A DNA stretch of 64,000 nt from Dyella psychrodurans (GTDB lineage: Bacteria; Pseudomonadota; Gammaproteobacteria; Xanthomonadales; Rhodanobacteraceae). The stretch is from positions 248,001 to 312,000 of the forward strand of contig NZ_QRBF01000004.1 of NCBI RefSeq assembly GCF_003363265.1. Reading direction: 5' to 3'. This document shows positions 1 to 64,000 of this stretch, piece after piece (within the stretch, counting starts at the first letter, position 1; every line of letters starts with the position of its first letter). Position numbers and translations under genes: made by a program. The notes beneath the pieces were generated by a model. It did no database searches, was not told the origin of the DNA, and saw nothing but the letters and a program-made list of their open reading frames with translations.

Positions 1-234
1 CATGCGGAACGATAAGCCCTCGGCACCCGCAACGTGCGCGCGCCCGGCCAGTCCCGTGGTCACCTGGCCAGGAAACAGCGCAATGGTGGAGGCGATATTC
101 GCCGCGCGCGGATCAAGGCCGGCGAACAACAGCGCGGGAAAGGTGAGAAAGGATCCCCCTCCCGCCAATGCGTTCTGCACGCCGGCTGCGAACGACGCAA
201 GGATCAATACCAGCCAAGACCATGTCGGGTGCAT
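1..234 (-). CDS. TauE/SafE-family permease, N-terminal part (cut by window edge)
   Basis: Reading the minus strand from the ATG at 234 gives 78 open codons running off the left edge. The predicted N-terminus starts MHPTWSWLVLILASFAAG, a hydrophobic helix. It is followed by the glycine-rich NALAGGGSFLTFPALL segment and by ANIASTIALFPGQ, both typical of the first repeat of TauE/SafE (DUF81) membrane permeases. These proteins export or import small anions such as sulfite or sulfoacetate across the inner membrane; the substrate here cannot be told. An AGAAGAG stretch lies just upstream of the ATG as a possible ribosome site. Only about a quarter to a third of the usual 250-300 residues is visible. 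Confidence 0.75.
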   Translation of the reverse strand, partial: MHPTWSWLVLILASFAAGVQNALAGGGSFLTFPALLFAGLDPRAANIASTIALFPGQVTTGLAGRAHVAGAEGLSFRM

Positions 235-445
235 ACGAACTCTTCTGTTGAAGGAACATCACTACCGAAAGACCCTTTACATCGACCGATCGGCTGGCCG
301 ATGGCGGGTCTTGCAATCGGAGCGGATCGTCGGCAAACCAGGCGACGGTTGGCAGCGTTACCATCGGATCAGAACACATCCCCGATCGAAAGTGCGATGC
401 CAATCAGACAGGGTAAATCCATCGAGCGTAGAGCGAGGCTCGAAC

Positions 446-493
446 TGGCAACGGGGTCAGGTTGAACTAGCAACGGGGTAGCTAGCAACGGGG
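446..493. repeat. Three copies of an 11-base TRGCAACGGGG repeat
   Basis: The 235-588 gap holds no convincing gene. It contains TGGCAACGGGG at 446, TAGCAACGGGG at 468 and TAGCAACGGGG at 483, spaced 22 and 15 bases apart. Copies 1 and 3 are each followed by a short CAGGTT element. The direct repeats lie about 100 bases upstream of the LRR gene and could be a binding-site array or decayed sequence; the function is unknown. Confidence 0.45.
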
Positions 494-588
494 CAGGTTC
501 ACTTCCGTTCTCAGTTGCGAACCTCACCACGTTTCGAAACGTGCCTGGGCATCCCTGATTTTTCCGATAGTTCACGTACGGTGAGACA

Positions 589-1542
589 ATGGACGAAAAC
601 CGTAAGGCAACAGAGAAAGTCGAGCGCAATCGCTCCTTCGGTCATGGCCATGATTCGTTTGAGCCCCTGGGTGCTGAATGCACGCGCGTCGCGGTCAGGT
701 TGCCGATGGCGCCTGCGGACCTGGAAAGGCTGGCCGGCCTGATCGAGGGGAGGCCCGACGTTACGCTTCATTTCCACACTGCGCCGTGGAAGGACCTCGA
801 GTTCCTGAAGCATTTCCCCTCCGTGCGACGCCTGAGCGTGGACTTGTGGAGTCTCGAGGACATCAGCGGATTTTCGTATTTGCCTGGTGATCTTGAGGTC
901 CTTCATTTCGGCCGCACCAAAAAGCGGTTCTCATTGAAGTTCCTGCAAGACATGCCCGAACTTGAGAGGCTTTCCCTGGAGGGTCACACCAAGGACATCG
1001 TCAACGTTGGCGGCCTCGCGCGACTAACTTCGCTGGGGTTGCGATCCATCACGCTCCCGGATCTCTCCCTGTTGGCCCCGCTACGCGAGCTGAGCAGCTT
1101 CGGTCTCATGCTCGGAGGCACACAGAATCTTGCTCATCTCGCAGAGCTGCCCAAACTGAAGGCGCTCGACTTGCTGCGGATCAACAAGCTCGATGATCTA
1201 TCCATTCTGGCCAAGCTCACGTCGCTGCAGAAGCTTGGCCTTGATTCGATGCGCAACGTCGCGTCCTTGCCGAGTCTGGATGCCTTGATGCACCTCGAAG
1301 AAGTCACCCTGGAAACGATGAAGGGGCTCGCCGAGCTATCCGCGATCGCCGCAGCCCCCAACTTGCGCCAACTCACTATCGCCGGGATGCCGCAACTCGA
1401 CGTCGCCGCTTTCCGCTGCCTGGTGGGTCATCCGAGCCTAAAAAAGCTTCGACTGTGGAGCAGCCTTGATGGCGCGGTGGGCCTCAAGAAATCGGTACGC
1501 GAGTCCGTCAGGCAGTTATTGCCGGACGTTACCGAGGCCTGA
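589..1542 (+). CDS. Leucine-rich repeat protein
   Basis: A 317-residue protein without signal peptide or membrane segment, so probably cytoplasmic. From about residue 85 on it shows successive repeats of about 22-24 residues with the pattern LxxLxxLxLxx, for example LERLSLEG, LTSLGLRSI, LKALDLLRI, LQKLGLDSM and LRQLTIAGM. This resembles bacterial LRR proteins that form curved protein-binding surfaces. GGTGAG stands 5 bases before the ATG at 589, supporting this start. The N-terminal 80 residues are not repeat-like. It stands alone between a minus-strand permease and a lipoprotein gene. LRR folds bind partners, but no partner or enzymatic motif is visible. Confidence 0.75.
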   Translation: MDENRKATEKVERNRSFGHGHDSFEPLGAECTRVAVRLPMAPADLERLAGLIEGRPDVTLHFHTAPWKDLEFLKHFPSVRRLSVDLWSLEDISGFSYLPGDLEVLHFGRTKKRFSLKFLQDMPELERLSLEGHTKDIVNVGGLARLTSLGLRSITLPDLSLLAPLRELSSFGLMLGGTQNLAHLAELPKLKALDLLRINKLDDLSILAKLTSLQKLGLDSMRNVASLPSLDALMHLEEVTLETMKGLAELSAIAAAPNLRQLTIAGMPQLDVAAFRCLVGHPSLKKLRLWSSLDGAVGLKKSVRESVRQLLPDVTEA

Positions 1543-1560
1543 CAAGCTAAGCGAAGTTGC

Positions 1561-1584
1561 GTCCGCTTCCGGCCCAAAGCGAAC
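1561..1584 (+). repeat. 24-base imperfect palindrome, copy 1 (degenerate)
   Basis: Left arm GTCCGCTTC, centre CGGCCC, right arm AAAGCGAAC. It is the most diverged of eight copies found between 1.56 and 9.01 kb, all on the plus strand. The consensus arms are GTCCGCTTT and AAAGCGGAC around CGACCC. It lies between the LRR gene and the next lipoprotein gene. Confidence 0.6.
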
Positions 1585-1740
1585 ATGGCATCACCCATCG
1601 CAGGATTGCGAAATTTCGTCATCTCGCACAAGATTTGCCTGCGCAAACAAGCGCGAATCGTGGCTTTGGATGGTGCGCGCCAGGCTTCGCGACGGATGCG
1701 AGAGATATACGTCAGGAAACGACTCACACAGGGGAAAAAT

Positions 1741-2289
1741 ATGTCATTACGCAGGCTGTGGCTCTTGCCGCTGGTCATGTTGCTCGCCAGTTGCACGACA
1801 GATCCGATCATGAAAGACACTGCGGCGCTGCCGCCGGGGACCGGCATCATGGTCGCCAACGTGCTGGTCACGTCGGTAGGCGGCGTACCGTATCCGCCCC
1901 TCAGCATCAAAGTCGACAAACTCCATGGCCTGTCTACGTCGACGACTCTCAATCTTCCACGGCAGAACAACCTCATCGTGATTGAGCTTCCAGCGGGGGA
2001 GTACAGCTGGACGACTTTAGAGTTGGGATCTCATGGTGGGGGAGCGACGATGTCGTATCAGATGCCCTTCACCATCGAGCCCGGAAAAATCAACTATGTC
2101 GGCGACCTGTTGCTTACTCTGAATAGTTTCCATAAGCCGGGTGGCACGCCGACTTGCCGATTCCGTATTGCCGATCAGTCCAACTACTGGTTCCCGGTCG
2201 TAGCGAAATACTACCCCGAGTTGTCGCATGCCTATCCCACCGTGGTCCACCTGACGGAAGACCAGCGGCCTATGAACCAGATGCGTTAG
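1741..2289 (+). CDS. Lipoprotein, function unknown
   Basis: A 182-residue protein beginning MSLRRLWLLPLVMLLASC. The LLASC lipobox gives a lipid-modified Cys at residue 18, so it should be a membrane-anchored periplasmic lipoprotein. AGGGGAAAA immediately before the ATG at 1741 fixes this start, although the frame is open further upstream. The mature part is rich in beta-prone stretches (VIELPAGEYSWTTLELGS, FTIEPGKINYVGDLLL), a pattern seen in DUF2846-like lipoproteins where a PAGxY turn precedes extended strands; that family link is tentative. It stands alone on the plus strand between palindrome copies 1 and 2. Confidence 0.65.
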   Translation: MSLRRLWLLPLVMLLASCTTDPIMKDTAALPPGTGIMVANVLVTSVGGVPYPPLSIKVDKLHGLSTSTTLNLPRQNNLIVIELPAGEYSWTTLELGSHGGGATMSYQMPFTIEPGKINYVGDLLLTLNSFHKPGGTPTCRFRIADQSNYWFPVVAKYYPELSHAYPTVVHLTEDQRPMNQMR

Positions 2290-2403
2290 CGATGGCTACA
2301 CCTCATGGGTTTCCGCCGTAAATAAGCGGGGCGGCGGCAGTGACCGCCCGCTTTGGGCTATGCAGCATTTGGCGCATGTCATGGGTTCTTTGAGGGAGGG
2401 ATC

Positions 2404-2526
2404 ATGGCTCGTGTGACAAGGATCGTGTTCCTGGCGATCGATATCGGTCTGGCGCCCGTCTATCCGGCTGAATTCGCGATCATTCGTATTACCCCAAAGA
2501 CTGAAAGCCCGGATTCCGTAGCTTGA
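2404..2526 (+). CDS. Possible 40-residue membrane peptide
   Basis: A short frame starts with an ATG preceded by a good GGGAGG site and encodes 40 residues with one hydrophobic stretch (IVFLAIDIGLAPVY). It lies in the 278-base gap between the lipoprotein and the NTF2-like gene. No family is recognised. It may be a real small protein or a gene remnant; the ribosome site is the only positive evidence. Confidence 0.25.
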   Translation: MARVTRIVFLAIDIGLAPVYPAEFAIIRITPKTESPDSVA

Positions 2527-2579
2527 TTGGCTTTTTTTGAACGCCGCCACGTACGCGCTTCATCACCATGGAGGAGATC

Positions 2580-3005
2580 ATGAATAAATTTTCACGCATC
2601 GCTTCGGTCGGCATGTTGTTGCTTTTGCCCTCGTTGTCGACGATGGCCTGCGGTACATCGAACGATCCTGCGCAGGTCGTTCAAGCGCAAGTCGACGCTT
2701 ACAACGCACACGACATTGATGCCTTCGCTGCGTGCTATGCGGAGAACGTGACCATCACCAACTTAAGCGGCGAGCACAAAGTTATAAAGGGAGTTCAGGC
2801 ACTCAAGAGCGCTTATGCATTTCTTGCGAAGGTGCCCAAGGAGTTCCATGTAGAGATCGTCCAACGTGTTGTCACCGGCCCAACCGTAGTCGACAAAGAA
2901 CGAGTGGTGGGTCTTCCGGCAGGTAAGGGGCGGCCCGATGCCATGGCGGTGTATGAGGTGCGCAATGGGAAAATACTCAACGTCTGGTTCCCACCGGAAG
3001 GCTAG
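2580..3005 (+). CDS. Exported NTF2-like (SnoaL-type) protein
   Basis: A 141-residue protein with an N-terminal export signal (MNKFSRIASVGMLLLLPS) ending near the STMAC sequence, which could be a poor lipobox. The mature part fits the SnoaL/NTF2 cone fold: VVQAQVDAYNAHDIDAFAA, a central KVIKGVQALKSAY segment and a C-terminal strand pair ending KILNVWFPPEG. That family includes isomerases, hydrolases and non-enzymatic binding proteins. The ATG at 2580 is chosen over the one at 2568 because GGAGGAG lies between them and would serve the second. No catalytic residues can be assigned with confidence. Confidence 0.7.
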   Translation: MNKFSRIASVGMLLLLPSLSTMACGTSNDPAQVVQAQVDAYNAHDIDAFAACYAENVTITNLSGEHKVIKGVQALKSAYAFLAKVPKEFHVEIVQRVVTGPTVVDKERVVGLPAGKGRPDAMAVYEVRNGKILNVWFPPEG

Positions 3006-3076
3006 TGAGCTAACAGGGGGCGGCTGACACTTGGTGTTCGGTGCGCCTCGACAATAGCGAGGGCGTGTCTGTTAGC

Positions 3077-3100
3077 GTTCGCTTTCGACCCGAAGCAGAC
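3077..3100 (+). repeat. 24-base imperfect palindrome, copy 2
   Basis: Arms GTTCGCTTT and GAAGCAGAC around CGACCC, same orientation as the other copies. It sits about 170 bases before the ECF sigma factor start. Confidence 0.7.
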
Positions 3101-3267
3101 CATGTAGTTGCCACTAGTGCCGACCCGATTGGTCTGGCATTCCCGGATGGCGCTTGAACCCATGTTGGCCCCTCCGGGCATGCCTTCTGGCTAGCCATCG
3201 CAGGCGGTGTGATTTTTTTTGGTGGACAGCGAATCATGGAGTGAACCGAAGGACTCCCGAGCGACCC

Positions 3268-3792
3268 ATGAGCCACCGGCCGGACCCACGCCATTTCCAG
3301 ACACTCTTGCGCGAACACGAGGGCATTGTGTTCAAGGTGGTCAATCTGTACGCCCATCACGCCGAGGACCGGCGCGATCTGGCTCAAGAAATAGGCCTTC
3401 AGGCATGGCGTTCGTTCGCGCACTTCGATTCGCTCAAAGCTAAGTTTTCCACTTGGCTATACCGCGTGGCACTGAATGTGGCGATTTCGCAGTTGCGCAA
3501 AACGAATGGAGTCCGGGGCGCGCAGTTGGAGCCGCTGGAGCAGCATCATCTGGAAAGTATTGGCGCCGAGCCGGCGCCCGAACCCGATGAGCGAATTGCC
3601 ACCCTCTACGCCTTTATCGGACAGCTCGATCCGCTTAATCGGGCGCTGATCCTGCTTTATCTGGAAGACAAGCCGTATGGGGAGATTGCCGAGATCCTTG
3701 GCATCACCGAAACCAACGTGGCGACCAAGATCAGTCGCATCAAGCAAACGCTGCGCGGGCAGATGACCGGCACGGCCATTGCAGGAGCATGA
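3268..3792 (+). CDS. ECF-type RNA polymerase sigma factor
   Basis: A 174-residue sigma-70 family protein with only regions 2 and 4, as in extracytoplasmic-function sigma factors. Region 2 is near residues 15-70 (HAEDRRDLAQEIGLQAWRSF, then FSTWLYRVALNVAISQLRK). Region 4 is near residues 115-165 (LDPLNRALILLYLEDKPYGE, with helix-turn-helix IAEILGITETNVATKISRIK). The frame is open upstream to 3154; the ATG at 3268 matches the usual family length. The stop is directly followed by the gene for a membrane protein, a common arrangement for a sigma factor and its membrane-bound partner. The regulon is unknown. Confidence 0.88.
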   Translation: MSHRPDPRHFQTLLREHEGIVFKVVNLYAHHAEDRRDLAQEIGLQAWRSFAHFDSLKAKFSTWLYRVALNVAISQLRKTNGVRGAQLEPLEQHHLESIGAEPAPEPDERIATLYAFIGQLDPLNRALILLYLEDKPYGEIAEILGITETNVATKISRIKQTLRGQMTGTAIAGA

Positions 3793-3794
3793 TT

Positions 3795-4457
3795 ATGGAA
3801 CTTGATGAAATGAAACAAGCATGGCTGACGCTCAACCAGCAGTTGGTGCGGCAGCAGGCATTGAATTGGCAGATATTCCGCAGCGACCAAGCGGAACGGC
3901 TACGCCGCAAAGCGCGGCCGTTGGTGTGGGGGCAGTCGATGCAGATCGTCCTTGGTATCGCGCTCGCGCTGTGGGGCATCAGTTTCTGGTCCACACACCT
4001 CCATATCTGGCCGGCGATGGCTTGCGGCATTGCCATGCAAGCCTTTGGCACCCTGGCGATCATTTTCCCGGCACGCGTGCTGTCCCTGGTGCACGCCATC
4101 GACTACGCCGCCCCCGTGCTGGACATTCAGCGGCGTGTCGCGCAGTTGCGCGCATGGCGCGTAAGAGTGGAGGCACCGGTATTCGCAGTGCTGGGCAGTG
4201 TTATTTGGATTCCAGCCATGCTGATGCTGATTCAGTACGGCGCGGACGGTGCCGGTGTCGATCCGTGGAGCCATATGTCCGATTCATGGCTGTGGCTGTT
4301 TCTGTGTGGTGCGGTCTCGCTGGTCGTCGTCGGTCTCGCTTATGCGTTGCTACGCCGATTGGGGTATCGCCGCCGGCTGGAGGATAGCTTCGCGGGTAAT
4401 GCTGTAAAGCGAGTCGAAGCCATGCTGGAAGAGATTGCCCGGTTCGAGCACGAATGA
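3795..4457 (+). CDS. Membrane protein, probable partner of the adjacent sigma factor
   Basis: A 220-residue protein with a soluble N-terminus (MELDEMKQAWLTLNQQLVRQ), four predicted membrane helices (about residues 45-95 as a pair, 125-150 and 160-190) and a charged C-terminal tail. The ATG at 3795 is preferred over 3789 because AGGAG at 3783-3787 lies at the right distance. Its start follows the sigma stop by only 2 bases, so the two are almost certainly co-transcribed. By context it may be a membrane regulator of the sigma factor, but no zinc-finger (ZAS) or RskA-type anti-sigma motif is seen. Confidence 0.65.
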   Translation: MELDEMKQAWLTLNQQLVRQQALNWQIFRSDQAERLRRKARPLVWGQSMQIVLGIALALWGISFWSTHLHIWPAMACGIAMQAFGTLAIIFPARVLSLVHAIDYAAPVLDIQRRVAQLRAWRVRVEAPVFAVLGSVIWIPAMLMLIQYGADGAGVDPWSHMSDSWLWLFLCGAVSLVVVGLAYALLRRLGYRRRLEDSFAGNAVKRVEAMLEEIARFEHE

Positions 4458-4472
4458 ACGGGGCTACATGAT

Positions 4473-4496
4473 GTCCGCTTCCGACCCCAAGCGGAC
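4473..4496 (+). repeat. 24-base imperfect palindrome, copy 3
   Basis: Arms GTCCGCTTC and CAAGCGGAC around CGACCC. It ends 31 bases before the start codon of the GFA-family gene, so it would lie in that gene's 5' leader. Confidence 0.75.
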
Positions 4497-4527
4497 GTCT
4501 TTATCCACATATGCTGTTGAGGCGCCT

Positions 4528-4929
4528 ATGTTCGAAGGCCAGTGTCTCTGTGGTGCGGTCCAGTATCAATCAACGGGTCCCGCGTTATTTTCCGTCATCT
4601 GTCACTGCCGGGATTGCCAGCGTGCCTCCGGTACGGGTGGCGTACCTGTCATGGGTGTTTCCAGGTCATCGTTTAGTTTCCGCGGCCCGGCGAAACACTC
4701 GCGCGTATGTGGTGGAAGCGGTCTTCCCTCCGATCGCTACTTTTGTTCGGAATGCGGATGTCTGCTCTTTGGCATGCCATCAGCCTATCCTGATCTGGTC
4801 AGCATCTACGTCGGAAGCTTGAACGATTCCGCATCATTCTCCCCCACCGATGCGCTGTTTATCGCTCAACGACCGCGTTGGGCCACGCTGTCTTTGCCGC
4901 TTGCAGAGCACGAAGGGCTTCCAACATAA
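4528..4929 (+). CDS. GFA-family (CENP-V/GFA domain) zinc protein
   Basis: A 133-residue protein with the cysteine pattern of the glutathione-dependent formaldehyde-activating (GFA) family: CLCGAVQY near residue 5, CHCRDCQRASG near residue 30 and FCSECGC near residue 73. These cysteines bind zinc. GFA was named for combining formaldehyde and glutathione, but many members have other or unknown substrates. The frame is open upstream across the palindrome; the ATG at 4528 gives the normal family start (MFEGQCLCGAVQY). It is convergent with the glycosyltransferase gene on the other strand. Confidence 0.85.
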   Translation: MFEGQCLCGAVQYQSTGPALFSVICHCRDCQRASGTGGVPVMGVSRSSFSFRGPAKHSRVCGGSGLPSDRYFCSECGCLLFGMPSAYPDLVSIYVGSLNDSASFSPTDALFIAQRPRWATLSLPLAEHEGLPT

Positions 4930-4965
4930 CTCGCGCATAAGAACGATGTTCTGCAGGACAATGTC

Positions 4966-6534
4966 CTAACTGTTGGTTATGTCAGCCTTCCATGCGTCTG
5001 CAGCAACTTGTCCAAAGTTCGGCCCGTGCTTCCAAAGCTCACTGGGTGGCTTACGTGTGGCGCCGCATACAAAGATATCGGGATGATCCCGGCTTTCCTC
5101 GTTGACTACGCCCAAAGCGTTGATCGAATGACCAGCGAGACGGCAATCGAAAAAGAGTTCATCGACGCGCTCCCGCGTATTTCCCAGCACGATAAATGTG
5201 GAGAGCGGCGTCTTCGGATAGCCACGCAGCCATCCGGAGTTGACGGTGGTGATCGGCATGGGCAGGTGGTACTGCGGGCCGAGCAGGGCGATAGCGCCAT
5301 ACTCGCCATAGTTCCCCACGGCAATGCCCATGTTGGCCTGCTGTTCGGCAGGCAAGGCATCACGAATGGCAGCCACCTGCGCGACGAGTTCGTTCCAGCC
5401 GATTTCTTCGCGGAGGTCGCCATTGTTCCGCAGCGCAAAATCTCGCAACGGACCGTTTGATGCGATGGGTACGATGTTGAGCGCCGCATAGATGCCCGTG
5501 GCGAAGACACCGGTAAACATCAGTGTGGCAATCCCAACACGCCATGCGGGGCGCATGGTGCTTAACCATCGCTCCCCCGCGACGGCCCCCATGGCCAGAA
5601 GCATTGGGTAAGTGCCACAGACGTAATAGAAGCGTCCCTGCGCAAACAGAAACAGCAGCAGCGGTACGCCGTACATCCAGGCAAGCATGCGATAGCGGCG
5701 GTCCTTGCAGTAGGCGAACAAACCCGCCAGCCATACAGGCGCTGCGAACAGATTGGCATTCAACAGGAACTGATCGCGCAGAAAGCCGTCCGCGCGTCCT
5801 TGATGTACGTCGCGTGCGTGAATCGCTTGCAGGAAATGGTAGGAAACGAAGTCGTGCCTGACGAGCCAAACGAGATTGGGCGCAAACACGAGTAGCGCGA
5901 TGGCACCGCCAGCCCAGAACCAGCCATTCGTGACATATCGCCGTGCGTCGGTGAGCAGCACCCCCACCAGCACGCCGGTGAGCTCGAATGCCATCGAATA
6001 CTTGGTTTGCAGGCCAAGGCCGGCGAGTATGCCAATCGCTACCCACCAGCGCGGCTCATCGTCACGCATCAAACGAATCACACACCAGGTGATCAGCACC
6101 CACCACAACAGATCAAAGGAGGAGTACTGGAACTCCGTCGCCTCGAACATCGGCAATGGCGACAGCGCTACTGCGATGGCCGTAAACGTCTGCGCCAGTC
6201 GACCGCCCCCCAGATCGCGCGCCATAAGGCCGCTCGCGAGAATCACCAGGACTTGCGCGAGCACCGAAAACAGTCGCAGTCCCACCAGTGACAGACCGAA
6301 CATCTTCAGGCCCAGGTGTTCCAGGGCGGCAGTCAACGGTGGGTAAGGCACAAAGCCCCAATCCAGATGCTGTGCATCGCTCAGGAACTGCCATTCGTCC
6401 CGATGGAACCCGTACTGCCCGTTGGTCAACATGTGCACTGCGCCGAAGAGCAGGGCAATGACGAGCACCGGCATGATGCTCAGCGGCGAGCGAGGATCGG
6501 CCATTGGAGCTTTGAGCAGATCGCGGTTATGCAC
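4966..6534 (-). CDS. GT39/ArnT-like membrane glycosyltransferase
   Basis: A 522-residue polytopic membrane protein, of usual length for bacterial PMT/ArnT-like lipid-linked sugar transferases. The first periplasmic loop carries the catalytic acidic motif (YGFHRDEWQF, near residue 44) followed by FVPYPPLTA, as in GT39/GT83 enzymes. About ten hydrophobic helices follow, then a soluble C-terminal domain of about 150 residues. The start is a GTG at 6534, supported by a GGGGA ribosome site; the internal ATG at 6504 has none. It probably moves a sugar from a polyprenyl carrier to a lipid or protein at the periplasmic face. No linked partner gene shows the acceptor. Confidence 0.8.
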   Translation of the reverse strand: MHNRDLLKAPMADPRSPLSIMPVLVIALLFGAVHMLTNGQYGFHRDEWQFLSDAQHLDWGFVPYPPLTAALEHLGLKMFGLSLVGLRLFSVLAQVLVILASGLMARDLGGGRLAQTFTAIAVALSPLPMFEATEFQYSSFDLLWWVLITWCVIRLMRDDEPRWWVAIGILAGLGLQTKYSMAFELTGVLVGVLLTDARRYVTNGWFWAGGAIALLVFAPNLVWLVRHDFVSYHFLQAIHARDVHQGRADGFLRDQFLLNANLFAAPVWLAGLFAYCKDRRYRMLAWMYGVPLLLFLFAQGRFYYVCGTYPMLLAMGAVAGERWLSTMRPAWRVGIATLMFTGVFATGIYAALNIVPIASNGPLRDFALRNNGDLREEIGWNELVAQVAAIRDALPAEQQANMGIAVGNYGEYGAIALLGPQYHLPMPITTVNSGWLRGYPKTPLSTFIVLGNTRERVDELFFDCRLAGHSINALGVVNEESRDHPDIFVCGATRKPPSELWKHGPNFGQVAADAWKADITNS

Positions 6535-6747
6535 GATGAAGTTCCCCAGGATGGTTGAACCAAAATATTCCCTTATCAGGGGTTATTGAGCCAGGTGAAT
6601 TGGGATGGATTGACGTGGCGCAGGGACGAATGGGAGGCTGATAGGGGCTGGCGGTGGCTTCTCCATGGTTGCCCCGGACGATATGTCAGATTCCTAGACG
6701 AACGCGCATGGCTCCTTGGGTTACACCTGGCGGCCGGATCAGGATAT

Positions 6748-6771
6748 GTCAGTTTTCGACCCTAAGCAGAC
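6748..6771 (+). repeat. 24-base imperfect palindrome, copy 4
   Basis: Arms GTCAGTTTT and TAAGCAGAC around CGACCC, the most decayed pairing of the set. It ends 40 bases before the next small membrane gene. The rest of the 6535-6811 gap holds no clear gene. Confidence 0.6.
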
Positions 6772-6811
6772 GCGGCAAATTACAAAATGGCAGGCATAAG
6801 GGTGGACTGGA

Positions 6812-7039
6812 ATGAAAAACCCAATGGCGTTCTATGGATGCACATTGATCGTATTGATCGCCGCCTTCCTCCTAGTTTTCTTGTATGGCTTGCCGATGCT
6901 CTCTGAGCCTGCCGCAGCATGTCACTACGCCAACACGAGGTCGTTTGGTTGCATCTCGTCGTTTGGGACATTTATGACGTTTCTGTCTCTAGGAGTCGCG
7001 CTAACAATCGGCGGCCTATGGGGTCGATTTGGACGTTAG
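6812..7039 (+). CDS. Small two-helix membrane protein
   Basis: A 75-residue protein with hydrophobic helices at about residues 8-30 (LIVLIAAFLLVFLYGLPM) and 50-70 (FGTFMTFLSLGVALTIGGLW), joined by a loop containing two cysteines (ACHYANTRSFGC). The loop probably faces the periplasm and could form a disulfide. No family is recognised. It sits between palindrome copies 4 and 5. Confidence 0.5.
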   Translation: MKNPMAFYGCTLIVLIAAFLLVFLYGLPMLSEPAAACHYANTRSFGCISSFGTFMTFLSLGVALTIGGLWGRFGR

Positions 7040-7089
7040 ACCGTGTCTCAAATGGGTTAGGTTGGTTCCGTTCCCGGTAGGTCTGAAAG

Positions 7090-7113
7090 GTCTGCTTTCG
7101 ACCCAAAGCGGAC
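7090..7113 (+). repeat. 24-base imperfect palindrome, copy 5 (near-consensus)
   Basis: Arms GTCTGCTTT and AAAGCGGAC around CGACCC. It ends 32 bases before the ATG of the next gene. Confidence 0.78.
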
Positions 7114-7145
7114 CTCTGCCAATTAAGTCTGCCCACAGGGTGGCC

Positions 7146-7631
7146 ATGGACAACCGACTAATAAAATTTCGCTATAAGTTTCGCTTCATACCGCTGGTAT
7201 GGACGCTGATATTCGTCCCATTAGCCCTTTACCTGAGCGCGGCGATGTTCTCTGAGGATGGTTGGTTGTATGGCAGCCTTTTCTTCATTACTGCGGTTGG
7301 AGGAGTGCTGCTAATAGGATGGCTCCTTATGCTCTCAGTTGCGGACATTACGGTGGACGACTACCAGATATCCCGTCGATTATTTGGTGTCACTTGGCAG
7401 CAAACTAGATGGGAGCAAATTACGCAACTGACCATCTGTCCATCAACCAATCCCGAAAATGGCAACCGAGTGCGTTCGTTCGTTTTTCGCTGTAAACCTC
7501 GACACTTTCGAATTCCTTCGCGACGAGTTTTATTTCAAGAACGAGAAGTAGGAATGAATGATTTACTGGAAATGGTGAATGCTTGCGTTAGCAGATATCG
7601 TATCGAGGTGATTGATTTGTGTGTGCGATAG
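7146..7631 (+). CDS. Membrane protein with PH-like C-terminal domain
   Basis: A 161-residue protein with two membrane helices at about residues 15-38 and 42-66, then a soluble stretch. The segment VADITVDDYQISRRLFGVTW followed by WEQITQLTIC resembles small bacterial membrane proteins with a PH-like (bPH) domain, where a strand-rich domain follows a helix pair. The frame runs upstream through the palindrome to 7029; the ATG at 7146 is chosen for position only, since no strong ribosome site is seen. Codon use is more AT-rich than the window's core genes, suggesting acquired DNA. Confidence 0.55.
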   Translation: MDNRLIKFRYKFRFIPLVWTLIFVPLALYLSAAMFSEDGWLYGSLFFITAVGGVLLIGWLLMLSVADITVDDYQISRRLFGVTWQQTRWEQITQLTICPSTNPENGNRVRSFVFRCKPRHFRIPSRRVLFQEREVGMNDLLEMVNACVSRYRIEVIDLCVR

Positions 7632-7654
7632 TGGATTTCTTATAAGGACGGAAG

Positions 7655-7900
7655 ATGGACTATTTCCTGTTACTGGAAACGTGGAAAGCGCACATCCGGC
7701 ACGCTGATTTATTTTTCCTGTTTTGGGGAATGTTTTGCCTTGTGAGCGGGATCGTTGGCATGGCAAAGCGACAAGTCATCATGAGAGGCAAAGTCGGTAA
7801 AGCGCGGATTTACGAAGGGCGCCAAGCCATGTGGCTGGGTTTCATGGGTGTCCTAGTGGGGGCACTAGGTATAGCCATGAGTATTTTGCATCCTCTCTAA
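7655..7900 (+). CDS. Small two-helix membrane protein
   Basis: An 81-residue protein preceded by an AAGGACGGAAG ribosome site. Helices lie at about residues 19-36 (LFFLFWGMFCLVSGIVGM) and 58-78 (MWLGFMGVLVGALGIAMSIL), with a basic loop between them. It follows the PH-like membrane gene by 23 bases and may be co-transcribed with it. The palindrome copy 6 begins right after its stop codon. No family recognised. Confidence 0.55.
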   Translation: MDYFLLLETWKAHIRHADLFFLFWGMFCLVSGIVGMAKRQVIMRGKVGKARIYEGRQAMWLGFMGVLVGALGIAMSILHPL

Positions 7901-7901
7901 G

Positions 7902-7925
7902 GTCCACTTTCGACCCAAAGCGCAC
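7902..7925 (+). repeat. 24-base imperfect palindrome, copy 6
   Basis: Arms GTCCACTTT and AAAGCGCAC around CGACCC. It begins 2 bases after the stop codon of the preceding small membrane gene. Confidence 0.72.
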
Positions 7926-8017
7926 AGTTCTCAGCAATACGAAAAGCCTGCGCAAAAAATTATGTGTTGCTTCATTTGACGGCGAGGCCGTACATCGCAA
8001 TGATAGAAAGAGGGCGG

Positions 8018-8038
8018 GGACCAGGCCCTTAGTGGTCC
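8018..8038. repeat. Short inverted repeat in a gene-free stretch
   Basis: GGACCA and TGGTCC flank a 9-base spacer. It is the only structure seen in the 7926-8237 stretch, which contains no convincing coding frame on either strand and is purine-rich near 8080-8130. Confidence 0.3.
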
Positions 8039-8237
8039 AAGGAGCACTGGATCAATCATGCCTGGGGGCGCATAGCTCACTGCACAGGGAGGGGAGGCAG
8101 CGCAAAAAGCCGAAGCAAGGAAGCAAGAGCCGGCGGTGCCTTGCTAGCAAGCACTACGTAAATCAATGGCCGATATCCAACGCTAAACGTGGCTGGAGCG
8201 GCACGTCCTGCGTATCAATCGTGAAACAGGAGTTTCC

Positions 8238-8627
8238 ATGCACAAGATCGGACGTTTCAAAGCCAGCAATCAACGGTGGTCGTTTTGCCTGTGCAACGCA
8301 GCTATCGTTATTGCAGTGGGCATCATCAGTTCAGTCTCTCCGGCGGTAGTGTCCGCACAGGGGACAACCGCTACCATTTTCGGGCAAGCCCCTTTCGGGC
8401 AAGTCGTGGCAGTGAGCAGTGCGACAGGTTTACATCGACACCAAACCGTGAGTAAAACAGGCCGATATAAGATCGGCCCGCTACCTCAAGGCGATTACAC
8501 CGTGACGCTGGAAAGCGACGGGAAGACTGTCAAAACACAATCCGGTATTACGCTGCTCGTAGGCCAAAACGCCAAAATCGATTTCGCTTGCCCGAACGAC
8601 CATTGCGCTGCGTCCGAGAACCAATAA
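8238..8627 (+). CDS. Exported protein with a CnaB/carboxypeptidase-regulatory-like domain
   Basis: A 129-residue protein. A long signal sequence (hydrophobic AAIVIAVGIISSVSPAVVSA) ends at an AQG site near residue 42. The mature 85 residues match a single transthyretin-like beta-sandwich repeat, as in carboxypeptidase regulatory domains and the N-terminus of some TonB-dependent receptors: VSKTGRYKIGPLPQGDYTV, then VTLESDGKTVKTQSGITLLV. Such domains act as structural or binding modules. The ATG at 8238 has AGGAG upstream. A CPNDHC motif near the end may form a disulfide or bind metal. Confidence 0.65.
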   Translation: MHKIGRFKASNQRWSFCLCNAAIVIAVGIISSVSPAVVSAQGTTATIFGQAPFGQVVAVSSATGLHRHQTVSKTGRYKIGPLPQGDYTVTLESDGKTVKTQSGITLLVGQNAKIDFACPNDHCAASENQ

Positions 8628-8710
8628 ATCAGCGTCTGTCGCAAGTATTGATGTCAAGCTCGGCGTCGTCGCAGTGCTACTCGCCTGCGACGACGATTGG
8701 TATCGACAGT

Positions 8711-8734
8711 GTTCGCTTTCGACCCGAAGCGGAC
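8711..8734 (+). repeat. 24-base imperfect palindrome, copy 7
   Basis: Arms GTTCGCTTT and GAAGCGGAC around CGACCC. It ends 28 bases before the next ATG, inside the presumed 5' leader. Confidence 0.75.
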
Positions 8735-8762
8735 ATTAAAAAGAAGGGAATCTATCAGGAGT

Positions 8763-8939
8763 ATGGAAGTGGCTAATTCAATTCAGGCCAAACGTTCTGG
8801 TTATTTGTTTATCGCTGCAGGATGCATTTTTGTATGTCTAGGGATCGCCAGCCATCGCCCATTCTTATGGGTGCCTCTAGGCGGCATTTATTGCGCCATA
8901 GGTGGATACCGAATTATGAAAGCTACGCGCAATCCATGA
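8763..8939 (+). CDS. Very small membrane protein
   Basis: A 58-residue protein with two hydrophobic segments (GYLFIAAGCIFVCLGIA and FLWVPLGGIYCAIGGYRIM). The ATG at 8763 is preceded by AGGAGT at suitable spacing. The frame is also open through the palindrome upstream, but the ribosome site supports the short form. No family recognised; it belongs to the run of small membrane genes separated by the palindrome. Confidence 0.5.
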   Translation: MEVANSIQAKRSGYLFIAAGCIFVCLGIASHRPFLWVPLGGIYCAIGGYRIMKATRNP

Positions 8940-8986
8940 AATCCGGAACTTTTTAAAAGAGCAAGACGGGGCACGACGTACCACAT

Positions 8987-9009
8987 GTCCGCTTTCGACC
9001 GAAGCGGAA
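8987..9009 (+). repeat. 24-base imperfect palindrome, copy 8 (one base shorter)
   Basis: GTCCGCTTT then CGACC then GAAGCGGAA, with one C missing from the loop compared with the other copies. The surrounding gap 8940-9296 shows no other convincing feature. Confidence 0.65.
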
Positions 9010-9296
9010 CTCCGGCGGGCAATCGACGTCGGCCTTTGCTCTGGATTGTTAGCCGGACGTGGTGCGAATAAAGTTGCCAAAAGCCAGCACCTTAAGAGCT
9101 TCGTTCAGCAAGTGGGCGCAGCTGTATAACCGGACGTGCATATCCGTGTATTAGGTAGTTAGTTGGACCCTTCGTGAGCGCCATTGGCGATACCATCTTC
9201 GAATGTTGGTCACAAGAAAGACATGCCAGTTGTCATAGAGAACTACATCCTGAGTCTGACGACAAACGAGCCAGCGAGCTAAGTGAGGGGTTCTGT

Positions 9297-9725
9297 ATGA
9301 GCATTGAGAAGCAAATCGAAGAATATATCGCTGCTCAACCCGAGCCGAAGCGCAGCGATATGCAGGAATTGCATCGTGTCATTCTGAAAGTCATGCCGAA
9401 GTGCCGATTGTGGTTCCTGGATGGCAAAGACGACTCAGGTAAAACGGTTTCCAATCCCAATATAGGGTACGGAACTCAGACGATTAAGTACGCCAACGGA
9501 AATGCCAGAGAGTTCTACCAGATTGGCATCAGCGCAAACACAACGGGAATTTCCGTCTACATCCTTGGAATCGAAGACAAGAAATACTTGGCGCAGGCAT
9601 ATGGAAAGGACATCGGTAAGGCAAAAATAACGGGGTATTGCATCAAGTTCAAAGCGCTGAGCGATATAAGGATGGAGACACTTAAAGCAGCGATAAGATA
9701 TGGCATTGATCAAACAGCCATCTAG
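9297..9725 (+). CDS. DUF1801 (YdhG-like) protein
   Basis: A 142-residue cytoplasmic protein. The N-terminus (IEEYIAAQPEPKRSDMQELH, then VILKVMPK) is the typical opening of DUF1801 proteins, and the body has the short aromatic strands of that fold (IGYGTQTIKYANGNAREFYQ, then ISANTTGISVYILG). The family's function is unknown; the fold is related to frataxin/iron-carrier-like proteins. TGAGGGG precedes the ATG at 9297, so the upstream open frame to 9174 is not used. It ends close to the convergent lipoprotein gene. Confidence 0.75.
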   Translation: MSIEKQIEEYIAAQPEPKRSDMQELHRVILKVMPKCRLWFLDGKDDSGKTVSNPNIGYGTQTIKYANGNAREFYQIGISANTTGISVYILGIEDKKYLAQAYGKDIGKAKITGYCIKFKALSDIRMETLKAAIRYGIDQTAI

Positions 9726-9761
9726 TATGGCTGCCAACCTTACGCGCCATAGCGCCGCCCA

Positions 9762-10280
9762 TCACGGAGCTTGAAGTGGTTTGCACCACGAGGAGTGCTC
9801 AGTCTCCGCCAGCTTGAACAAACGCTGGGTCACCGCTACTCGCCCTGCATCTTGTCCGTCCGGACCCACCTCATTGACAACCATGCCGCAGCGCGAAATG
9901 CCGTCGGCGGTGATTGCCTGCGCCATATATCGCTTGCCACTGGTAGGGGTGAACGTGGCCATCGCGGTGCACGTGTGATTGACGATGTTCGATCCAACGA
10001 CTGTCGTTCCAGTGCCGACACTAATGGAAATGGTTACTGGCAGGCCGCCATTTACATTGATCCATTTAGGCGCGCCAGCTATGCCGCCATAAACCCACTT
10101 CCTTCCTGCGCACGTTTGAGCGTTGCTGTAGATCTGACCGACGCTGGAGTAAGTGGAATGGCCAGATAGGAATAGGGCGGCCGTGTTATTGCTTTCAGGC
10201 AGCGACTCATATACTGGCGGAAGGCACGACGATAAAAGCAGGCAAGCAGTAACTACCCCGATAACCTTCATCAGCTTCAT
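9762..10280 (-). CDS. Lipoprotein, function unknown
   Basis: A 172-residue lipoprotein: MKLMKVIGVVTACLLLSSC has a LLSSC lipobox with the acylated Cys at residue 19. The mature part has paired cysteines and a beta-rich pattern (PVTISISVGTGTTVVGS, then CTAMATFTPTSGKRYMAQA), suggesting a disulfide-stabilised periplasmic domain. An AGGGGGATG ribosome site precedes the ATG at 10280. A cluster of palindromes lies 110-180 bases upstream of its start. No family recognised. Confidence 0.65.
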   Translation of the reverse strand: MKLMKVIGVVTACLLLSSCLPPVYESLPESNNTAALFLSGHSTYSSVGQIYSNAQTCAGRKWVYGGIAGAPKWINVNGGLPVTISISVGTGTTVVGSNIVNHTCTAMATFTPTSGKRYMAQAITADGISRCGMVVNEVGPDGQDAGRVAVTQRLFKLAETEHSSWCKPLQAP

Positions 10281-10394
10281 GGCATCCCCCTGAGTTGGAC
10301 GCTAGCCTATAACGGAAACCGTCCTAAGCGACAGATTGCTAGCTGCCCGAGATGGAGCGCGGACGTCAACGCTTGTCACGCCGCGTAAAACGAA

Positions 10395-10463
10395 TGGCGG
10401 CCACCGCCAGCATTTAGATGCTGGATATACGTGAGTATTCGACGCAGATGCCCGAGCTCGGGC
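10395..10463. repeat. Cluster of three palindromes
   Basis: TGGCGG-CCA-CCGCCA at 10395-10409 overlaps CCAGCAT-TTAG-ATGCTGG at 10407-10424. A perfect 14-base palindrome GCCCGAGCTCGGGC follows at 10450-10463. They lie in the 10281-10676 stretch, where no coding frame is convincing, between divergent lipoprotein and exporter genes. They could be operators or RNA hairpins that exclude each other by sharing bases 10407-10409. Confidence 0.45.
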
Positions 10464-10676
10464 GCTTGTAAAGGAGTGTGTCTGACCGATTACCCCTACG
10501 TCCGCGAGGACTTGGGTGACGGCACTAGATTGACTCAACTGTTTGGTACGGAAATGAAGGCACTACAGACTGCGAGCAGTCCTAGGTGCAAATATCTCGT
10601 GCACGCATATCTTCAAACAGCCTGAGCTGGACCTCACCGTTGGATTCAACGCGCTTTTTTTTAAAAGAGGGATGTC

Positions 10677-10730
10677 ATGGACGATGTTGTCGCACCGGAT
10701 GAAACCTCATTCGCGAGGAGCGGTGATTAG
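10677..10730 (+). CDS. Possible 17-residue leader peptide overlapping the exporter start
   Basis: AAAGAGGG lies upstream of the ATG at 10677, which opens MDDVVAPDETSFARSGD and ends with TAG at 10728-10730. The last G of that stop is the first base of the exporter's GTG start codon. An AGGAG sits inside the leader 11 bases before the GTG. This is the layout of a translationally coupled upstream frame; no attenuator hairpin is obvious. Confidence 0.4.
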   Translation: MDDVVAPDETSFARSGD

Positions 10731-11617
10731 TGAAGAACACGAAAGCCTTGAGTTACGCACTTTTGTGCGTGCTGCTTTGGAGCTTCATCGCGATAGTGGC
10801 GCGAATGGGGCAGCATCGGCTGGACAGTTTTCAATTTTTGTTTTGGTCCAACAGCCTGTCAGCGATTTCAGTATTCATGGCGTCGCGGATCGCGGGGAAA
10901 AGTACAAAAGAAGTGCTATGCGTACCGTGGCGTACGATACGGCAGACGGCGCTACTGGGTTGCCTGGACGGTTTGTTTTACCTGCTGCTGTATCGCGGTT
11001 ACGCGATTGAAAATGGGGTCGCCGTGCTGGTTGCCCAGTACAGCTGGCCCTTGATGATCGTCGGATTGGCCGTGTTGTTGTTCAGGGAACATTTGAGCAT
11101 TCGACAGATCGGCGGTATGTGTCTCGGCTTCATGGCAGTGGTGGTCACCTTAACCCATGGTTACATCACCCGAATTGCGGTAACGCATCCGCAGGCGTTG
11201 ATGCTGGTATTCGCCGGCGCATTTTGCTTCGCACTGCTTTCGGTGCTTTCCAGGCGATTTTCGGTCGATGCGTATGTCGGAACGTTCTGGCTATTCGTGT
11301 TCTCGACGGGGGTATCAGTGGTGCTGTTAGCGGCATTCAGCCGCTTCGCGTGGCCAAGTGGAATGTCGTCCCTGGCCTTGCTGCTCAATGGCGTGCTGAT
11401 AAATGGCCTGTCCTACATTTTATGGGTGAGGGCCATGGCAATCGGTGAAGCGTCAAAGATCGCGCCGCTGGTCTTTATATCGCCCATCTTGTCGATCGTA
11501 TGGCTGGTGTTGATCTTTGGCGAACCCTTCGTGCCCGCCTATGCGCTTGGCGTGATACTTGCGGTCGCTTCCGGATTGCTTTGCACGGGCTTTGGCACGA
11601 TGAAGAAGAGCCTTTAA
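10730..11617 (+). CDS. EamA/DMT-family exporter
   Basis: A 295-residue inner-membrane protein with ten hydrophobic helices arranged as two five-helix EamA repeats (residues about 5-140 and 150-290), the usual form of drug/metabolite transporters. Signature stretches include ALLCVLLWSFIAIVARMGQ in the first repeat and ASKIAPLVFISPILSIVW in the second. These carriers export metabolites such as amino acids or purines; the substrate cannot be told. It starts with GTG at 10730, using the AGGAG in the overlapping leader frame. Confidence 0.82.
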   Translation: MKNTKALSYALLCVLLWSFIAIVARMGQHRLDSFQFLFWSNSLSAISVFMASRIAGKSTKEVLCVPWRTIRQTALLGCLDGLFYLLLYRGYAIENGVAVLVAQYSWPLMIVGLAVLLFREHLSIRQIGGMCLGFMAVVVTLTHGYITRIAVTHPQALMLVFAGAFCFALLSVLSRRFSVDAYVGTFWLFVFSTGVSVVLLAAFSRFAWPSGMSSLALLLNGVLINGLSYILWVRAMAIGEASKIAPLVFISPILSIVWLVLIFGEPFVPAYALGVILAVASGLLCTGFGTMKKSL

Positions 11618-11909
11618 AAACGGGACATGAGATGCATCCCTATTTGTAGCAGTGGTTCTCTTAGTCAATCGGTCTACGGTTCCTCTGCGGACATTTTTTC
11701 CGCGATCGAAAATCGGCATTACCGCCAATATCAAGTCCGCGTGCACTGACAGAAAACCATGTCGCAGGTATGCGAAGGTGCTTTAGTCGGGCGTGCCCAT
11801 CGGCCCTTGATGAATACGGCACGCCCGACATGAGTGAAGTAGCGCGGATCGCCTGGGCGTAGGACCTCAAACGATCCGCTGGCCACAACCAACTAGAAGA
11901 GAGTTGACC

Positions 11910-12026
11910 ATGGTTATCCTCGATCATACGGCACGCACGCTCACGCGTGACCCCGCCAAGCCGCTTTTTGTACTACTTCACCGCCGCTCATACTGGACGG
12001 CGTCGGGCCACAATGGGCACACGTAG
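11910..12026 (+). CDS. Possible 38-residue basic peptide
   Basis: ATG at 11910 follows AGAAGAGAG and opens a 38-residue frame rich in His, Arg and Thr (FVLLHRRSYWTASG). It lies in the 11618-12128 gap between the exporter and the XAC0095-like gene, which otherwise shows only a hairpin near its right end. No similarity recognised; it may be chance. Confidence 0.2.
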   Translation: MVILDHTARTLTRDPAKPLFVLLHRRSYWTASGHNGHT

Positions 12027-12080
12027 AAAACGGTACCGGAAAGTTCCAACACTACGTGCAGGATTTTTCCTGTAGCCCTT

Positions 12081-12105
12081 CGCGCCACGCGCAATACGTG
12101 GCGCG
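12081..12105. promoter_or_regulatory. Perfect hairpin upstream of the XAC0095-like gene
   Basis: CGCGCCACG at 12081-12089 and CGTGGCGCG at 12097-12105 pair perfectly around a 7-base loop. A further T-A pair at 12080/12106 makes ten pairs. It ends 23 bases before the ATG at 12129 with no T-run after it, so a regulatory RNA hairpin or protein-binding site is more likely than a terminator. Confidence 0.5.
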
Positions 12106-12128
12106 ACCTACGGTAATGGACTAGGCCC

Positions 12129-12398
12129 ATGAACAACCCAACCCACAACCTGTTCAACGCGGGAAGCTACGAGCTGTCCAAAGTCGACTACGACGAGCTA
12201 TGCATCATCCGCGACAAGCTTCTGCTGATGGCGCAGCTCGCCGGCACCGCCACCACGAACGGCGATCATGACACCATCCTCTTCATCAACCGCAGCATGA
12301 TCGGGCGGCTCTTCGCCGATCTGAGCTTTCAGATGGGCGATGTGCTGGAGACCATCAAGCACGCCACTACCAGCGTTGATCTTGCTCAGACGCACTGA
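12129..12398 (+). CDS. Small soluble protein, XAC0095-like (tentative)
   Basis: An 89-residue cytoplasmic protein, predicted largely helical. The stretch YELSKVDYDELCIIRDKLLL, continuing MAQLAG, resembles the small XAC0095-type proteins of Xanthomonadales, which carry a conserved LRDHLRLLAQLA-like helix; this is recalled rather than searched. The second half forms another helix pair (LFADLSFQMGDVLETI). Function unknown. It stands alone between the EamA exporter and the T4SS locus, with a strong hairpin in its leader. Confidence 0.55.
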   Translation: MNNPTHNLFNAGSYELSKVDYDELCIIRDKLLLMAQLAGTATTNGDHDTILFINRSMIGRLFADLSFQMGDVLETIKHATTSVDLAQTH

Positions 12399-13114
12399 TC
12401 GAAGGCCGCAGGCTCTGCCGTGTGCGTTGCGGTAGGCTCAGCTTTGTACGATTTATGGATCAAAGACCCCTGCTCAAAATCATGAGATTGAAGTCACCGA
12501 CGCGTCCCCACCTGCATCATCACGAACCAGAAGCGCCAGATGGCGTTAGTCAGATTCTTCACATAGGAGTTACCTGCATAAGTCGACAAGAATATCCGTT
12601 GATTAATGTAAGTGAAGATGCTGCATGGCCGCGTGTATTTTCACGAAGTGTGCGAATACATGCGCCGAGTTGGACACAACATTGGCTTGGAAGACGCAAG
12701 AATCGTTGTAAGCATCGTTTGTAGGGATATCGCCGCGTTCCCATTGAAACGAGTAACAAGCGAGTGAGTGTGGCTATTTGAACCCGAGTACTTTCGTGTG
12801 CATAGTGGTTTGTGTAGCGAATAGGGTGCAGGCACAAGGCCTGCCTGATAAGGGATAAAAATGGAGTTGGCCACGGATGGAGTCCAGGACGTGCGGCTTG
12901 CACCTTCTTGCGCATGGTTTTTCACACGTCTCACTTGCAGCGACAGCGGTCGGCAATTTATTGCGCGCGCAATACGGTTGCTATATCGCGTTGGAGAAAG
13001 TGAAGCTTGAAGCTCCGGATGGCATGCTGCGAAAGCATTTTCTTTCGTATGCATTGAGTCGGCATCCGCGCATCGACCATCTTTTCAACTTTGTTGATCT
13101 TCGTTGCGAATAGG

Positions 13115-13137
13115 CACTGAAAGCAGATCTTTCAGTG
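13115..13137. promoter_or_regulatory. Perfect inverted repeat upstream of virB7 (operator candidate)
   Basis: CACTGAAAG and CTTTCAGTG flank a 5-base centre (CAGAT), ending 56 bases before the virB7 start codon. It is the clearest symmetric element in the 12399-13193 stretch, which otherwise has no convincing gene; a 78-codon frame at 12877-13113 has no support. Its position before the first gene of the virB operon makes it a candidate repressor site. Confidence 0.45.
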
Positions 13138-13193
13138 GATGGACGCTGTTGTCTAGCATTTATCAAGCGAGATGTGACGTGGAAAAGGATTTT

Positions 13194-13658
13194 ATGAAGC
13201 GCGCGCTGATGAGCATTTCGTTGTCGGCGACTGTTGTTCTGGCTGGATGTGGAACGCCATCGCCCAAAGACTTTGGTGGACCTTGGAAGCCGATTAACCG
13301 TTTCCAGGAAAGGTCCACGGCGATTCCCCTGAATCAGAAATATGAGTACTTCGCCGCGCCCATGGACGGGACACTCAAGAGCATGCTCACACGCTGGGCC
13401 AAGGATTCTGGCCTGGTGCTCTCCTACCAGATTTCATCCGATTACACGCTGATTACTCCGGTCACCCAGATTCACACACTGGACATTCACGTTGCTGCGA
13501 ATCAGCTGAATTCGATTTATCGGGCGCAGGGCATTGCTGTGAGGGTCACCGACGGGCAGGTTCAGGTGGTGATGGCGAACTCGAATCCCGCTGCCGCGGC
13601 TGCGGGAAAACCGGCCGAGTCGTTGCGACAAGGCGCACCCGTGGACTCAAAGTCATGA
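13194..13658 (+). CDS. virB7: VirB7: T4SS outer-membrane lipoprotein with N0-type domain
   Basis: A 154-residue lipoprotein: MKRALMSISLSATVVLAGC puts the lipobox Cys at residue 19. The mature N-terminus (KPINRFQERSTAIPLNQ) is the short segment that packs on VirB9. It is followed by a domain of about 80 residues (MLTRWAKDSGLVLSYQISSD with later LDIHVAANQLNSIY) like the N0/STN fold. A large VirB7 carrying an N0 domain is the hallmark of the Xanthomonadales T4SS, unlike the short VirB7 of Agrobacterium. AAAGGA precedes the ATG at 13194. It opens the virB operon. Confidence 0.88.
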   Translation: MKRALMSISLSATVVLAGCGTPSPKDFGGPWKPINRFQERSTAIPLNQKYEYFAAPMDGTLKSMLTRWAKDSGLVLSYQISSDYTLITPVTQIHTLDIHVAANQLNSIYRAQGIAVRVTDGQVQVVMANSNPAAAAAGKPAESLRQGAPVDSKS

Positions 13659-13704
13659 GATCGAAGGATGAAATCGTGTCATTCCACGTTGCCAGGTTTT
13701 GCTG

Positions 13705-14628
13705 ATGCCCATCAAAAAAACATCAAGCCAGAGAATTGACGAGTCCCTGGCGAAGTCGGTCAATTTTGAAGTGACCATGGCGGACATAGCCAAGCGCAGC
13801 GAGCGTCGCGCATGGTTGGTGGCGATGACTGCCATTGCCGTGGCGATGATTCTTATTGGCGGTTACTTCTACATGCTTCCGCTTAAGGAGAAGGTGCCGT
13901 ATGTCGTGATGGCCGACGCGTATACGGGAACCAGTTCGATCGCTCGCCTGACGGATGATTTTACAAACCAACACATCACGACGAATGAGGCAATCAATCG
14001 CAGCAATGTCGCGCATTTCGTGCTGGCGCGAGAATCCTACGACTTGGCGACGATCAATCTGAACGATTGGGCGACGGTGCTGACCATGGCTGCGCCGAAT
14101 GTTGCTAGCGGATACCGGAGTTGGGTATCTCCGACAAATCCAGACGGCGCTTACAAGAACTATGGGAACAGCCGTTCCATACGGGTGAAGATTCTCAGCA
14201 TCGTGCTGATGGGCGGTGGACCGAATCAGACTCCGAAGGGCGCTACCGTGCGCTTCCAGCGCAACGTGTTCAACAACGCCAACGGCGTCAGCCAGCCCTT
14301 GGACAACAAGATCGCCACGCTGATGTTCACCTACAAGCCAGACTTGCAGATGAGCGATCAGTACCGGATCGAAAACCCGCTGGGCTTTCAGGTGAACGAT
14401 TATCGAGTCGATGACGATTACGACACGCCTGCGCCCAGCGAGGTCCCGGGCGATCCCGCTTCCAAGCCGGACGCGCATGGTCAGCCTGCTACCGATACGG
14501 GGACGTCCGATCGAACCGCATCGGCAGCCGTAGCCCAACCGATGGCATCTACGCAAAGTGATCCGGTCTCCGAAGAGAGTCCGGCGCCAGTGTCCAAAAA
14601 CACCGTCAAGGGAGCCGGCAGTCCATGA
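13705..14628 (+). CDS. virB8: VirB8: T4SS inner-membrane assembly protein
   Basis: A 307-residue protein with a short cytoplasmic N-terminus and one membrane helix at about residues 38-60 (AWLVAMTAIAVAMILIGGYF). A periplasmic VirB8 domain follows with NTF2-like features: ARESYDLATINLNDWATVL, then PNVASGYRSWVSP, then VRFQRNVFNN. The last 70 residues are a Pro/Ser/Thr-rich tail, longer than in classic VirB8. The ATG at 13705 is chosen; the preceding TTG at 13699 is in frame but less likely. It overlaps the virB9 start by 4 bases. VirB8 helps build the inner-membrane complex. Confidence 0.9.
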   Translation: MPIKKTSSQRIDESLAKSVNFEVTMADIAKRSERRAWLVAMTAIAVAMILIGGYFYMLPLKEKVPYVVMADAYTGTSSIARLTDDFTNQHITTNEAINRSNVAHFVLARESYDLATINLNDWATVLTMAAPNVASGYRSWVSPTNPDGAYKNYGNSRSIRVKILSIVLMGGGPNQTPKGATVRFQRNVFNNANGVSQPLDNKIATLMFTYKPDLQMSDQYRIENPLGFQVNDYRVDDDYDTPAPSEVPGDPASKPDAHGQPATDTGTSDRTASAAVAQPMASTQSDPVSEESPAPVSKNTVKGAGSP

Positions 14629-15392
14629 TGGGATCAAGCAAACTCATGTTGCTTGGCTTGGCTGGGGCGGCCATGGTCAGTATGGCAGTACCTGCGTGGT
14701 CGCAGGTGGTGCGGCAGTACGATTACAAACCCGATGCCATCTACCCGGTTCGCGCCGGCCTTGGCATCACCACTCAGATCGAGTTGAGCCCCAACGAGAA
14801 GATTCTCGACTTCAGCACAGGGTTCAGCGGCGGATGGGATCTCACCCGGCGCGAAAACGTGTTTTACCTCAAGCCGAAAAACGTCGATGTGGACACCAAC
14901 ATGGTGATCCGCACCGCCACGCATTCCTACATCTTCGAACTCAAGGTCGTCGCCACCGACTGGAAGTCTCTCGATCAGGCCAAGCGCGAGGGTGTGCAGT
15001 ACAAGATCACCTTCAATTATCCGGCCAATGCCAGCTTCTCCGATGAGGTCAACAAGATCGACAAGGCACCGGAGCTGAGTACAGCGTTGGTCAAGGGGCG
15101 GTCGTACAACTTCAACTACGACTACGCGACGCGCAGCAAGGGTGCTGCGTGGTTGCTGCCTGTCTACGTATACGACGACGGACAGTTTACGTACCTAAAG
15201 ATGAGCGACATGAAGCAATTCCCGACCGGAAACTTTCCCGCTGTCTATATGCGTGAGCGCATGCATGGCCAGGATGCCGTGGTCAACACGACGGTCGAGG
15301 GCGACGTCATCGTTGTCCATGGCACCTATCCCTACTTGGTTATCCGTCATGGCGACAACGTCGTGGGCCTGAGAAGGAATACTCAACAGTGA
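14625..15392 (+). CDS. virB9: VirB9: T4SS outer-membrane core component
   Basis: A 255-residue protein with a Sec signal peptide (KLMLLGLAGAAMVSMAVPAW) cleaved near residue 27. The N-terminal domain (YDYKPDAIYPVRAGLGITTQ) joins the inner layer of the core complex. The C-terminal domain (residues about 150-250, NFNYDYATRSKGAAWLLP, then FPAVYMRERMHGQD) binds VirB7 and packs around the VirB10 channel. It overlaps virB8 and virB10 by 4 bases each, so the three core genes are translationally coupled. The length is typical. Confidence 0.92.
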   Translation: MMGSSKLMLLGLAGAAMVSMAVPAWSQVVRQYDYKPDAIYPVRAGLGITTQIELSPNEKILDFSTGFSGGWDLTRRENVFYLKPKNVDVDTNMVIRTATHSYIFELKVVATDWKSLDQAKREGVQYKITFNYPANASFSDEVNKIDKAPELSTALVKGRSYNFNYDYATRSKGAAWLLPVYVYDDGQFTYLKMSDMKQFPTGNFPAVYMRERMHGQDAVVNTTVEGDVIVVHGTYPYLVIRHGDNVVGLRRNTQQ

Positions 15393-16591
15393 GCTCGAAT
15401 ACGCCCAATCAGTCTGGCGACGGCGCCCATCACGAGCATGTCCCGCCGTACGGATCGCAAGCGAGTGGTGGTGATCCATTGGCCGGAAATCCCTATTCGA
15501 CGCAGTACCGGCAAGCCCCCGCACCGGATCTGGATGCGGGGGCACCGGTGTTGCGGTCCTACGACATGGCGCGCATGAATCGGCGGGCGATGGCCTTCCT
15601 CGCAGTGATCGTGGCCATGCTGGGCACGTTAGGATTCTGGTTGTTTCAGAGCGGCTCGAATCGTAACGCGGCGCCAAAACCCAAGCCTGAAACGGTTGTG
15701 GTTCCGGAGGCGCCGACGGCGCCTCCGCTGCCGCCCCAGCAGCCGGTACAACCGCGTCTGCAACAAGCCATCCCGCTTGTCCCCACGCCACCGCCGTTGC
15801 CCGCCACACCTGTTCAGCCAAAGGCTTCGGTGGCGTTGGGATCGACGCTTCTGCAGCGTCGCATGGCTGACGGAAGTGAAGAAGCACAAGGCACTCTCAT
15901 GGGAACCGGATCGCCGGTTCAGCAAGTTGCTGCTGGCCTAGGGGTTCCGGGCAACAGCAATAACATCGTTCCTGATACCCCTACCAGTGCGCAGCCTCTT
16001 ACGGATCCCGACACTCTGATGCTCCGGGGGACATTTATCCGTTGCGTTCTGCAAACGCGCATCATCACGGATATCCCTGGATTCGCGTCCTGCATCGTCA
16101 CGGAACCCGTGTATTCATTCACGGGCCGCCGAATGTTGTTGCCGAAGGGTTCCAAGGTGCTTGGCAAGTATGGTGCGGAGCCCAACGGTTCGCGTGTTGC
16201 CGTCATCTGGGATCGCATCGTGACCCCCAATGGCATCGATGTGAACATGGCGAGCCCGGGTGTGGATGATCTTGGTGGTGCTGGTTACCCAGGCTACGTC
16301 GATTCGCATTGGCCGAGTCGCATCGCTTCCGCTTTGCTGATCAGCATGCTGAGCGACGCGTTCTCTTATGAGGCCGCCGAACACGGTCCACGCACGGCGA
16401 GTGTGACGAACGGCGCCGTTGTGGAAACACCGTTTCAGAGCAATACCGCCGCGACTTTGCAGAACCTCGCGGGCCAGGCTGTACGCAGCTCCGCCAACCG
16501 GCAGGTAACGGTAACCATCAACCAGGGAACCATCGTTGATATCTATGTCGCCAAGGACGTCGATTTCAGCGGTGTAGTGGCTCGTTTCTGA
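15389..16591 (+). CDS. virB10: VirB10: T4SS channel-spanning core protein
   Basis: A 400-residue protein: cytoplasmic N-terminus (about 65 residues), one membrane helix at about 67-86 (AMAFLAVIVAMLGTLGFWLF), and a proline-rich periplasmic linker at about 95-150. The C-terminal TrbI/VirB10 beta-barrel domain spans about 190-400 (LMLRGTFIRCVLQTRIITDI, then SRVAVIWDRIVTPNGIDVN). VirB10 spans both membranes and forms the outer-membrane pore with VirB7 and VirB9. It starts with a GTG inside GTGA overlapping the virB9 stop. The length matches the family. Confidence 0.93.
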   Translation: MSSNTPNQSGDGAHHEHVPPYGSQASGGDPLAGNPYSTQYRQAPAPDLDAGAPVLRSYDMARMNRRAMAFLAVIVAMLGTLGFWLFQSGSNRNAAPKPKPETVVVPEAPTAPPLPPQQPVQPRLQQAIPLVPTPPPLPATPVQPKASVALGSTLLQRRMADGSEEAQGTLMGTGSPVQQVAAGLGVPGNSNNIVPDTPTSAQPLTDPDTLMLRGTFIRCVLQTRIITDIPGFASCIVTEPVYSFTGRRMLLPKGSKVLGKYGAEPNGSRVAVIWDRIVTPNGIDVNMASPGVDDLGGAGYPGYVDSHWPSRIASALLISMLSDAFSYEAAEHGPRTASVTNGAVVETPFQSNTAATLQNLAGQAVRSSANRQVTVTINQGTIVDIYVAKDVDFSGVVARF

Positions 16592-16618
16592 CATTCAAGC
16601 GAAGCAAGCAGCAAGAGT

Positions 16619-17665
16619 ATGGATACTCCAGCCAACATCGCAGAGATTTCCAATGAATTTCTCGACTATCAGTACAAAGTGCTGGGTGTGCGGGAGTTCA
16701 TGGCGTCGCCGGATGTCACGGAGATCTGCATTAACCGCCCGGGTGAGCTGTACCTGGAAACGCACGGTGGATGGCAGCGCATGGAGGTGCCTACGCTTAC
16801 CTTCGAGCGCGCTAGGCAGTTTTGCACGGCGGTCGTAAACGAAAGCAATACCGGGCAGCGCATCACCGATGCCGACCCGGTGGTCTCTTTGACGTTTCCG
16901 ACCGGGCAGCGCGCGCAGTTCGTCATACCGCCCGCCTGCGAAGCGGGTAACGTGTCGATCACGATACGGCTTCCTTCCAAGCAAACGAAGACTCTTGCTC
17001 AATATCAGCAGGACGGGTTCTTCGATCAGGTCCTTGAGGATACGCAGCAGCTCACCGACCAGGATCGTGAATTGCTGGAATTGCGAGCATCCAGGAACTA
17101 CGCCGATTTTTTCAGGAAAGCGGTGCTAAGCAAGAAAAACATCGTCGTATCCGGTGCCACCGGAAGCGGCAAGACTACCTTCATGAAGTCGCTGGTTCAC
17201 CATATTCCCGCCGCGGAAAGATTAGTGACCATCGAGGACGCCCGTGAACTGTTCATCCATCAGCCGAATGTAGTTCACCTTCTCTATTCGAAGGGTGGGC
17301 AGAGCATCAGCAACGTCACGGCCAAGAGCTGTATGGAGGCCTGCCTGCGCATGAAGCCCGACCGGATCATTCTGGCCGAATTGCGTGGAGACGAATCGTT
17401 CTACTTCATCCGCAATTGCGCGTCGGGCCATCCCGGTTCGATCACCAGCTGCCATGCGGGAAGCACGGCTCAGACATTGGATCAGTTGGCTCTGATGGTA
17501 AAGGCGTCTTCCGAAGGCGCGGGACTGGAGTTCGGGACGATCAAACGACTGTTGATGATGACGATTGACATCATCGTGCATATCAAGGTCCACGCAGGGC
17601 GGCGATATATCACGGGGATCGATTTCGACCCGACGCGCAGCCACTCGCCAGACGAGCGGCAGTAA
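16619..17665 (+). CDS. virB11: VirB11: T4SS hexameric ATPase
   Basis: A 348-residue cytoplasmic secretion ATPase of the VirB11/GspE family. The N-terminal domain includes FMASPDVTEICINRPGELYL. The Walker A motif GATGSGKT lies at about residues 179-186, followed by the Asp box (VTIEDARELF), Walker B (DRIILAELRGDESF, near 248) and His box (GHPGSITSCHAGS). VirB11 works with VirB4 to power pilus assembly and switching to substrate transport. It follows virB10 by 27 bases. All catalytic motifs are intact. Confidence 0.94.
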   Translation: MDTPANIAEISNEFLDYQYKVLGVREFMASPDVTEICINRPGELYLETHGGWQRMEVPTLTFERARQFCTAVVNESNTGQRITDADPVVSLTFPTGQRAQFVIPPACEAGNVSITIRLPSKQTKTLAQYQQDGFFDQVLEDTQQLTDQDRELLELRASRNYADFFRKAVLSKKNIVVSGATGSGKTTFMKSLVHHIPAAERLVTIEDARELFIHQPNVVHLLYSKGGQSISNVTAKSCMEACLRMKPDRIILAELRGDESFYFIRNCASGHPGSITSCHAGSTAQTLDQLALMVKASSEGAGLEFGTIKRLLMMTIDIIVHIKVHAGRRYITGIDFDPTRSHSPDERQ

Positions 17666-17698
17666 CAGCGCAAATTTTCGTATCAGGGAGGTCGCAGG

Positions 17699-18592
17699 AT
17701 GCTGACTGGAATGGAATTGCTGACGTGCCCGAACCTGGCGGTCCCGGTCGAGATCATGCATCACGTGGTCGATGTCGAGTCCGGCTACAACCCCTATGCG
17801 ATCGGCGTGGTCAATGGTCAGTTGGTTCGCCAGCCTCAGAGCCTGGACGAGGCACTGGCGACTGTAAAAATGCTTGAGTCCAACGGTTACAACTTTTCCG
17901 TCGGCGTCGCCCAGATCAATCATGACAACTTGGTCAGGTATGGGCTGGAGTCCTACGAGAAGGCGTTCAACCCGTGCCTCAACCTGTCGGTGGGTTCGCG
18001 CATTTTGGCGGAGTGCTACGAAAGCGCGCGAGCCGATTGGGGCAAGGCCTTCAGTTGTTATTACTCCGGCAATTTCGTAACAGGTTTTCGCGACGGTTAC
18101 GTGCAAAAGGTGTACGAATCGATCGGCCAGAGCCTACAGATCGCCAACTCCACGTCCGTGCCGGCTGCCATACCCCTGCGGCAGACTCCCGAACGGACAC
18201 TGGTACACGGCGAACCCATCAGCGTACCCATCGCGGAAGCTGACAGTGCGGCCTACCGAATTGCGATGCGCAGTGTGGCGCTGGATACGGTTGCGTCAGT
18301 GGCTGCGGTAAAACTCAATCCGACGATCATCACGGTTGCGTCCGATCCATCCTCGGCGCAGGCCGCCGCAACGCCGAGTAAAACTGTAGCGCCATCAGCA
18401 CCCGCAAGCACGGCCAGGAATGATGGCGTATTCGTGCCGCAGGTGCGTGGTCCGAGTGATCCATCGCCAGGATCCGCGTCGCCGGCTCGCAACGCACAAA
18501 CGAATGCGATGACGGTCCCGGTAAACCAGCCGCCGGGTAGCGATCCAGCTGATCTTCGTCAAGGAGGTAGCGATGGCGCTTTTGTCTTTTGA
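17699..18592 (+). CDS. virB1: VirB1: T4SS lytic transglycosylase
   Basis: A 297-residue protein with an N-terminal SLT lysozyme-like domain. The candidate catalytic Glu is at residue 27 in HHVVDVESGYNPYAIGVV. The Gly/Gln substrate motif (FSVGVAQINHDNLVRYG) and FSCYYSGNFVTGF follow near residues 65-135. The remaining 150 residues are Ala/Ser/Pro-rich and of low complexity. It locally cuts peptidoglycan so the T4SS can cross the wall. GGGAGG stands 8 bases before the ATG at 17699. No clear signal peptide is visible at this start, which is odd for a periplasmic enzyme. Confidence 0.88.
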   Translation: MLTGMELLTCPNLAVPVEIMHHVVDVESGYNPYAIGVVNGQLVRQPQSLDEALATVKMLESNGYNFSVGVAQINHDNLVRYGLESYEKAFNPCLNLSVGSRILAECYESARADWGKAFSCYYSGNFVTGFRDGYVQKVYESIGQSLQIANSTSVPAAIPLRQTPERTLVHGEPISVPIAEADSAAYRIAMRSVALDTVASVAAVKLNPTIITVASDPSSAQAAATPSKTVAPSAPASTARNDGVFVPQVRGPSDPSPGSASPARNAQTNAMTVPVNQPPGSDPADLRQGGSDGAFVF

Positions 18593-18824
18593 GCCTCTCA
18601 CAGCCAACGCAGCAGTCCGAGCATCCGGCCGCGGGGCTGCATATGCGTGCAGGTGCGTCTCAATGACTAGATACGTATTTCAAATTTTTGCTGCGACGGC
18701 ACCCGATATGAAACAAGTCATGGGGGTCGCTCCAACAAACCGGAACCGGGCCGAGCAGCTATCCCTGGAGCGGAAATCAAACGATGGCCGCGTCTTTTCA
18801 ATCGTGCATAAGGAAATTACGAAG

Positions 18825-19259
18825 ATGACACCAAAAGTTTCTTTCTATGGCGTTGGCCATCCATCCAAGCGTTTGCTCAGCGACATGTTCACGTTCGCGA
18901 TCATCGCAGCTGTGATGATCTTGCCGGGCTTGGCACTCGCGCAGGGGGGAGATACCTCGGGTACGACAACGACTACCTGCGGATTTCTCACCAATGTGCA
19001 GGGCATCCTCAACGCCGTATCGATCGTCGTGGTAACCATCGCTGTGATTTTCACGGGCTACAAGGTTGCCTTCGCTCACGCTCGCATCAGCGAGGTGGCA
19101 CCGGTTTTGATCGGTGCGATCCTGATCGGCGCCGCCAGCCAGATCGCCAAGATATTCCTGGCCGGAAGTGCGGGTGGCAGCGCGTGCAGCGCAGGATTGA
19201 CATCGCATGCGCTGGATCATGTTGCGGCAGTGGCGCATTTGCTGACCGCCTATGCATAA
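18825..19259 (+). CDS. virB2: VirB2: T4SS major pilin
   Basis: A 144-residue pilin precursor. A long signal segment (FTFAIIAAVMILPGLALAQ) is followed by a mature part with the two hydrophobic helices of VirB2/TrbC pilins: VQGILNAVSIVVVTIAVIF, continuing TGYKVAF, and VAPVLIGAILIGAASQIAKI. A basic loop (AHARIS) lies between them. The C-terminal tail of about 30 residues is longer than in Agrobacterium. The frame is open upstream to 18573, but only the ATG at 18825 gives a normal signal peptide, with AAGGA upstream. It overlaps virB3 by 8 bases. Confidence 0.85.
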   Translation: MTPKVSFYGVGHPSKRLLSDMFTFAIIAAVMILPGLALAQGGDTSGTTTTTCGFLTNVQGILNAVSIVVVTIAVIFTGYKVAFAHARISEVAPVLIGAILIGAASQIAKIFLAGSAGGSACSAGLTSHALDHVAAVAHLLTAYA

Positions 19260-19569
19260 GAACGCGCTGTTTCGCGGCTGCACGCGCCCGCCCATGTTCA
19301 TGGGCGTTCCCTATGTCCCGTTCTTCATGGGCGCGTGTGCGTGCTTGTTGATGGCGTTGTATTTCAATCTCTTCTATCTGTTGCTCTTGCCGCCCGTCAT
19401 CTTCGTGATGCGGCAGATGGCCAAGCGCGACGAAATGATTTTTCGTCTACTTGGCCTGCGTCTGCAGTTTCGGACACGGGTGCGTAACCTTCAGCAGAAC
19501 GATGGATTGTGGATATTTACGCCTAACAATCACCGCGGGCAAAAGAAAGAAAAACAGGTCGGCCGGTAG
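19252..19569 (+). CDS. virB3: VirB3: T4SS inner-membrane protein
   Basis: A 105-residue protein with the VirB3 pattern: a short N-terminus (FRGCTRPPMFMGVPYVPFFM), a membrane hairpin at about residues 20-55 (ACACLLMALYFNLFYLLLLP) and a cytoplasmic tail with KRDEMIFRLLGLRL. VirB3 anchors the VirB4 ATPase at the inner membrane and is needed for pilus assembly. It overlaps virB2 and is followed by a strong hairpin before virB4. Confidence 0.88.
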   Translation: MHKNALFRGCTRPPMFMGVPYVPFFMGACACLLMALYFNLFYLLLLPPVIFVMRQMAKRDEMIFRLLGLRLQFRTRVRNLQQNDGLWIFTPNNHRGQKKEKQVGR

Positions 19570-19579
19570 AAAACTCATC

Positions 19580-19597
19580 GCCCTGCCACGGCAGGGC
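19580..19597. repeat. Tight hairpin between virB3 and virB4
   Basis: GCCCTGCC and GGCAGGGC pair perfectly around AC, 11 bases after the virB3 stop and 28 bases before the virB4 start. There is no T-run, so it is not an intrinsic terminator; it may mark an RNA processing or stability point within the operon. Confidence 0.45.
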
Positions 19598-19625
19598 ACA
19601 TCAATCCATCTCGGCAGCATCAACT

Positions 19626-22106
19626 ATGTTCAGTCCAGACGCCCCCATTAGCTATTTCGTCACCGTCTCCACTCACGTTTCGCCTACTGTGTTGAAGACG
19701 ACCGGTGGCGACTTTCTCATGACGTGGCGTTTGGGCGGACTTCCCTTCGTCGGACGCGAAGAGTGGGAGATCGAGCACCGTCACAATACCTTCAATCGCA
19801 TGCTGCAGACGCTGCGCGCGCCGGACTTCACAAACGTGGCGTTCTGGGTGCACGACATACGCCGTCGCCGACGGCTCCAGGACTATAGCAAGTTTGATCA
19901 CTTGTTCAACCAGCAGTTGTCCGACGCCTACTTCGATGCACTGTCCAGTCAGAAGCTCATGCAGAACGAGCTTTACCTGACAATGATTTACAGGCCGACG
20001 GTCAGCGGAAAGCGATTCGTCGAAAAGTCGAGCGATATCGGTCGACTGGAGGCAGAGCAAAGCCAGGCTATCGCGAAGGTGCTGGAGCTGGCGGGAAACG
20101 TCGAGGCCGTATTGAAGGACTACGCCCCCTACCGTTTGGGCATGTACGAGGCCAGTAACGGCATCGTGTTTTCCGAGACGCTGGAGTTCTTCGGTTATCT
20201 GCTCAATCGCATCGATGAGCCAGTGCCGGTCTTGCAGGCGCCGGTGTATGACTATCTACCCGTAAGCAAGCATCGCTTCTCGAGCAAGACCGGCGACTTC
20301 GTCATCACGACGCCCGATGGCGCGAACCATTTCGGCGCGATTCTCAATATAAAGGAATACACGGATGGCACCTATCCGGGCATCTTGAATGGCCTGAAGT
20401 ACCTGGATTTCGAGTACATCATCACGCATTCCTTTAGCCCCATGGGGCGGCATGACGCGCTCAAGGCGCTTGAGCGCACGAAGGGCATGATGATTTCTTC
20501 CGGCGACAAGGCTGTCAGCCAGATCGTCGAGCTCGACAACGCGATGGATCAGCTGGCGTCCGGCAATTTTGTGCTGGGTGAATATCACTTCACCCTCGCT
20601 ATCTATGCTTCCAGCCAGGACGCCCTGTCTCAGCAACTGGCTTCTACGCGCGCTGAACTCTCCAACGCAGGTTTCGTCTCCGTCAAGGAAGACCTTGCCG
20701 TGGCGGCCTCGTTTTATTCCCAGCTACCCACCAACTGGAAGTTTCGCACGAGGCTGGCAAACGTCAGTTCGTTGAACTTTCTTGGCCTGTCGCCGCTTCA
20801 TAACTTCGCCACCGGCAAGAAAGAGAATAATCCCTGGGGGGAATGCGTCACTGTCTTACAGACCACCAATGGCCAGCCGTACTATTTTAATTTTCACGCC
20901 ACTCACCCTGCGGAAAACTCGCTGGGCGAGAAGGCCATCGCCAATACGATGGTCATCGGCAAGTCTGGCACCGGAAAAACCGCGCTGATCAACTTCCTGC
21001 TCAGTCAAGTGCAAAAGATCAAGCCATCACCCACCATTTTCTTTTTCGACAAGGACCGCGGCGCGGAGATTTTCGTGCGCGCGTGTGGTGGCAACTATCT
21101 GGCGCTTGAAAACGGTCGGCCAACAGGATTCAACCCGTTCCATTGTGAGCAAAACGAAGAGAACGCTCAGTTTCTTGCGGATCTGATTAAAGTGCTGGCG
21201 GGCAAGAGCGCCTACAGCGCCCGCGAGGAAGAAGACATCTTCCGGGCCGTCGAAAACATGCTCGACACGCCCACGCATTTGCGGAGCATGACCAATTTCC
21301 AGAAGAGTCTTCCCAATATGGGCGACGACGGCCTGTTCGTTCGCCTGCGCAAGTGGACAGCGGGCAACTCGCTGGGCTGGGTCTTCGACAACCCCGTAGA
21401 CACCATCGATCTGGAAAAAGCCAACATCATCGGCTTTGACTACACCGAGATCATCGATAACCCGGAAGTGCGCGTCCCGGTCATCAATTACCTGTTGCAC
21501 AGGCTGGAGGCGTTGATCGACGGCCGTCCGTTGATCTACGTGATGGATGAATTCTGGAAAATTCTGGATGGCAAAGGCGGCCTGAAGGAATTCGCCAAGA
21601 ACAAGCAGAAGACCATACGTAAGCAAAACGGCCTGGGCATTTTTGCCACGCAAAGCCCGGAGGATGCGCTGGCCAGCGACATCGCGGCGGCGCTGATCGA
21701 GCAGACAGCGACCATGGTGCTTCTGCCCAACCCCAACGCCAGCCGCCAAGACTATATCGAAGGACTGAAGCTCACCGAGGCGGAATATCAAGTGGTCGTG
21801 AGCCTGGACGAACGTTCACGCTGCTTTCTCGTCAAGCAGGGTCATTCATCCTCCGTGTGCCAGCTGAATCTTCGCGGCCTGGACGATGCACTCTCGGTCA
21901 TCTCCGCTTCCACCGACAACATCGAGATTCTGCATGTTGTGCTGAGGGAGTGTGCGGAGACGGAACGTGTCCAGATCGACGATCTTCGACCCGAGCAGTG
22001 GCTGCAGGCGTTCTATGACAACCGCAAGGGTAGTGGCAAGAGCAAGCCACATAGCCAAACGCCGCGCGCCGTAGGTGGTAGTTCGATGACTCGGTCCTTG
22101 CGGTGA
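19626..22106 (+). CDS. virB4: VirB4: T4SS ATPase
   Basis: An 826-residue ATPase of usual VirB4/CagE length. The N-terminal half holds the CagE/TrbE domain (VSPTVLKTTGGDFLMTWRLG onwards). The C-terminal RecA-like domain has Walker A GKSGTGKT near residue 447 and Walker B LIYVMDEFWKIL near 637, followed by the RKQNGLGIFATQSPEDAL segment. VirB4 is the largest T4SS motor and connects inner-membrane complex, pilin dislocation and substrate transport. All motifs are intact and the gene sits directly in the operon. Confidence 0.94.
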   Translation: MFSPDAPISYFVTVSTHVSPTVLKTTGGDFLMTWRLGGLPFVGREEWEIEHRHNTFNRMLQTLRAPDFTNVAFWVHDIRRRRRLQDYSKFDHLFNQQLSDAYFDALSSQKLMQNELYLTMIYRPTVSGKRFVEKSSDIGRLEAEQSQAIAKVLELAGNVEAVLKDYAPYRLGMYEASNGIVFSETLEFFGYLLNRIDEPVPVLQAPVYDYLPVSKHRFSSKTGDFVITTPDGANHFGAILNIKEYTDGTYPGILNGLKYLDFEYIITHSFSPMGRHDALKALERTKGMMISSGDKAVSQIVELDNAMDQLASGNFVLGEYHFTLAIYASSQDALSQQLASTRAELSNAGFVSVKEDLAVAASFYSQLPTNWKFRTRLANVSSLNFLGLSPLHNFATGKKENNPWGECVTVLQTTNGQPYYFNFHATHPAENSLGEKAIANTMVIGKSGTGKTALINFLLSQVQKIKPSPTIFFFDKDRGAEIFVRACGGNYLALENGRPTGFNPFHCEQNEENAQFLADLIKVLAGKSAYSAREEEDIFRAVENMLDTPTHLRSMTNFQKSLPNMGDDGLFVRLRKWTAGNSLGWVFDNPVDTIDLEKANIIGFDYTEIIDNPEVRVPVINYLLHRLEALIDGRPLIYVMDEFWKILDGKGGLKEFAKNKQKTIRKQNGLGIFATQSPEDALASDIAAALIEQTATMVLLPNPNASRQDYIEGLKLTEAEYQVVVSLDERSRCFLVKQGHSSSVCQLNLRGLDDALSVISASTDNIEILHVVLRECAETERVQIDDLRPEQWLQAFYDNRKGSGKSKPHSQTPRAVGGSSMTRSLR

Positions 22107-22123
22107 CGATGGAGGAATGAACG

Positions 22124-22885
22124 ATGAAAAAGACGATGCAAAAGAAGAGGTGTTCCGGTGTTGGCAAGGTGCGAATTGCGCTTGTCATATCGTGCGGAGT
22201 CGGTGTGTTTTCGGGTTCAGCGAGCGCGCAATGGGCGGTCATCGACATGACCAATATCCAGACAAATGTGGCTGGATTTGCAAAGCAGCTCGCGCAAACC
22301 GTTCAGCAATATCAAACTGAATTACAGCAATACGCTCAGCTGTTATCCAGCGTCCAGGGACTCAACACAGGCATGTCACTGCTGCCGAACCAATTGCAGC
22401 CGATTAGTGACCCTAATTCCTTGATTCAGGCCAATTGCTCCGGTGCTTCCGGCAACGGTCTGCTCGGAAACGTCATGAACAACCTCACTTCGTTCATGAC
22501 GCAGTCCATAACGCAGAGTCAGCAGCAGATCTGCGCGCAGATCGTCTCCACGGAGGTCGACAAATATAACAAGACCGTGGCGATGCTCAATCAAATGAAC
22601 ACCTATAACACTATGTTTCAGCAGGTCCAGCAGGTGGGGCAGGCGGTCAGCACGCTGGCGGACTCTGGGCGAGCCAATAACCAAGCACAGGTCTATAGCA
22701 GTGCCCTTGCCACCCAAATGTCCAATTGGCAAGCGCAAATGCAGGCCGATGACGCCGTCATCAAAACGCTCGAAGAGCAGCAAATGATTTTGGCGCGCGT
22801 GGCGTTGAATGGAAGCAACGGTTCCATCCTGAGCGATGCGATGCCCGACTCAACATTTCAGAACGTCATGTCGGGCATTCAGTAA
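22124..22885 (+). CDS. virB5: VirB5: minor pilus-tip protein
   Basis: A 253-residue exported protein with a signal peptide of about 38 residues ending SGSASAQ. The mature part is almost all alpha-helical and Gln-rich (FAKQLAQTVQQYQTELQQYA; later YNTMFQQVQQVGQAVSTLAD), matching VirB5/TrbJ-like pilus-tip proteins. It lies between virB4 and virB6 as expected. VirB5 proteins vary greatly in sequence and may take part in target contact, so the assignment rests on composition plus position. Confidence 0.82.
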   Translation: MKKTMQKKRCSGVGKVRIALVISCGVGVFSGSASAQWAVIDMTNIQTNVAGFAKQLAQTVQQYQTELQQYAQLLSSVQGLNTGMSLLPNQLQPISDPNSLIQANCSGASGNGLLGNVMNNLTSFMTQSITQSQQQICAQIVSTEVDKYNKTVAMLNQMNTYNTMFQQVQQVGQAVSTLADSGRANNQAQVYSSALATQMSNWQAQMQADDAVIKTLEEQQMILARVALNGSNGSILSDAMPDSTFQNVMSGIQ

Positions 22886-22971
22886 TTTGGCGTCCACATT
22901 CGGATCTGTTCAGCGCGGCGAAAACGCCAACATGGAAAGAAGAAGGCAATGAAGCGAATGGGAAATCTAAC

Positions 22972-24042
22972 ATGAACAATTTTGTCTTCTTCACACTTAT
23001 CTATGCTTGGCTGACAAACAAGATTAACGCGTTCGCGAGCGACCTCATGGGTCGCGTGATGACATGGGTGGCAGGCATTGCCCTGGTGTTGGTGACGCTG
23101 TGGATACTTATTACGGGCTATCGCATCATGACCGGCCAGTTACGCGAACCGCTGATGGCCGTAGTCGCTAACATGGCGCGTATCGTGGTCATCATCTCCG
23201 TTGCGACTTCCATGTCGATTTTCGGAGCCAATCTGAATACCTTCCTGACAAGTGACCTCAGCAATGAAATCAATCAGGTCGTGAGTGGGAGCAGTGATAG
23301 CGTCGTCCAGGACATCGACAAAAATCTTGCGCTGACCGAAGTGGCCATGAGCGCTATCGACTCGGTGCAGTTGGCGCATGGGGTTGCCGCCGATCCCGAT
23401 ACGGCCAATGACAAGAATCGCGCCTCGTTGATGACTATGCTCGGTACCGCTGGGCCACCCATGACCGCCGCCGTCATGCTTTTGATGTATCAGTTTACGA
23501 TTGCATTGTTTATCGGTCTCGGACCGTTATTCATCTTGTGCCTGATTTTTGAGCAAACCAAAAGCTTGTTCCACAAGTGGTTGATGTACGGCATCGGTAC
23601 ATTGTTTTCGCTGGCGGTACTCAACGTCGTCACGTCCATGGTGCTCCAGCTTAGTACTGGTGTGGCAGCGGGCATGTGGGCTGCGACACTCATTCCAAGT
23701 TTCACTCCCGGGATGACTGAAGGTTTGTCACATCAAGCGCTGGAGCAGGGCGGTATTGGCATGTTGTTGACGCTTTTGATCATCACAGTGCCACCCATGA
23801 CCGCAAATTTCTTTCAGGGGACGTTGGGAGGTTTTATGCACTACTCGGCATTCAATCCTTCATCCGGAAGTCCGGGGCCGCAGGGGCAACCTCCGGGGTC
23901 GCCAAGAGCTCCGAGCGCACCATCACAAGCGAATACGGGAACAATTGCCGGCAATAACGGCAATTCCGCACGCTGGTCAGGTAATACAGGTCCGACTCCT
24001 GTGGATGGAATCAAATCGGGGCGACCTAATGCTTTTGGGTAG
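22972..24042 (+). CDS. virB6: VirB6: polytopic T4SS inner-membrane protein
   Basis: A 356-residue TrbL/VirB6-type protein with about six membrane helices (for example WVAGIALVLVTLWILITGYR near 25-45 and FTIALFIGLGPLFILCLIF near 170-190) and a large periplasmic loop between. The segment LFIGLGPLFILCLIFEQTKS, continuing LFHKWL, is the conserved family core. The final 65 residues are Pro/Gly/Ser-rich. VirB6 shapes the inner-membrane channel. It closes the canonical virB run; the next genes are accessory. Confidence 0.88.
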   Translation: MNNFVFFTLIYAWLTNKINAFASDLMGRVMTWVAGIALVLVTLWILITGYRIMTGQLREPLMAVVANMARIVVIISVATSMSIFGANLNTFLTSDLSNEINQVVSGSSDSVVQDIDKNLALTEVAMSAIDSVQLAHGVAADPDTANDKNRASLMTMLGTAGPPMTAAVMLLMYQFTIALFIGLGPLFILCLIFEQTKSLFHKWLMYGIGTLFSLAVLNVVTSMVLQLSTGVAAGMWAATLIPSFTPGMTEGLSHQALEQGGIGMLLTLLIITVPPMTANFFQGTLGGFMHYSAFNPSSGSPGPQGQPPGSPRAPSAPSQANTGTIAGNNGNSARWSGNTGPTPVDGIKSGRPNAFG

Positions 24043-24084
24043 TTCTTCGGATTGCAGCCTGATATGTACGGGAGCTCATCATTG

Positions 24085-24591
24085 ATGAATGTGGTAGCAA
24101 GCAAGCTGTTCGGCTGGATGTGTTTGGTGGTGTTACTACTTCCACTTTCAGCAGGAATTCTCCACGCGCAGGAGCAAGTGGGGCCGTGTCCGCCTGGCAT
24201 GAGCCAGTATCCAAGCCCTGATGGCGTTCCTTCGTGTGGGGCTATGTACGATCAAGGAAAAACTTCGCATTGGGTAACTCAATGGGGGGCGCTCGCGACC
24301 GACTTCGCGCATCATGCTGGTGGAGCCGCTGTAAACAAGCCAGACGAGAATGAAGCGAAACGTGCAGCGATTGAGGAATGTGTGTCAAACGGTGGATTGC
24401 AATGCAGAGTAGAGATCACCTACGCAAATCAGTGCGTTGCACTCGTGGAGGGCAACTTCGGACATAACTCCACTCGAGCCGCGACAATTGATGCTGCTGT
24501 AGAGATTGGAAAAAAAGTATGCACTGAGTCTGGCGATACCAATTGCCTCGCTACTTACACCGCTTGTAGTTTGGCTAAATGGTTGCGATGA
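24085..24591 (+). CDS. DUF4189-like exported protein
   Basis: A 168-residue protein with a signal peptide (LFGWMCLVVLLLPLSAGILH) cut near residue 28. The core matches the DUF4189 pattern: WGALATDFAHHAGGAAVNKP, then A-rich helix and EECVSNGGLQCRVEITYANQ, continuing C. Repeated cysteine pairs would be oxidised in the periplasm, and a second helix/cysteine unit (IGKKVCTESGDTNCLATYTA) follows. It lies 42 bases after virB6 and before the effector genes. By position it may be an immunity or accessory factor of the secretion system; DUF4189 has no firmly known function. The ATG at 24085 gives the best signal peptide. Confidence 0.68.
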   Translation: MNVVASKLFGWMCLVVLLLPLSAGILHAQEQVGPCPPGMSQYPSPDGVPSCGAMYDQGKTSHWVTQWGALATDFAHHAGGAAVNKPDENEAKRAAIEECVSNGGLQCRVEITYANQCVALVEGNFGHNSTRAATIDAAVEIGKKVCTESGDTNCLATYTACSLAKWLR

Positions 24592-24663
24592 ATAATTGCA
24601 TCGTGGATAGGTCAGTACGGCCTGTAAGGTGTATGCCACAAAAATAACGCGAAGGACCGCAAT

Positions 24664-24981
24664 ATGATAAAGGCCATCTGTCTAACGTCGCTTCTTGCGG
24701 CCAGCACAAGCGCCGTGGCTCAAGGCTATTACGAATTCATCCCTTACTACGGCAACAATCCCTTTTTGTTCTGCACCGTTGGCGTTCCCAATGACTGCTG
24801 GGAGCCCGTCAGCGCTCAGTTAGGCACATACACCATTACCAGTAACTATTGCTTCAATGCCTATTCGGCCAATCTGTTTTCGCGCGTATGTCCAAGGGCA
24901 TTTCCGCAGGGACTGCCTGGCGGCTCGGCCATGGTCAAACCGCCATCTATGCCAAGTGATCGCATGATTCGTCACGCGTAA
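24664..24981 (+). CDS. Small exported cysteine-containing protein
   Basis: A 105-residue protein with a signal peptide (MIKAICLTSLLAASTSAVAQ) and a mature part of about 85 residues containing four cysteines. Its central stretch (FCTVGVPNDCWEPVSAQLGT, then CFNAYSANLFSRVC) is matched by a second, damaged copy at 27.3 kb, on the other side of the effector pair. AAGGA precedes the ATG. Located between the DUF4189-like gene and the lipoprotein, it probably belongs to the T4SS accessory set. No family recognised. Confidence 0.6.
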   Translation: MIKAICLTSLLAASTSAVAQGYYEFIPYYGNNPFLFCTVGVPNDCWEPVSAQLGTYTITSNYCFNAYSANLFSRVCPRAFPQGLPGGSAMVKPPSMPSDRMIRHA

Positions 24982-25004
24982 TCCGCTTTGGGGGAGATGA
25001 GGTT

Positions 25005-25598
25005 ATGAAAGCACTCATTGCTTCGTTACTAGTACTTTCGACAACCATGCTCCTTGCATCTTGCAAGGACACCCAGAACGTCGACGCCAAGCTCAATCCA
25101 CACCCGATTCCCTACGAAATCACGTTGATCATCGACGGTGCACCTGGACCGTTCGATTCGGTGGGTGGATTTATGCAATACGAGGTCACCAACTTAGATT
25201 GCGTGCCAGAAACGGGTGGTCCGTTCAACCCATTGCGACTTTCGCCTAAAGCAGATCCGCGCATCATATTTCAGAAAATGTCGAACAACGTCTACAGAGG
25301 AACGGTCTACGTGGGCTATTTCCAGGACGAAGATTACTTCGGGCTTGGGGTGTGCCATTGGTCGTTGAATGCGGCAACCGTTGAATTAAAGATCAACAAG
25401 CTAACGATGGTTTCGTACTTGGATCCAGAGCAGCTTCCCGCCCAGAAACCCGTTACAACATATTTTGTCCGAGAAGATTACCTGAACAACGATTTAGAAC
25501 GTGGTTCGGTCGGAGAGTTGGGGCGAACAAAATACCCACCTAACCGTCAAGACAGCATTTTCTCAATAGCCCTAACACCTAAGGACATTGCACCGTGA
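25005..25598 (+). CDS. Lipoprotein, probable immunity protein of the lipase effector
   Basis: A 197-residue lipoprotein: MKALIASLLVLSTTMLLASC has a LLASC lipobox with Cys at residue 20. The mature part is beta-rich with a YEITLIIDGAPGPFDSVGGF strand pair and two further cysteines. Its stop overlaps the GTG start of the lipase effector by 4 bases, so the two are translationally coupled with the lipoprotein made first. In known X-T4SS systems, toxins acting in the envelope are neutralised by periplasmic lipoprotein immunity proteins encoded next to them. The immunity role is inferred from that precedent; the fold is not recognised. Confidence 0.7.
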   Translation: MKALIASLLVLSTTMLLASCKDTQNVDAKLNPHPIPYEITLIIDGAPGPFDSVGGFMQYEVTNLDCVPETGGPFNPLRLSPKADPRIIFQKMSNNVYRGTVYVGYFQDEDYFGLGVCHWSLNAATVELKINKLTMVSYLDPEQLPAQKPVTTYFVREDYLNNDLERGSVGELGRTKYPPNRQDSIFSIALTPKDIAP

Positions 25599-27262
25599 CG
25601 CTTACTGCGAAGGAATACGCACTGCTCTGCAAGGATAGCTACAACGAACACACCGATCAGCAGAAACTTGTTATGGGTGATGCTTCCTATACGGTCCTTG
25701 ATCACTACAGTGACCCCATCACCGGCTATCAGGGTGTTGCTTATCAACGTGAGGACACCCATGAAGTGGTGGTCGTCCATCGTGGCACCGAGCTGAGTTT
25801 TTTAGATATTGCTACCGATGTTGGTATGGTGACGGAAGGTATCAACGTGCAGATACCTCATGCTATCCGTTTTTCCCAAAGAGTCACGGAAAAAGCGGAG
25901 GCCGATGCTGCCTCCAAGAGCTACGCGCTGCCACCCATCACAACCGCTGGTCATTCTCTCGGCGGTACGCTTACTGAACTTGTCGCTCACAAGATGCATT
26001 GGCAAGGCGTCACCTTCAACAGCTACGGCGCCGTAGACCTTGGCTACGACATCCCCCAAGGTGGAACGCAAGTCATCAACTACGTGCGCGTCACCGATAT
26101 GGTCAGTGCCGCGAGCCATCATTTCGGCAAGGTCGTCGAGCTTGCTACACAAGACGACGTTGATGCGCTGCGCAAAGCCGGTTATGTCGATGCGGCCACG
26201 CCAGACACGCTACGTAATCCCTGGGCTGCGCTGAGCCGGGGTGCTCATGCCATCGCCAACTTCGCGCCCGACAACCCCAGCCTTAAGCCGTCTGACCTCT
26301 CGCCAGAAAACGAGGCGCGCGCCCATGCGCACCTTCAAGCCATACACCTGCTGCGCGAAGACGTGCAAGCCCTGCGCGCCAATACACTCTCCTTGCCATG
26401 GGAGTTGCAACACAAGGAGGTCACGACAGCCAAGCTCGCGATGGGTGCTGTCTCCGCCGTTATGGACGGCGATTTCAATAAGACTCGTCACATCACCACG
26501 CTGGCCGAGCATCGCGCTTTGGCTAATACGGGCCATGCGTTGGATACCACCACCCACACGGCATGGCTCAGCATAAGCGCCATCGACCAAGCTGGTGCAT
26601 ACGTAGCCGATCAGATCAAAGATGCCGCGCGCGAAGTCAATCATGGCCTGGACCACGTGGGCCGCGCGATGGGTAGCGAGGCGTTGGAGCACGGCGCCCA
26701 ATGGGTTGCGCGAGACCTTTCACATGGGACGGATCAGATCAAGGGCGTGGTCATGTCCCACGTTTCCCAAAGCATGAGCGCCATACCAGATATGGCGCGC
26801 CCGCCCATCAGTCATAGTTCGACATTGCCGCAACGCCTGGATGACCCCACGCATCCTGATCACGCCATGTACCTGCAAGCCCGCGAAGGTGTGCACAAAC
26901 TCGACGCCGCATGCGGCCGCATACCCGATCAGCGTAGCGACCAGTTAGCCGCTGCACTAGTCGTCGCCGCGCGCCGCGTTGGTCTCACGCAGATCGAAGA
27001 AGTGGTCCTGCATCGCGATGCTGAAACCATTGCCGCACGGCAGCCTACCCCCACTAGCGCGGACTGGACGAAGGAATTTCTCAGGCCTACGCATGCAGAC
27101 GTCCCCACGGTGCCCTCGTTAAACACACCGATCGAGCAGAGCAGCCAGCAGTGGGGGCACGTTATGCAGCAGAAGCAGATAGAGCAGGCGCAGGCGCACG
27201 AGCGACAACTAAGCCAGCAGCAAGAAACCTTGAAGCAAGCCAGCCACGGCTTCACTCGCTAG
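25595..27262 (+). CDS. T4SS lipase effector with C-terminal XVIPCD-like domain
   Basis: A 555-residue protein without signal peptide. Residues about 1-200 form a lipase-3/Mbeg1-like hydrolase: VVVVHRGTE near 60, the nucleophile elbow AGHSLGG with Ser121, and candidate triad residues Asp168 and His175/176 in RVTDMVSAASHHFG. The middle is helical and Ala/His-rich. Residues 415-555 match the XVIPCD secretion signal read by VirD4 in Xanthomonadales: HPDHAMYLQAREGVHKLDAA, then QRSDQLAAALVVAARRVGL, NTPIEQSSQQW and a Gln-rich tail. It probably hydrolyses phospholipids of rival bacteria. Start GTG at 25595 with TAAGGA upstream. Confidence 0.85.
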   Translation: MTLTAKEYALLCKDSYNEHTDQQKLVMGDASYTVLDHYSDPITGYQGVAYQREDTHEVVVVHRGTELSFLDIATDVGMVTEGINVQIPHAIRFSQRVTEKAEADAASKSYALPPITTAGHSLGGTLTELVAHKMHWQGVTFNSYGAVDLGYDIPQGGTQVINYVRVTDMVSAASHHFGKVVELATQDDVDALRKAGYVDAATPDTLRNPWAALSRGAHAIANFAPDNPSLKPSDLSPENEARAHAHLQAIHLLREDVQALRANTLSLPWELQHKEVTTAKLAMGAVSAVMDGDFNKTRHITTLAEHRALANTGHALDTTTHTAWLSISAIDQAGAYVADQIKDAAREVNHGLDHVGRAMGSEALEHGAQWVARDLSHGTDQIKGVVMSHVSQSMSAIPDMARPPISHSSTLPQRLDDPTHPDHAMYLQAREGVHKLDAACGRIPDQRSDQLAAALVVAARRVGLTQIEEVVLHRDAETIAARQPTPTSADWTKEFLRPTHADVPTVPSLNTPIEQSSQQWGHVMQQKQIEQAQAHERQLSQQQETLKQASHGFTR

Positions 27263-27307
27263 GAAACAACTCATGCGCGCCATGGATACGGCCATTCCTT
27301 TCTCTGA

Positions 27308-27545
27308 CTCGGCGATCCGGCGAGATGCGCGTCGATCCGGCAGCAGAACCAGATCAACACCTTCTGCATGGCCCGAGGGCAGCAGGTTGCCTCTCAATCC
27401 AAGACTTGGCACCTACGCCACTACCAGGCATCACTGCTTTAACCCTGTATCAGCCAACTTGTATGTTCAGGTTTGTTCTTACGGCTTTGAGCGGGGTGAG
27501 GGTCTTAGGCATCGCTCGCACCTATCAATCGACGAAGAAATGTAA
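27308..27545 (+). pseudogene. Frameshifted remnant related to the small exported protein at 24664
   Basis: After a TGA at 27305 the frame reads IRQQNQINTFCMARGQQVAS and QS up to about 27400. One extra A at 27401-27402 shifts it, and the other frame continues RLGTYATTRHHCFNPVSANL and YVQVCSYGFERG to the stop at 27543-27545. Removing that base joins both halves into one protein that aligns with the intact 24664 product (FC..., LGTYTITSNYCFN, SANLFSRVC). No start codon or signal peptide remains upstream. It lies just after the effector gene. Confidence 0.6.
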
Positions 27546-27583
27546 CCACGCACATTCAATTTACTTGCGATCAACATATAACG

Positions 27584-29593
27584 ATGAAAATCTTTATCTG
27601 CGGCACATCGAAGTTAGCAGGCTTATGGTCGTTTCTCGCATTATCAATCGTTGTTTTTAGCGCGCCCTTGGTTGCGCACGCTCAGGATGCCTGCACGACA
27701 AACTTCACTCACACTGGCGACGCCACCAGCGGTCTCACCTACGCGACGTCTCGCACCGTGCCCGGACTTGCGCCACGCGATGCGCTGGCGCAGTACAAGC
27801 AGATTGCGCAAGAGCAAGGGCTCAAGATCGGGAGAGAGTCCTACGGGAGTAACGGCGGCGAACTCACCGTCAGCCACTTGGCCTCGGTGAACGCCCGCGG
27901 CTTCGACGTGCACCTGCAAGCCGATGCAACCGGCAAGGTGTCGATAGCCGCTACGCTGCCACCTGGCATGATGGCAAAGGCCGACGCTCTCCGCGACAAC
28001 TTGTGCACGACGCTCAACAAGCTTCAGGCCGGCGTAAGCGCCAGCGACGTTGCCGATAGAGGAGCGCGTCCGCTCGTCTACACCCCGTCGCCGCAGGAAA
28101 GCACAGACATCTGCATGGCCAATTTCATTGGCAGCGACACATCGGACGAAGGCGAGACCTTCTCCACTTGGTCGCTGGGTTCGGCCATAGACATTCCTTC
28201 CGCAATAGAACATCTGAAAGGCCTCACTTCCGTGATGAAGATCATGCACTTGTCGACCGGTGCGATCCACGGCAAGAAAGCGACTCTGACGATTGCGCTG
28301 GACAACGCCGCAGGAGTGCTTGATGGCGGTTTCTCCATCGGCGGGCCAGATCTGCGCGGCTTTACCATACGGCTCGATCTCGATGCTGCACTGGACGCTA
28401 TTTCCTTCTCCGTGCACACGAACAAGGAGCAACAAGGCATTAATCGGGACCGCATGCGTCGGCTTGCCTGCACCCTGGTCGCGATTGCCGCCAACGGCGT
28501 GCTGCCGCCGGAAGAGAAGAAGCCTTCGTACTTCCGCAATCCCTTTAAGAATCCGCAGAAGGCCGCGCAGGAGCAGATGGACAAGGGAGTCCAGCTCATG
28601 ACGCAGGCAAAGAGATCGCTCTACCAGCGCGCGATACAAGCAGGCAAGGCGATTGCCTTCCTACCCATGCTCAATGTGGATGCGAAATATGCCCAGGCTC
28701 TTCCGAGCGATCTCACCCCTGGCGGCACCATGCATCAGCCCTTCCGTTTCGACGAGACGGCCACCCTGGTATGGCGTTCAACGGGCGACGCAAACAACAT
28801 CGTCAACGTCGGTGATCAGTACTCCTTGTTCCGTGAAGGGCTGTTCGGCTACATCCAAAGCGAAGATGCGCGCAAAACCACGTACGGGATCTACATCATC
28901 GATCCGGGCCGCTACGATCTGGTCGGCGTGACCTACGATCTAGTCCACAGTACGCTGCCCGCATTGAGCTCCAAGCATTGGACGACGGCGCCAAAACTTG
29001 GTATGGCCACGTTCGCCATGACGAACGACGTGGAATATAGCTCGCACCAGCAATGGTTCAATGCGCAGTACCAGAACGTGCAGGTCTACGATGGCTCATC
29101 ATGCGCCATAGAAGAGACAAGTGGCAGTGTAATCGGTTGCGCCCAGTGGGAGAATAGCTACCACAACGAGACCCACGTGAGCGATCCAGGTGGTTGGCGA
29201 TCAGTGGTGGACAAGGGCTACGCTGGAGGCCTCGCAGCCTCCATAAAATTTACAAAACCGTTCGCCCATTTCGACGTAACGCCGGGTGCCATCATCGTCA
29301 CTGATGGATTTACGGCAATTCCAGACAGTGTTGCGTACGACAGCGACGCCTGTCATCAAGCCGGTGACAACCTCATCGACTGCAACATCAAATCCGTGAA
29401 GCTGTTTCGCATCCCCGGGAGCCCCAGCGAACTGCATATCTTTCCGGAGGCCGCCGTCAAGTTTCCCGAAGTCGCTGATTTTACGACCAAGGCGACCTAT
29501 CAACCGATGACCGTCAATGCCACCAAGCTTGAGGAAACACCGGGCACTTACGAAGCGGACTGGGCAGCGCCGTACTCCCTGTCTGCGCATTGA
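27584..29593 (+). CDS. Large exported protein with duplicated N-terminal domain
   Basis: A 669-residue protein with a signal peptide (LWSFLALSIVVFSAPLVAHA) cut near residue 34. Residues about 36-150 and 175-300 appear to be two copies of one domain: each starts C-x4-NF (DACTTNF, DICMANF), contains a strand/helix core with FDVHLQADATG or FTIRLDLDAALD, and ends in a helix with a single Cys (ALRDNLCTTL, RMRRLACTLV). The remaining 330 residues are beta-rich and of unknown family. It follows the effector region on the same strand. It may be a periplasmic accessory or immunity protein, but nothing in the sequence proves this. Confidence 0.6.
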   Translation: MKIFICGTSKLAGLWSFLALSIVVFSAPLVAHAQDACTTNFTHTGDATSGLTYATSRTVPGLAPRDALAQYKQIAQEQGLKIGRESYGSNGGELTVSHLASVNARGFDVHLQADATGKVSIAATLPPGMMAKADALRDNLCTTLNKLQAGVSASDVADRGARPLVYTPSPQESTDICMANFIGSDTSDEGETFSTWSLGSAIDIPSAIEHLKGLTSVMKIMHLSTGAIHGKKATLTIALDNAAGVLDGGFSIGGPDLRGFTIRLDLDAALDAISFSVHTNKEQQGINRDRMRRLACTLVAIAANGVLPPEEKKPSYFRNPFKNPQKAAQEQMDKGVQLMTQAKRSLYQRAIQAGKAIAFLPMLNVDAKYAQALPSDLTPGGTMHQPFRFDETATLVWRSTGDANNIVNVGDQYSLFREGLFGYIQSEDARKTTYGIYIIDPGRYDLVGVTYDLVHSTLPALSSKHWTTAPKLGMATFAMTNDVEYSSHQQWFNAQYQNVQVYDGSSCAIEETSGSVIGCAQWENSYHNETHVSDPGGWRSVVDKGYAGGLAASIKFTKPFAHFDVTPGAIIVTDGFTAIPDSVAYDSDACHQAGDNLIDCNIKSVKLFRIPGSPSELHIFPEAAVKFPEVADFTTKATYQPMTVNATKLEETPGTYEADWAAPYSLSAH

Positions 29594-29752
29594 CACTCAA
29601 AGGTGGAGACCTGTTTCCAGCACTCCGTTTGGATTCGTTGCAGCGATTTCGGACAACTGACCCATGATCCCGATTGCTGCAATAAGAATCCATTGAGCTG
29701 AATATCTTCAAATTTAGCGTTTTGTGCCTGAAAAAATCACATCGAGGAAGAG

Positions 29753-30139
29753 ATGAAAAAGGTCTTTCGCTATATAGGGATTGCTGTCGGAACTATGTCC
29801 ACGCTTATTGTAGTGACTGTAATGATGCTCTATATCGTGGGCGAACATGACCTTTCGTCCAAGGGGGATGCTTGCATGGCGTCGGAAGATTTTGTCGCTG
29901 TTCGGTCGCAGCTCCAGGAGGCAATGGCTAGTGGAGATATCGACCAAGCCATTATGGATCGAGAGAGAAAAAATATTGCAAGAGCAAAAGAGTACTGCGT
30001 TAACGGACAGATGAAAGAGTCCAGGACATTACTCGTGAATGTGATGATGGACGCGTCGATTCTCAGTGACGGCGTGTATGAGAGAAAACTCAATGCAGCC
30101 AAGAAGGAAGATGACCACGGTGATCCCAAAAATCCTTGA
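29753..30139 (+). CDS. Single-helix membrane-anchored protein, function unknown
   Basis: A 128-residue protein with an N-terminal membrane anchor (IAVGTMSTLIVVTVMMLYIV) and a helical, charged periplasmic part with two cysteines (DACMASEDF and EYCVNGQM). GAGGAAGAG stands directly before the ATG. Codon use is AT-rich relative to the cyo genes that follow. It is the last gene of the T4SS-adjacent block on this strand. No family recognised. Confidence 0.55.
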   Translation: MKKVFRYIGIAVGTMSTLIVVTVMMLYIVGEHDLSSKGDACMASEDFVAVRSQLQEAMASGDIDQAIMDRERKNIARAKEYCVNGQMKESRTLLVNVMMDASILSDGVYERKLNAAKKEDDHGDPKNP

Positions 30140-30251
30140 AGCAGGGTCGTTTTAAGCGCCCTGGATCACCGAATATGGAGCCTTCGCGAAAATCTGGCGC
30201 TGCGATGCAAAGATCGCATTTGGCATAAAACTTATGCCGAATGCGCTCTAT

Positions 30252-31583
30252 TTATTCTCGCGCCGCAAGCGCGCGATTGACGCGCAACGCAATCAGGGTG
30301 CAGGCGACACCAGAGAGCAAGTACACGCTCACCGCCACCAACCCGAATCGCGTCGACAAACCAAGCGCAACGAGTGGTGCGAATGCGGCACCAATCAGCC
30401 ATGCGAAATCGTTGGTGAGCGCTGCGCCGGTGTAGCGCAACCGAATTTCGAAGTTGGATGTCACGCTACCCGCTGCCTGGCCATACGACAGGCCGAGCAA
30501 GGCGAAGCCCACGATGATGAAAGCATCCTGCGCGGCTTGACCGCCGCCGAGCAGCCATGGCGCGGATAGCGCGAAGATGCCGATAAGGATCGCGGCGGTG
30601 CCGAGCGTGGTGCGTCGGCCGATGCGGTCGGCGATGACACCCGATGCGATGATGCCGAGCATGCCGACGACGGCGCCGACGATTTGCGCGGCGAGCACGG
30701 AGTTTACCGATTGCACCGATCCGAGCACGATCCACGAGATCGGGAAGATCGACACGAGATGGAATAGTGCGTAGCTCGCCAGCGCGGCGAATGCACCGAC
30801 GAAGATGTTGTAGCCCTGCCGGCGCAGCATGTCGATGATGCCGATGGGTTCCAGCTCGCGTTCTTCCATCGCGTGGGTGTATTCCTCCGTCACTACCAGT
30901 CGCAGTCGTGCGAACAGCGCCACCACGTTGATGGCGAAGGCGACGAAGAACGGATAGCGCCAACCCCATTCGAGGAAGTCGTCGCTGGAGAGTTGCGAGT
31001 GCAGGAACAGAAATAGCGCGGTGGCGATCATGAAACCGATCGGCGCGCTCAACTGACCGAGCATGGCGTACCAGCCGCGCTTCTCGGGTGGTGTGTTGAG
31101 GGCGAGCAGCGAGGGCAGGCCATCCCATGAGCCGCCGAGTGCGATGCCCTGCAGTATTCGGAAAAACGCGAGCAGGCCGATTGCCCAGCTGCCGATGGTG
31201 GCGAAGTTGGGCAGAAACGCGATGCCTGCTGTGGAGCTGCCAAGCAAGAAAAGTGCAATGGTCAATTTGGTGCCGCGACTCCAGCGTCGTTGAAACGCCA
31301 TGAAGATCGTGGTGCCGATGGGGCGCGCGATAAACGCAAGCGGAAAGATGGCGAAGGACAGCAGGATGCCGTCCAGCTTCGATTCGAACGGAAAAAATAC
31401 CGATGGGAAAACAAGCACGCACGCGATGCCGAACACAAAGAAGTCGAAGTATTCGGAAGTTCGTCCGATCACTACGCCAATGGCGATTTCACCTGGCGCG
31501 ACTTTGGCATGGGCGTGTATGCGGCTGAGCTCGTCAGCGGTATAGCCGGCTGGATCGCGCTGCTCCTGAAACGTACTTGACAT
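30252..31583 (-). CDS. MFS transporter of the metabolite:proton symporter type
   Basis: A 443-residue inner-membrane carrier with twelve predicted helices. The N-terminal GRTSEYFDFFVFGIACVLVF and the later ARPIGTTIFMAFQRRW match the metabolite:H+ symporter (MHS) subgroup with ShiA/ProP-like proteins. A second conserved loop, VIADRIGRRTTLG, starts the C-terminal half. Such proteins take up organic acids or osmolytes; the substrate is not evident. It is transcribed away from cyoA with about 150 bases between the starts. Confidence 0.82.
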   Translation of the reverse strand: MSSTFQEQRDPAGYTADELSRIHAHAKVAPGEIAIGVVIGRTSEYFDFFVFGIACVLVFPSVFFPFESKLDGILLSFAIFPLAFIARPIGTTIFMAFQRRWSRGTKLTIALFLLGSSTAGIAFLPNFATIGSWAIGLLAFFRILQGIALGGSWDGLPSLLALNTPPEKRGWYAMLGQLSAPIGFMIATALFLFLHSQLSSDDFLEWGWRYPFFVAFAINVVALFARLRLVVTEEYTHAMEERELEPIGIIDMLRRQGYNIFVGAFAALASYALFHLVSIFPISWIVLGSVQSVNSVLAAQIVGAVVGMLGIIASGVIADRIGRRTTLGTAAILIGIFALSAPWLLGGGQAAQDAFIIVGFALLGLSYGQAAGSVTSNFEIRLRYTGAALTNDFAWLIGAAFAPLVALGLSTRFGLVAVSVYLLSGVACTLIALRVNRALAARE

Positions 31584-31736
31584 CGTAGTTACTCGGAAGA
31601 GGGTATTTGCGGCGGAAACAGCATGGCACTATCACTTCATCAACGCTACACCCATTCGGGGTATTTGCGTGTTGCCTGCCCAGAGGCGTACCTTGTTAGC
31701 GCAGTATCCCTTCCCTTTTTGGTTGCGTCGCCGGTC

Positions 31737-32702
31737 ATGTCCATGAAGGCTCTCCGAGGACTGTTACTGCCTGCCGTTGCCCTGCTAGCCGGGTGCCATA
31801 CGGTCATCATGTCGCCATCCGGCGATTTAGCGGTGCAGCAGCGTGATTTGATCATCGATTCGGTAATCTTGATGTTACTGATTATCGTGCCGGTGATCGC
31901 GCTTACCGTGCTTTTTGCGTGGCGATACAGGGCCTCGAACAAGCATGCCCACTACGATCCCGAATGGGATCACTCCACGATGCTGGAGCTGCTGATCTGG
32001 TCGGCGCCGCTCCTGATCATCATTGCGCTGGGCGCGTTGACCTGGGTCAGCACGCACAAGCTCGATCCGTTCCGTCCGCTGGATCGCCTTTCGGAAGGCC
32101 GTGCGGTACCGGCCAGCGCGAAACCGTTGGAGATCGACGTCGTCGCGCTCGACTGGAAATGGTTGTTTATCTACCCCGAACAGGGGATTGCCACGGTGAA
32201 CGATGTGGCCGCTCCTGTAGATCGACCCATCCAGTTCAAGATAACTGCCTCGTCAGTTATGAATTCGTTCTTTATCCCGGCGTTGGCGGGCCAGATTTAT
32301 GCCATGCCCAACATGGAAACCCAGCTCCAGGCGGTGATGAACAAGCCGGGGGATTTCGAAGGTTTTTCAGCCAATTACAGTGGGGAAGGCTTCTCGGGCA
32401 TGCACTTTATCTTCCACTCGGTGAGCGACGACGGATTCGCCCAGTGGGTTGCCCAGGCCAAGGCCAGCGGCGATGCCTTGAATCGTGATGCTTATGTGAA
32501 GCTCGCGGCGCCGAGTTCGAACGACCCCGTGCACCGCTACGCGAATATCGATCCGACGCTGTATCAGGACATTCTCACCAACTGTGTGCAGCCCGACAGC
32601 ATGTCGTGCATGCGCCATGCGAAGCCGGCCGAAACCGGCGCGATGCAATCCGGCAGTGCTGCGAACAGCATGGCTGCCACGCCGATGTCCCATCCCCAGT
32701 GA
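31737..32702 (+). CDS. cyoA: Cytochrome o ubiquinol oxidase subunit II
   Basis: A 321-residue lipoprotein with lipobox LLAGC near residue 20, two membrane helices (about 40-65 and 85-105) and a periplasmic cupredoxin domain (about 130-250). The CuA-binding Cys-x3-Cys of cytochrome c oxidases is absent: the region reads FSANYSGEGFSGMHFIFH, which marks a quinol oxidase. The frame is open upstream to 31623; the ATG at 31737 gives the normal lipoprotein signal. It is the first gene of cyoABCD. Confidence 0.92.
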   Translation: MSMKALRGLLLPAVALLAGCHTVIMSPSGDLAVQQRDLIIDSVILMLLIIVPVIALTVLFAWRYRASNKHAHYDPEWDHSTMLELLIWSAPLLIIIALGALTWVSTHKLDPFRPLDRLSEGRAVPASAKPLEIDVVALDWKWLFIYPEQGIATVNDVAAPVDRPIQFKITASSVMNSFFIPALAGQIYAMPNMETQLQAVMNKPGDFEGFSANYSGEGFSGMHFIFHSVSDDGFAQWVAQAKASGDALNRDAYVKLAAPSSNDPVHRYANIDPTLYQDILTNCVQPDSMSCMRHAKPAETGAMQSGSAANSMAATPMSHPQ

Positions 32703-32729
32703 CCCGCAAGACGATGTAAGGGTACCCAG

Positions 32730-34733
32730 ATGCTTGCTCACCCCGACCTAACCACGCTGATTTTTGGTCGACTCACCCTCGACCAGCTTCCGCTTCACGA
32801 GCCTATCGTGGTGGGTACATTCATCGTCGTGGCGCTAGGTGCCCTCGCACTGCTGGGTGCGGTCACGTACTTCCGGCTGTGGGGTTATCTCTGGCGCGAG
32901 TGGTTCACCAGCATCGATCACAAGAAGATCGGCGTGATGTACATCATCCTTGCGCTGGTGATGCTGCTGCGCGGCTTTTCCGACGCCATCATGATGCGCG
33001 CGCAGCAGGCGATCTCGTTCGGACATTCCACCGGCTATCTGCCGCCGTTCCACTACGACCAGATTTTCACGGCGCACGGCGTGATCATGATTTTCTTCGT
33101 CGCGATGCCGTTTGTAACGGGTCTCATGAATTTCGTGATGCCGTTGCAGATCGGCGCGCGCGACGTCGCGTTTCCGTTCCTCAATAACTTCAGCCTGTGG
33201 ATGACCATTTCCGGCGCGGTGCTGGTGATGATCTCCTTGTTCGTCGGCGAGTTCGCGCGCACGGGCTGGCTGGCGTACCCGCCTCTCTCGGATATTGTGG
33301 CGAGCCCGGACGCGGGCGTGGATTACTACATCTGGGCACTGCAGATTGCGGGTGTCGGAACGTTGTTATCGGGCGTGAATCTGCTTACGACCATCATCAA
33401 GATGCGTGCGCCCGGCATGACGCTGATGCGGATGCCGATCTTCAGCTGGACGGCATTGTGCACGAATGTGCTGATCGTGGCGGCATTCCCGGTGCTCACC
33501 GCGGCGCTGGCGCTGCTCGCGCTGGATCGCTACGCGGGCACCAATTTCTTCACCACCATGCTTGGCGGCAACGCCATGATGTACGTGAACCTGATCTGGA
33601 TCTGGGGTCACCCGGAGGTTTACATCCTGGTGCTGCCGGCGTTCGGCGTGTTCTCCGAAGTAACGGCCACGTTCTGCCGCAAGCGTTTGTTCGGTTATGC
33701 GTCGATGGTGTACGCCACGGTGGTGATCACCGTGCTGTCCTACCTGGTGTGGCTGCACCACTTCTTCACCATGGGATCGGGAGCGAGCGTCAATTCGTTC
33801 TTCGGCATCACCACGATGATCATCTCGATACCGACGGGCGCCAAGATCTTCAACTGGCTGTTCACGATGTATCGCGGGCGCATTCATTTTGAAGTGCCGA
33901 TGATGTGGACGGTCGCGTTCATGATCACCTTCGTCATCGGTGGCATGACGGGCGTGATGCTGGCCATCCCGCCGGCGGATTTCTCGCTGCACAACAGCCT
34001 GTTCCTGATTGCGCACTTCCACAACGTGATCATCGGCGGCGTGCTGTTCGGCATGTTCGCCGGCGTCAATTACTGGTTCCCCAAGGCCTTCGGTTTCCGG
34101 CTTGATCCATTCTGGGGCAAGTGCGCGTTCTGGTTCTGGGTGATCGGGTTCTACTTTGCCTTCATGCCGCTTTATGTGCTTGGCTTCATGGGCGTGACGC
34201 GCAGGCTCAGCCATTTCGACAATCCCGATCTGCAGAAATGGTTCGTGATTGCCGCGTTCGGTGCGTTCCTGATTTTGCTCGGCATCCTCAGCATGCTGAT
34301 GCAGTTCTATGTCAGCTTCCGCGACCGCGAAAAACTTCGCGATGTCACGGGCGATCCGTGGGATGCGCGCACGCTGGAGTGGTCCACCTCGTCGCCGCCG
34401 CCGAAATACAACTTCGCCTTCACGCCGCTCATCAATGACAACGATGCGTGGTGGCAGATGAAGCAGCATCGCTATCAGCGGCCGTCGCAGGGTTATCTTC
34501 CGATCCATATGCCGAAGAACACCGGCGCCGGCATCATCATGGCCGGTTTCGCCACGGTGTTCGGTTTCGCGATGATCTGGTACATGTGGCCGCTGGCGAT
34601 CATTGCGTTCGTCGCGCTGCTGACCACCGCCATCGCCCATACCTTCAACTACGAGCGCGACTACTACATCCCAGTCGATGAAGTGGCGCGCGTCGAGGCA
34701 GCCCGCACGGAGCTCTTGGCCAGCCATGTCTAG
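32730..34733 (+). CDS. cyoB: Cytochrome o ubiquinol oxidase subunit I
   Basis: A 667-residue heme-copper oxidase subunit, the usual CyoB length. Metal ligands are visible: [10 protein letters not shown] (low-spin heme His near 115), [14 protein letters not shown] (CuB His near 294 and the cross-linked Tyr four residues on), HHFFTMG (two CuB His near 342) and HFHNVIIGG (heme His near 428). It reduces O2 to water with electrons from ubiquinol while pumping protons. It lies between cyoA and cyoC, overlapping cyoC by 8 bases. Confidence 0.95.
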
Positions 34734-35364
34734 TACAACGATCAGCATGACGGCGGATAACGGTGCGTCGAAGGCACTGAGCTTCCACGTGGAAGGCGAG
34801 CATCACGTACCTAATGGCACGCTGCTCGGTTTCTGGATCTACCTGATGAGCGACTGCCTCATCTTCGCCTGCCTGTTTGCCGCGTACGGCGTGCTGGGGC
34901 ACGAATACGCGGGCGGTCCCAGGGCATCCGAAGTGCTGGAGCTGCCCATTGTCGCGGTCAATACCACCTTGCTGCTGCTTTCTTCGATCACCTACGGTTT
35001 TGCCGTGCTGGAGATGCAGGCCAATCGCAAGGGCATGATGATGATGTGGCTGGCGATTACCGGCTTGCTCGGCGCCGGATTCATCGGGCTGGAGCTGAAG
35101 GAATTCGCGCATCTGATATCGATCGGCGCGGGTCCGCAGCGCAGCGCGTTCCTGTCTTCGTTCTTCACCCTGGTGGGCACGCACGGTTTGCACGTGACGT
35201 CGGGCCTGATCTGGCTGGTCACGCTGATGGTGCAGGTGGGCAAGAAAGGCTTGATTCCCGCCAACAAGCGCCGCCTGATGTGCCTGTCGATGTTCTGGCA
35301 CTTCCTGGATCTGATCTGGGTGGGTGTTTTCAGCTTTGTCTATCTGATGGGAGTGCTGTCATGA
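34726..35364 (+). CDS. cyoC: Cytochrome o ubiquinol oxidase subunit III
   Basis: A 212-residue protein with five membrane helices and the subunit III signature [20 protein letters not shown], plus [20 protein letters not shown] near the N-terminus. The ATG at 34726 overlaps the end of cyoB. Subunit III stabilises the oxidase core. Confidence 0.93.
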
Positions 35365-35756
35365 GCGAGCATGCGGATACGCAGCACGGTCATGATGACG
35401 ATCATGATCACGACGGCGTCGGTGCGATCCATGCCACGCTGAAAGGCTACATGACCGGCTTCGGGCTGGCGGCCATTCTCACCTTCATTCCGTTCTGGCT
35501 GGTGATGAGCGGCGCGTTCGCCAAGACCGGTCCGGCCGACGCGCTGATTCTGCTGCTGGCGGGCATCCAGATCGTGGTGCACATGGTGTACTTCCTGCAC
35601 ATGAGCACCAAGTCCGAAGGCGGCTGGAACATGCTGGCCTTCGTGTTCACGGTGGTGCTGGTGGTCATTACCTTGAGCGGATCGATCTGGATCATGTACC
35701 ACCTCAACGACAACATGATGCCCTGGACGATGCAGGACGCGCGCAACCAGCCGTGA
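35361..35756 (+). CDS. cyoD: Cytochrome o ubiquinol oxidase subunit IV
   Basis: A 131-residue protein with a His/Asp-rich N-terminus ([11 protein letters not shown]), three membrane helices and the typical CyoD segment [20 protein letters not shown]. It overlaps cyoC by 4 bases (ATGA). No cyoE (heme O synthase) follows in this window. Confidence 0.92.
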
Positions 35757-35796
35757 CGGGATGCTCGGCGTATGTGATCATCGCCGGGTCAACGTT

Positions 35797-35828
35797 CCCG
35801 TCATGCCATCGAAGGTGGCCATGACGGG
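35797..35828. terminator. Long hairpin between cyoD and the SURF1 gene
   Basis: CCCGTCATG (35797-35805) pairs with CATGACGGG (35820-35828), and CCA/TGG extend the stem inward with one bulged C. No T-run follows. It may attenuate or stabilise the cyo transcript; the SURF1 ribosome site begins about 11 bases downstream. Confidence 0.45.
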
Positions 35829-35851
35829 CAGCACCCTTGAGGTTTCATGTT

Positions 35852-36622
35852 GTGATTGCTCCCACTGAGGATGCCGCGCGCGGTCCACGCGGCCCGGTTG
35901 CATTGACCCTGCTTGCCGTCGTCGCGGCGTGTGTCTTCGCCGGCTTTATCGCGCTGGGCAATTGGCAGGTCCGGCGCCTGGCGTGGAAGACGACACTGAT
36001 CGCACACGTCGAGCAGCGCGTGCATGCCGCGCCGGTGGCGCCGCCGGCTCCGAACGAATGGGCGCACGTCACGGCGGATGCCGACGAATACCGGCATGTG
36101 CAGCTTTCCGGCGTCTTGCTTAACGATCGGCAGACGTTCGTGTGGACGGCGACCGACGAAGGCAGCGGCTTCTGGGTGATGACGCCGCTGCGCATGGCCG
36201 ACGGAACCATCGTGATGATCAATCGCGGTTATGCGCCGACCGACTGGTGCGGACGCGACGGGCATTGTGCGGCCGGGCCCACGGATGAAGTGACGATCAC
36301 GGGCTTGTTGCGCATGTCCGAGCCGCAAGGCTTTCTTCGTCACAACGATCCAGCACACGACAGCTGGTATACGCGCGACGTGGCGGCCATGGCAGCTGCG
36401 CGCGGCTTAAGCAACGTGGCACCGTATTTCGTTGATGCCGATGCGGCGCCGCCTCATGGCAACCAGCCATCATGGCCCGAGGGTGGCAAAACCATCCTCA
36501 ACTTCCCCAACAATCATCTCAGCTACCTGATCACCTGGTATCTGCTCGCACTGATGACGCTGGTCGCCAGCATCTATGTGGGTTACGACGAATATCGTCT
36601 TCGTAGCACTAAACGCGGCTGA
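35852..36622 (+). CDS. SURF1-family oxidase assembly protein
   Basis: A protein of about 256 residues with two membrane helices flanking a periplasmic domain, as in SURF1/Shy1. The first helix ends with the signature LGNWQVRRLAWKTTLI, and the C-terminal helix reads HLSYLITWYLLALMTLVASI. SURF1 proteins help insert heme into heme-copper oxidases; next to cyoABCD it probably serves this quinol oxidase. No ATG is available: GTG at 35852 with GAGG about 9 bases upstream is chosen, with TTG at 35837 as the alternative. Confidence 0.85.
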   Translation: MIAPTEDAARGPRGPVALTLLAVVAACVFAGFIALGNWQVRRLAWKTTLIAHVEQRVHAAPVAPPAPNEWAHVTADADEYRHVQLSGVLLNDRQTFVWTATDEGSGFWVMTPLRMADGTIVMINRGYAPTDWCGRDGHCAAGPTDEVTITGLLRMSEPQGFLRHNDPAHDSWYTRDVAAMAAARGLSNVAPYFVDADAAPPHGNQPSWPEGGKTILNFPNNHLSYLITWYLLALMTLVASIYVGYDEYRLRSTKRG

Positions 36623-36634
36623 AACTCAGCCGCG
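36614..36634. terminator. Hairpin shared by two convergent stop codons
   Basis: CGCGGCTGA and TCAGCCGCG pair perfectly around AAC. The TGA in the left arm is the SURF1 stop; the TCA in the right arm is the stop of the minus-strand TetR gene. The palindrome can end both transcripts symmetrically, though there is no T-run on either side. Confidence 0.55.
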
Positions 36635-37243
36635 CGACCCGAAGAACGTCGCAGCGAAGATCGTGCCGAGCGCTGACTCGACGCTGGCGTCCGTCATTTC
36701 GTTGGGCATGGTGATGTTGAAATAAAGCGTGCCGTCGATCAGCGCCATCATCGCCAGGGCAAGATCGGGGGCGGGGGCCGGCAGCGGCCTTTTCATCCGC
36801 TTGCAGAACTCGGTGATGAAGTAGGCGATCACGTCGCGCTTTTCCAGGCACAGCACATTCAGGCGCTGGCGGAATTTCGCGTCGCGCACGGCGTGCAGGC
36901 GCGCTTCGGCCCACAGCACGTAGCTGGTGTGATCGCGATAGCACTGGCTGTAGAACTGGGTCAGTTGCCGCTGCAGATCTTCATCGGAGAGATCGGCGTC
37001 CAGCAGTTGCTGCAGGTCCAGCTGAATGCTCTGGTGATCGTTCTTCAGCAGTTCGATGAACAGGTCGGACTTGCTCTTGAAGTTCGAATAGAACGCGCCG
37101 CGGGTATAGCCGGCGTGCTCGGCGATGTCTTCCACGCTAGTCGCGGGCAGCCCCTTTTTGGCAATGACGACCGCCGCCGCGTCCAGCAGGCGCAGGCGGG
37201 TCTGTTCGCGGGATTCCTCACGGGTCAGTCGTTTACGTGGCAT
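36626..37243 (-). CDS. TetR-family repressor of the efflux operon
   Basis: A 205-residue regulator. The N-terminal helix-turn-helix spans about residues 15-60: TRLRLLDAAAVVIAKKGLPA, then VEDIAEHAGYTRGAFYSNF. The C-terminal part is a helical ligand-binding domain. The start is placed at the ATG at 37243 (MPRKRLTREE); a 17-codon upstream extension is open but unusual for the family. It is divergent from the RND efflux operon, with an inverted repeat between them, the classic layout of AcrR/NalC-type control. Confidence 0.88.
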   Translation of the reverse strand: MPRKRLTREESREQTRLRLLDAAAVVIAKKGLPATSVEDIAEHAGYTRGAFYSNFKSKSDLFIELLKNDHQSIQLDLQQLLDADLSDEDLQRQLTQFYSQCYRDHTSYVLWAEARLHAVRDAKFRQRLNVLCLEKRDVIAYFITEFCKRMKRPLPAPAPDLALAMMALIDGTLYFNITMPNEMTDASVESALGTIFAATFFGSRG

Positions 37244-37298
37244 GCGCCATGGTACCACGACGGATGGCGCATGCATTTCGATTCTATTTTGCATTCAG

Positions 37299-37312
37299 AT
37301 ACAAATATGTAT
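37299..37312. promoter_or_regulatory. Candidate TetR operator
   Basis: ATACA-AATA-TGTAT is a perfect inverted repeat in the AT-rich intergenic region between the repressor (start 37243) and the efflux operon (start 37380). A second half-like site, CTTGTATTG, lies about 15 bases downstream. AT-rich dyads of this kind are typical operators of AcrR-type repressors. Confidence 0.55.
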
Positions 37313-37379
37313 TAGAGTTCGATCTTGTATTGCGGCAGAAACGGCCGCCGACACCCCCATCCGTCCCCAGGAGTGGCCT

Positions 37380-38519
37380 GTGAATTACCGAAAACTTCCC
37401 CCGCCACGCGGGCTTGCGCTTTCGCGCGCCCGGCTTCCCATCGCCATGATCGCGGCCTTGGTCCTGCTTGCCGGATGCAGCCAGAAAGCGCCCGAATCCC
37501 ATGCCGGCGTGCCGGTGATCGCGCTGCCCGTCCAGGCGGCCGATGGTCAATCCAGCGGTCGTTTCCCTGGCGAGATTCACGCCCGCTACGAGATGCCGCT
37601 GTCGTTCCGTATCGGCGGCCAGCTGGCGACGCGTAACGTCAACACGGGCGATGCGGTGAAGAAAGGCCAGCCGCTGGCCCAACTCGACCCGAAGGACACC
37701 GCCGACCAGCTGACCTCGGCCAAGGCCGCGCTGGATGCCGCGGAGCACCGCCTGCTGTTCGCCACCCAGCAGCGCGACCGCGACGAGGCGCAGTCCAAAC
37801 AGAACCTGATCAGCCAGCTGCAGCTGGAGCAGACGCAGGATGCCTACGCCTCGGCGCTTGCCGCGCGCGATCAGGCCAGGCAGCAGCTCGACCTGGCGCA
37901 GAACCAGTCGCGCTACACCACGCTGGTTGCCGATCACGACGGCGTGATCACCAGCCGCGAGGCCGACGTGGGGCAGGTGCTCGCCGCAGGGCAGCAGGTG
38001 TTCGGTTATGCATGGTCGGGCGAGCGCGAGGTCTACGTGGATGTGCCGGAAAGCCGCATCGACGGCATCGCCGTGGGCCAATCGGCCACGATGACGTTGC
38101 CGGCCATGCCGGGCCGCACGTTCGCGGCGCGCGTGCGCGAGATATCGCCTTCGGCCGATCCGCAATCGCGCACCTACCAGGTGAAGCTCACGCTGGATCC
38201 GTCTGCCGCCGCGCTGCAACTAGGCATGACTGCCGATGTCACGTTGCAGGCGCAAAAAGCGGCCGGGCCGATGGTGCGCATTCCCGCTACGGCGTTGTTC
38301 CATCAGAACGAGCATCCGGCCGTGTGGGTGGTTCGCCCCGCCGACTCCACGTTGGAACTGCGCCCGATCACGGTCGTGCGCTACGGCGAACGCGATGTGA
38401 TGATCAGCGATGGCCTGAAAGCAGGCGAGCGCATCGTCATGCAAGGCGTGCACACCGTTTCCGTCGGCGAAAAAGTCGCGCCGATCGCGCCGCCGCATCC
38501 CGAGGACGCGCCGCAATGA
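37380..38519 (+). CDS. RND efflux periplasmic adaptor (membrane fusion lipoprotein)
   Basis: A 379-residue lipoprotein (MIAALVLLAGCSQ lipobox near residue 35) with a HlyD/AcrA-type architecture: barrel-sandwich hybrid (NVNTGDAVKKGQPLAQLDP), an alpha-helical hairpin (about residues 105-165) and a beta-barrel (GQSATMTLPAMPGRTFAARV). AGGAG precedes the GTG at 37380; the frame upstream is open but unsupported. It bridges the inner-membrane pump and outer-membrane channel encoded next, overlapping the pump gene by 4 bases. Confidence 0.9.
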   Translation: MNYRKLPPPRGLALSRARLPIAMIAALVLLAGCSQKAPESHAGVPVIALPVQAADGQSSGRFPGEIHARYEMPLSFRIGGQLATRNVNTGDAVKKGQPLAQLDPKDTADQLTSAKAALDAAEHRLLFATQQRDRDEAQSKQNLISQLQLEQTQDAYASALAARDQARQQLDLAQNQSRYTTLVADHDGVITSREADVGQVLAAGQQVFGYAWSGEREVYVDVPESRIDGIAVGQSATMTLPAMPGRTFAARVREISPSADPQSRTYQVKLTLDPSAAALQLGMTADVTLQAQKAAGPMVRIPATALFHQNEHPAVWVVRPADSTLELRPITVVRYGERDVMISDGLKAGERIVMQGVHTVSVGEKVAPIAPPHPEDAPQ

Positions 38520-41500
38520 GCACGGGAGACCGCTTCAATCTTTCGGCGTGGACGCTGCGGCATCAGTCGCTGGTGTTCTTCCTGATGGGCATGATCGCCT
38601 TGTTCGGCATGCTCTCGTACAAGAATCTTTCGCAGTCGGAAGATCCGCCGTTCACCTTCAAGGTGATGGTGATCCAGACCTTCTGGCCCGGCGCCACCGC
38701 CAAGCAGGTGCAGGAGGAAGTCACCGACCGCATCGCGCGCAAGCTGCAGGAAACGCCGTCCATCGATTTTCTGCGCAGTTATTCGCGGCCGGGCGAATCG
38801 CTGATCTTCTTCAACATCAAGGATTCGGCGCCCGCCTCGATCGTGCCGGAAACCTGGTACCAGGTGCGCAAGAAAGTCGGCGACATCACCGCGCAATTGC
38901 CGCAGGGTGTGCAAGGTCCGTTCTTCAACGATGAGTTCGGCGACGTCTACACCAACATCTACGCACTGGAAGGCGACGGTTTCACGCCGGCCCAGTTGCA
39001 CGATTACGCCGACCAGCTGCGTGCCGAACTGTTGCGTGTGCCGGGCATCGCCAAGGTCGATTACTTCGGCGACCAGAACCAGCACATCTACATCGATATT
39101 TCGAATGTGCAGCTGGCCAAGCTCGGCATCAGCCCGCAGCAGATCGGGCAGGCGCTCAACGAGCAAAACGCAGTGGCGAACACGGGCGTGCTGACCACTG
39201 CCGACGACCGCGTGTTCGTGCGACCCAGCGGCCAGTTCGAAGACGAGCGCGCACTGGCCGATACCTTGCTGCGCATCAACGGCCGGAATTTCCGGCTGGG
39301 CGACATCGCCACGATCCGTCGCGGCTACGACGACCCGCAGACCGAACAGGTGCGCTTCATGGGGCATCAGGTACTGGGCATCGGCGTCACGATGCAGCCA
39401 GGCGGCGACGTGATCCAGTTGGGCAAGGCGCTGGATCAGACGACGGAAACACTGCAGAAGCGCCTGCCTGCGGGACTCAAGCTGTCCAACGTGACCAGCA
39501 TGCCGCGCGCCGTTTCGCATTCGGTCGACGACTTCCTCGAGTCCGTGGCTGAAGCGGTGACCATCGTTCTGCTGGTGAGCCTGCTCAGCCTGGGTTTCCG
39601 CACCGGCATGGTGGTGGTGATCTCCATTCCGTTCGTGCTGGCGGCCACCGCGTTGTGCATGGATATCTTCGGCATCGGCCTGCACAAGGTGTCGCTCGGC
39701 ACCTTGGTGCTGGCCCTGGGTCTGCTGGTCGACGACGCGATCATCGCGGTGGAGATGATGTCGGTGAAGCTGGAACAGGGCTGGGGACGTGTGCGCGCCG
39801 CCGCGTTTGCCTACACCAGCACGGCGTTCCCCATGTTGACCGGCACGCTGGTGACAGTGTCAGGCTTTCTGCCGATTGCGCTGGCCAAGTCGGGCACGGG
39901 CGAATACACGCGTTCGATTTTCGAGGTGTCCGCCATCGCACTGCTGGTGTCGTGGTTTGCCGCGGTGATCGTCATCCCGTTGCTGGGCTACCACATGCTG
40001 CCCGAGCACCATGAGCGCGCGAAGCCGGGGCAGGAGTGGTGGGCGCGCTTCCTGCCGCCGTCGTGGCGCGAAGCGCGCATCAAGAAAGCGGCGCAAATCG
40101 TGCACAACGGCGACGAGATCGAGATCTACGACACCGCCTTCTATCGCCGCTTCCGGCGTTGGCTTGACTGGTGCCTGCGCCATCGCTGGGTGGTGCTGGC
40201 GTCGACGGTGGTGTTGTTCTTCGTCGCGCTGGCCGGCTTTGGCGTGGTGCCTAAGCAATTTTTCCCGAGTTCCGATCGTCCGGAGTTGCTGGTCGATCTG
40301 CGCTTGCCGGAAGGCGCGTCCATCGCGGCGACGCTGCGCGAGACCAAGCGTTTCGAAGCGGCCTTGCAGGGACGAAAGGAAATCGCCAGCTACGTGAGCT
40401 TTGTCGGCAGCGGCGCGCCGCGTTTCTACCTTCCGCTGGATCAGCAGCTGACGCAACCCAACTTCGCCCAGTTCGTGATCACGGCCAAGGATGTCGAGCA
40501 GCGCGAACACCTCGCGACGTACCTGGATGGCGTGCTGAAACAGGATTTCAGCGCCGTTCGTACGCGCGTGAGCCGATTGGAGAACGGCCCGCCGGTGGGT
40601 TTCCCGGTGCAGTTCCGCGTCGATGGCGATGACATTGGAAAAGTGCGCGAGATCGCCGAGCAGGTGGCCGCCGTGATGCGCGCGAATCCGCACACCACCA
40701 ACGTGCAGTTCGACTGGGATGAGCCTGCCGAACGTTCGGTGCGATTCGAGGTCGACCAGAACAAGGCTCGGCAGCTCGGCATCAGCTCGCAGGATGTCGC
40801 CAACTTCCTGGCGATGAATCTGTCGGGCACCACGGTGACGCAGTTCCGCGAGCGCGACAAGCTGATCGCCGTCGATCTGCGCAGCGAGCAGGGCGATCGC
40901 ATCCATCCCGACCAGATCGAACGTCTGGCGATACCCACGCCCAACGGCACCGCGATCCCGCTGGCGCAAATCGGGCACGTCAGCTACGGCCTCGAATACG
41001 GCGTGATCTGGGAACGCGACCGGCAGCCGTCGATCACTGTGCAATCGGATACGCTCGACGGTGCGCAAGGTCTGGATGTCACCAACGAAGTGGACCGCAA
41101 ACTGGCCGATATTCGCAGCCATTTGCCGGTCGGCTATCGCGTGGAAGTGGGTGGCTCCGTCGAACAGAACGAAAAGGCGCAAGGTTCGATCAACGCACAG
41201 ATGCCGCTGATGGTCATCGCGGTGTTGACCCTGCTGATGATCCAGCTGCAAAGCATGGGCCGCACCTTCATGGTGGTGTTGACCGCGCCGCTCGGATTGA
41301 TCGGCGTGATCAGTGCGCTGTTGCTGTTCGGCAAGCCCTTCGGATTCGTGGCCATGCTCGGCACGATCGCAATGTTCGGCATCATCATGCGCAACTCGGT
41401 GATCCTGGTCGATCAGATCGAACAGGACATCGGCGCGGGTCATCCGCGTTGGGAGGCCATCATCGGTGCCACGGTGCGGCGCTTCCGTCCCATTACGCTC

Positions 41501-41692
41501 ACGGCTGCCGCGGCGGTGCTGGCGCTCATTCCGCTGTTGCGCAGCAACTTCTTCGGTCCGATGGCCACGGCCTTGATGGGTGGCATTACCGTCGCGACCG
41601 TACTCACGTTGTTCTATCTGCCCGCGCTTTACGCGGCGTGGTTCCGCGTGCGTGCCGACGAGCCGGCGCCGGAACCGGAGGCTGTGGCATGA
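38516..41692 (+). CDS. RND multidrug efflux pump, inner-membrane subunit
   Basis: A 1058-residue HAE1-type RND transporter with twelve helices and two large periplasmic loops. The porter region opens with EDPPFTFKVMVIQTFWPGAT and the relay Asp pair lies near residue 405 in LGLLVDDAIIAVEMM. The tandem organisation is complete (second half begins near RWVVLASTVVLFFVALAGFG). Sequence style is closest to TriC/MexK-type pumps rather than AcrB. Substrates are unknown. It is the central gene of the adaptor-pump-channel operon. Confidence 0.92.
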   Translation: MSTGDRFNLSAWTLRHQSLVFFLMGMIALFGMLSYKNLSQSEDPPFTFKVMVIQTFWPGATAKQVQEEVTDRIARKLQETPSIDFLRSYSRPGESLIFFNIKDSAPASIVPETWYQVRKKVGDITAQLPQGVQGPFFNDEFGDVYTNIYALEGDGFTPAQLHDYADQLRAELLRVPGIAKVDYFGDQNQHIYIDISNVQLAKLGISPQQIGQALNEQNAVANTGVLTTADDRVFVRPSGQFEDERALADTLLRINGRNFRLGDIATIRRGYDDPQTEQVRFMGHQVLGIGVTMQPGGDVIQLGKALDQTTETLQKRLPAGLKLSNVTSMPRAVSHSVDDFLESVAEAVTIVLLVSLLSLGFRTGMVVVISIPFVLAATALCMDIFGIGLHKVSLGTLVLALGLLVDDAIIAVEMMSVKLEQGWGRVRAAAFAYTSTAFPMLTGTLVTVSGFLPIALAKSGTGEYTRSIFEVSAIALLVSWFAAVIVIPLLGYHMLPEHHERAKPGQEWWARFLPPSWREARIKKAAQIVHNGDEIEIYDTAFYRRFRRWLDWCLRHRWVVLASTVVLFFVALAGFGVVPKQFFPSSDRPELLVDLRLPEGASIAATLRETKRFEAALQGRKEIASYVSFVGSGAPRFYLPLDQQLTQPNFAQFVITAKDVEQREHLATYLDGVLKQDFSAVRTRVSRLENGPPVGFPVQFRVDGDDIGKVREIAEQVAAVMRANPHTTNVQFDWDEPAERSVRFEVDQNKARQLGISSQDVANFLAMNLSGTTVTQFRERDKLIAVDLRSEQGDRIHPDQIERLAIPTPNGTAIPLAQIGHVSYGLEYGVIWERDRQPSITVQSDTLDGAQGLDVTNEVDRKLADIRSHLPVGYRVEVGGSVEQNEKAQGSINAQMPLMVIAVLTLLMIQLQSMGRTFMVVLTAPLGLIGVISALLLFGKPFGFVAMLGTIAMFGIIMRNSVILVDQIEQDIGAGHPRWEAIIGATVRRFRPITLTAAAAVLALIPLLRSNFFGPMATALMGGITVATVLTLFYLPALYAAWFRVRADEPAPEPEAVA

Positions 41693-43176
41693 AGACTGAA
41701 AAGATCGCTCGACCCACGCACGCGATGGCCGCTTTGGCCACAGCGCTGACTTTATCGGGATGCGCATTCGCACCGCCTGCGAAACCGCCGGCCTCACCGT
41801 CGCCGCAGCATTACGCGGTAGCGCCGACACCGGCACAGAGCGCGACGGCCGATGGCGTGGCGCAACGCTTCAGCCTCGGCGAAAGACCCGTGCCGGACTG
41901 GTGGCGGTTGTATCAGTGCGACACGCTCGATAGCTGGGTCGAAGAGGGTTTGCACAACAATCCCTCGCTGACGGCGACCAGGCACACGCTTGAAGCGGCA
42001 CATCAGCTGCTGCGCGCCCAGGTCGGGCAAAACATGCTGCCGTCCCTGGATGGCGGTGCGCAGGCGAGCCGGCAACGTGCCTTGGGTTTTCCGCAAATCG
42101 GTCCGCCCACCAATCTCTACGACGTTTACGCCGGCCAGCTGCAATTGAGCTACACCTTCGATTTGTTCGGCGCCACGCGACATGGGATCGAGCAGACCGC
42201 GGCGCAGGTCGATCAGCAGTCGTATGAATTCGACGCGGCACGACGTGCGCTGGCGGCCAACATCGTGACGGCGGCGATCAATGCGGCGTCGTTGTCGGAA
42301 CAGCTCGACGCCAGCGAGCGATTGTCGGTGCTGGCGCACCAGCAGGCGGATATCGCCGAGCGCGGTTATCGGCTCGGTGCCGTGTCGCACGACGACCTGT
42401 TGCTGGCGCAGCAGCAGGCGGCAACGTTCGATGCGTCATTGCCTGCCTTGCGCGCGGAGGCCTTGCGCGCCCGACATGCCTTGGCGGTGCTGATGGGACG
42501 CACGCCGGATCAGGCGCCCTCGAACCTCACCCTTGCGCAATGGCATCTGCCGGCGGATGTGCCGGTCAGCGTGCCCTCCGAACTGCTGCAGCAACGGCCG
42601 GATGTGCTGGCCGCGGAGGCGTCCGTCCATGCGGCATCGGCGCAGGTTGGCGTGGCTACCGCCAATCTGTTTCCGCATCTTTCGCTGTCCGCATCCCTGG
42701 GTTCGGCGGCGTTCAATCGTGCCATGCTCTTTACGGGTGCGGGTTCGGTCTGGAGCGCAGGCGCGTCGCTGACGCAACCGATCTTTCACGGTGGCGCGCT
42801 GATCGCGCAACGCAAGGCGGCGATTGCGAACTACAACGCGGCGATTGCCCAGTATCAGCAGACGGTGCTCAATGCCTTCCAGAATGTCGCCGACACACTG
42901 ACTGCGCTGGATCAGGATGCGTTGGCGTTGCAGTCGGCCCAGTTGGCGGCAACGTCGGCGGAACAATCGTTCAAGGATGTCGATGTGCGTTATCGGCTCG
43001 GAGCTGTTTCGTACCCGACGACAGTGCTCAGCGAACAGCAGCTGCAGAACGCAAGGCTTGGGGAAATCCGCGCCAGCGCGGCCCGGCTTGCTGATACAGC
43101 AGCGCTGTTCCAGGCCATGGGCGTGCCGCCCTCCGCCGTGCTGGCAGCGAATCGCCAAGAGCATCCAACAAAATGA
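41689..43176 (+). CDS. Outer-membrane efflux lipoprotein (OprM/NodT family)
   Basis: A 495-residue lipoprotein (TLSGC lipobox near residue 25) with the duplicated helical/barrel repeats of TolC-like channels. Motifs include DWWRLYQCDTLDSWVEEGLH near residue 65, LQLSYTFDLFG near 155 and LPADVPVSVPSELLQQRPDV, continuing LAAEASVHAASA near 290. It overlaps the pump gene by 4 bases, making a complete tripartite system. Paired GC-rich hairpins lie downstream. Confidence 0.9.
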   Translation: MKTEKIARPTHAMAALATALTLSGCAFAPPAKPPASPSPQHYAVAPTPAQSATADGVAQRFSLGERPVPDWWRLYQCDTLDSWVEEGLHNNPSLTATRHTLEAAHQLLRAQVGQNMLPSLDGGAQASRQRALGFPQIGPPTNLYDVYAGQLQLSYTFDLFGATRHGIEQTAAQVDQQSYEFDAARRALAANIVTAAINAASLSEQLDASERLSVLAHQQADIAERGYRLGAVSHDDLLLAQQQAATFDASLPALRAEALRARHALAVLMGRTPDQAPSNLTLAQWHLPADVPVSVPSELLQQRPDVLAAEASVHAASAQVGVATANLFPHLSLSASLGSAAFNRAMLFTGAGSVWSAGASLTQPIFHGGALIAQRKAAIANYNAAIAQYQQTVLNAFQNVADTLTALDQDALALQSAQLAATSAEQSFKDVDVRYRLGAVSYPTTVLSEQQLQNARLGEIRASAARLADTAALFQAMGVPPSAVLAANRQEHPTK

Positions 43177-43213
43177 TCGCGTAGCGTTAAAAGCCAGCCA
43201 GGCACATCACACT

Positions 43214-43316
43214 CCCTCCCCTGCGTGCAGCAGGGGAGGGCGGGGGTGGGGTGAAGCCTTTATGCGAAGCAAGAGCGTTACCCCCTCCCAACCTCCCCCT
43301 GCTTCGCAGGGGGAGG
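43214..43316. repeat. Two GC-rich hairpins in the gap after the efflux operon
   Basis: Eleven-pair stems built on CTCCCCTGC-GTGCA-GCAGGGGAG (43214-43240) and CCTCCCCCTGC-TTC-GCAGGGGGAGG (43292-43316). The sequences are related to each other and to hairpins near 48.7 and 50.7 kb, suggesting a dispersed REP-like family. No T-run follows. The rest of the 43177-43462 gap shows no gene. Confidence 0.55.
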
Positions 43317-43462
43317 AGCAGCTCGCGGCCTCTTTCATCATCTTCGGCCAGTGTCGATGTGCTCATTTTGTTGGAAGCTCTAAGAGCCCATTTCGCGCCA
43401 TTTCAAAATCGGCAGTCTGAAACGTCTTGGAAGGACTGTGACTGATTTGTAGGGCGAATGCC

Positions 43463-44626
43463 TTGAACAAGCCAAACCATCCGCCCGCAGGCGTCCTGGG
43501 TATCGGTGCCGATGCTTTCCTGCCTCCCGGCGTGTCCGCCCCGGAATGGTCCTATCGATTGGGCCAGGTACGCCAACCAACGCCACCGACGCTGCTTGGC
43601 CGGTGCCGCGCCGCGATGGCGCGTCTATCCGCGGCGGTGCCGCACGATTGGACGGCCAACATGTTGCGTTCGCTGCGCGACCGCCGCGATTGGCGCGGTG
43701 CGTGGTACAAGCGTGGCGCATCGGCGATCAAATATGTGCTGCGTAGTGCCTGCATGCCGGTGCGTCACGGACGCTTTCTCGCATTCGTCCACGCCCATCC
43801 GCAGATGGTTGCTTATCGGCAGCGCGATCCGCGGTTGCTGGAACGTCACATGCATCGCTACGTCAATGCGCATTGGCATCGTCGCCGTCGCCTGCAGAAT
43901 TTGCATCAGCACTATCGCTTTGCGCTCGCGAATTTGCCGGGCGGATTGTTCGATCTGGTTTATGGCCTGGGGCACGCCAGTTTGGGAGGCTTCATCGCCA
44001 AGGATGGCAGCTTGCTGACCCTTTGCATGCGTCCGCCGATTTTCATGGGCTGCGAGGGTGAGTTGTGCCTGCAGCTCTGCGACGGGAATGAAACGCCGCT
44101 CTACAGCATCGTCTTCTCCGTCGTCGGGGAGCATCGCCCGCGCCTGCTCATCGGTTGCCTGCAAGGACCCGGCGGCGACAGTGCCAGGGATGTTGTGCGC
44201 GAACTTACGCGCAATCTGCATGGCATGCGTCCGAAGCAATTGATGTTGGCGCTGGTGTACGCTTTTGCGCGGCGCTATGGCATTCACGACATCGTCGCCG
44301 TCAGCAATGAAGCGCATCCGCTGCGGCGTACCGGCCGTCCGGTGTTGTCCGATTACGATGCGTTCTGGGAAGAACAGCACGGTACGGCTATCGCCGGCGG
44401 CTGGTACGCGCTGCCCGCATCTCCGCACCACAAGTCGGAAGCCGATGTGCCCAGCAACCATCGCTCCGCCTTCCGTCGCCGCGAGGCATTGAGGCTTCAG
44501 GCCGAGCAACGGGTCATGAATGCACTGGGTAGCCTTCCGGTAAAACAGGCCGACCCCCTTGTGCACGGGCGGCTGACGGCATACAAGCCCATGCATGAAT
44601 TCCGTGAAAGATCGTGGGCAAGCTGA
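43463..44626 (+). CDS. VirK/YbjX-family (DUF535) protein
   Basis: A 387-residue protein matching DUF535: YRFALANLPGGLFDLVYGLG, then FMGCEGELCLQLCDGNETPL, YSIVFSVVGE and IGCLQGPGGDSARDVVRELT, plus the C-terminal LSDYDAFWEE. VirK/YbjX proteins are linked to envelope stress and antimicrobial-peptide resistance in enterobacteria; their biochemical role is unknown. There is no signal peptide. The start appears to be TTG at 43463 with AGGGCG upstream, because no ATG fits. It ends 20 bases before the FecI-like gene. Confidence 0.82.
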   Translation: MNKPNHPPAGVLGIGADAFLPPGVSAPEWSYRLGQVRQPTPPTLLGRCRAAMARLSAAVPHDWTANMLRSLRDRRDWRGAWYKRGASAIKYVLRSACMPVRHGRFLAFVHAHPQMVAYRQRDPRLLERHMHRYVNAHWHRRRRLQNLHQHYRFALANLPGGLFDLVYGLGHASLGGFIAKDGSLLTLCMRPPIFMGCEGELCLQLCDGNETPLYSIVFSVVGEHRPRLLIGCLQGPGGDSARDVVRELTRNLHGMRPKQLMLALVYAFARRYGIHDIVAVSNEAHPLRRTGRPVLSDYDAFWEEQHGTAIAGGWYALPASPHHKSEADVPSNHRSAFRRREALRLQAEQRVMNALGSLPVKQADPLVHGRLTAYKPMHEFRERSWAS

Positions 44627-44646
44627 ACACAGCGATTTATGAGGGC

Positions 44647-45171
44647 ATGACGACCGTGACGCTTTCGGTGCACGCGAACGATGTTGAGCAGCTGTTTCGC
44701 GAGCACAATCGCGCGCTGATCGCGTTCCTTCAGTGCCGGCTCAATTCGCACTCCGATGCGCAGGAGGTCGCGCAGGAGGCGTATCTGCGCGTGCTCACCA
44801 TGAGCAATCGCGAAGAGGTCGATTCGCTGCGCAGCTATCTGTTCACCATCGCGGGCAATCTGGCGATCGATCGCTTGCGCAAGCGCAAGGTGCGCAGCGA
44901 TTTCGCAGCGGTGCAGTCTCAGGAGGAGCCGGCAACCGAAGCTTTGCCGGACCATCATGCGATGGCGGTCGAGCAAGTGGCCGGCCTGCGGCGCGCACTG
45001 CGCGAGCTGCCGCCCAAGGCGAGCCAGGCGTTTGTCCTGCACGTTATTGAAGGGCGCGATTTTGGAACCGTCGCGCAAACCATGAAACTCAGCGAGCGCA
45101 TGGTGCGCTATCACGTCGCCAACGCGCTGGCGCACTGCCGCGCGTGGGTGGACGAGAAGGAGAAGCCGTGA
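44647..45171 (+). CDS. FecI-like ECF sigma factor
   Basis: A 174-residue iron-starvation-type sigma factor. Region 2 includes SDAQEVAQEAYLRVLTM and LRSYLFTIAGNLAIDRLRKR. Region 4 includes LRELPPKASQAFVLHVIEGR and VAQTMKLSERMVRYHVANAL. The ATG at 44647 has GAGGG close upstream. It overlaps the anti-sigma gene by one base. In this module the sigma factor transcribes the receptor gene when the receptor signals through FecR. Confidence 0.9.
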   Translation: MTTVTLSVHANDVEQLFREHNRALIAFLQCRLNSHSDAQEVAQEAYLRVLTMSNREEVDSLRSYLFTIAGNLAIDRLRKRKVRSDFAAVQSQEEPATEALPDHHAMAVEQVAGLRRALRELPPKASQAFVLHVIEGRDFGTVAQTMKLSERMVRYHVANALAHCRAWVDEKEKP

Positions 45172-46181
45172 TGGCCAAGATCGACCCACGCAAGCAAGAC
45201 GAAATCTTGCACGCCGCCGCCGATTGGTGGGTGAAGCTGCGCGAGCCCGATACCGAAGGCGAGGCGGTCGAGCAGTGGCTCGCATGGGCCACCGAAGACG
45301 AGCGTCATCTGGAAACGTTCGAACGCATGAACGAGCTTGCAGGAAGGCTGGGGTCGCTGGATGCGGTGTCCCGCCAAGGGTTGATCAACGCGTTCACGCG
45401 GCCTGCCGCACCACCGCGTCGCTGGTTGCCTTTGGCTGTTGCTGCATCGATCGCCGTGGTGGCGCTGTCGGGTACCTACATCGTCTGGAGGAACGGTGTG
45501 TCCAGTGTTGGTTCGCAGGTGTATGCGAGTGCCGTCGCGCAGAACAAGGACATCACCTTGCCGGATGGTACGCAGGTGGCGCTGGGTGCCGCGTCGACGC
45601 TCACCACGCATTTCAGTCACGGCCAGCGTCGCGTGGAATTGAGCCAGGGCGAAGCCTTCTTTCAGGTGATTCATGACAACAGCCGTCCGTTCGTGGTGGC
45701 GGCAGGGAATGTGTCGGTCCGCGATATCGGCACGGCGTTCGATGTGCGTCGCACGGGCGAGCGCGTGACGATCGCCGTGACGCAGGGACGTGTGCAGATT
45801 GCCGATACGCATCCGTCGCCGGGTCAGGAGCCGCGCGGTACGCTGGAAGTTTCCGCCGGTCAGCTGGTTTCCTACGATCCGAATTCGTCGGGCATGACCA
45901 TCGGCAGCATTACATCCGAGCAGGCTACCGGGTGGCGCGACGATCGACTGGACTTCATCGACGAGCCGCTGAGCGTGGTGGTCGCCAACCTCAATCGCTA
46001 CAGCGTGCGTCAGCTGCATATCGCGGATGCCGATCTCGGCAAGCTGACCTACACCGGCAGTGTTCGCACCGATGCCATCGACAGTTGGTTGAGTGCCTTG
46101 CCCCAGGTGTTTCCATTGCGTGTAAGCACAGGCGGCAATGAGGTCATTCTTTCGGACGCGGCGTATCCATCGCATCGCTGA
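45171..46181 (+). CDS. FecR-like anti-sigma/signal transducer
   Basis: A 336-residue protein: an N-terminal DUF4880 domain (AAADWWVKLREPDTEGEAVE, then EDERHLETFERM), a membrane helix at about 87-110 (LPLAVAASIAVVALSGTYIV), the FecR periplasmic domain (KDITLPDGTQVALGAASTLT, then VELSQGEAFFQV) and a C-terminal secretin/TonB-like domain. It transmits the siderophore-bound state of the receptor to the sigma factor. ATGA overlap with the sigma gene. Confidence 0.92.
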   Translation: MAKIDPRKQDEILHAAADWWVKLREPDTEGEAVEQWLAWATEDERHLETFERMNELAGRLGSLDAVSRQGLINAFTRPAAPPRRWLPLAVAASIAVVALSGTYIVWRNGVSSVGSQVYASAVAQNKDITLPDGTQVALGAASTLTTHFSHGQRRVELSQGEAFFQVIHDNSRPFVVAAGNVSVRDIGTAFDVRRTGERVTIAVTQGRVQIADTHPSPGQEPRGTLEVSAGQLVSYDPNSSGMTIGSITSEQATGWRDDRLDFIDEPLSVVVANLNRYSVRQLHIADADLGKLTYTGSVRTDAIDSWLSALPQVFPLRVSTGGNEVILSDAAYPSHR

Positions 46182-46271
46182 ACGCCGGGATGCAGGTGTC
46201 GCGGCGTTCCCAGGTGCCAACCGGCACGCCACATGGCAGACTCGTGATTTGGTCCTGGATTGACGCGATTC

Positions 46272-48683
46272 ATGAGTCGGCTTGCCTGGCTGCCAGCTTA
46301 CGGCTGCCTGACATTGTTGTGTGCTGTGACGAGTGCCAAGGCGGCGCCGTCGTATGCGGCAGAACAGCCGGCGACGCTGCGTTTTTCCATACCTGCGCAA
46401 TCGCTCTCTACCGCGTTGATTGCGTTCGGCAAGCAAGCCAACGTGCAAGTGCTCACGGCGGGACGGACGATCGATGCGCTGCGTTCCACTGACGTCAGCG
46501 GAGCGTTGACGGCCGAGGCCGCGCTGACGCGGCTGCTTCAGGGAACGGGCGCGGTCTATACGTTTGTCGATGCACGCACCGTCGTGATCAAGCCGCGCGA
46601 GGCAGAAACATCGCAAGCAGGGAACGCCAAACCCTTATCCAAGCCTGTACCGGTGGCGACACTGCTCCCACCCATACAAGCGATCGGATTGGTCGGCCGC
46701 GATGTCGGTTTCATGGCGGACGTCAGCAGCGGTCCTACGCGCACGGTTTCCGATCCGATCGATGTGCCGCAGTCGGTGGGCATCGTCACGCAGAGTCTGC
46801 TCCAGTCGCAGCAACTGCGGACAGTTGCCGATGCGGTGCAGAACGTATCCGGTGCGCAATATGTCGACGGCTCCAGTGGCCTGCCGATTTTCGAGGTCCG
46901 CGGATTCTTCACCGGCAACGGCATGACCGATGGTTTGCCCAACAACATTTTGGGCATCGGCGATTCGCCGCCGCTGATCGGCGTGGAGCGTGTCGAGGTG
47001 CTCAAGGGACCGCAGGCGATTCTGGGCGATACGTCGGTCTACAACAATTTCGGCGGCTTGATCGATGTGGTGTTGAAAAAGCCGCAGGCGGAGCCGGTCC
47101 GCGAGTTCACGTTTTCCATCGGCGATCACGGCCAGAAGCAAGCAGGCGTGGATCTGGCGGGGCCCCTGAACGACAGCCACTCGTGGAGTTATCGCCTGAT
47201 CCTGAATGGCGATGTCGCGAACGACACGGTGCAGGGGATGCGTGGCCAGCGCAATCGCTACGTCGCGCCGTCGATCGGTTGGACGACGCCCGATACGACA
47301 TTCATCGGCGGTGTGTCATGGATGATGAATCACATGCCGATCCCCGATCACGTGATCCTGCTCGACGATACGTTGTCGTCCGCTTCGCCGCGGGGTTTGC
47401 TACTCGACAATCCCGACGATCACACGGCCGTCGAAACGCGGCGGTTGTTCTACCTGTTCGAGCATCGGTTCAACGATAACTGGACCTTTCGCAGCAGGGC
47501 GCAGTACGTGCGCGAGTCCATCGATCTCAAGGATTGGCTGATCGGCGGCATAGAGCCGACCGGCGACGTGAATGCGACCGCCGAACACTATCGATCTTCG
47601 GATGCCTACTACGTCACGCAGAACGATGTCGCTGCCACGTTCGGGAAAGGCTGGCTGCAGCATTCGATGGTGCTTGGCTTCGACTATTCGCGCGTGCAAG
47701 TAGGCAGCAGCGACGATGCGTTGAGCAACGGTGGTGGCGGCATGCCATACAACATCTTCACCGGTGGGGCGCTGCCGCTGCCCGATGCGATGCTTTCACC
47801 AAGCGATTACGCCAGCGGTTATTCGCCGGGTAGTCCGTGGGTGACCGACAGCGGCATTTTTCTTCAGGATCGGATCAGCCTGGGCAGCTATTGGGAAGTG
47901 CTGATGGCGGTGCGGCGTGCGGCGTACGAATTGCAGACCAGCTACCCGGACGGCACCCCCTGGAATCAGCACAAGGCGAAATGGGTGCCGAACTTCGGCG
48001 TGGTGTACAAGCTCACGCCGGATACGTCGATTTACGCCAACACGTCCAACGGTTTTCAGCCCGACACGCTATTGGGCAAGGACAACCATCCCCTGCCACC
48101 GTCGTTGTCGCGGCAGATCGAACTCGGGGCGAAATTCGACGTGTTCCAGAACAGGGCCCGTCTGACGGTGGCGGCGTATCGCATCATGCTTGATCACAGC
48201 ACCGATCTGATTTCGTTGCAGCCGCCGTATTACGTGGTGAGCGGTCCCGGGCAGTCCAACAAGGGCGTTGAAGTTGAATTCAACGGGCAGGTCGCGCCCG
48301 GCATGGACCTCAGCGCGGCATACACGTATAGCGTGATCCGCAACAACGACGGGACGCCGGCAACCAGTGCATCGCGACAGCGCTTCAATGTGTGGGCGAG
48401 TTACACCTTCCAGTATGGTTTATTGCGTGGTTTCGGCTTGGCGGGTGGCGTGCTCGCGCGCAGCCGCAGCCTGACCCAGACTTCCGACTTCACCAGCTAT
48501 ATCCGAATTCCAGGGCAGGCGGATGCTTCTGCCAACGTTTTTTATCGCGCCCACCGCTGGAGCGTGACGCTCGGCGTGAAGAACCTCTTCGACCGGCAGC
48601 TTTACGGTACGTATTTCGACGAAACCTTCGTGCCGTTGCGTTACCGGCGCACCTATATGCTGAGTGGCGCGGTGGACTTCTGA
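46272..48683 (+). CDS. TonB-dependent siderophore receptor with N-terminal signalling domain
   Basis: An outer-membrane receptor of about 803 residues. A signal peptide is followed by an STN signalling domain (FSIPAQSLSTALIAFGKQAN, then LLQGTGAVYTFVDARTVVI), the plug (VPQSVGIVTQSLLQSQQLRT, then VEVLKGPQAILGDTSVYNNF) and a 22-strand barrel ending in Phe (GAVDF). The STN domain plus the adjacent sigma/FecR pair defines a Fec-type surface-signalling system; the plug is of the ferrichrome/siderophore class. The ATG at 46272 is chosen; TTG at 46260 is in frame. Confidence 0.92.
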   Translation: MSRLAWLPAYGCLTLLCAVTSAKAAPSYAAEQPATLRFSIPAQSLSTALIAFGKQANVQVLTAGRTIDALRSTDVSGALTAEAALTRLLQGTGAVYTFVDARTVVIKPREAETSQAGNAKPLSKPVPVATLLPPIQAIGLVGRDVGFMADVSSGPTRTVSDPIDVPQSVGIVTQSLLQSQQLRTVADAVQNVSGAQYVDGSSGLPIFEVRGFFTGNGMTDGLPNNILGIGDSPPLIGVERVEVLKGPQAILGDTSVYNNFGGLIDVVLKKPQAEPVREFTFSIGDHGQKQAGVDLAGPLNDSHSWSYRLILNGDVANDTVQGMRGQRNRYVAPSIGWTTPDTTFIGGVSWMMNHMPIPDHVILLDDTLSSASPRGLLLDNPDDHTAVETRRLFYLFEHRFNDNWTFRSRAQYVRESIDLKDWLIGGIEPTGDVNATAEHYRSSDAYYVTQNDVAATFGKGWLQHSMVLGFDYSRVQVGSSDDALSNGGGGMPYNIFTGGALPLPDAMLSPSDYASGYSPGSPWVTDSGIFLQDRISLGSYWEVLMAVRRAAYELQTSYPDGTPWNQHKAKWVPNFGVVYKLTPDTSIYANTSNGFQPDTLLGKDNHPLPPSLSRQIELGAKFDVFQNRARLTVAAYRIMLDHSTDLISLQPPYYVVSGPGQSNKGVEVEFNGQVAPGMDLSAAYTYSVIRNNDGTPATSASRQRFNVWASYTFQYGLLRGFGLAGGVLARSRSLTQTSDFTSYIRIPGQADASANVFYRAHRWSVTLGVKNLFDRQLYGTYFDETFVPLRYRRTYMLSGAVDF

Positions 48684-48693
48684 AATGGTGGGC

Positions 48694-48721
48694 GCCCCCT
48701 CTCCCGCGTGGAAGAGGGGGC
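48694..48721. terminator. Hairpin between convergent receptor and FadL genes
   Basis: GCCCCCTCT and AGAGGGGGC pair perfectly around a 10-base loop, 10 bases after the receptor stop and 7 bases from the FadL stop. It has no T-run but is well placed to end both convergent transcripts. Its sequence resembles the hairpins at 43.2 kb. Confidence 0.5.
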
Positions 48722-48728
48722 TGCTGGA

Positions 48729-50105
48729 TCAGAAGTGATAGGTGCCGGTCATGCTCACCACGTCGCCCGAGTCGGCGAAGTAGCCATTCATGGTTTGCGC
48801 GCCGAGGATCGCTTGATTCGTCAGGTGGACCGGGGCATTGCTGACGAACTGATGCTGATAGCCCAGATCGAAGCTGACATGCTGGTTGAGCTTGTAGCCG
48901 AAACCGATGCCTAGCAGCTTGCGGGCGTTATCGGGCACGCGCGGATCGCGGCTGATGATGTTGCTGGGCGTTTCGTCGTAGCCGATGCCGCCATGCAACG
49001 TCCATTGATCGGTAAGCTTGTAGTCGCCGCCTACCGCAAACAGATAGCTGTCCTTGAACTCTTCGGGCAGCGCGAGCAATTGCTGGCCGTTCGACATCAA
49101 CACCAGGTCCTTGAAGGTCGACCATTGCGTCCACTTGATGGTGCCGGCGATGGATAGCCGATCGTTGAAGGCGTGCAGCCAGTCTGCACTGGCGAACGCG
49201 GGTGTATCGAATTGCGCGGAGGCCGATGCACCGTTGGGATTGATGGTCGGCAGGCTCGGATCCAGCACGGGTGCCAGTGCAAGCAGCTGTTTGCCTGCGG
49301 CGCTGCCATACACGGCGTAGCTGCCGCTCAGGTTGTTCTTCACGCGCGAGTGATAGCTCATGCCGAAGGTATCCTGATCGGTCGGCTTGTACACAAAACC
49401 GCCGAAGTAACCGAAGGAGAATTTGCGCTTGACGTTGACGTTGAGCTGCTCGTCGTCCTGCTGTGGCGGGAGGGGCAGGCCGAAGATCGCCTTGGCCGCG
49501 CCGTTGGGATCGAGCATGGTGTTGAGTTCGGCCTTGGTGCGCTGACCGAGTACGCCCACACCCAGCGAGAACTTGTCACTGACCTTGAAGGCCGCCGACA
49601 GGCTGATGTTGACCGACTGCAGATCGGTTTCGGTACCGAAATAACGACCCCGCCATTGCGGGTTGTACTTGCTCTCCAGGCCGTACGGCACGGCGAGCGC
49701 GCCACCCAGCGCGAGCCAGTCGTTCACGGGCACGACCCATCCGGCGTTCGGGAAAGGAACGAACTTGCCGAAGCCATTGGGGTTGCCGCCGGTGGTCGGG
49801 TTGCCGTCCACGTCGAGGGTCTGGCCGGTGAACTGGCCCTGGGGTCGAATTTCAGTGAGCGTGCCTTGAAACACCGGGGCGCTGAAAAAGGACATCGCCG
49901 CCGGATTGTTGTAGGCCGCCGTGGGATCGTCCGGGAACAGCGAGCCGCCCGCATTCGCGTGCGCCCAGCCGGCGGCGTTATCGGTTGGAAGTTGGAAAGC
50001 GCCTGCCTGAGCCACAACCGGAAGGGCGAGGGCAGATACCACGGCTATAGCGAGGGCGGCATGCTGGCGGCGGCGAGTCATGCGAGGCTTGGAATGATGA
50101 GTCAC
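48729..50105 (-). CDS. OmpP1/FadL-family outer-membrane transporter
   Basis: A 458-residue protein with a signal peptide ending AQAGAF. The mature N-terminus (DNAAGWAHANAGGSLFPDDP, continuing TAAYNNPAAMSF) is the FadL hatch signature, followed by a beta-barrel (PYGLESKYNPQWRGRYFG; SFDLGYQHQFVSN) ending in Phe (TGTYHF). FadL proteins take up long-chain fatty acids or hydrophobic compounds. The start is GTG at 50105, with AGGAG upstream; the longer frame to 50372 has no ribosome site. Confidence 0.88.
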   Translation of the reverse strand: MTHHSKPRMTRRRQHAALAIAVVSALALPVVAQAGAFQLPTDNAAGWAHANAGGSLFPDDPTAAYNNPAAMSFFSAPVFQGTLTEIRPQGQFTGQTLDVDGNPTTGGNPNGFGKFVPFPNAGWVVPVNDWLALGGALAVPYGLESKYNPQWRGRYFGTETDLQSVNISLSAAFKVSDKFSLGVGVLGQRTKAELNTMLDPNGAAKAIFGLPLPPQQDDEQLNVNVKRKFSFGYFGGFVYKPTDQDTFGMSYHSRVKNNLSGSYAVYGSAAGKQLLALAPVLDPSLPTINPNGASASAQFDTPAFASADWLHAFNDRLSIAGTIKWTQWSTFKDLVLMSNGQQLLALPEEFKDSYLFAVGGDYKLTDQWTLHGGIGYDETPSNIISRDPRVPDNARKLLGIGFGYKLNQHVSFDLGYQHQFVSNAPVHLTNQAILGAQTMNGYFADSGDVVSMTGTYHF

Positions 50106-50658
50106 GTTCTTCTCCTCTGGCGGCGGTAATCGGGTACGACGCAAAGTTTCTGTAAAAGGCGTGATCAGAATGTCGATGGCTTGATTAACAAATCCCCTGG
50201 CCGTCTTCACGATAGCATTACAGGCACAAGAAAGAAGAAGCGACCGATACCGGCAACGGGCAACGCAGCATGCGCGCGTTCGGCGCGAGCATGCCATTGT
50301 GCGCAACACTTCCCGCGTTGTGCGTTGCGCAAAAACAGGCGGGTGTTCGTTGATCTCCCGGAATCCGAACACGTTTTAAACGTTGGCCGCCGTGCCGGCT
50401 CGCCAGCTCCATAAGGCGGTGGGGCGCGCGTGACGGCTCTGTCCGTGCGGCGCCATGCCGCGCTTACGAGAGTTCGATTCGAAAAAATCGTCGCGCATGC
50501 CACGCGAAGATCATGAGCAGGCCCTTAGGGTATAGCGACGCTGTTCCAGCTGAAGTGTCGATGTGTGGATTTGCGTCGGGTGCTTCATGGCTCGACCACG
50601 CAGGGCGCGTTTACGCGACGGCGGGATAACGGAGGGTTTGTGTTCTTCGCGGGCCATG

Positions 50659-50687
50659 CGCCCCCTGCTTCGCCAGGGGGCGTTTTT
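50659..50687 (+). terminator. Plus-strand intrinsic terminator with no obvious gene
   Basis: CGCCCCCTG and CAGGGGGCG pair around CTTCGC and are followed by TTTTT (50683-50687). This is a textbook Rho-independent terminator for plus-strand transcription, but both flanking genes are on the minus strand. The 50106-50702 stretch has no convincing plus-strand coding frame, so an unannotated small RNA is possible. Confidence 0.6.
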
Positions 50688-50702
50688 GATGGAACGAATG
50701 GG

Positions 50703-51863
50703 TTACTTCGAGGTTTGCGGTTGCGCGGTGAAGATGTCGCTGCCGAAGGTGTTTAGTCGATCGTCTTGAGCGTAACCGAGATGCTTCAGGCCGAAGATAT
50801 TTTCAAGCGTGCGCAGCAGGCTGTAGTGGTTGTACTCCACCTCGGAGTGCGTGCCTGGCGCGATGAAGGGCGACAGCAGCACGGCACCGATCTGTCCGCC
50901 GCCTGGGCCGATCTTTCCACCCGGTTGCGGACCGCCCGGGAGCGGCTGTTCGTTACAGCAGGCGTTGCCGTCGTTGCCTTCATCGAAGGTGACGATCAGC
51001 AAACCATCTTTCTTGAATGCCGGCGATTGAACGATGCGCGGCACCCAGGTGTTCAGGAAAGCATCGGCAGAAATCAGGCCGCCCGGTTGCTTGCCATCCT
51101 TGCAAGGTGCGTCATGGCCGTCATGGCAAAGATTCGGCGTGATGTAGACGAAATTCGGCGTGCTGTCGATGCGCGCGAGGTCGTGGGTAAGGTGATCGAG
51201 GTTCACCACGTGCGTGTCGCAGTTCTTCTTGTCATCGATGATGGCGTGGAAGTACACGAACGGATTGTGCTTCGTCGCGTACTGGTCGTTCGGTGCGGCA
51301 TGCTCGGTCCCGTCGATCGCCCCGATGGCCGGATGCGCGCACGTCGCCGCTTCGCGTGCAGGATCCAGGCCCATGTCTTCCATATATGCCTTCCAGTTAA
51401 GGCCTGCGTCGGCAAGCTGGTTGGCGATGGTGCGCACGCTCTTGGGATAGACGCAGCCATCACCCGGCAGTTGTCCGTTGGCGTCGGGCTTGCTCGCGGT
51501 GGGCGCGAATTCGCTGAAGGTGTCGCAATCGGCCTGTGTGGCAGGATTGGGTGCCTGTCCGCTGATCATGGCGACGTAGTTGTCCAGGCTGTAATGGCCG
51601 ATGCCGTAATAGTTGGGCAACAGCGCGCCTAGCTTGGGCAGCTCGCGGGAAAGGTAGGGTGCAGGCGATTGCGGGTTGAACGTGACCTGGTAGGACTCGT
51701 TCTCCAGCATGATGATGAAAACATGCCGTACCGGCGGGAGCGTAGACGCCGAGGCGGCAAGGCCGGTTGCCGGCATGCACAGCATGGCGATCAGTGCGAC
51801 GAAAACGGCACGAGTGTGCATCAGCCTGCGCCATGCACCCAGACAGGTCGATAAGTAAGACAT
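50703..51863 (-). CDS. Secreted phosphoesterase (phospholipase C / acid phosphatase family)
   Basis: A 386-residue protein with a signal segment (AVFVALIAMLCMPATGLAAS) and the PF04185-type phosphoesterase pattern: HVFIIMLENESYQ (metal-site Glu/Asn), YGIGHYSLDNYVAMISGQAP, and LIVTFDEGNDGNACCN. Members hydrolyse phospholipid headgroups or phosphate esters outside the cytoplasm. The start at ATG 51863 has AAGGA upstream; the ATG at 51821 is the alternative. It is followed by the orphan terminator on the other strand. Confidence 0.82.
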   Translation of the reverse strand: MSYLSTCLGAWRRLMHTRAVFVALIAMLCMPATGLAASASTLPPVRHVFIIMLENESYQVTFNPQSPAPYLSRELPKLGALLPNYYGIGHYSLDNYVAMISGQAPNPATQADCDTFSEFAPTASKPDANGQLPGDGCVYPKSVRTIANQLADAGLNWKAYMEDMGLDPAREAATCAHPAIGAIDGTEHAAPNDQYATKHNPFVYFHAIIDDKKNCDTHVVNLDHLTHDLARIDSTPNFVYITPNLCHDGHDAPCKDGKQPGGLISADAFLNTWVPRIVQSPAFKKDGLLIVTFDEGNDGNACCNEQPLPGGPQPGGKIGPGGGQIGAVLLSPFIAPGTHSEVEYNHYSLLRTLENIFGLKHLGYAQDDRLNTFGSDIFTAQPQTSK

Positions 51864-51984
51864 CAGCGGATTCCTTGAGGACGTCGCACCTCGCGAGATA
51901 CGAGGTGCAACGGCTATTGCAGCCGCCTTGCGCGACAGGATCAAGTCACGCGAGTGTCAGGGCCGCCGAGATGTCTAAGCCAGA

Positions 51985-53397
51985 TCACGCACGACCGTAA
52001 ACATCGTCGAAGCGAACGATGTCGTCTTCGCCCAGATAGCTGCCCGACTGCACCTCGATCAATTCCAGCGCCACCTTGCCGGGATTGCGCAGGCGATGCA
52101 CGCTGCCAAGCGGGATATAGGTGCTCTGGTTTTCGGTCAGCAGGAACACCTTCTCGTCGCAGGTCACTTCAGCCGTGCCCGACACGACGATCCAGTGCTC
52201 GGCGCGATGATGATGCTTCTGCAGGCTCAGGCTGGCGCCCGGCTTCACCACGATGCGCTTGACCTGGAAGCGACCGCCCGCCTCGAGCGAGTCGTAGCTG
52301 CCCCACGGACGGTGCACTACGCGATGGAAGGAATGTTCGGTGCGGCCGGAGGCCTTGAGCTGGTCGACCACTTTCTTCACGTCTTGCGCCGCGTCGCGAT
52401 GCGCCACCAGCGTGGCATCGGGCGTGCTGACGACGATCAGGTCGTCCACGCCGACGGTGGCGATCATGTGGCGATCGTGCGAGCGCAGCAGCGAATTGCG
52501 CGTGTTCACGGCGAGCGTGTCGCCTTCGCGCTGATTGCCCTGTTCGTCGTGCTGACCCGAAAGCCACAGGGCCGACCAGGAGCCGATGTCGCTCCAGGCG
52601 CAACTGACCGGAATCACCGCCGCGCGGGACGTTTTTTCCATCACGGCATAGTCGATCGAGTTGTCCGGAACCTTGGTAAACGCTTCCTTGTCGACGCGTA
52701 CGAAATCCAGGTCGCGGTGGCCCGTGGCGTAGGCGGCGCGCACGGTGGCCAGCATGTCCGGGGCGTGCTGGTCCAGTTCTTCGAGGTAGCGCGAAGCCCT
52801 GAACAGGAACATGCCCGAGTTCCAGTCATAGCCGCCGTCCGAGACATAGGTTTCGGCTGTCGTCTGGTCGGGCTTCTCCACGAACTGCGCGACCCGGTAG
52901 GCGTTCTCACCAATCGATTCGGCGCGGCGGATATAGCCAAAGCCCGTTTCAGGACGATCCGGACGAATGCCGAATGTGACCAGCCAGCCGTCCCGTGCCG
53001 CAGGCAAGGCTTGTTGCACTGCGGTGGTAAAGCTCCGCGTGTCGCCAATGAGGTGATCGGCGGGCAGGACCAGGAGCAAGGCGTCGGGATCGCGCTCCAG
53101 GGCTTTCAGCGCGCCTAGCGCAATGGCGGGTGCCGTGTTGCGGGCAACCGGCTCCAGCACGATGTTGGACCCTTCGATACCCGACTCGAGGAGTTGGTCC
53201 GCGGCCAGAAACCGATGATCCTCGCTTGCCACCACGATGGGCGCCGCCACTTCCGGAAGAAGGCGAGTGCGAGCCACGGTCTGTTGGAACAGCGTGCCTT
53301 CACCGGTAAGCGACAGGAACTGCTTGGGCATGTTCCGGCGCGAGACCGGCCACAGGCGTGTTCCGCTGCCGCCACTGAGAATCAAGGGAATCAGCAT
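51985..53397 (-). CDS. xanB: Mannose-1-phosphate guanylyltransferase / mannose-6-phosphate isomerase
   Basis: A 470-residue bifunctional enzyme (AlgA/ManC/XanB). The N-terminal nucleotidyltransferase has LSGGSGTRLWPVSRRNMPKQ. The C-terminal type II isomerase cupin has VKPGASLSLQKHHHRAEHWI and a double-stranded helix motif. It makes fructose-6-P to mannose-6-P and mannose-1-P to GDP-mannose for exopolysaccharide and O-antigen. It follows rfbD by 3 bases on the same strand; the phosphomannomutase of the pathway is not in the window. Confidence 0.92.
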   Translation of the reverse strand: MLIPLILSGGSGTRLWPVSRRNMPKQFLSLTGEGTLFQQTVARTRLLPEVAAPIVVASEDHRFLAADQLLESGIEGSNIVLEPVARNTAPAIALGALKALERDPDALLLVLPADHLIGDTRSFTTAVQQALPAARDGWLVTFGIRPDRPETGFGYIRRAESIGENAYRVAQFVEKPDQTTAETYVSDGGYDWNSGMFLFRASRYLEELDQHAPDMLATVRAAYATGHRDLDFVRVDKEAFTKVPDNSIDYAVMEKTSRAAVIPVSCAWSDIGSWSALWLSGQHDEQGNQREGDTLAVNTRNSLLRSHDRHMIATVGVDDLIVVSTPDATLVAHRDAAQDVKKVVDQLKASGRTEHSFHRVVHRPWGSYDSLEAGGRFQVKRIVVKPGASLSLQKHHHRAEHWIVVSGTAEVTCDEKVFLLTENQSTYIPLGSVHRLRNPGKVALELIEVQSGSYLGEDDIVRFDDVYGRA

Positions 53398-53400
53398 GAT

Positions 53401-54336
53401 TCAACGTGCCTGAGTGGAGAGTGTGTCGATGACTTCATGCAGGCCTGCCTGCCAGTCCGGCAAAGCATAGCCGAAGCGCTGTTGGAACCCGGTGTTGTCC
53501 AACACCGACCAGGCGGGGCGCTGGGCGGGCGTGGGAAATTCCGCGGTCGTGATGGCGGCAACGCGCGGTATGCGGGCAATCAGGCCGCGTTCGTGGGCAG
53601 TCTGGAAAATGGCGCTTGCGAAGCCGTGCCAGCTGGTGTGTCCGCTAGCGACGAGATGGTGCGTGCCGGTCATGGCACGGCGTTGCTCCGCATTGCCCGA
53701 CTGCCACGCATCCAGCGCGGCCAACGTTGCGCGAACGATGGTATCGGTGCTGGTGGGAGCGCCTTGCTGGTCGGCAACCACACGCAGTTCCTCGCGTTCG
53801 GCGCCCAGTCGCAGCATGGTGCGCAGAAAGTTATGGCCGTGCGGCGCATAAACCCACGCCGTGCGCAGCAGCAAATGCGCTGCGCCACTGCTCTTGAGTG
53901 CTTGTTCGCCCGCCAGCTTGCTGCGGCCATACGCACCCAGCGGAGCGGTTGCGGCGTCCACGGCATAAGGTGCCTTTGCGCTGCCGTCGAAGACATAGTC
54001 CGTCGAGTAGTGGATGACTAGCGCATGATGGGCTGCGGCCCACTTGCCGAGTACGCCAACGGCTTCGCCATTGACGCGTGTGGCAAGGTCTTCTTCCTGC
54101 TCGGCGCGGTCTACCGCCGTATAGGCGGCCGCATTCACGATGATGTCCGGGCGCAGCCGGTCGAGCAAGGTTGTAAGCGTATCGGGCCTGGACAAGTCCG
54201 CGACTTCGGCCGATTCGCCATCGGTACGCGTGCCGTCGCGACTGGCCGCTGTCAGGTGGCCTCGCGCGGCCAATCCGCCATGTTCAAGGAAACTGCGGCC
54301 AAGCTGGCCATTGGCACCGAGCAACAAAATGTTCAT
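53401..54336 (-). CDS. rfbD: dTDP-4-dehydrorhamnose reductase
   Basis: A 311-residue SDR protein: Rossmann motif LLLGANGQLGRSF at the N-terminus, HYSTDYVFDG with Thr/Ser and the YxxxK motif in GAYGRSKLAGE. RmlD makes dTDP-L-rhamnose, the last step of the pathway. The ATG at 54336 overlaps the rfbC stop by 4 bases; the upstream frame is open but lacks family residues. Confidence 0.93.
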   Translation of the reverse strand: MNILLLGANGQLGRSFLEHGGLAARGHLTAASRDGTRTDGESAEVADLSRPDTLTTLLDRLRPDIIVNAAAYTAVDRAEQEEDLATRVNGEAVGVLGKWAAAHHALVIHYSTDYVFDGSAKAPYAVDAATAPLGAYGRSKLAGEQALKSSGAAHLLLRTAWVYAPHGHNFLRTMLRLGAEREELRVVADQQGAPTSTDTIVRATLAALDAWQSGNAEQRRAMTGTHHLVASGHTSWHGFASAIFQTAHERGLIARIPRVAAITTAEFPTPAQRPAWSVLDNTGFQQRFGYALPDWQAGLHEVIDTLSTQAR

Positions 54337-54890
54337 GGGATGAAAACAGGCAGACGCTCGGCGGGCATGTCGGCGAGGTGCAGTGCCTTCAGATCCTTTT
54401 CGGAAAGCTGCGGCTGGCTGATGGGCCAGTCGATGCCGATACTGGCGTCGTCCCAACGAATGCTTGCATCGGCTTTCGCGTCATAGAGGGCCGTGCACTG
54501 GTAAGTGAAGGTGGCATGGTCCGACAACACGCAGAAGCCATGGGCGAAGCCTTCGGGTATCCAGAAATGCCGGTGATTGTCCGCCGTGAGCATCACGCCG
54601 GCCCACTGGCCGAACGTGGGCGAGCCGCGGCGGATATCGACCGCCACGTCGTAGACCTCGCCTTCGAGCACGCTCACCAGCTTGCCCTGCGGGTTCGGCC
54701 ATTGGTAATGCAGACCGCGCAAGACACCTTTGCTCGAGCGCGATACGTTGCTCTGCACGAAATTCACGCGAATGCCGGCGGCAACGTATTTCGCTTCGTT
54801 GTAGCTCTCGTAGAAGAATCCGCGTGCGTCGCCGAATACCTGCGGTTCGATGACCATCGCACCGGGCAGGGAGGTTTCGACGATCTTCAT
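54333..54890 (-). CDS. rfbC: dTDP-4-dehydrorhamnose 3,5-epimerase
   Basis: A 185-residue cupin of the RmlC family: [32 protein letters not shown] with the catalytic His, and [16 protein letters not shown]. It epimerises dTDP-4-keto-6-deoxyglucose. The ATG at 54890 overlaps the rfbA stop by 4 bases. Confidence 0.93.
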
Positions 54891-55774
54891 GCCACGTGTC
54901 CTTGTTCGACCAGATGCTGCAGATATTGGCCGTAACCGGTCTTGGCGAGCGGTGCCGCAAGACGTTTCACCTGTTCGGCATCGATCCAGCCGTTGGCATA
55001 GGAAACTTCTTCCGGGCAGCACACCTTCAGGCCCTGCCGGTTCTCGATGGTCTCGATATAGTTGCCGGCTTCCATCAGCGATTCATGGGTGCCGGTGTCG
55101 AGCCAGGCGTACCCGCGACCGAGCTGCTCCAGATGAAGCGAACCATCTTCGAGGTAGTGCCGGTTGAGATCGGTGATTTCCAGTTCGCCGCGAGGCGAGG
55201 GCTTCAAGGCGGCTGCATAGTCGCAGACACGGTTGTCGTAGAAGTAGAGGCCGGTTACGGCGTAGTGCGATTTGGGCTTGCTGGGCTTTTCTTCCAGTCC
55301 GACCACGCGGCCGTGAGCGTCGAATTCCGCTACGCCGTAGCGCTCCGGATCCCTGACCCAATACCCGAAAACAGTAGCGCCTTGTTCGCGCGACCCTGCG
55401 CGCTTCAAACGTTCGGTAAGTCCGACGCCATAGAAGATGTTGTCGCCAAGCACCAGGCAGCTGGGTTGATTGCCGATGAAGTCGCGCCCGATCAGGAATG
55501 CCTGGGCCAAGCCGTCCGGCGATGGCTGCACGGCGTACTGGATGTCGATACCCCATTGCGAACCATCACCCAGTAACCGCTGGAAAAGTTCTTGCTCGTG
55601 AGGCGTGTTGATCACCAGGATTTCGCGGATTCCCGCAAGCATCAGTGTTGCCAGCGGGTAATAAATCATCGGCTTGTCGTAGACCGGAAGCAGCTGTTTG
55701 CTGACGGCCTGGGTGATGGGGTAAAGCCGGGTGCCGGACCCGCCGGCCAGGATAATGCCCTTGCGTGTGTTCAT
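54887..55774 (-). CDS. rfbA: Glucose-1-phosphate thymidylyltransferase
   Basis: A 295-residue RmlA enzyme with the nucleotidyltransferase signature [20 protein letters not shown] and the [16 protein letters not shown] segment; the C-terminal [20 protein letters not shown] is also typical. It makes dTDP-glucose from dTTP and glucose-1-P. The start at 55774 overlaps the rfbB stop by 4 bases. Confidence 0.94.
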
Positions 55775-56841
55775 GCGCCGAGACGCTCCATGCGATAGCT
55801 GCCGTCGAGTACACGCTGCACCCACGGCTGGTTCGACAGGTACCAGTTCACAGTTTGCTCAATGCCGGTTTCAAACGTTTGCGAAGGCCGCCAGCCAAGC
55901 TCGCGCTCAAGCTTGCTGGCATCGATCGCGTATCGGCGATCATGGCCGGGGCGGTCCTTCACGTAGGTGATCAGCGATTCGCGAGGACGGCCAACCGCGA
56001 GCGGACTGCGTGCGTCAAGCAGGGCGCAGATTGTCTTCACCACCGTGATATTGGTGCGCTCGGCATTGCCCCCGACGTTGTAAGTTTCGCCTACCCGGCC
56101 AGCATCCAGAACGCGCCGGATGGCCGAGCAATGATCGCCGACGAATAGCCAGTCGCGAATATTGAGGCCGTCGCCATAAACGGGCAGGGATTCGCCTGCC
56201 AGCGCCTTCTGAATGACCAGCGGGATCAACTTCTCCGGGAACTGATACGGCCCGTAATTGTTCGAGCAATTGGTGGTGAGGGTGGGGAGGCCGTATGTGT
56301 GATGAAAAGCCCGCACCAGGTGATCGGAAGCCGCCTTGGAGGCCGAGTAGGGCGAATTGGGGGCGTAGGGAGTCGTTTCGGTGAACTTGCCCTCGGCGCC
56401 CAGCGTACCGTACACCTCGTCGGTGGAAACGTGCAAAAAGCGAAAACCGTCGCGGGACTGGCCTTCCAGCGCGCGCCAATAGTCGCGTGCCGATTCGAGC
56501 AGGCCCAGGGTGCCCACGACATTGGTGTGAACAAAGGCGGCCGGCCCGTCGATGGAGCGGTCGACGTGCGATTCCGCAGCGAAGTTCACGATGGCGTCCG
56601 GCCGATGCTCAGCCAGAAGCTGGTCGATCAGGGCGCGTTCTCCTATGTCGCCCTGCACAAAAATATGCCGCTCATTGCCGGCCAGCGGTTCCAGGGTATC
56701 GAGGTTGCCCGCATAGGTCAGCTTGTCGAGATTGATCACGCGCAAGCCGTCGGCGACGGCCTGCAGCACGAAATTGGCCCCGATGAAGCCGGCTCCGCCG
56801 GTAACGAGCAACACTTTGGCATTAGCAGAAAAATTGTTCAT
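55771..56841 (-). CDS. rfbB: dTDP-glucose 4,6-dehydratase
   Basis: A 356-residue extended [23 protein letters not shown] (NAD site), [12 protein letters not shown], and [20 protein letters not shown] with the catalytic YxxxK. It is the first gene of the rmlBACD-xanB operon on the minus strand. The ATG at 56841 has AGGG upstream; a 16-codon upstream extension is not family-like. The 175-base gap to wzm is a divergent promoter region with no clear elements. Confidence 0.94.
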
Positions 56842-57016
56842 TAGACCCTGCTTTTTTTGTCCTAAATGCGCAACCCTGATGAGGGCCACAAAACCGTCTC
56901 ACCGAACCGAGACCGCTGGATAGTTTGCCATTGATCGGCGAGTATGGCGTAGAGGAGCGATTTTTTGTGGCGGGGGAACGGCACGGAGAGGCCAGCACGC
57001 CCCGCCGGGAGTGAGC

Positions 57017-57823
57017 ATGCAGATGGCCGGATCTTCCCTTTTGGGGCGTGTTTGGATAAGGCGGGACGTATTTTGGGAACTCACCAAGCGTGATATCGCC
57101 GGGCGCTACAGCGGGTCATTCCTGGGCCTGCTCTGGTCGTTCCTCAATCCCTTGCTGATGCTTGCCGTTTACACGCTGGCCTTTCGCCAGTTTCTAGGCA
57201 TGCGTTGGCCGAACATGGAAACCGGAGCGGATTTCTCGCTGATGATTTTCTCCGGCATGATTGTTCATACGCTCATGGCAGAATGCATCGCACGGGCGCC
57301 GACGAGCATTGTCTCCAATGTAAACCTGGTCAAGCGCGTCGTGTTTCCTGTTGCGCTATTGCCATGCGTGACAGTCGTCTCGGCTCTGTTTAATGCTGCG
57401 TTAAGCTTGACGGTGCTGTTGCTCTTCGTATTGATGTCGCATCATTCGTTGTCACTGAGCCTGCTTTATTTGCCGTGCTTGTTCGCACCCTACGCGGTGT
57501 TGCTGTGCGGCATAAGCTGGTTCATGGCTTCGGTAGGGGTATTCATCCGGGACATCACCCAGCTGGCAGGCATCATCACCACGATGATGATGTTCCTCAG
57601 CCCGGTGTTCTATCCCGCATCATCCTTGCACGAGCCATATCGCTCGTGGTTGCTCTACAACCCGCTGACATTGATCATCGAGCAGACGCGAGGACTGGTG
57701 CTCTTCGGAAAAGCGCCTGATTGGCATGCGCTGGGTCTGTACGCCCTGGTGGCACTCGCGGTGTTGCTTGCGGGGTATGGCTGGTTCCGTCGAACTCAGG
57801 ACGGCTTCGCTGATGTCCTGTGA
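57017..57823 (+). CDS. wzm: O-antigen/polysaccharide ABC exporter, membrane subunit (Wzm-like)
   Basis: A 268-residue ABC-2 permease with six helices and the N-terminal ELTKRDIAGRYSGSFLGLLW, continuing SFLNPLLMLAVY, typical of Wzm/RfbA permeases that move polyprenol-linked glycans across the inner membrane. ATG at 57017 with GGGAG upstream. It overlaps the ATPase gene by 11 bases, forming the exporter pair. wzm/wzt naming is by family and position. Confidence 0.87.
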   Translation: MQMAGSSLLGRVWIRRDVFWELTKRDIAGRYSGSFLGLLWSFLNPLLMLAVYTLAFRQFLGMRWPNMETGADFSLMIFSGMIVHTLMAECIARAPTSIVSNVNLVKRVVFPVALLPCVTVVSALFNAALSLTVLLLFVLMSHHSLSLSLLYLPCLFAPYAVLLCGISWFMASVGVFIRDITQLAGIITTMMMFLSPVFYPASSLHEPYRSWLLYNPLTLIIEQTRGLVLFGKAPDWHALGLYALVALAVLLAGYGWFRRTQDGFADVL

Positions 57824-59183
57824 ATCCACGATCATCGAAGCCACCACAAAGAAAACCGCGATAAGCGTCAGCGGTCTTGGCAAGTGCTATCAACTCTACG
57901 ACAAACCCATTCACCGCATGGTGCAGAGCCTGATCGGTAGCCGTTGGCGCCTCTATCGGGAATTTTGGGCGCTTCGCGGGATCGATTTCGAAGTCAGGCA
58001 CGGCGAGACGCTGGGCATCATCGGGCGCAACGGAGCGGGCAAATCCACCTTGCTGCAGCTGATTGCGGGTACATTGAAGGCCACTGAAGGCAAGGTTGCC
58101 ACAAACGGCCGCATTGCCGCGCTGCTGGAGTTGGGAAGCGGCTTCAATCCGGATTTCACCGGCCGCCAGAACGTCTACTTGAACGCTTCGATTCTGGGGC
58201 TTGCGCGGGCTGAGATCGATGCGCGCATAGGCGACATTCTCGCCTACGCAGACATCGGCGATTTTGTCGATCAGCCGATTCGCAACTATTCCACGGGCAT
58301 GGTCATGCGGCTCGCGTTCGCCGTGGTCGCGCACGTCGACGCGGATATATTGATCGTCGATGAGGCGCTTGCCGTCGGCGATGCATTCTTTATGCAGAAA
58401 TGCATGCGTTTCCTGCGCGATTTCCGCAAGCGTGGAACCATGCTGTTCGTGAGTCACGATGGCGGAGCCGTGACCAGCCTCTGCGATCGTGCGATATGGC
58501 TGGAACACGGTCGCATTCAGCGCATCGGCGACGCACGCATGGTCATGGAAGCCTACATGGAGGCTTCCCTGATTGAGCGTCAGGGCGGCGTTGGCACGCG
58601 CGGTGACGCCAAAGTGCGGTTGCAGCCTGAAAAGAAGGAGAGACGGATCAACTTGCGACAGGAACTGATCGATCGGTCCGTCCTGCGCAACGACATGCTG
58701 GTTTTCCCATTTCGGCCCGATGTCGAAGGGTTTGGCGAGCATAAGGCGAGAGTTACCCACGTCGCGTTCTGCGATGGGGCAGGTCAGCCCGTGGCGGTGG
58801 TATTGGCGGGCGAGCAGGTGACGCTGGAAATCGAGCTTGTGGCCGAGCACGACATCGACAACGTCATCGTTGGCTTCTACATCAAGGACCGGCTCGGACA
58901 GCTGTTGCTTGGCGACAACACCGTGCTCAGTGATGAGGGGGATTTTGGCGTTTCCGCGGGCGAATCATTCAGGGCGCGATTCTGTTTCGAGATGCCCCGC
59001 CTTAGCGCGGCCGATTACTTCATTACGGTAGGCGTGGCAGAGGGAACGCAGGAGCATCATGTGATACAGCATTGGTTGCACGAAGCGTTGCGATTTACCG
59101 CGATGGGAGGGGGCTACGCGACGGGGCTTGTGGGTGTGCCGATGCATGACGTTTCGCTTGAGCGAGTCGCCGATGAGCTGTGA
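57813..59183 (+). CDS. wzt: O-antigen/polysaccharide ABC exporter ATPase with C-terminal glycan-binding domain (Wzt-like)
   Basis: A 456-residue protein. The ABC domain spans residues about 1-250: Walker A GIIGRNGAGKSTLLQLIAG, signature YSTGMVMRLAFAV, Walker B ILIVDEALAVGD. A linker leads to a C-terminal beta-sandwich of about 150 residues (FYIKDRLGQLLLGDNTVLSD; FFRARF-like strands) that in Wzt proteins recognises the modified non-reducing end of the finished glycan. This implies export coupled to chain-end modification. Confidence 0.9.
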   Translation: MSCESTIIEATTKKTAISVSGLGKCYQLYDKPIHRMVQSLIGSRWRLYREFWALRGIDFEVRHGETLGIIGRNGAGKSTLLQLIAGTLKATEGKVATNGRIAALLELGSGFNPDFTGRQNVYLNASILGLARAEIDARIGDILAYADIGDFVDQPIRNYSTGMVMRLAFAVVAHVDADILIVDEALAVGDAFFMQKCMRFLRDFRKRGTMLFVSHDGGAVTSLCDRAIWLEHGRIQRIGDARMVMEAYMEASLIERQGGVGTRGDAKVRLQPEKKERRINLRQELIDRSVLRNDMLVFPFRPDVEGFGEHKARVTHVAFCDGAGQPVAVVLAGEQVTLEIELVAEHDIDNVIVGFYIKDRLGQLLLGDNTVLSDEGDFGVSAGESFRARFCFEMPRLSAADYFITVGVAEGTQEHHVIQHWLHEALRFTAMGGGYATGLVGVPMHDVSLERVADEL

Positions 59184-60576
59184 TTTCCGTTTGGAAGAAC
59201 ATCCCATCATGCTGATGAGGCCTGGCGTGGTGCCACCGTTTGGATGGGTGGGGCACATCCCGTTCGCGTACCTTGCGGTGGATCTTCTTCGTCCCGCCAG
59301 TGTGGTCGAGCTGGGGACGCACTCGGGCAATTCGTATCTGGCGATGTGTCAGGCTGTTCGCGCGCTCGATCTGGCCACCCGCTGTTGCGCCGTCGACACC
59401 TGGCAGGGCGATGCGCATGCGAGTCGCTACGGGGAGCAAGTATTCCAGGCGCTTCGCGCTCGCCACGATCCTCGTTACGGCGACTTTTCGCGCTTGATCC
59501 GAAGCAGCTTCGACGATGCGCTCGAACACTTCCCCGATCGCAGCATCGATCTGCTGCACATAGACGGGCTTCATACCTATGAGGCCGTGAGGCATGACTT
59601 CGAAACATGGTTGCCGAAACTCAGCGATCGCGCTGTCGTATTGCTGCACGACACGGCGGCGGAGGGGCAAGGGTTCGGTGTGCATGCCTTCTTCGAGGAA
59701 TTGACGAAGCGTTACCCGTGTTTCGGATTCAATCATAGTCACGGGCTTGGGGTTGTCGCTGTGGGCACGAATGTGCCGGAACCGTTTGTCGGCTTCATGC
59801 AGCGCGCGCAGGCAAATCCATCGGCGTTTCGCGCATTCTTCGAGGCGCAGGCGGCCAATCTGGTCGACGCGAACGGTCATGTTCAAGGCAATGCCTACGA
59901 GCCTCAGGCGGTTGTTTGCCATCTCTACTACCGCCGTGCCGATGAATCGTACGACGATGCGCGCAAAGTGTCCGTCAAAGTCGATGCTTCGCATGGCACG
60001 CTGGATGTTTCCTTCCTGCTGCCCCAGGGCGTCTTGCCCGACTATCTTCGCATTGATCCGGCCGATTGCCCCGGGGTTTACGGTTTCCAACAAGTGCGCC
60101 TTCGGGTTGGCGGTGGTTCTTGCGACAAGCTTTTGGATAGGCTGCGAGAGCGGCTTGGGCATGTGGAAGGCGAATTGCTGCAGCGCATGGGCATGCAGAG
60201 CCTTTGCATCGCGAGCTTTGGCAACGATCCGTATGTCGAGTTTGAAGTAGGCACTGCCTTGGCGGGTGCCGCGGAAAACGAGGCTCTGGAAGTCACTGCG
60301 CGAGTCGATTATGAACTCGTTATCAACGAGCCCTCCGTGCACCGGCTGATGGAGCGTCACGCCCTTGTCGATATGCGAGAGCAGGCGCGCTCCAGGGTCG
60401 ATGTGCAAAATTTCGCTCGTGATGTGTCAAAGCAATTTGCCGAAATGAATGCGGCGCTGAGTCAGGTGAGCTCAAAGCTGAATCAGGCGAGCTCAAAGCT
60501 GAATCAGATGGAGCAATTCATGCATCGGTCTCTCTGGCGCAAGATGTGGTTGCAGCTTCGCAAGAGAGGAGATTGA
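59173..60576 (+). CDS. SAM-dependent methyltransferase with coiled-coil tail
   Basis: A 467-residue protein. The N-terminal class I methyltransferase has VVELGTHSGNSYLAMCQAVR near residue 45 (SAM site) and IDLLHIDGLHTYEAVRHDFE near 135. A beta-rich middle follows, then a C-terminal helix with heptads QVSSKLNQASSKLNQMEQF. In Wzt-type systems a methyltransferase/coiled-coil protein can act as chain terminator and molecular ruler; that role is inference from the layout. It overlaps wzt by 11 bases. Confidence 0.78.
   Translation: MSCDFRLEEHPIMLMRPGVVPPFGWVGHIPFAYLAVDLLRPASVVELGTHSGNSYLAMCQAVRALDLATRCCAVDTWQGDAHASRYGEQVFQALRARHDPRYGDFSRLIRSSFDDALEHFPDRSIDLLHIDGLHTYEAVRHDFETWLPKLSDRAVVLLHDTAAEGQGFGVHAFFEELTKRYPCFGFNHSHGLGVVAVGTNVPEPFVGFMQRAQANPSAFRAFFEAQAANLVDANGHVQGNAYEPQAVVCHLYYRRADESYDDARKVSVKVDASHGTLDVSFLLPQGVLPDYLRIDPADCPGVYGFQQVRLRVGGGSCDKLLDRLRERLGHVEGELLQRMGMQSLCIASFGNDPYVEFEVGTALAGAAENEALEVTARVDYELVINEPSVHRLMERHALVDMREQARSRVDVQNFARDVSKQFAEMNAALSQVSSKLNQASSKLNQMEQFMHRSLWRKMWLQLRKRGD
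60463..60504 (+). repeat. Exact-type 21-base tandem repeat encoding one coiled-coil heptad
   Basis: CAGGTGAGCTCAAAGCTGAA and T (60463-60483) is followed by the same 21 bases with one change (CAGGCGAG...; 60484-60504). Each unit encodes seven residues (QVSSKLN, QASSKLN), exactly one heptad of the methyltransferase coiled coil, so slippage here would change coil length in whole heptads. Confidence 0.75.
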
Positions 60577-60580
60577 CGCA

Positions 60581-63007
60581 ATGTCGATGCGCAGAGGAAT
60601 TCTGGATCTGATACGCGCCCGGCTCCGTCCCTGGTATCGGAAGCTGAGGGGAAACGCGTTCCTGCTGCATCCGATCGGTCAGTTGAGTCGCTTGTCACCT
60701 TCCGGGAACACCTGGAGATCGAAAGGATCGGATCCCAAGTTTGCATGTGTATCGTCGTGCTATCCGTTGCGCGCGGGGTGGTACAGCTTTTCCATTGAGC
60801 TGGAAGTGCTGGACGGGGGGCGTCTATGGCCGATGCTCTATTTTGACTTCGGCCATGGCATGCATGAGGCTTGGTCGCGCGATCTCAATTTCGTGCGTTC
60901 GGGAGTTCGCCGTCACCGTGGTGTGGTGCTGCTTTCGCATGACGTGCATGACATGCGCTTCGATCCTGCAGATGCGCCCTGTACGTTTCACGTCGGCAAA
61001 CTCAACATGAAACGCATCGCCAGGCCGAGGGCGGCGTGGCTGATGCTGCGCGCTCTCAAGTCGCGACGCAGCGAATCGGGTACCGGTTTTGAAGAGAATG
61101 TCTATATGGAGGCCATGCGTCGCCTGCGTTCGTCCCGTGACAGGCGCGCTTTTGCTACGTGGTTGTATGGGCTTTATACATGGCGAAAGGAAACCAAGCC
61201 GGTCTACCAGGCCTGGCTGAATCTTTACGACGGCATGGGCTCGACTGTTTCCGCCGCGACGGGGATGCTCATATCGATTTTGATGCCGACCTACAATACG
61301 CCGGAGAAATGGTTGCGCAACTGCCTGGATAGCGTCCTCGCGCAGTCGTATGCGAACTGGGAGCTCTGTATTGCGGACGATGCGTCCACGGCGTCCCACG
61401 TGCGCAAGGTGCTCGAAACGTACAGCCAGCGCGATTCGCGTATTCGCGTCCACTGGCGCGACTGCAACGGGCATGTGTCCGCCGCAACCAATACCGCTCT
61501 CGACATGGCGCGCGGCGACTATTTGGCGCTGCTGGATCACGATGATGAATTACACCCGTTGGCGTTGTCATCGGTAGTCCGTGCGTTGCAGCAGAATCCC
61601 CATTGGCAGATGGTGTATTCCGACGAGGACAAGATCGACGAAGAGGGGCGGCGCTACGACCCTTACTTCAAGCCTGATTGGAATCTGGAGCTGATGCACG
61701 GCCAGAACTGCTTCAGTCATCTGGGCGTCTATTCAACCTCTCTGGTGAGGGCCGTTGGCGGCTTCCGCGAGGGGTTCGAGGGCAGCCAGGATTGGGATCT
61801 GGCGTTGCGCTGTTCCGAAAGGCTGGATCCGGGGCAGATCGGTCATATCCCCAAGGTGCTCTATCACTGGCGCGCGATCGCGGGCTCCACCGCGAAGGGC
61901 GTGGAGCAAAAGGGCTATGCGCACCATGCCGGGTTGCGCGCTCTGCAAGACCACTTGAGGCGTCTGGGAACAGCGGCCGAAGTGATGGAGATAGAAGGCT
62001 TGCTGGGTTTGTTCCGCGTTCGCCATCCCGTCCCCGACGATCAGCCGATGGTGAGTATCGTCATCCCCACGCGAGACAAGATGGAGCTTTTGCGCAGATG
62101 CGTCGATTCGATTCTGGAGCGGACGACGTACAAAAACTACGAGATCGTGGTTGTCGACAATCAATCGAGCGAAGATGCTTCGCTCGATTACCTGCGCTCC
62201 ATTTCAGAATATCCCCGTGTTCGCATTCTAAAGCACGATCATCCGTTCAATTATTCGCGGATAAACAACGAGGCGGTGAAGCATTGCCACGGTAAGCTGA
62301 TTTGCCTTCTTAATAACGACATTGAAGTCATTACGCCTGGGTGGCTGGAGGAGCTCGTTGGTCACGCGTTGCGCCCCATGGTCGGTGCAGTGGGTGCGAT
62401 GCTCTATTACCCCAACGACACTATTCAGCATGCGGGCGTCATCGTGGGTGTGCATGGGGTGGCGGCACATCCTTATTCAGCGCGCTCGCGTGGGTACAAC
62501 GGGCAAATGGGGCGCGCGCGACTGACCCAGGCCATGAGTGCCGTGACGGCGGCCTGCCTGGTAGTGCGAAAGGACGTTTTCGAACGGATGGGAGGCCTTG
62601 ATGAGTCGCTTCAGGTCGCTTTTAACGACGTGGATTTTTGTCTGCGGCTGCGCCAGCACGGCTATACCAATGTCTGGACTCCTTTCGCGGAACTCTATCA
62701 TTGGGAGTCGGCGTCGCGCGGAGTCGAGGACACGTCGGAAAAACAAGACCGCTTTGATGGTGAAGTCAATTTCATGGTGGGTCGATGGTCTAAACAACTC
62801 CGTGCCGACCCTTATTACAACCCCAATTTGACGCTGTCCGGCGAACCTTTCACGCTCGCATTTCCGCCGCGGGATGGTCTCTTCATTGATGCAGAGGAAC
62901 AGGTGGAGCTCGTCGACGAGCTGCTTGCCGCTCGCGGGTCGCGCGCAGCCGTCGGCGTGACCATGGATATGGTGGGCATGCGTGGAGCAGAATCAGGCCT
63001 GGAATGA
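60581..63007 (+). CDS. Two-domain GT2 glycosyltransferase
   Basis: An 808-residue protein. After about 225 residues of unrecognised N-terminus come two GT-A domains. Domain 1 starts near residue 230 with ISILMPTYNTPEKWLRNCLD, with acidic motif LLDHDDELHP. Domain 2 starts near residue 488 with VSIVIPTRDKMELLRRCVDS, with LLNNDIEVITPGW, and is of the rhamnosyl/galactofuranosyl GT2 type (FNDVDFCLRLRQHGYTNVWT). Both have the DxD-type acidic motifs, so both may be active. It lies in the export/assembly operon and probably extends the O-chain. Confidence 0.87.
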   Translation: MSMRRGILDLIRARLRPWYRKLRGNAFLLHPIGQLSRLSPSGNTWRSKGSDPKFACVSSCYPLRAGWYSFSIELEVLDGGRLWPMLYFDFGHGMHEAWSRDLNFVRSGVRRHRGVVLLSHDVHDMRFDPADAPCTFHVGKLNMKRIARPRAAWLMLRALKSRRSESGTGFEENVYMEAMRRLRSSRDRRAFATWLYGLYTWRKETKPVYQAWLNLYDGMGSTVSAATGMLISILMPTYNTPEKWLRNCLDSVLAQSYANWELCIADDASTASHVRKVLETYSQRDSRIRVHWRDCNGHVSAATNTALDMARGDYLALLDHDDELHPLALSSVVRALQQNPHWQMVYSDEDKIDEEGRRYDPYFKPDWNLELMHGQNCFSHLGVYSTSLVRAVGGFREGFEGSQDWDLALRCSERLDPGQIGHIPKVLYHWRAIAGSTAKGVEQKGYAHHAGLRALQDHLRRLGTAAEVMEIEGLLGLFRVRHPVPDDQPMVSIVIPTRDKMELLRRCVDSILERTTYKNYEIVVVDNQSSEDASLDYLRSISEYPRVRILKHDHPFNYSRINNEAVKHCHGKLICLLNNDIEVITPGWLEELVGHALRPMVGAVGAMLYYPNDTIQHAGVIVGVHGVAAHPYSARSRGYNGQMGRARLTQAMSAVTAACLVVRKDVFERMGGLDESLQVAFNDVDFCLRLRQHGYTNVWTPFAELYHWESASRGVEDTSEKQDRFDGEVNFMVGRWSKQLRADPYYNPNLTLSGEPFTLAFPPRDGLFIDAEEQVELVDELLAARGSRAAVGVTMDMVGMRGAESGLE

Positions 63008-63044
63008 GATAAGTGCGGCTCGATGCACTTGGTGCGGAAACAAA

Positions 63045-64000
63045 ATGATGCTTGAGCAAGATTCCATTGAAAGCAATCTGATTCTTGCAAGGACGCATAT
63101 GCAGCGCGGGCATTTTACCGATGCCATCGCGCTGCTAAGGCGTTGCAATCGTCAGAACCGCCACGTGCTGTACGAACAGTTGCTGGCTCAATGCCAGTAC
63201 GAGATTTACGTGGCAGAGCCCCCCCGGGCGAGCAACGTGCTGCCCTGGCCGGAGCAAATCGACGATGTATTCGCCGGCGCGTCCGGCTTGCCTGAGATCC
63301 GGGCCGACCAGCTGAATGCGCGAACGCTCGCCGCGGGGATCCAGTATCACGGCGCGCTGATCGTGCGTGGCTTGCTGACCGAATCCAAGGCGTCGGAGAT
63401 GGCTGCGGGGGTTCGTCGCACCCTGGATTCTTGCGGGGAGTGGCATCAAAAGGGACAGCCGGCATTCGAATCGCCTTGGTATTGGCGGTTGCCATTGTCC
63501 GAGGAATGCGAACTCGCTCAAGCGCGGTTTTGGGTGGAAGGAGCTTGCGGCGTATGGACGGTCGACTCACCCCGCATGCTTTTCGACCTCACGGAGACGT
63601 TGGGGCAAGTTGGAGTGATTGACGCGATTGCCGGATATTTCGGGGAGCGGCCGCTTCTTTCGGTAGGAAAGTCGACGTTACGTTGTGTGCCGAGCACGAT
63701 ACGCGTCGCCGACTGGCATCAGGACGGTGCATTCATGGGCGGCGACATCCGCAGCGTGAACGTCTGGCTGAGTCTGTCGCATTGTGGGGAAGACGCGTCC
63801 GGCCTGGAGGTGTTGCCGCGGCGGCTGCCTCGTGTGCTGCCTACAGGAACGCATGGTGCCAATTTTGAGTGGTCGGTCGGGCCTGGCATGGTGGAGTTGG
63901 CCGGGGAGGGCATGAGCACGGTCAGTCCGGTGTTCGCTCCCGGCGATGCCATGCTGTTCGATCATTATTTTCTGCATCGCACGGGCATACCGGAGGCGAT
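63045..64000 (+). CDS. PhyH-like Fe(II)/2-oxoglutarate dioxygenase, truncated by window end
   Basis: From the ATG at 63045 an open frame of 318 codons runs off the right edge. A short helical N-terminus (ILARTHMQRGHFTDAIALLR) resembles one TPR unit. The dioxygenase part has IQYHGALIVRGLLTESKA, an iron-binding HxD in RVADWHQDGAFMGGD and a distal His in MLFDHYFLHRTG, matching the phytanoyl-CoA dioxygenase family. It may modify a sugar or lipid in the polysaccharide pathway; the exact reaction is unknown. It follows the GT2 gene by 37 bases. Confidence 0.75.
   Translation, partial: MMLEQDSIESNLILARTHMQRGHFTDAIALLRRCNRQNRHVLYEQLLAQCQYEIYVAEPPRASNVLPWPEQIDDVFAGASGLPEIRADQLNARTLAAGIQYHGALIVRGLLTESKASEMAAGVRRTLDSCGEWHQKGQPAFESPWYWRLPLSEECELAQARFWVEGACGVWTVDSPRMLFDLTETLGQVGVIDAIAGYFGERPLLSVGKSTLRCVPSTIRVADWHQDGAFMGGDIRSVNVWLSLSHCGEDASGLEVLPRRLPRVLPTGTHGANFEWSVGPGMVELAGEGMSTVSPVFAPGDAMLFDHYFLHRTGIPEA

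What the first reader, a model, noticed from the sequence alone, without database searches (positions are those of the whole stretch)
13194..24042. Complete virB1-virB11 set in X-T4SS order but no virD4 nearby
All eleven VirB proteins are intact with catalytic motifs. VirB7 carries the N0-type domain typical of the bacteria-killing Xanthomonadales systems. In related loci virD4 precedes virB7; here the 795 bases upstream of virB7 contain no such gene. The adjacent effector has a VirD4-reading domain, so a coupling protein must exist elsewhere or the locus is incomplete.
Basis: partly seen in the sequence, partly recalled or inferred. Interest (0 to 1): 0.6.

Follow-up and report, generated by a model that had tools for sequence, protein, structure and literature searches.

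The report
Toxin-injection machine with detached loader gene
A soil bacterium's toxin-injecting machine lacks its cargo-loading motor gene on site, but the genome carries one far away, in a small inserted cassette with its own toxin, and related bacteria carry similar motor-plus-toxin cassettes with a second kind of cargo label.

Summary
In detail: window 13194-24042 encodes an uninterrupted virB7-8-9-10-11-1-2-3-4-5-6 set of X-T4SS type, followed by a lipase-like effector with a canonical XVIPCD. No virD4 lies in the window or the 15 kb to its left. A coupling protein does exist: the genome's only PF02534 protein (607 aa, intact) is on another contig, at least 174 kb away, in a ~6.0 kb inserted cassette with a GH19 effector. 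In this family a linked virD4 usually lies downstream of virB6 (48 of 53 genomes), so the gap upstream of virB7 is uninformative. This VirD4 belongs to a second lineage ('O', 36 of 79 compared), mostly unlinked to virB. Of 31 unlinked O genes, 27 sit beside an effector ending in a second XVIPCD-like domain ('T2') that Pfam misses but that is predicted to share the XVIPCD fold; 8 of those effectors carry both domains. Best reading: VirD4-effector cassettes move as modules, and one supplies the coupling protein here. Which label O-VirD4 reads is untested. O-only genomes still hold canonical effectors, so strict one-to-one pairing is not supported. No report of this was found in nine literature searches of an open-access library.

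The parts
12399..13193 (.). 795 bases upstream of virB7 without a virD4
   Evidence: No VirD4 match in the window by tblastn (best E 0.076); ORF list
13194..13658 (+). virB7, 154-aa lipoprotein with N0-like C-terminal part
   Evidence: Lipobox and sequence; sub-threshold TcpQ hit
13699..14628 (+). virB8 with a 69-aa C-terminal extension
   Evidence: PF04335 145 bits; extension 43% A/Q/G/P
14625..15392 (+). virB9
   Evidence: PF03524
15389..16591 (+). virB10
   Evidence: PF03743
16619..17665 (+). virB11 ATPase
   Evidence: PF00437; Walker A
17699..18592 (+). virB1 transglycosylase
   Evidence: PF01464
18573..19259 (+). virB2 pilin (ORF as listed; true start probably later)
   Evidence: PF04956 at residues 105-194
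19252..19569 (+). virB3
   Evidence: PF05101
19626..22106 (+). virB4 ATPase
   Evidence: PF03135; 74-87% identical VirB4 in 69 other family genomes
22124..22885 (+). virB5, by position
   Evidence: Sub-threshold DUF4141 only
22972..24042 (+). virB6
   Evidence: PF04610
24052..24591 (+). DUF4189 protein, found after virB6 in many of the related loci
   Evidence: PF13827; homologs
25005..25598 (+). small secreted protein, candidate immunity protein of the lipase
   Evidence: Homologs directly precede lipase-type effectors in related loci; function inferred
25595..27262 (+). lipase-like effector with canonical XVIPCD (label T1)
   Evidence: PF20410 79.7 bits at residues 416-520
27263..27583 (.). 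place where linked virD4 stands in many relatives (just after the last effector); empty here
   Evidence: Linked virD4 of relatives follows the last T1 effector; none here

Best explanation
The window holds an X-T4SS whose locus-linked virD4 is missing. Its coupling protein is the only VirD4 of the genome, on contig C15 (L006:9647-11470, minus strand), in a ~6 kb inserted cassette: virD4, a 278-aa and a 143-aa secreted-protein gene (candidate immunity proteins), a 431-aa GH19/peptidoglycan-binding effector, and a 291-aa gene. This VirD4 belongs to a second lineage (O) that in Rhodanobacter, Luteibacter and Dyella relatives mostly occurs as virD4-effector cassettes whose effectors end in a divergent XVIPCD-like label (T2). 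Proposed mechanism: O-VirD4 docks on the VirB complex, recruits the T2-labelled GH19 effector and probably also the T1-labelled lipase of the window, and passes them to the channel for delivery into rival bacteria. Shown by computation: gene content, insertion, lineage, co-location, predicted fold. Inferred: docking, recruitment, secretion, killing, and that O-VirD4 reads T1.
For: Single PF02534 match in the genome, intact 607-aa frame. Cassette region absent from the same site in 7 of 9 genus relatives, flanks joined within 42-241 bp; lower GC than flanks (0.559 against 0.629 and 0.614). A 77%-identical VirD4 with a T2 effector lies elsewhere in G008. Tree of 79 VirD4: O clade of 36 (SH-aLRT 100). 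27 of 31 unlinked O genes have a T2 effector as nearest same-strand effector, 0 a T1-only effector, 4 none; unlinked C genes 5 T2, 11 T1, 2 none; Fisher p 7.6e-7 on those with an effector. T2 occurs in 27 of 29 O genomes and 11 of 44 other genomes with X-T4SS parts (p 7e-9). T2 model: pLDDT 90.6, best structural matches the two solved XVIPCDs, 7r6s Z 9.7 and 7mu9 Z 5.7, next row 3.7. T2 effectors carry antibacterial-type domains. G064 keeps a truncated linked virD4 beside its virB genes and an intact O-virD4 1.1 Mb away. O-only genomes that keep an intact virB operon include complete or long-contig ones.
Against: No binding, secretion or killing data. The window's effector carries T1, the label usually found with the other lineage. 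Cassettes also persist where no VirB4 is found (G002, G008, G069) or none of X type (Variovorax), so presence of a cassette does not prove use. T1 labels per genome are fewer in O-only genomes (median 1 of 15 against 6 of 32, p 1e-4), which could mean loss of T1 export; within genus g22 alone there is no difference (p 0.66).
Confidence: 0.72

Rival explanations
1. The X-T4SS here is decaying: it lost its own coupling gene, the T1 lipase is stranded, and the C15 cassette serves only its own T2 effector or only gives immunity against kin.
For: Cassettes exist without a detectable VirB4 in 3 of 3 genomes tested for that (G002, G008, G069) and without an X-type VirB4 in Variovorax. Only one T1 and one T2 label are found in this genome. 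G011, O-only, has no T1 label left.
Against: All 11 virB frames are open and VirB4 is 74-87% identical to relatives'. Other O-only genomes keep several T1 effectors: G172 9, G150 5, G170 4.
Confidence: 0.17
2. O-VirD4 belongs to a different, conjugative T4SS and only happens to be the best PF02534 match.
For: The genome has another T4CP-like protein (TraD/TrwB type) with a second TraG-D_C protein nearby. The Variovorax genome has other VirB4s at 37% identity.
Against: The cassette holds an effector and no relaxase-like gene among those identified; its neighbours are an ABC transporter and fdhD. PF03135 finds one VirB4 in this genome, the window's own. T2 has the predicted XVIPCD fold.
Confidence: 0.05
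3. The separation is an assembly artefact.
For: The assembly is in 16 contigs.
Against: The cassette is flanked on both sides by genes that are neighbours in nine relatives. Seven further genomes show virD4 at least 40 kb from virB4 by contig position or length (G005, G011, G064, G150, G170, G172, G193).
Confidence: 0.02

Closest known systems
X-T4SS of Xanthomonas citri and Stenotrophomonas maltophilia (PMC6536674, PMC6759196; passages read)
   Same: virB7-to-virB6 order in one operon, VirB7 with N0-like part, XVIPCD effector beside the locus, further effectors elsewhere
   Different: virD4 there is in the locus; here it is at least 174 kb away, in an effector cassette, and of a lineage 41-46% identical to the linked VirD4 of relatives
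TfcB, GH19 effector of S. maltophilia (PDB 7r6s; PMC11253643, passages read)
   Same: P0002 residues 4-208 match its GH19 domain (E 3e-60); the T2 model matches its C-terminal domain (Z 9.7)
   Different: P0002 has a peptidoglycan-binding domain in between and its T2 end does not match PF20410
XVIPCD (PF20410; PDB 7mu9)
   Same: C-terminal position, glutamine-rich end, predicted fold (Z 5.7 over 75 residues), distant profile kinship (hhalign 95.5, 20% identity)
   Different: No PF20410 match in P0002 even at E 10; apart from nine dual proteins, T1 and T2 models hit different ORFs
Orphan VgrG/effector islands of type VI secretion (recalled, not from a call)
   Same: A machine part that selects cargo travels with its toxin and immunity genes, away from the main cluster
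   Different: Here the travelling part is a T4SS coupling ATPase, not a spike

Membership tests
X-T4SS (criteria in PMC6536674) | Located on the chromosome | tested here: inconclusive
   396-kb contig of a 16-contig draft
X-T4SS (criteria in PMC6536674) | VirB7 with C-terminal N0 domain | tested here: inconclusive
   154 aa, lipobox, sub-threshold TcpQ hit; N0 fold not modelled
X-T4SS (criteria in PMC6536674) | Genes for all twelve class A subunits present | tested here: met
   Eleven in the window (VirB5 and VirB7 mainly by position), virD4 on contig C15
X-T4SS (criteria in PMC6536674) | Effectors with C-terminal XVIPCD in the genome | tested here: met
   PF20410 once, in the window effector
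X-T4SS (further feature in PMC6536674) | VirB8 with AQGP-rich extension | tested here: inconclusive
   69 aa, 43% A/Q/G/P; the table's Xanthomonadales rows are 53-73%, others 32-45%; my boundary was the end of the Pfam match
VirD4 coupling proteins (PF02534) | Family match over most of its length, with Walker A and B | tested here: met
   301.7 bits, residues 96-570; APTRSGKT and LLVLDEF in the sequence
XVIPCD, for the T2 domain | Match to PF20410 | tested here: not met
   No match in P0002 at E up to 10; in 38 T2 proteins PF20410 hits 9, the number that carry a separate T1
XVIPCD, for the T2 domain | XVIPCD fold | tested here: met
   AlphaFold model, VIA Z 9.7 to 7r6s and 5.7 to 7mu9; Foldseek itself gave no hit at E 0.001
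XVIPCD, for the T2 domain | Binds VirD4 and is needed for secretion | not testable with these tools
   Needs an experiment

The most novel reading that the evidence does not exclude
Bacteria-killing T4SSs of this group use interchangeable coupling proteins: virD4 genes move as self-contained cassettes with a labelled toxin and immunity genes, plug into a resident VirB machine, and can take over when the resident virD4 is lost. Two label classes give two addresses, and some effectors carry both in tandem so that either coupler can load them.
Probability: 0.5. Interest if true: 0.8.

Novelty: new variant of a known kind. Interest (0 to 1): 0.65.

Why it matters
It would show that cargo choice in a T4SS is a swappable, horizontally moving module. 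It points to a class of antibacterial effectors that PF20410 misses (T2 in 38 of 233 family genomes), and it offers natural sets of couplers, labels and dual-label effectors with which VirD4 specificity can be tested directly.

Tried and rejected
Rejected: virD4 just left of the window (15 kb read). A virD4 remnant in the window (best E 0.076). The contig C1 protein as the coupler: it matches PF10412 and TraG-D_C but not PF02534.

Null or contrary results: O- and C-VirD4 of one genome are not more alike in the membrane region than those of different genomes. VirD4 and adjacent T2 co-vary (r 0.53, 0 of 2000 permutations, 31 O pairs), but joint inheritance explains that equally well. Lower T1 counts in O-only genomes vanish within genus g22. 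In a T1 tree (few columns) the window's label is nearest to the in-locus effector of G005, not to other O-only genomes. Foldseek gave no hit at E 0.001 for the T2 model, and a T2 profile against PDB sequences gave one chance-level hit (E 0.85).

Corrected: the script printed 73 genomes with X-type virB4; three were empty entries, the number is 70. The script used 76 genomes with X-T4SS parts; the number is 73, and the test was redone. In the T1 tree my script labelled G005's effector 'Clinked' although its VirD4 is unlinked.

Counting choices: 'linked' means within 30 kb on one contig. In some searches I treated G098, G116 (second copy) and G124 as linked because effectors stand upstream of virD4 as in linked loci, although virB4 is on another contig. 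G074 was not fetched. Thus 18 of 22 unlinked C places and 22 of 48 linked C places (plus those three) entered the tree; all 36 O places did. The T1 count covered 55 of 233 genomes, chosen by VirD4 class plus five genus members without the system; the rank test used 47 of the 55 (the three without VirB4 and the five negatives left out). G175 counts as O-only although it has a second PF02534 protein that did not reach my identity screen.

Literature: searches showed no report of orphan VirD4-effector cassettes or a second XVIPCD class; the library holds open-licence papers only. The paper on XVIPCD-VirD4 recognition that I looked up by DOI (recalled) is not held. The effector figure of PMC6536674 covers Luteibacter and Dyella but could not be seen, so some T2 effectors may be drawn there.
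Full report
What is in the window. ORF calls and Pfam confirm a collinear virB7-8-9-10-11-1-2-3-4-5-6 set at 13194-24042, all eleven frames open, Walker A present in VirB4 and VirB11. VirB7 and VirB5 rest on position and weak matches. A DUF4189 gene, a candidate immunity protein and a 555-aa lipase-like effector with canonical XVIPCD (PF20410, 79.7 bits) follow. The VirB8 extension is 69 aa with 43% A/Q/G/P, below the 53-73% of the Xanthomonadales rows and within the 32-45% of the other rows of the published table.

Where the coupling protein is. The window is contig C11:248001-312000 of a 4.54 Mb, 16-contig genome. PF02534 matches once, at C15:156261-157685, a 607-aa VirD4. From the contig lengths (C11 396,333; C15 208,091) it is at least 174 kb from the virB genes. 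After it on the same strand come a 278-aa and a 143-aa gene, a 431-aa GH19/PG-binding effector and a 291-aa gene. One genus member, G011, shares contig length with Dyella nitratireducens CGMCC 1.15439 (2,459,630 bases), so the organism is a Dyella-type bacterium; its species was not determined.

The cassette is an insertion. Aligning 20 kb around it with the fdhD region of nine genus relatives, the left flank ends near 5.7 kb and the right flank begins near 11.7 kb of L006; in seven of nine the two are joined within 42-241 bp, and in G011 and G014 6.0 and 7.2 kb of other DNA lie between. G008 carries a 77%-identical VirD4 with a T2 effector elsewhere in its genome. Variovorax sp. J22R24 carries a VirD4 scoring 804.8 bits against this one, followed by a T2 effector; its genome has no X-type VirB4 (best 37% identity).

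How unusual is the split? Of 233 family genomes, 70 have an X-type VirB4 (74-87% identical to the window's, own excluded): 53 with virD4 within 30 kb (48 downstream, 5 upstream), 15 with virD4 only elsewhere, 2 without a VirD4 at the threshold; 3 more genomes have VirD4 but no VirB4. For eight of the 15 (G000, G005, G011, G064, G150, G170, G172, G193) positions or contig lengths put the two at least 40 kb apart; in the rest a contig break could hide linkage. All three genus members with the machine (G000, G005, G011) have it unlinked.

Two VirD4 lineages. Identity to the C15 VirD4 is bimodal, 51-77% and 41-46%, and a tree of 79 splits into an O clade of 36 and a C clade of 43 (SH-aLRT 100). 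The 106 VirD4 places are: O unlinked 31, O linked 5, C linked 48, C unlinked 22. Eleven genomes hold both lineages, 15 with VirB4 hold O only. Linked C genes mostly stand just after XVIPCD effectors, unlinked genes of either lineage mostly just before one.

Two label domains. In the fetched loci a model seeded with the window effector's XVIPCD (T1) finds 101 ORFs and one seeded with the end of the GH19 effector (T2) finds 37; nine are in both lists and carry T1 then T2 at separate positions. Outside those nine the models barely cross-match (two T1 proteins score 14.1 and 20.3 bits with T2). Profile comparison shows distant kinship (probability 95.5, 20% identity). The T2 model is confident, and its best structural matches are the two solved XVIPCDs, TfcB and XAC2609. 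Of 38 T2 effectors scanned, 10 have a Tle1-like phospholipase domain, 4 lipase 3, 3 glucosaminidase, 1 GH19, 18 PG-binding 1.

Pairing. Of 31 unlinked O genes, 27 have a T2 effector as nearest same-strand effector within 7 kb (26 downstream, 1 upstream), 8 of these dual, and 4 have none. Of five linked O genes, four have a T1 effector upstream and a T2 effector downstream, one has neither. Of 18 unlinked C genes in the set, 11 have T1, 5 T2, 2 none; the five T2 cases lie in one subclade of six (SH-aLRT 99), so T2 pairing seems to have arisen at least twice. At genome level T2 occurs in 27 of 29 O genomes and 11 of 204 others. T2 effectors also occur without a VirD4 in the fetched stretch (ten loci, L184-L193). 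Of 19 named T2 loci, 17 hold a VirD4 ORF.

What argues against strict pairing. O-only genomes still hold T1 labels: G172 9, G150 5, G170 4, the window genome 1, with no other strong PF02534 match in those four (G172 has one weak match of 36 bits, G170 two O genes). Either O-VirD4 reads T1 as well, or those effectors are stranded. In G064 a truncated linked virD4 (150 C-terminal residues, 73-80% identical to linked C genes) stands beside the virB genes, so replacement is likely there; in the window no trace remains, so loss here is inferred.

Verdict. The wider pattern, mobile VirD4-effector cassettes with a second label class, is what deserves follow-up. It is a variant of a known machine. Papers: PMC6536674, PMC6759196, PMC10989847 and PMC11253643 were read by passages only; all others were seen as search listings.

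Noticed in passing
L093, L094, L097, L098, L100, L102, L103, L108, L125 (effector ORFs): Effectors with two label domains in tandem, canonical XVIPCD then T2, the second sometimes preceded by a peptidoglycan-binding part.
   Followed up: partly
L174:8924-9787 (G064): Truncated linked virD4 in the same frame as sequence like the immunity-type gene, beside an X-type virB locus; the intact O-virD4 is 1.1 Mb away.
   Followed up: partly
   Followed up: partly
L164:6153-10848 (Variovorax sp. J22R24): O-virD4, small lipoprotein-like gene, T2 effector and one more small gene in a betaproteobacterium without an X-type VirB4.
   Followed up: partly
L120, L121, L125, L128, L129: C-clade VirD4s paired with T2 effectors; four of the five have long frames (765-790 aa as called from the first start codon).
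   Followed up: no
L201:3331-9340 and L202:3912-11129: The abc-fdhD junction holds other inserted DNA in two relatives: by eye a TonB-receptor-like gene in one, an RHS-repeat protein and a transposase-like ORF in the other.
   Followed up: no
L005:8893-10788 and 15564-18545 (G000:C1): A TraD/TrwB-type coupling protein and a second TraG-D_C protein, probably part of an integrative element.
   Followed up: no
window 27584-29593: 669-aa protein with an apparent signal peptide and no Pfam or NCBIfam match, just after the effector.
   Followed up: no
L006:5882-6757: 291-aa gene of unknown family after the GH19 effector; homologs follow T2 effectors in L106 and L109.
   Followed up: no
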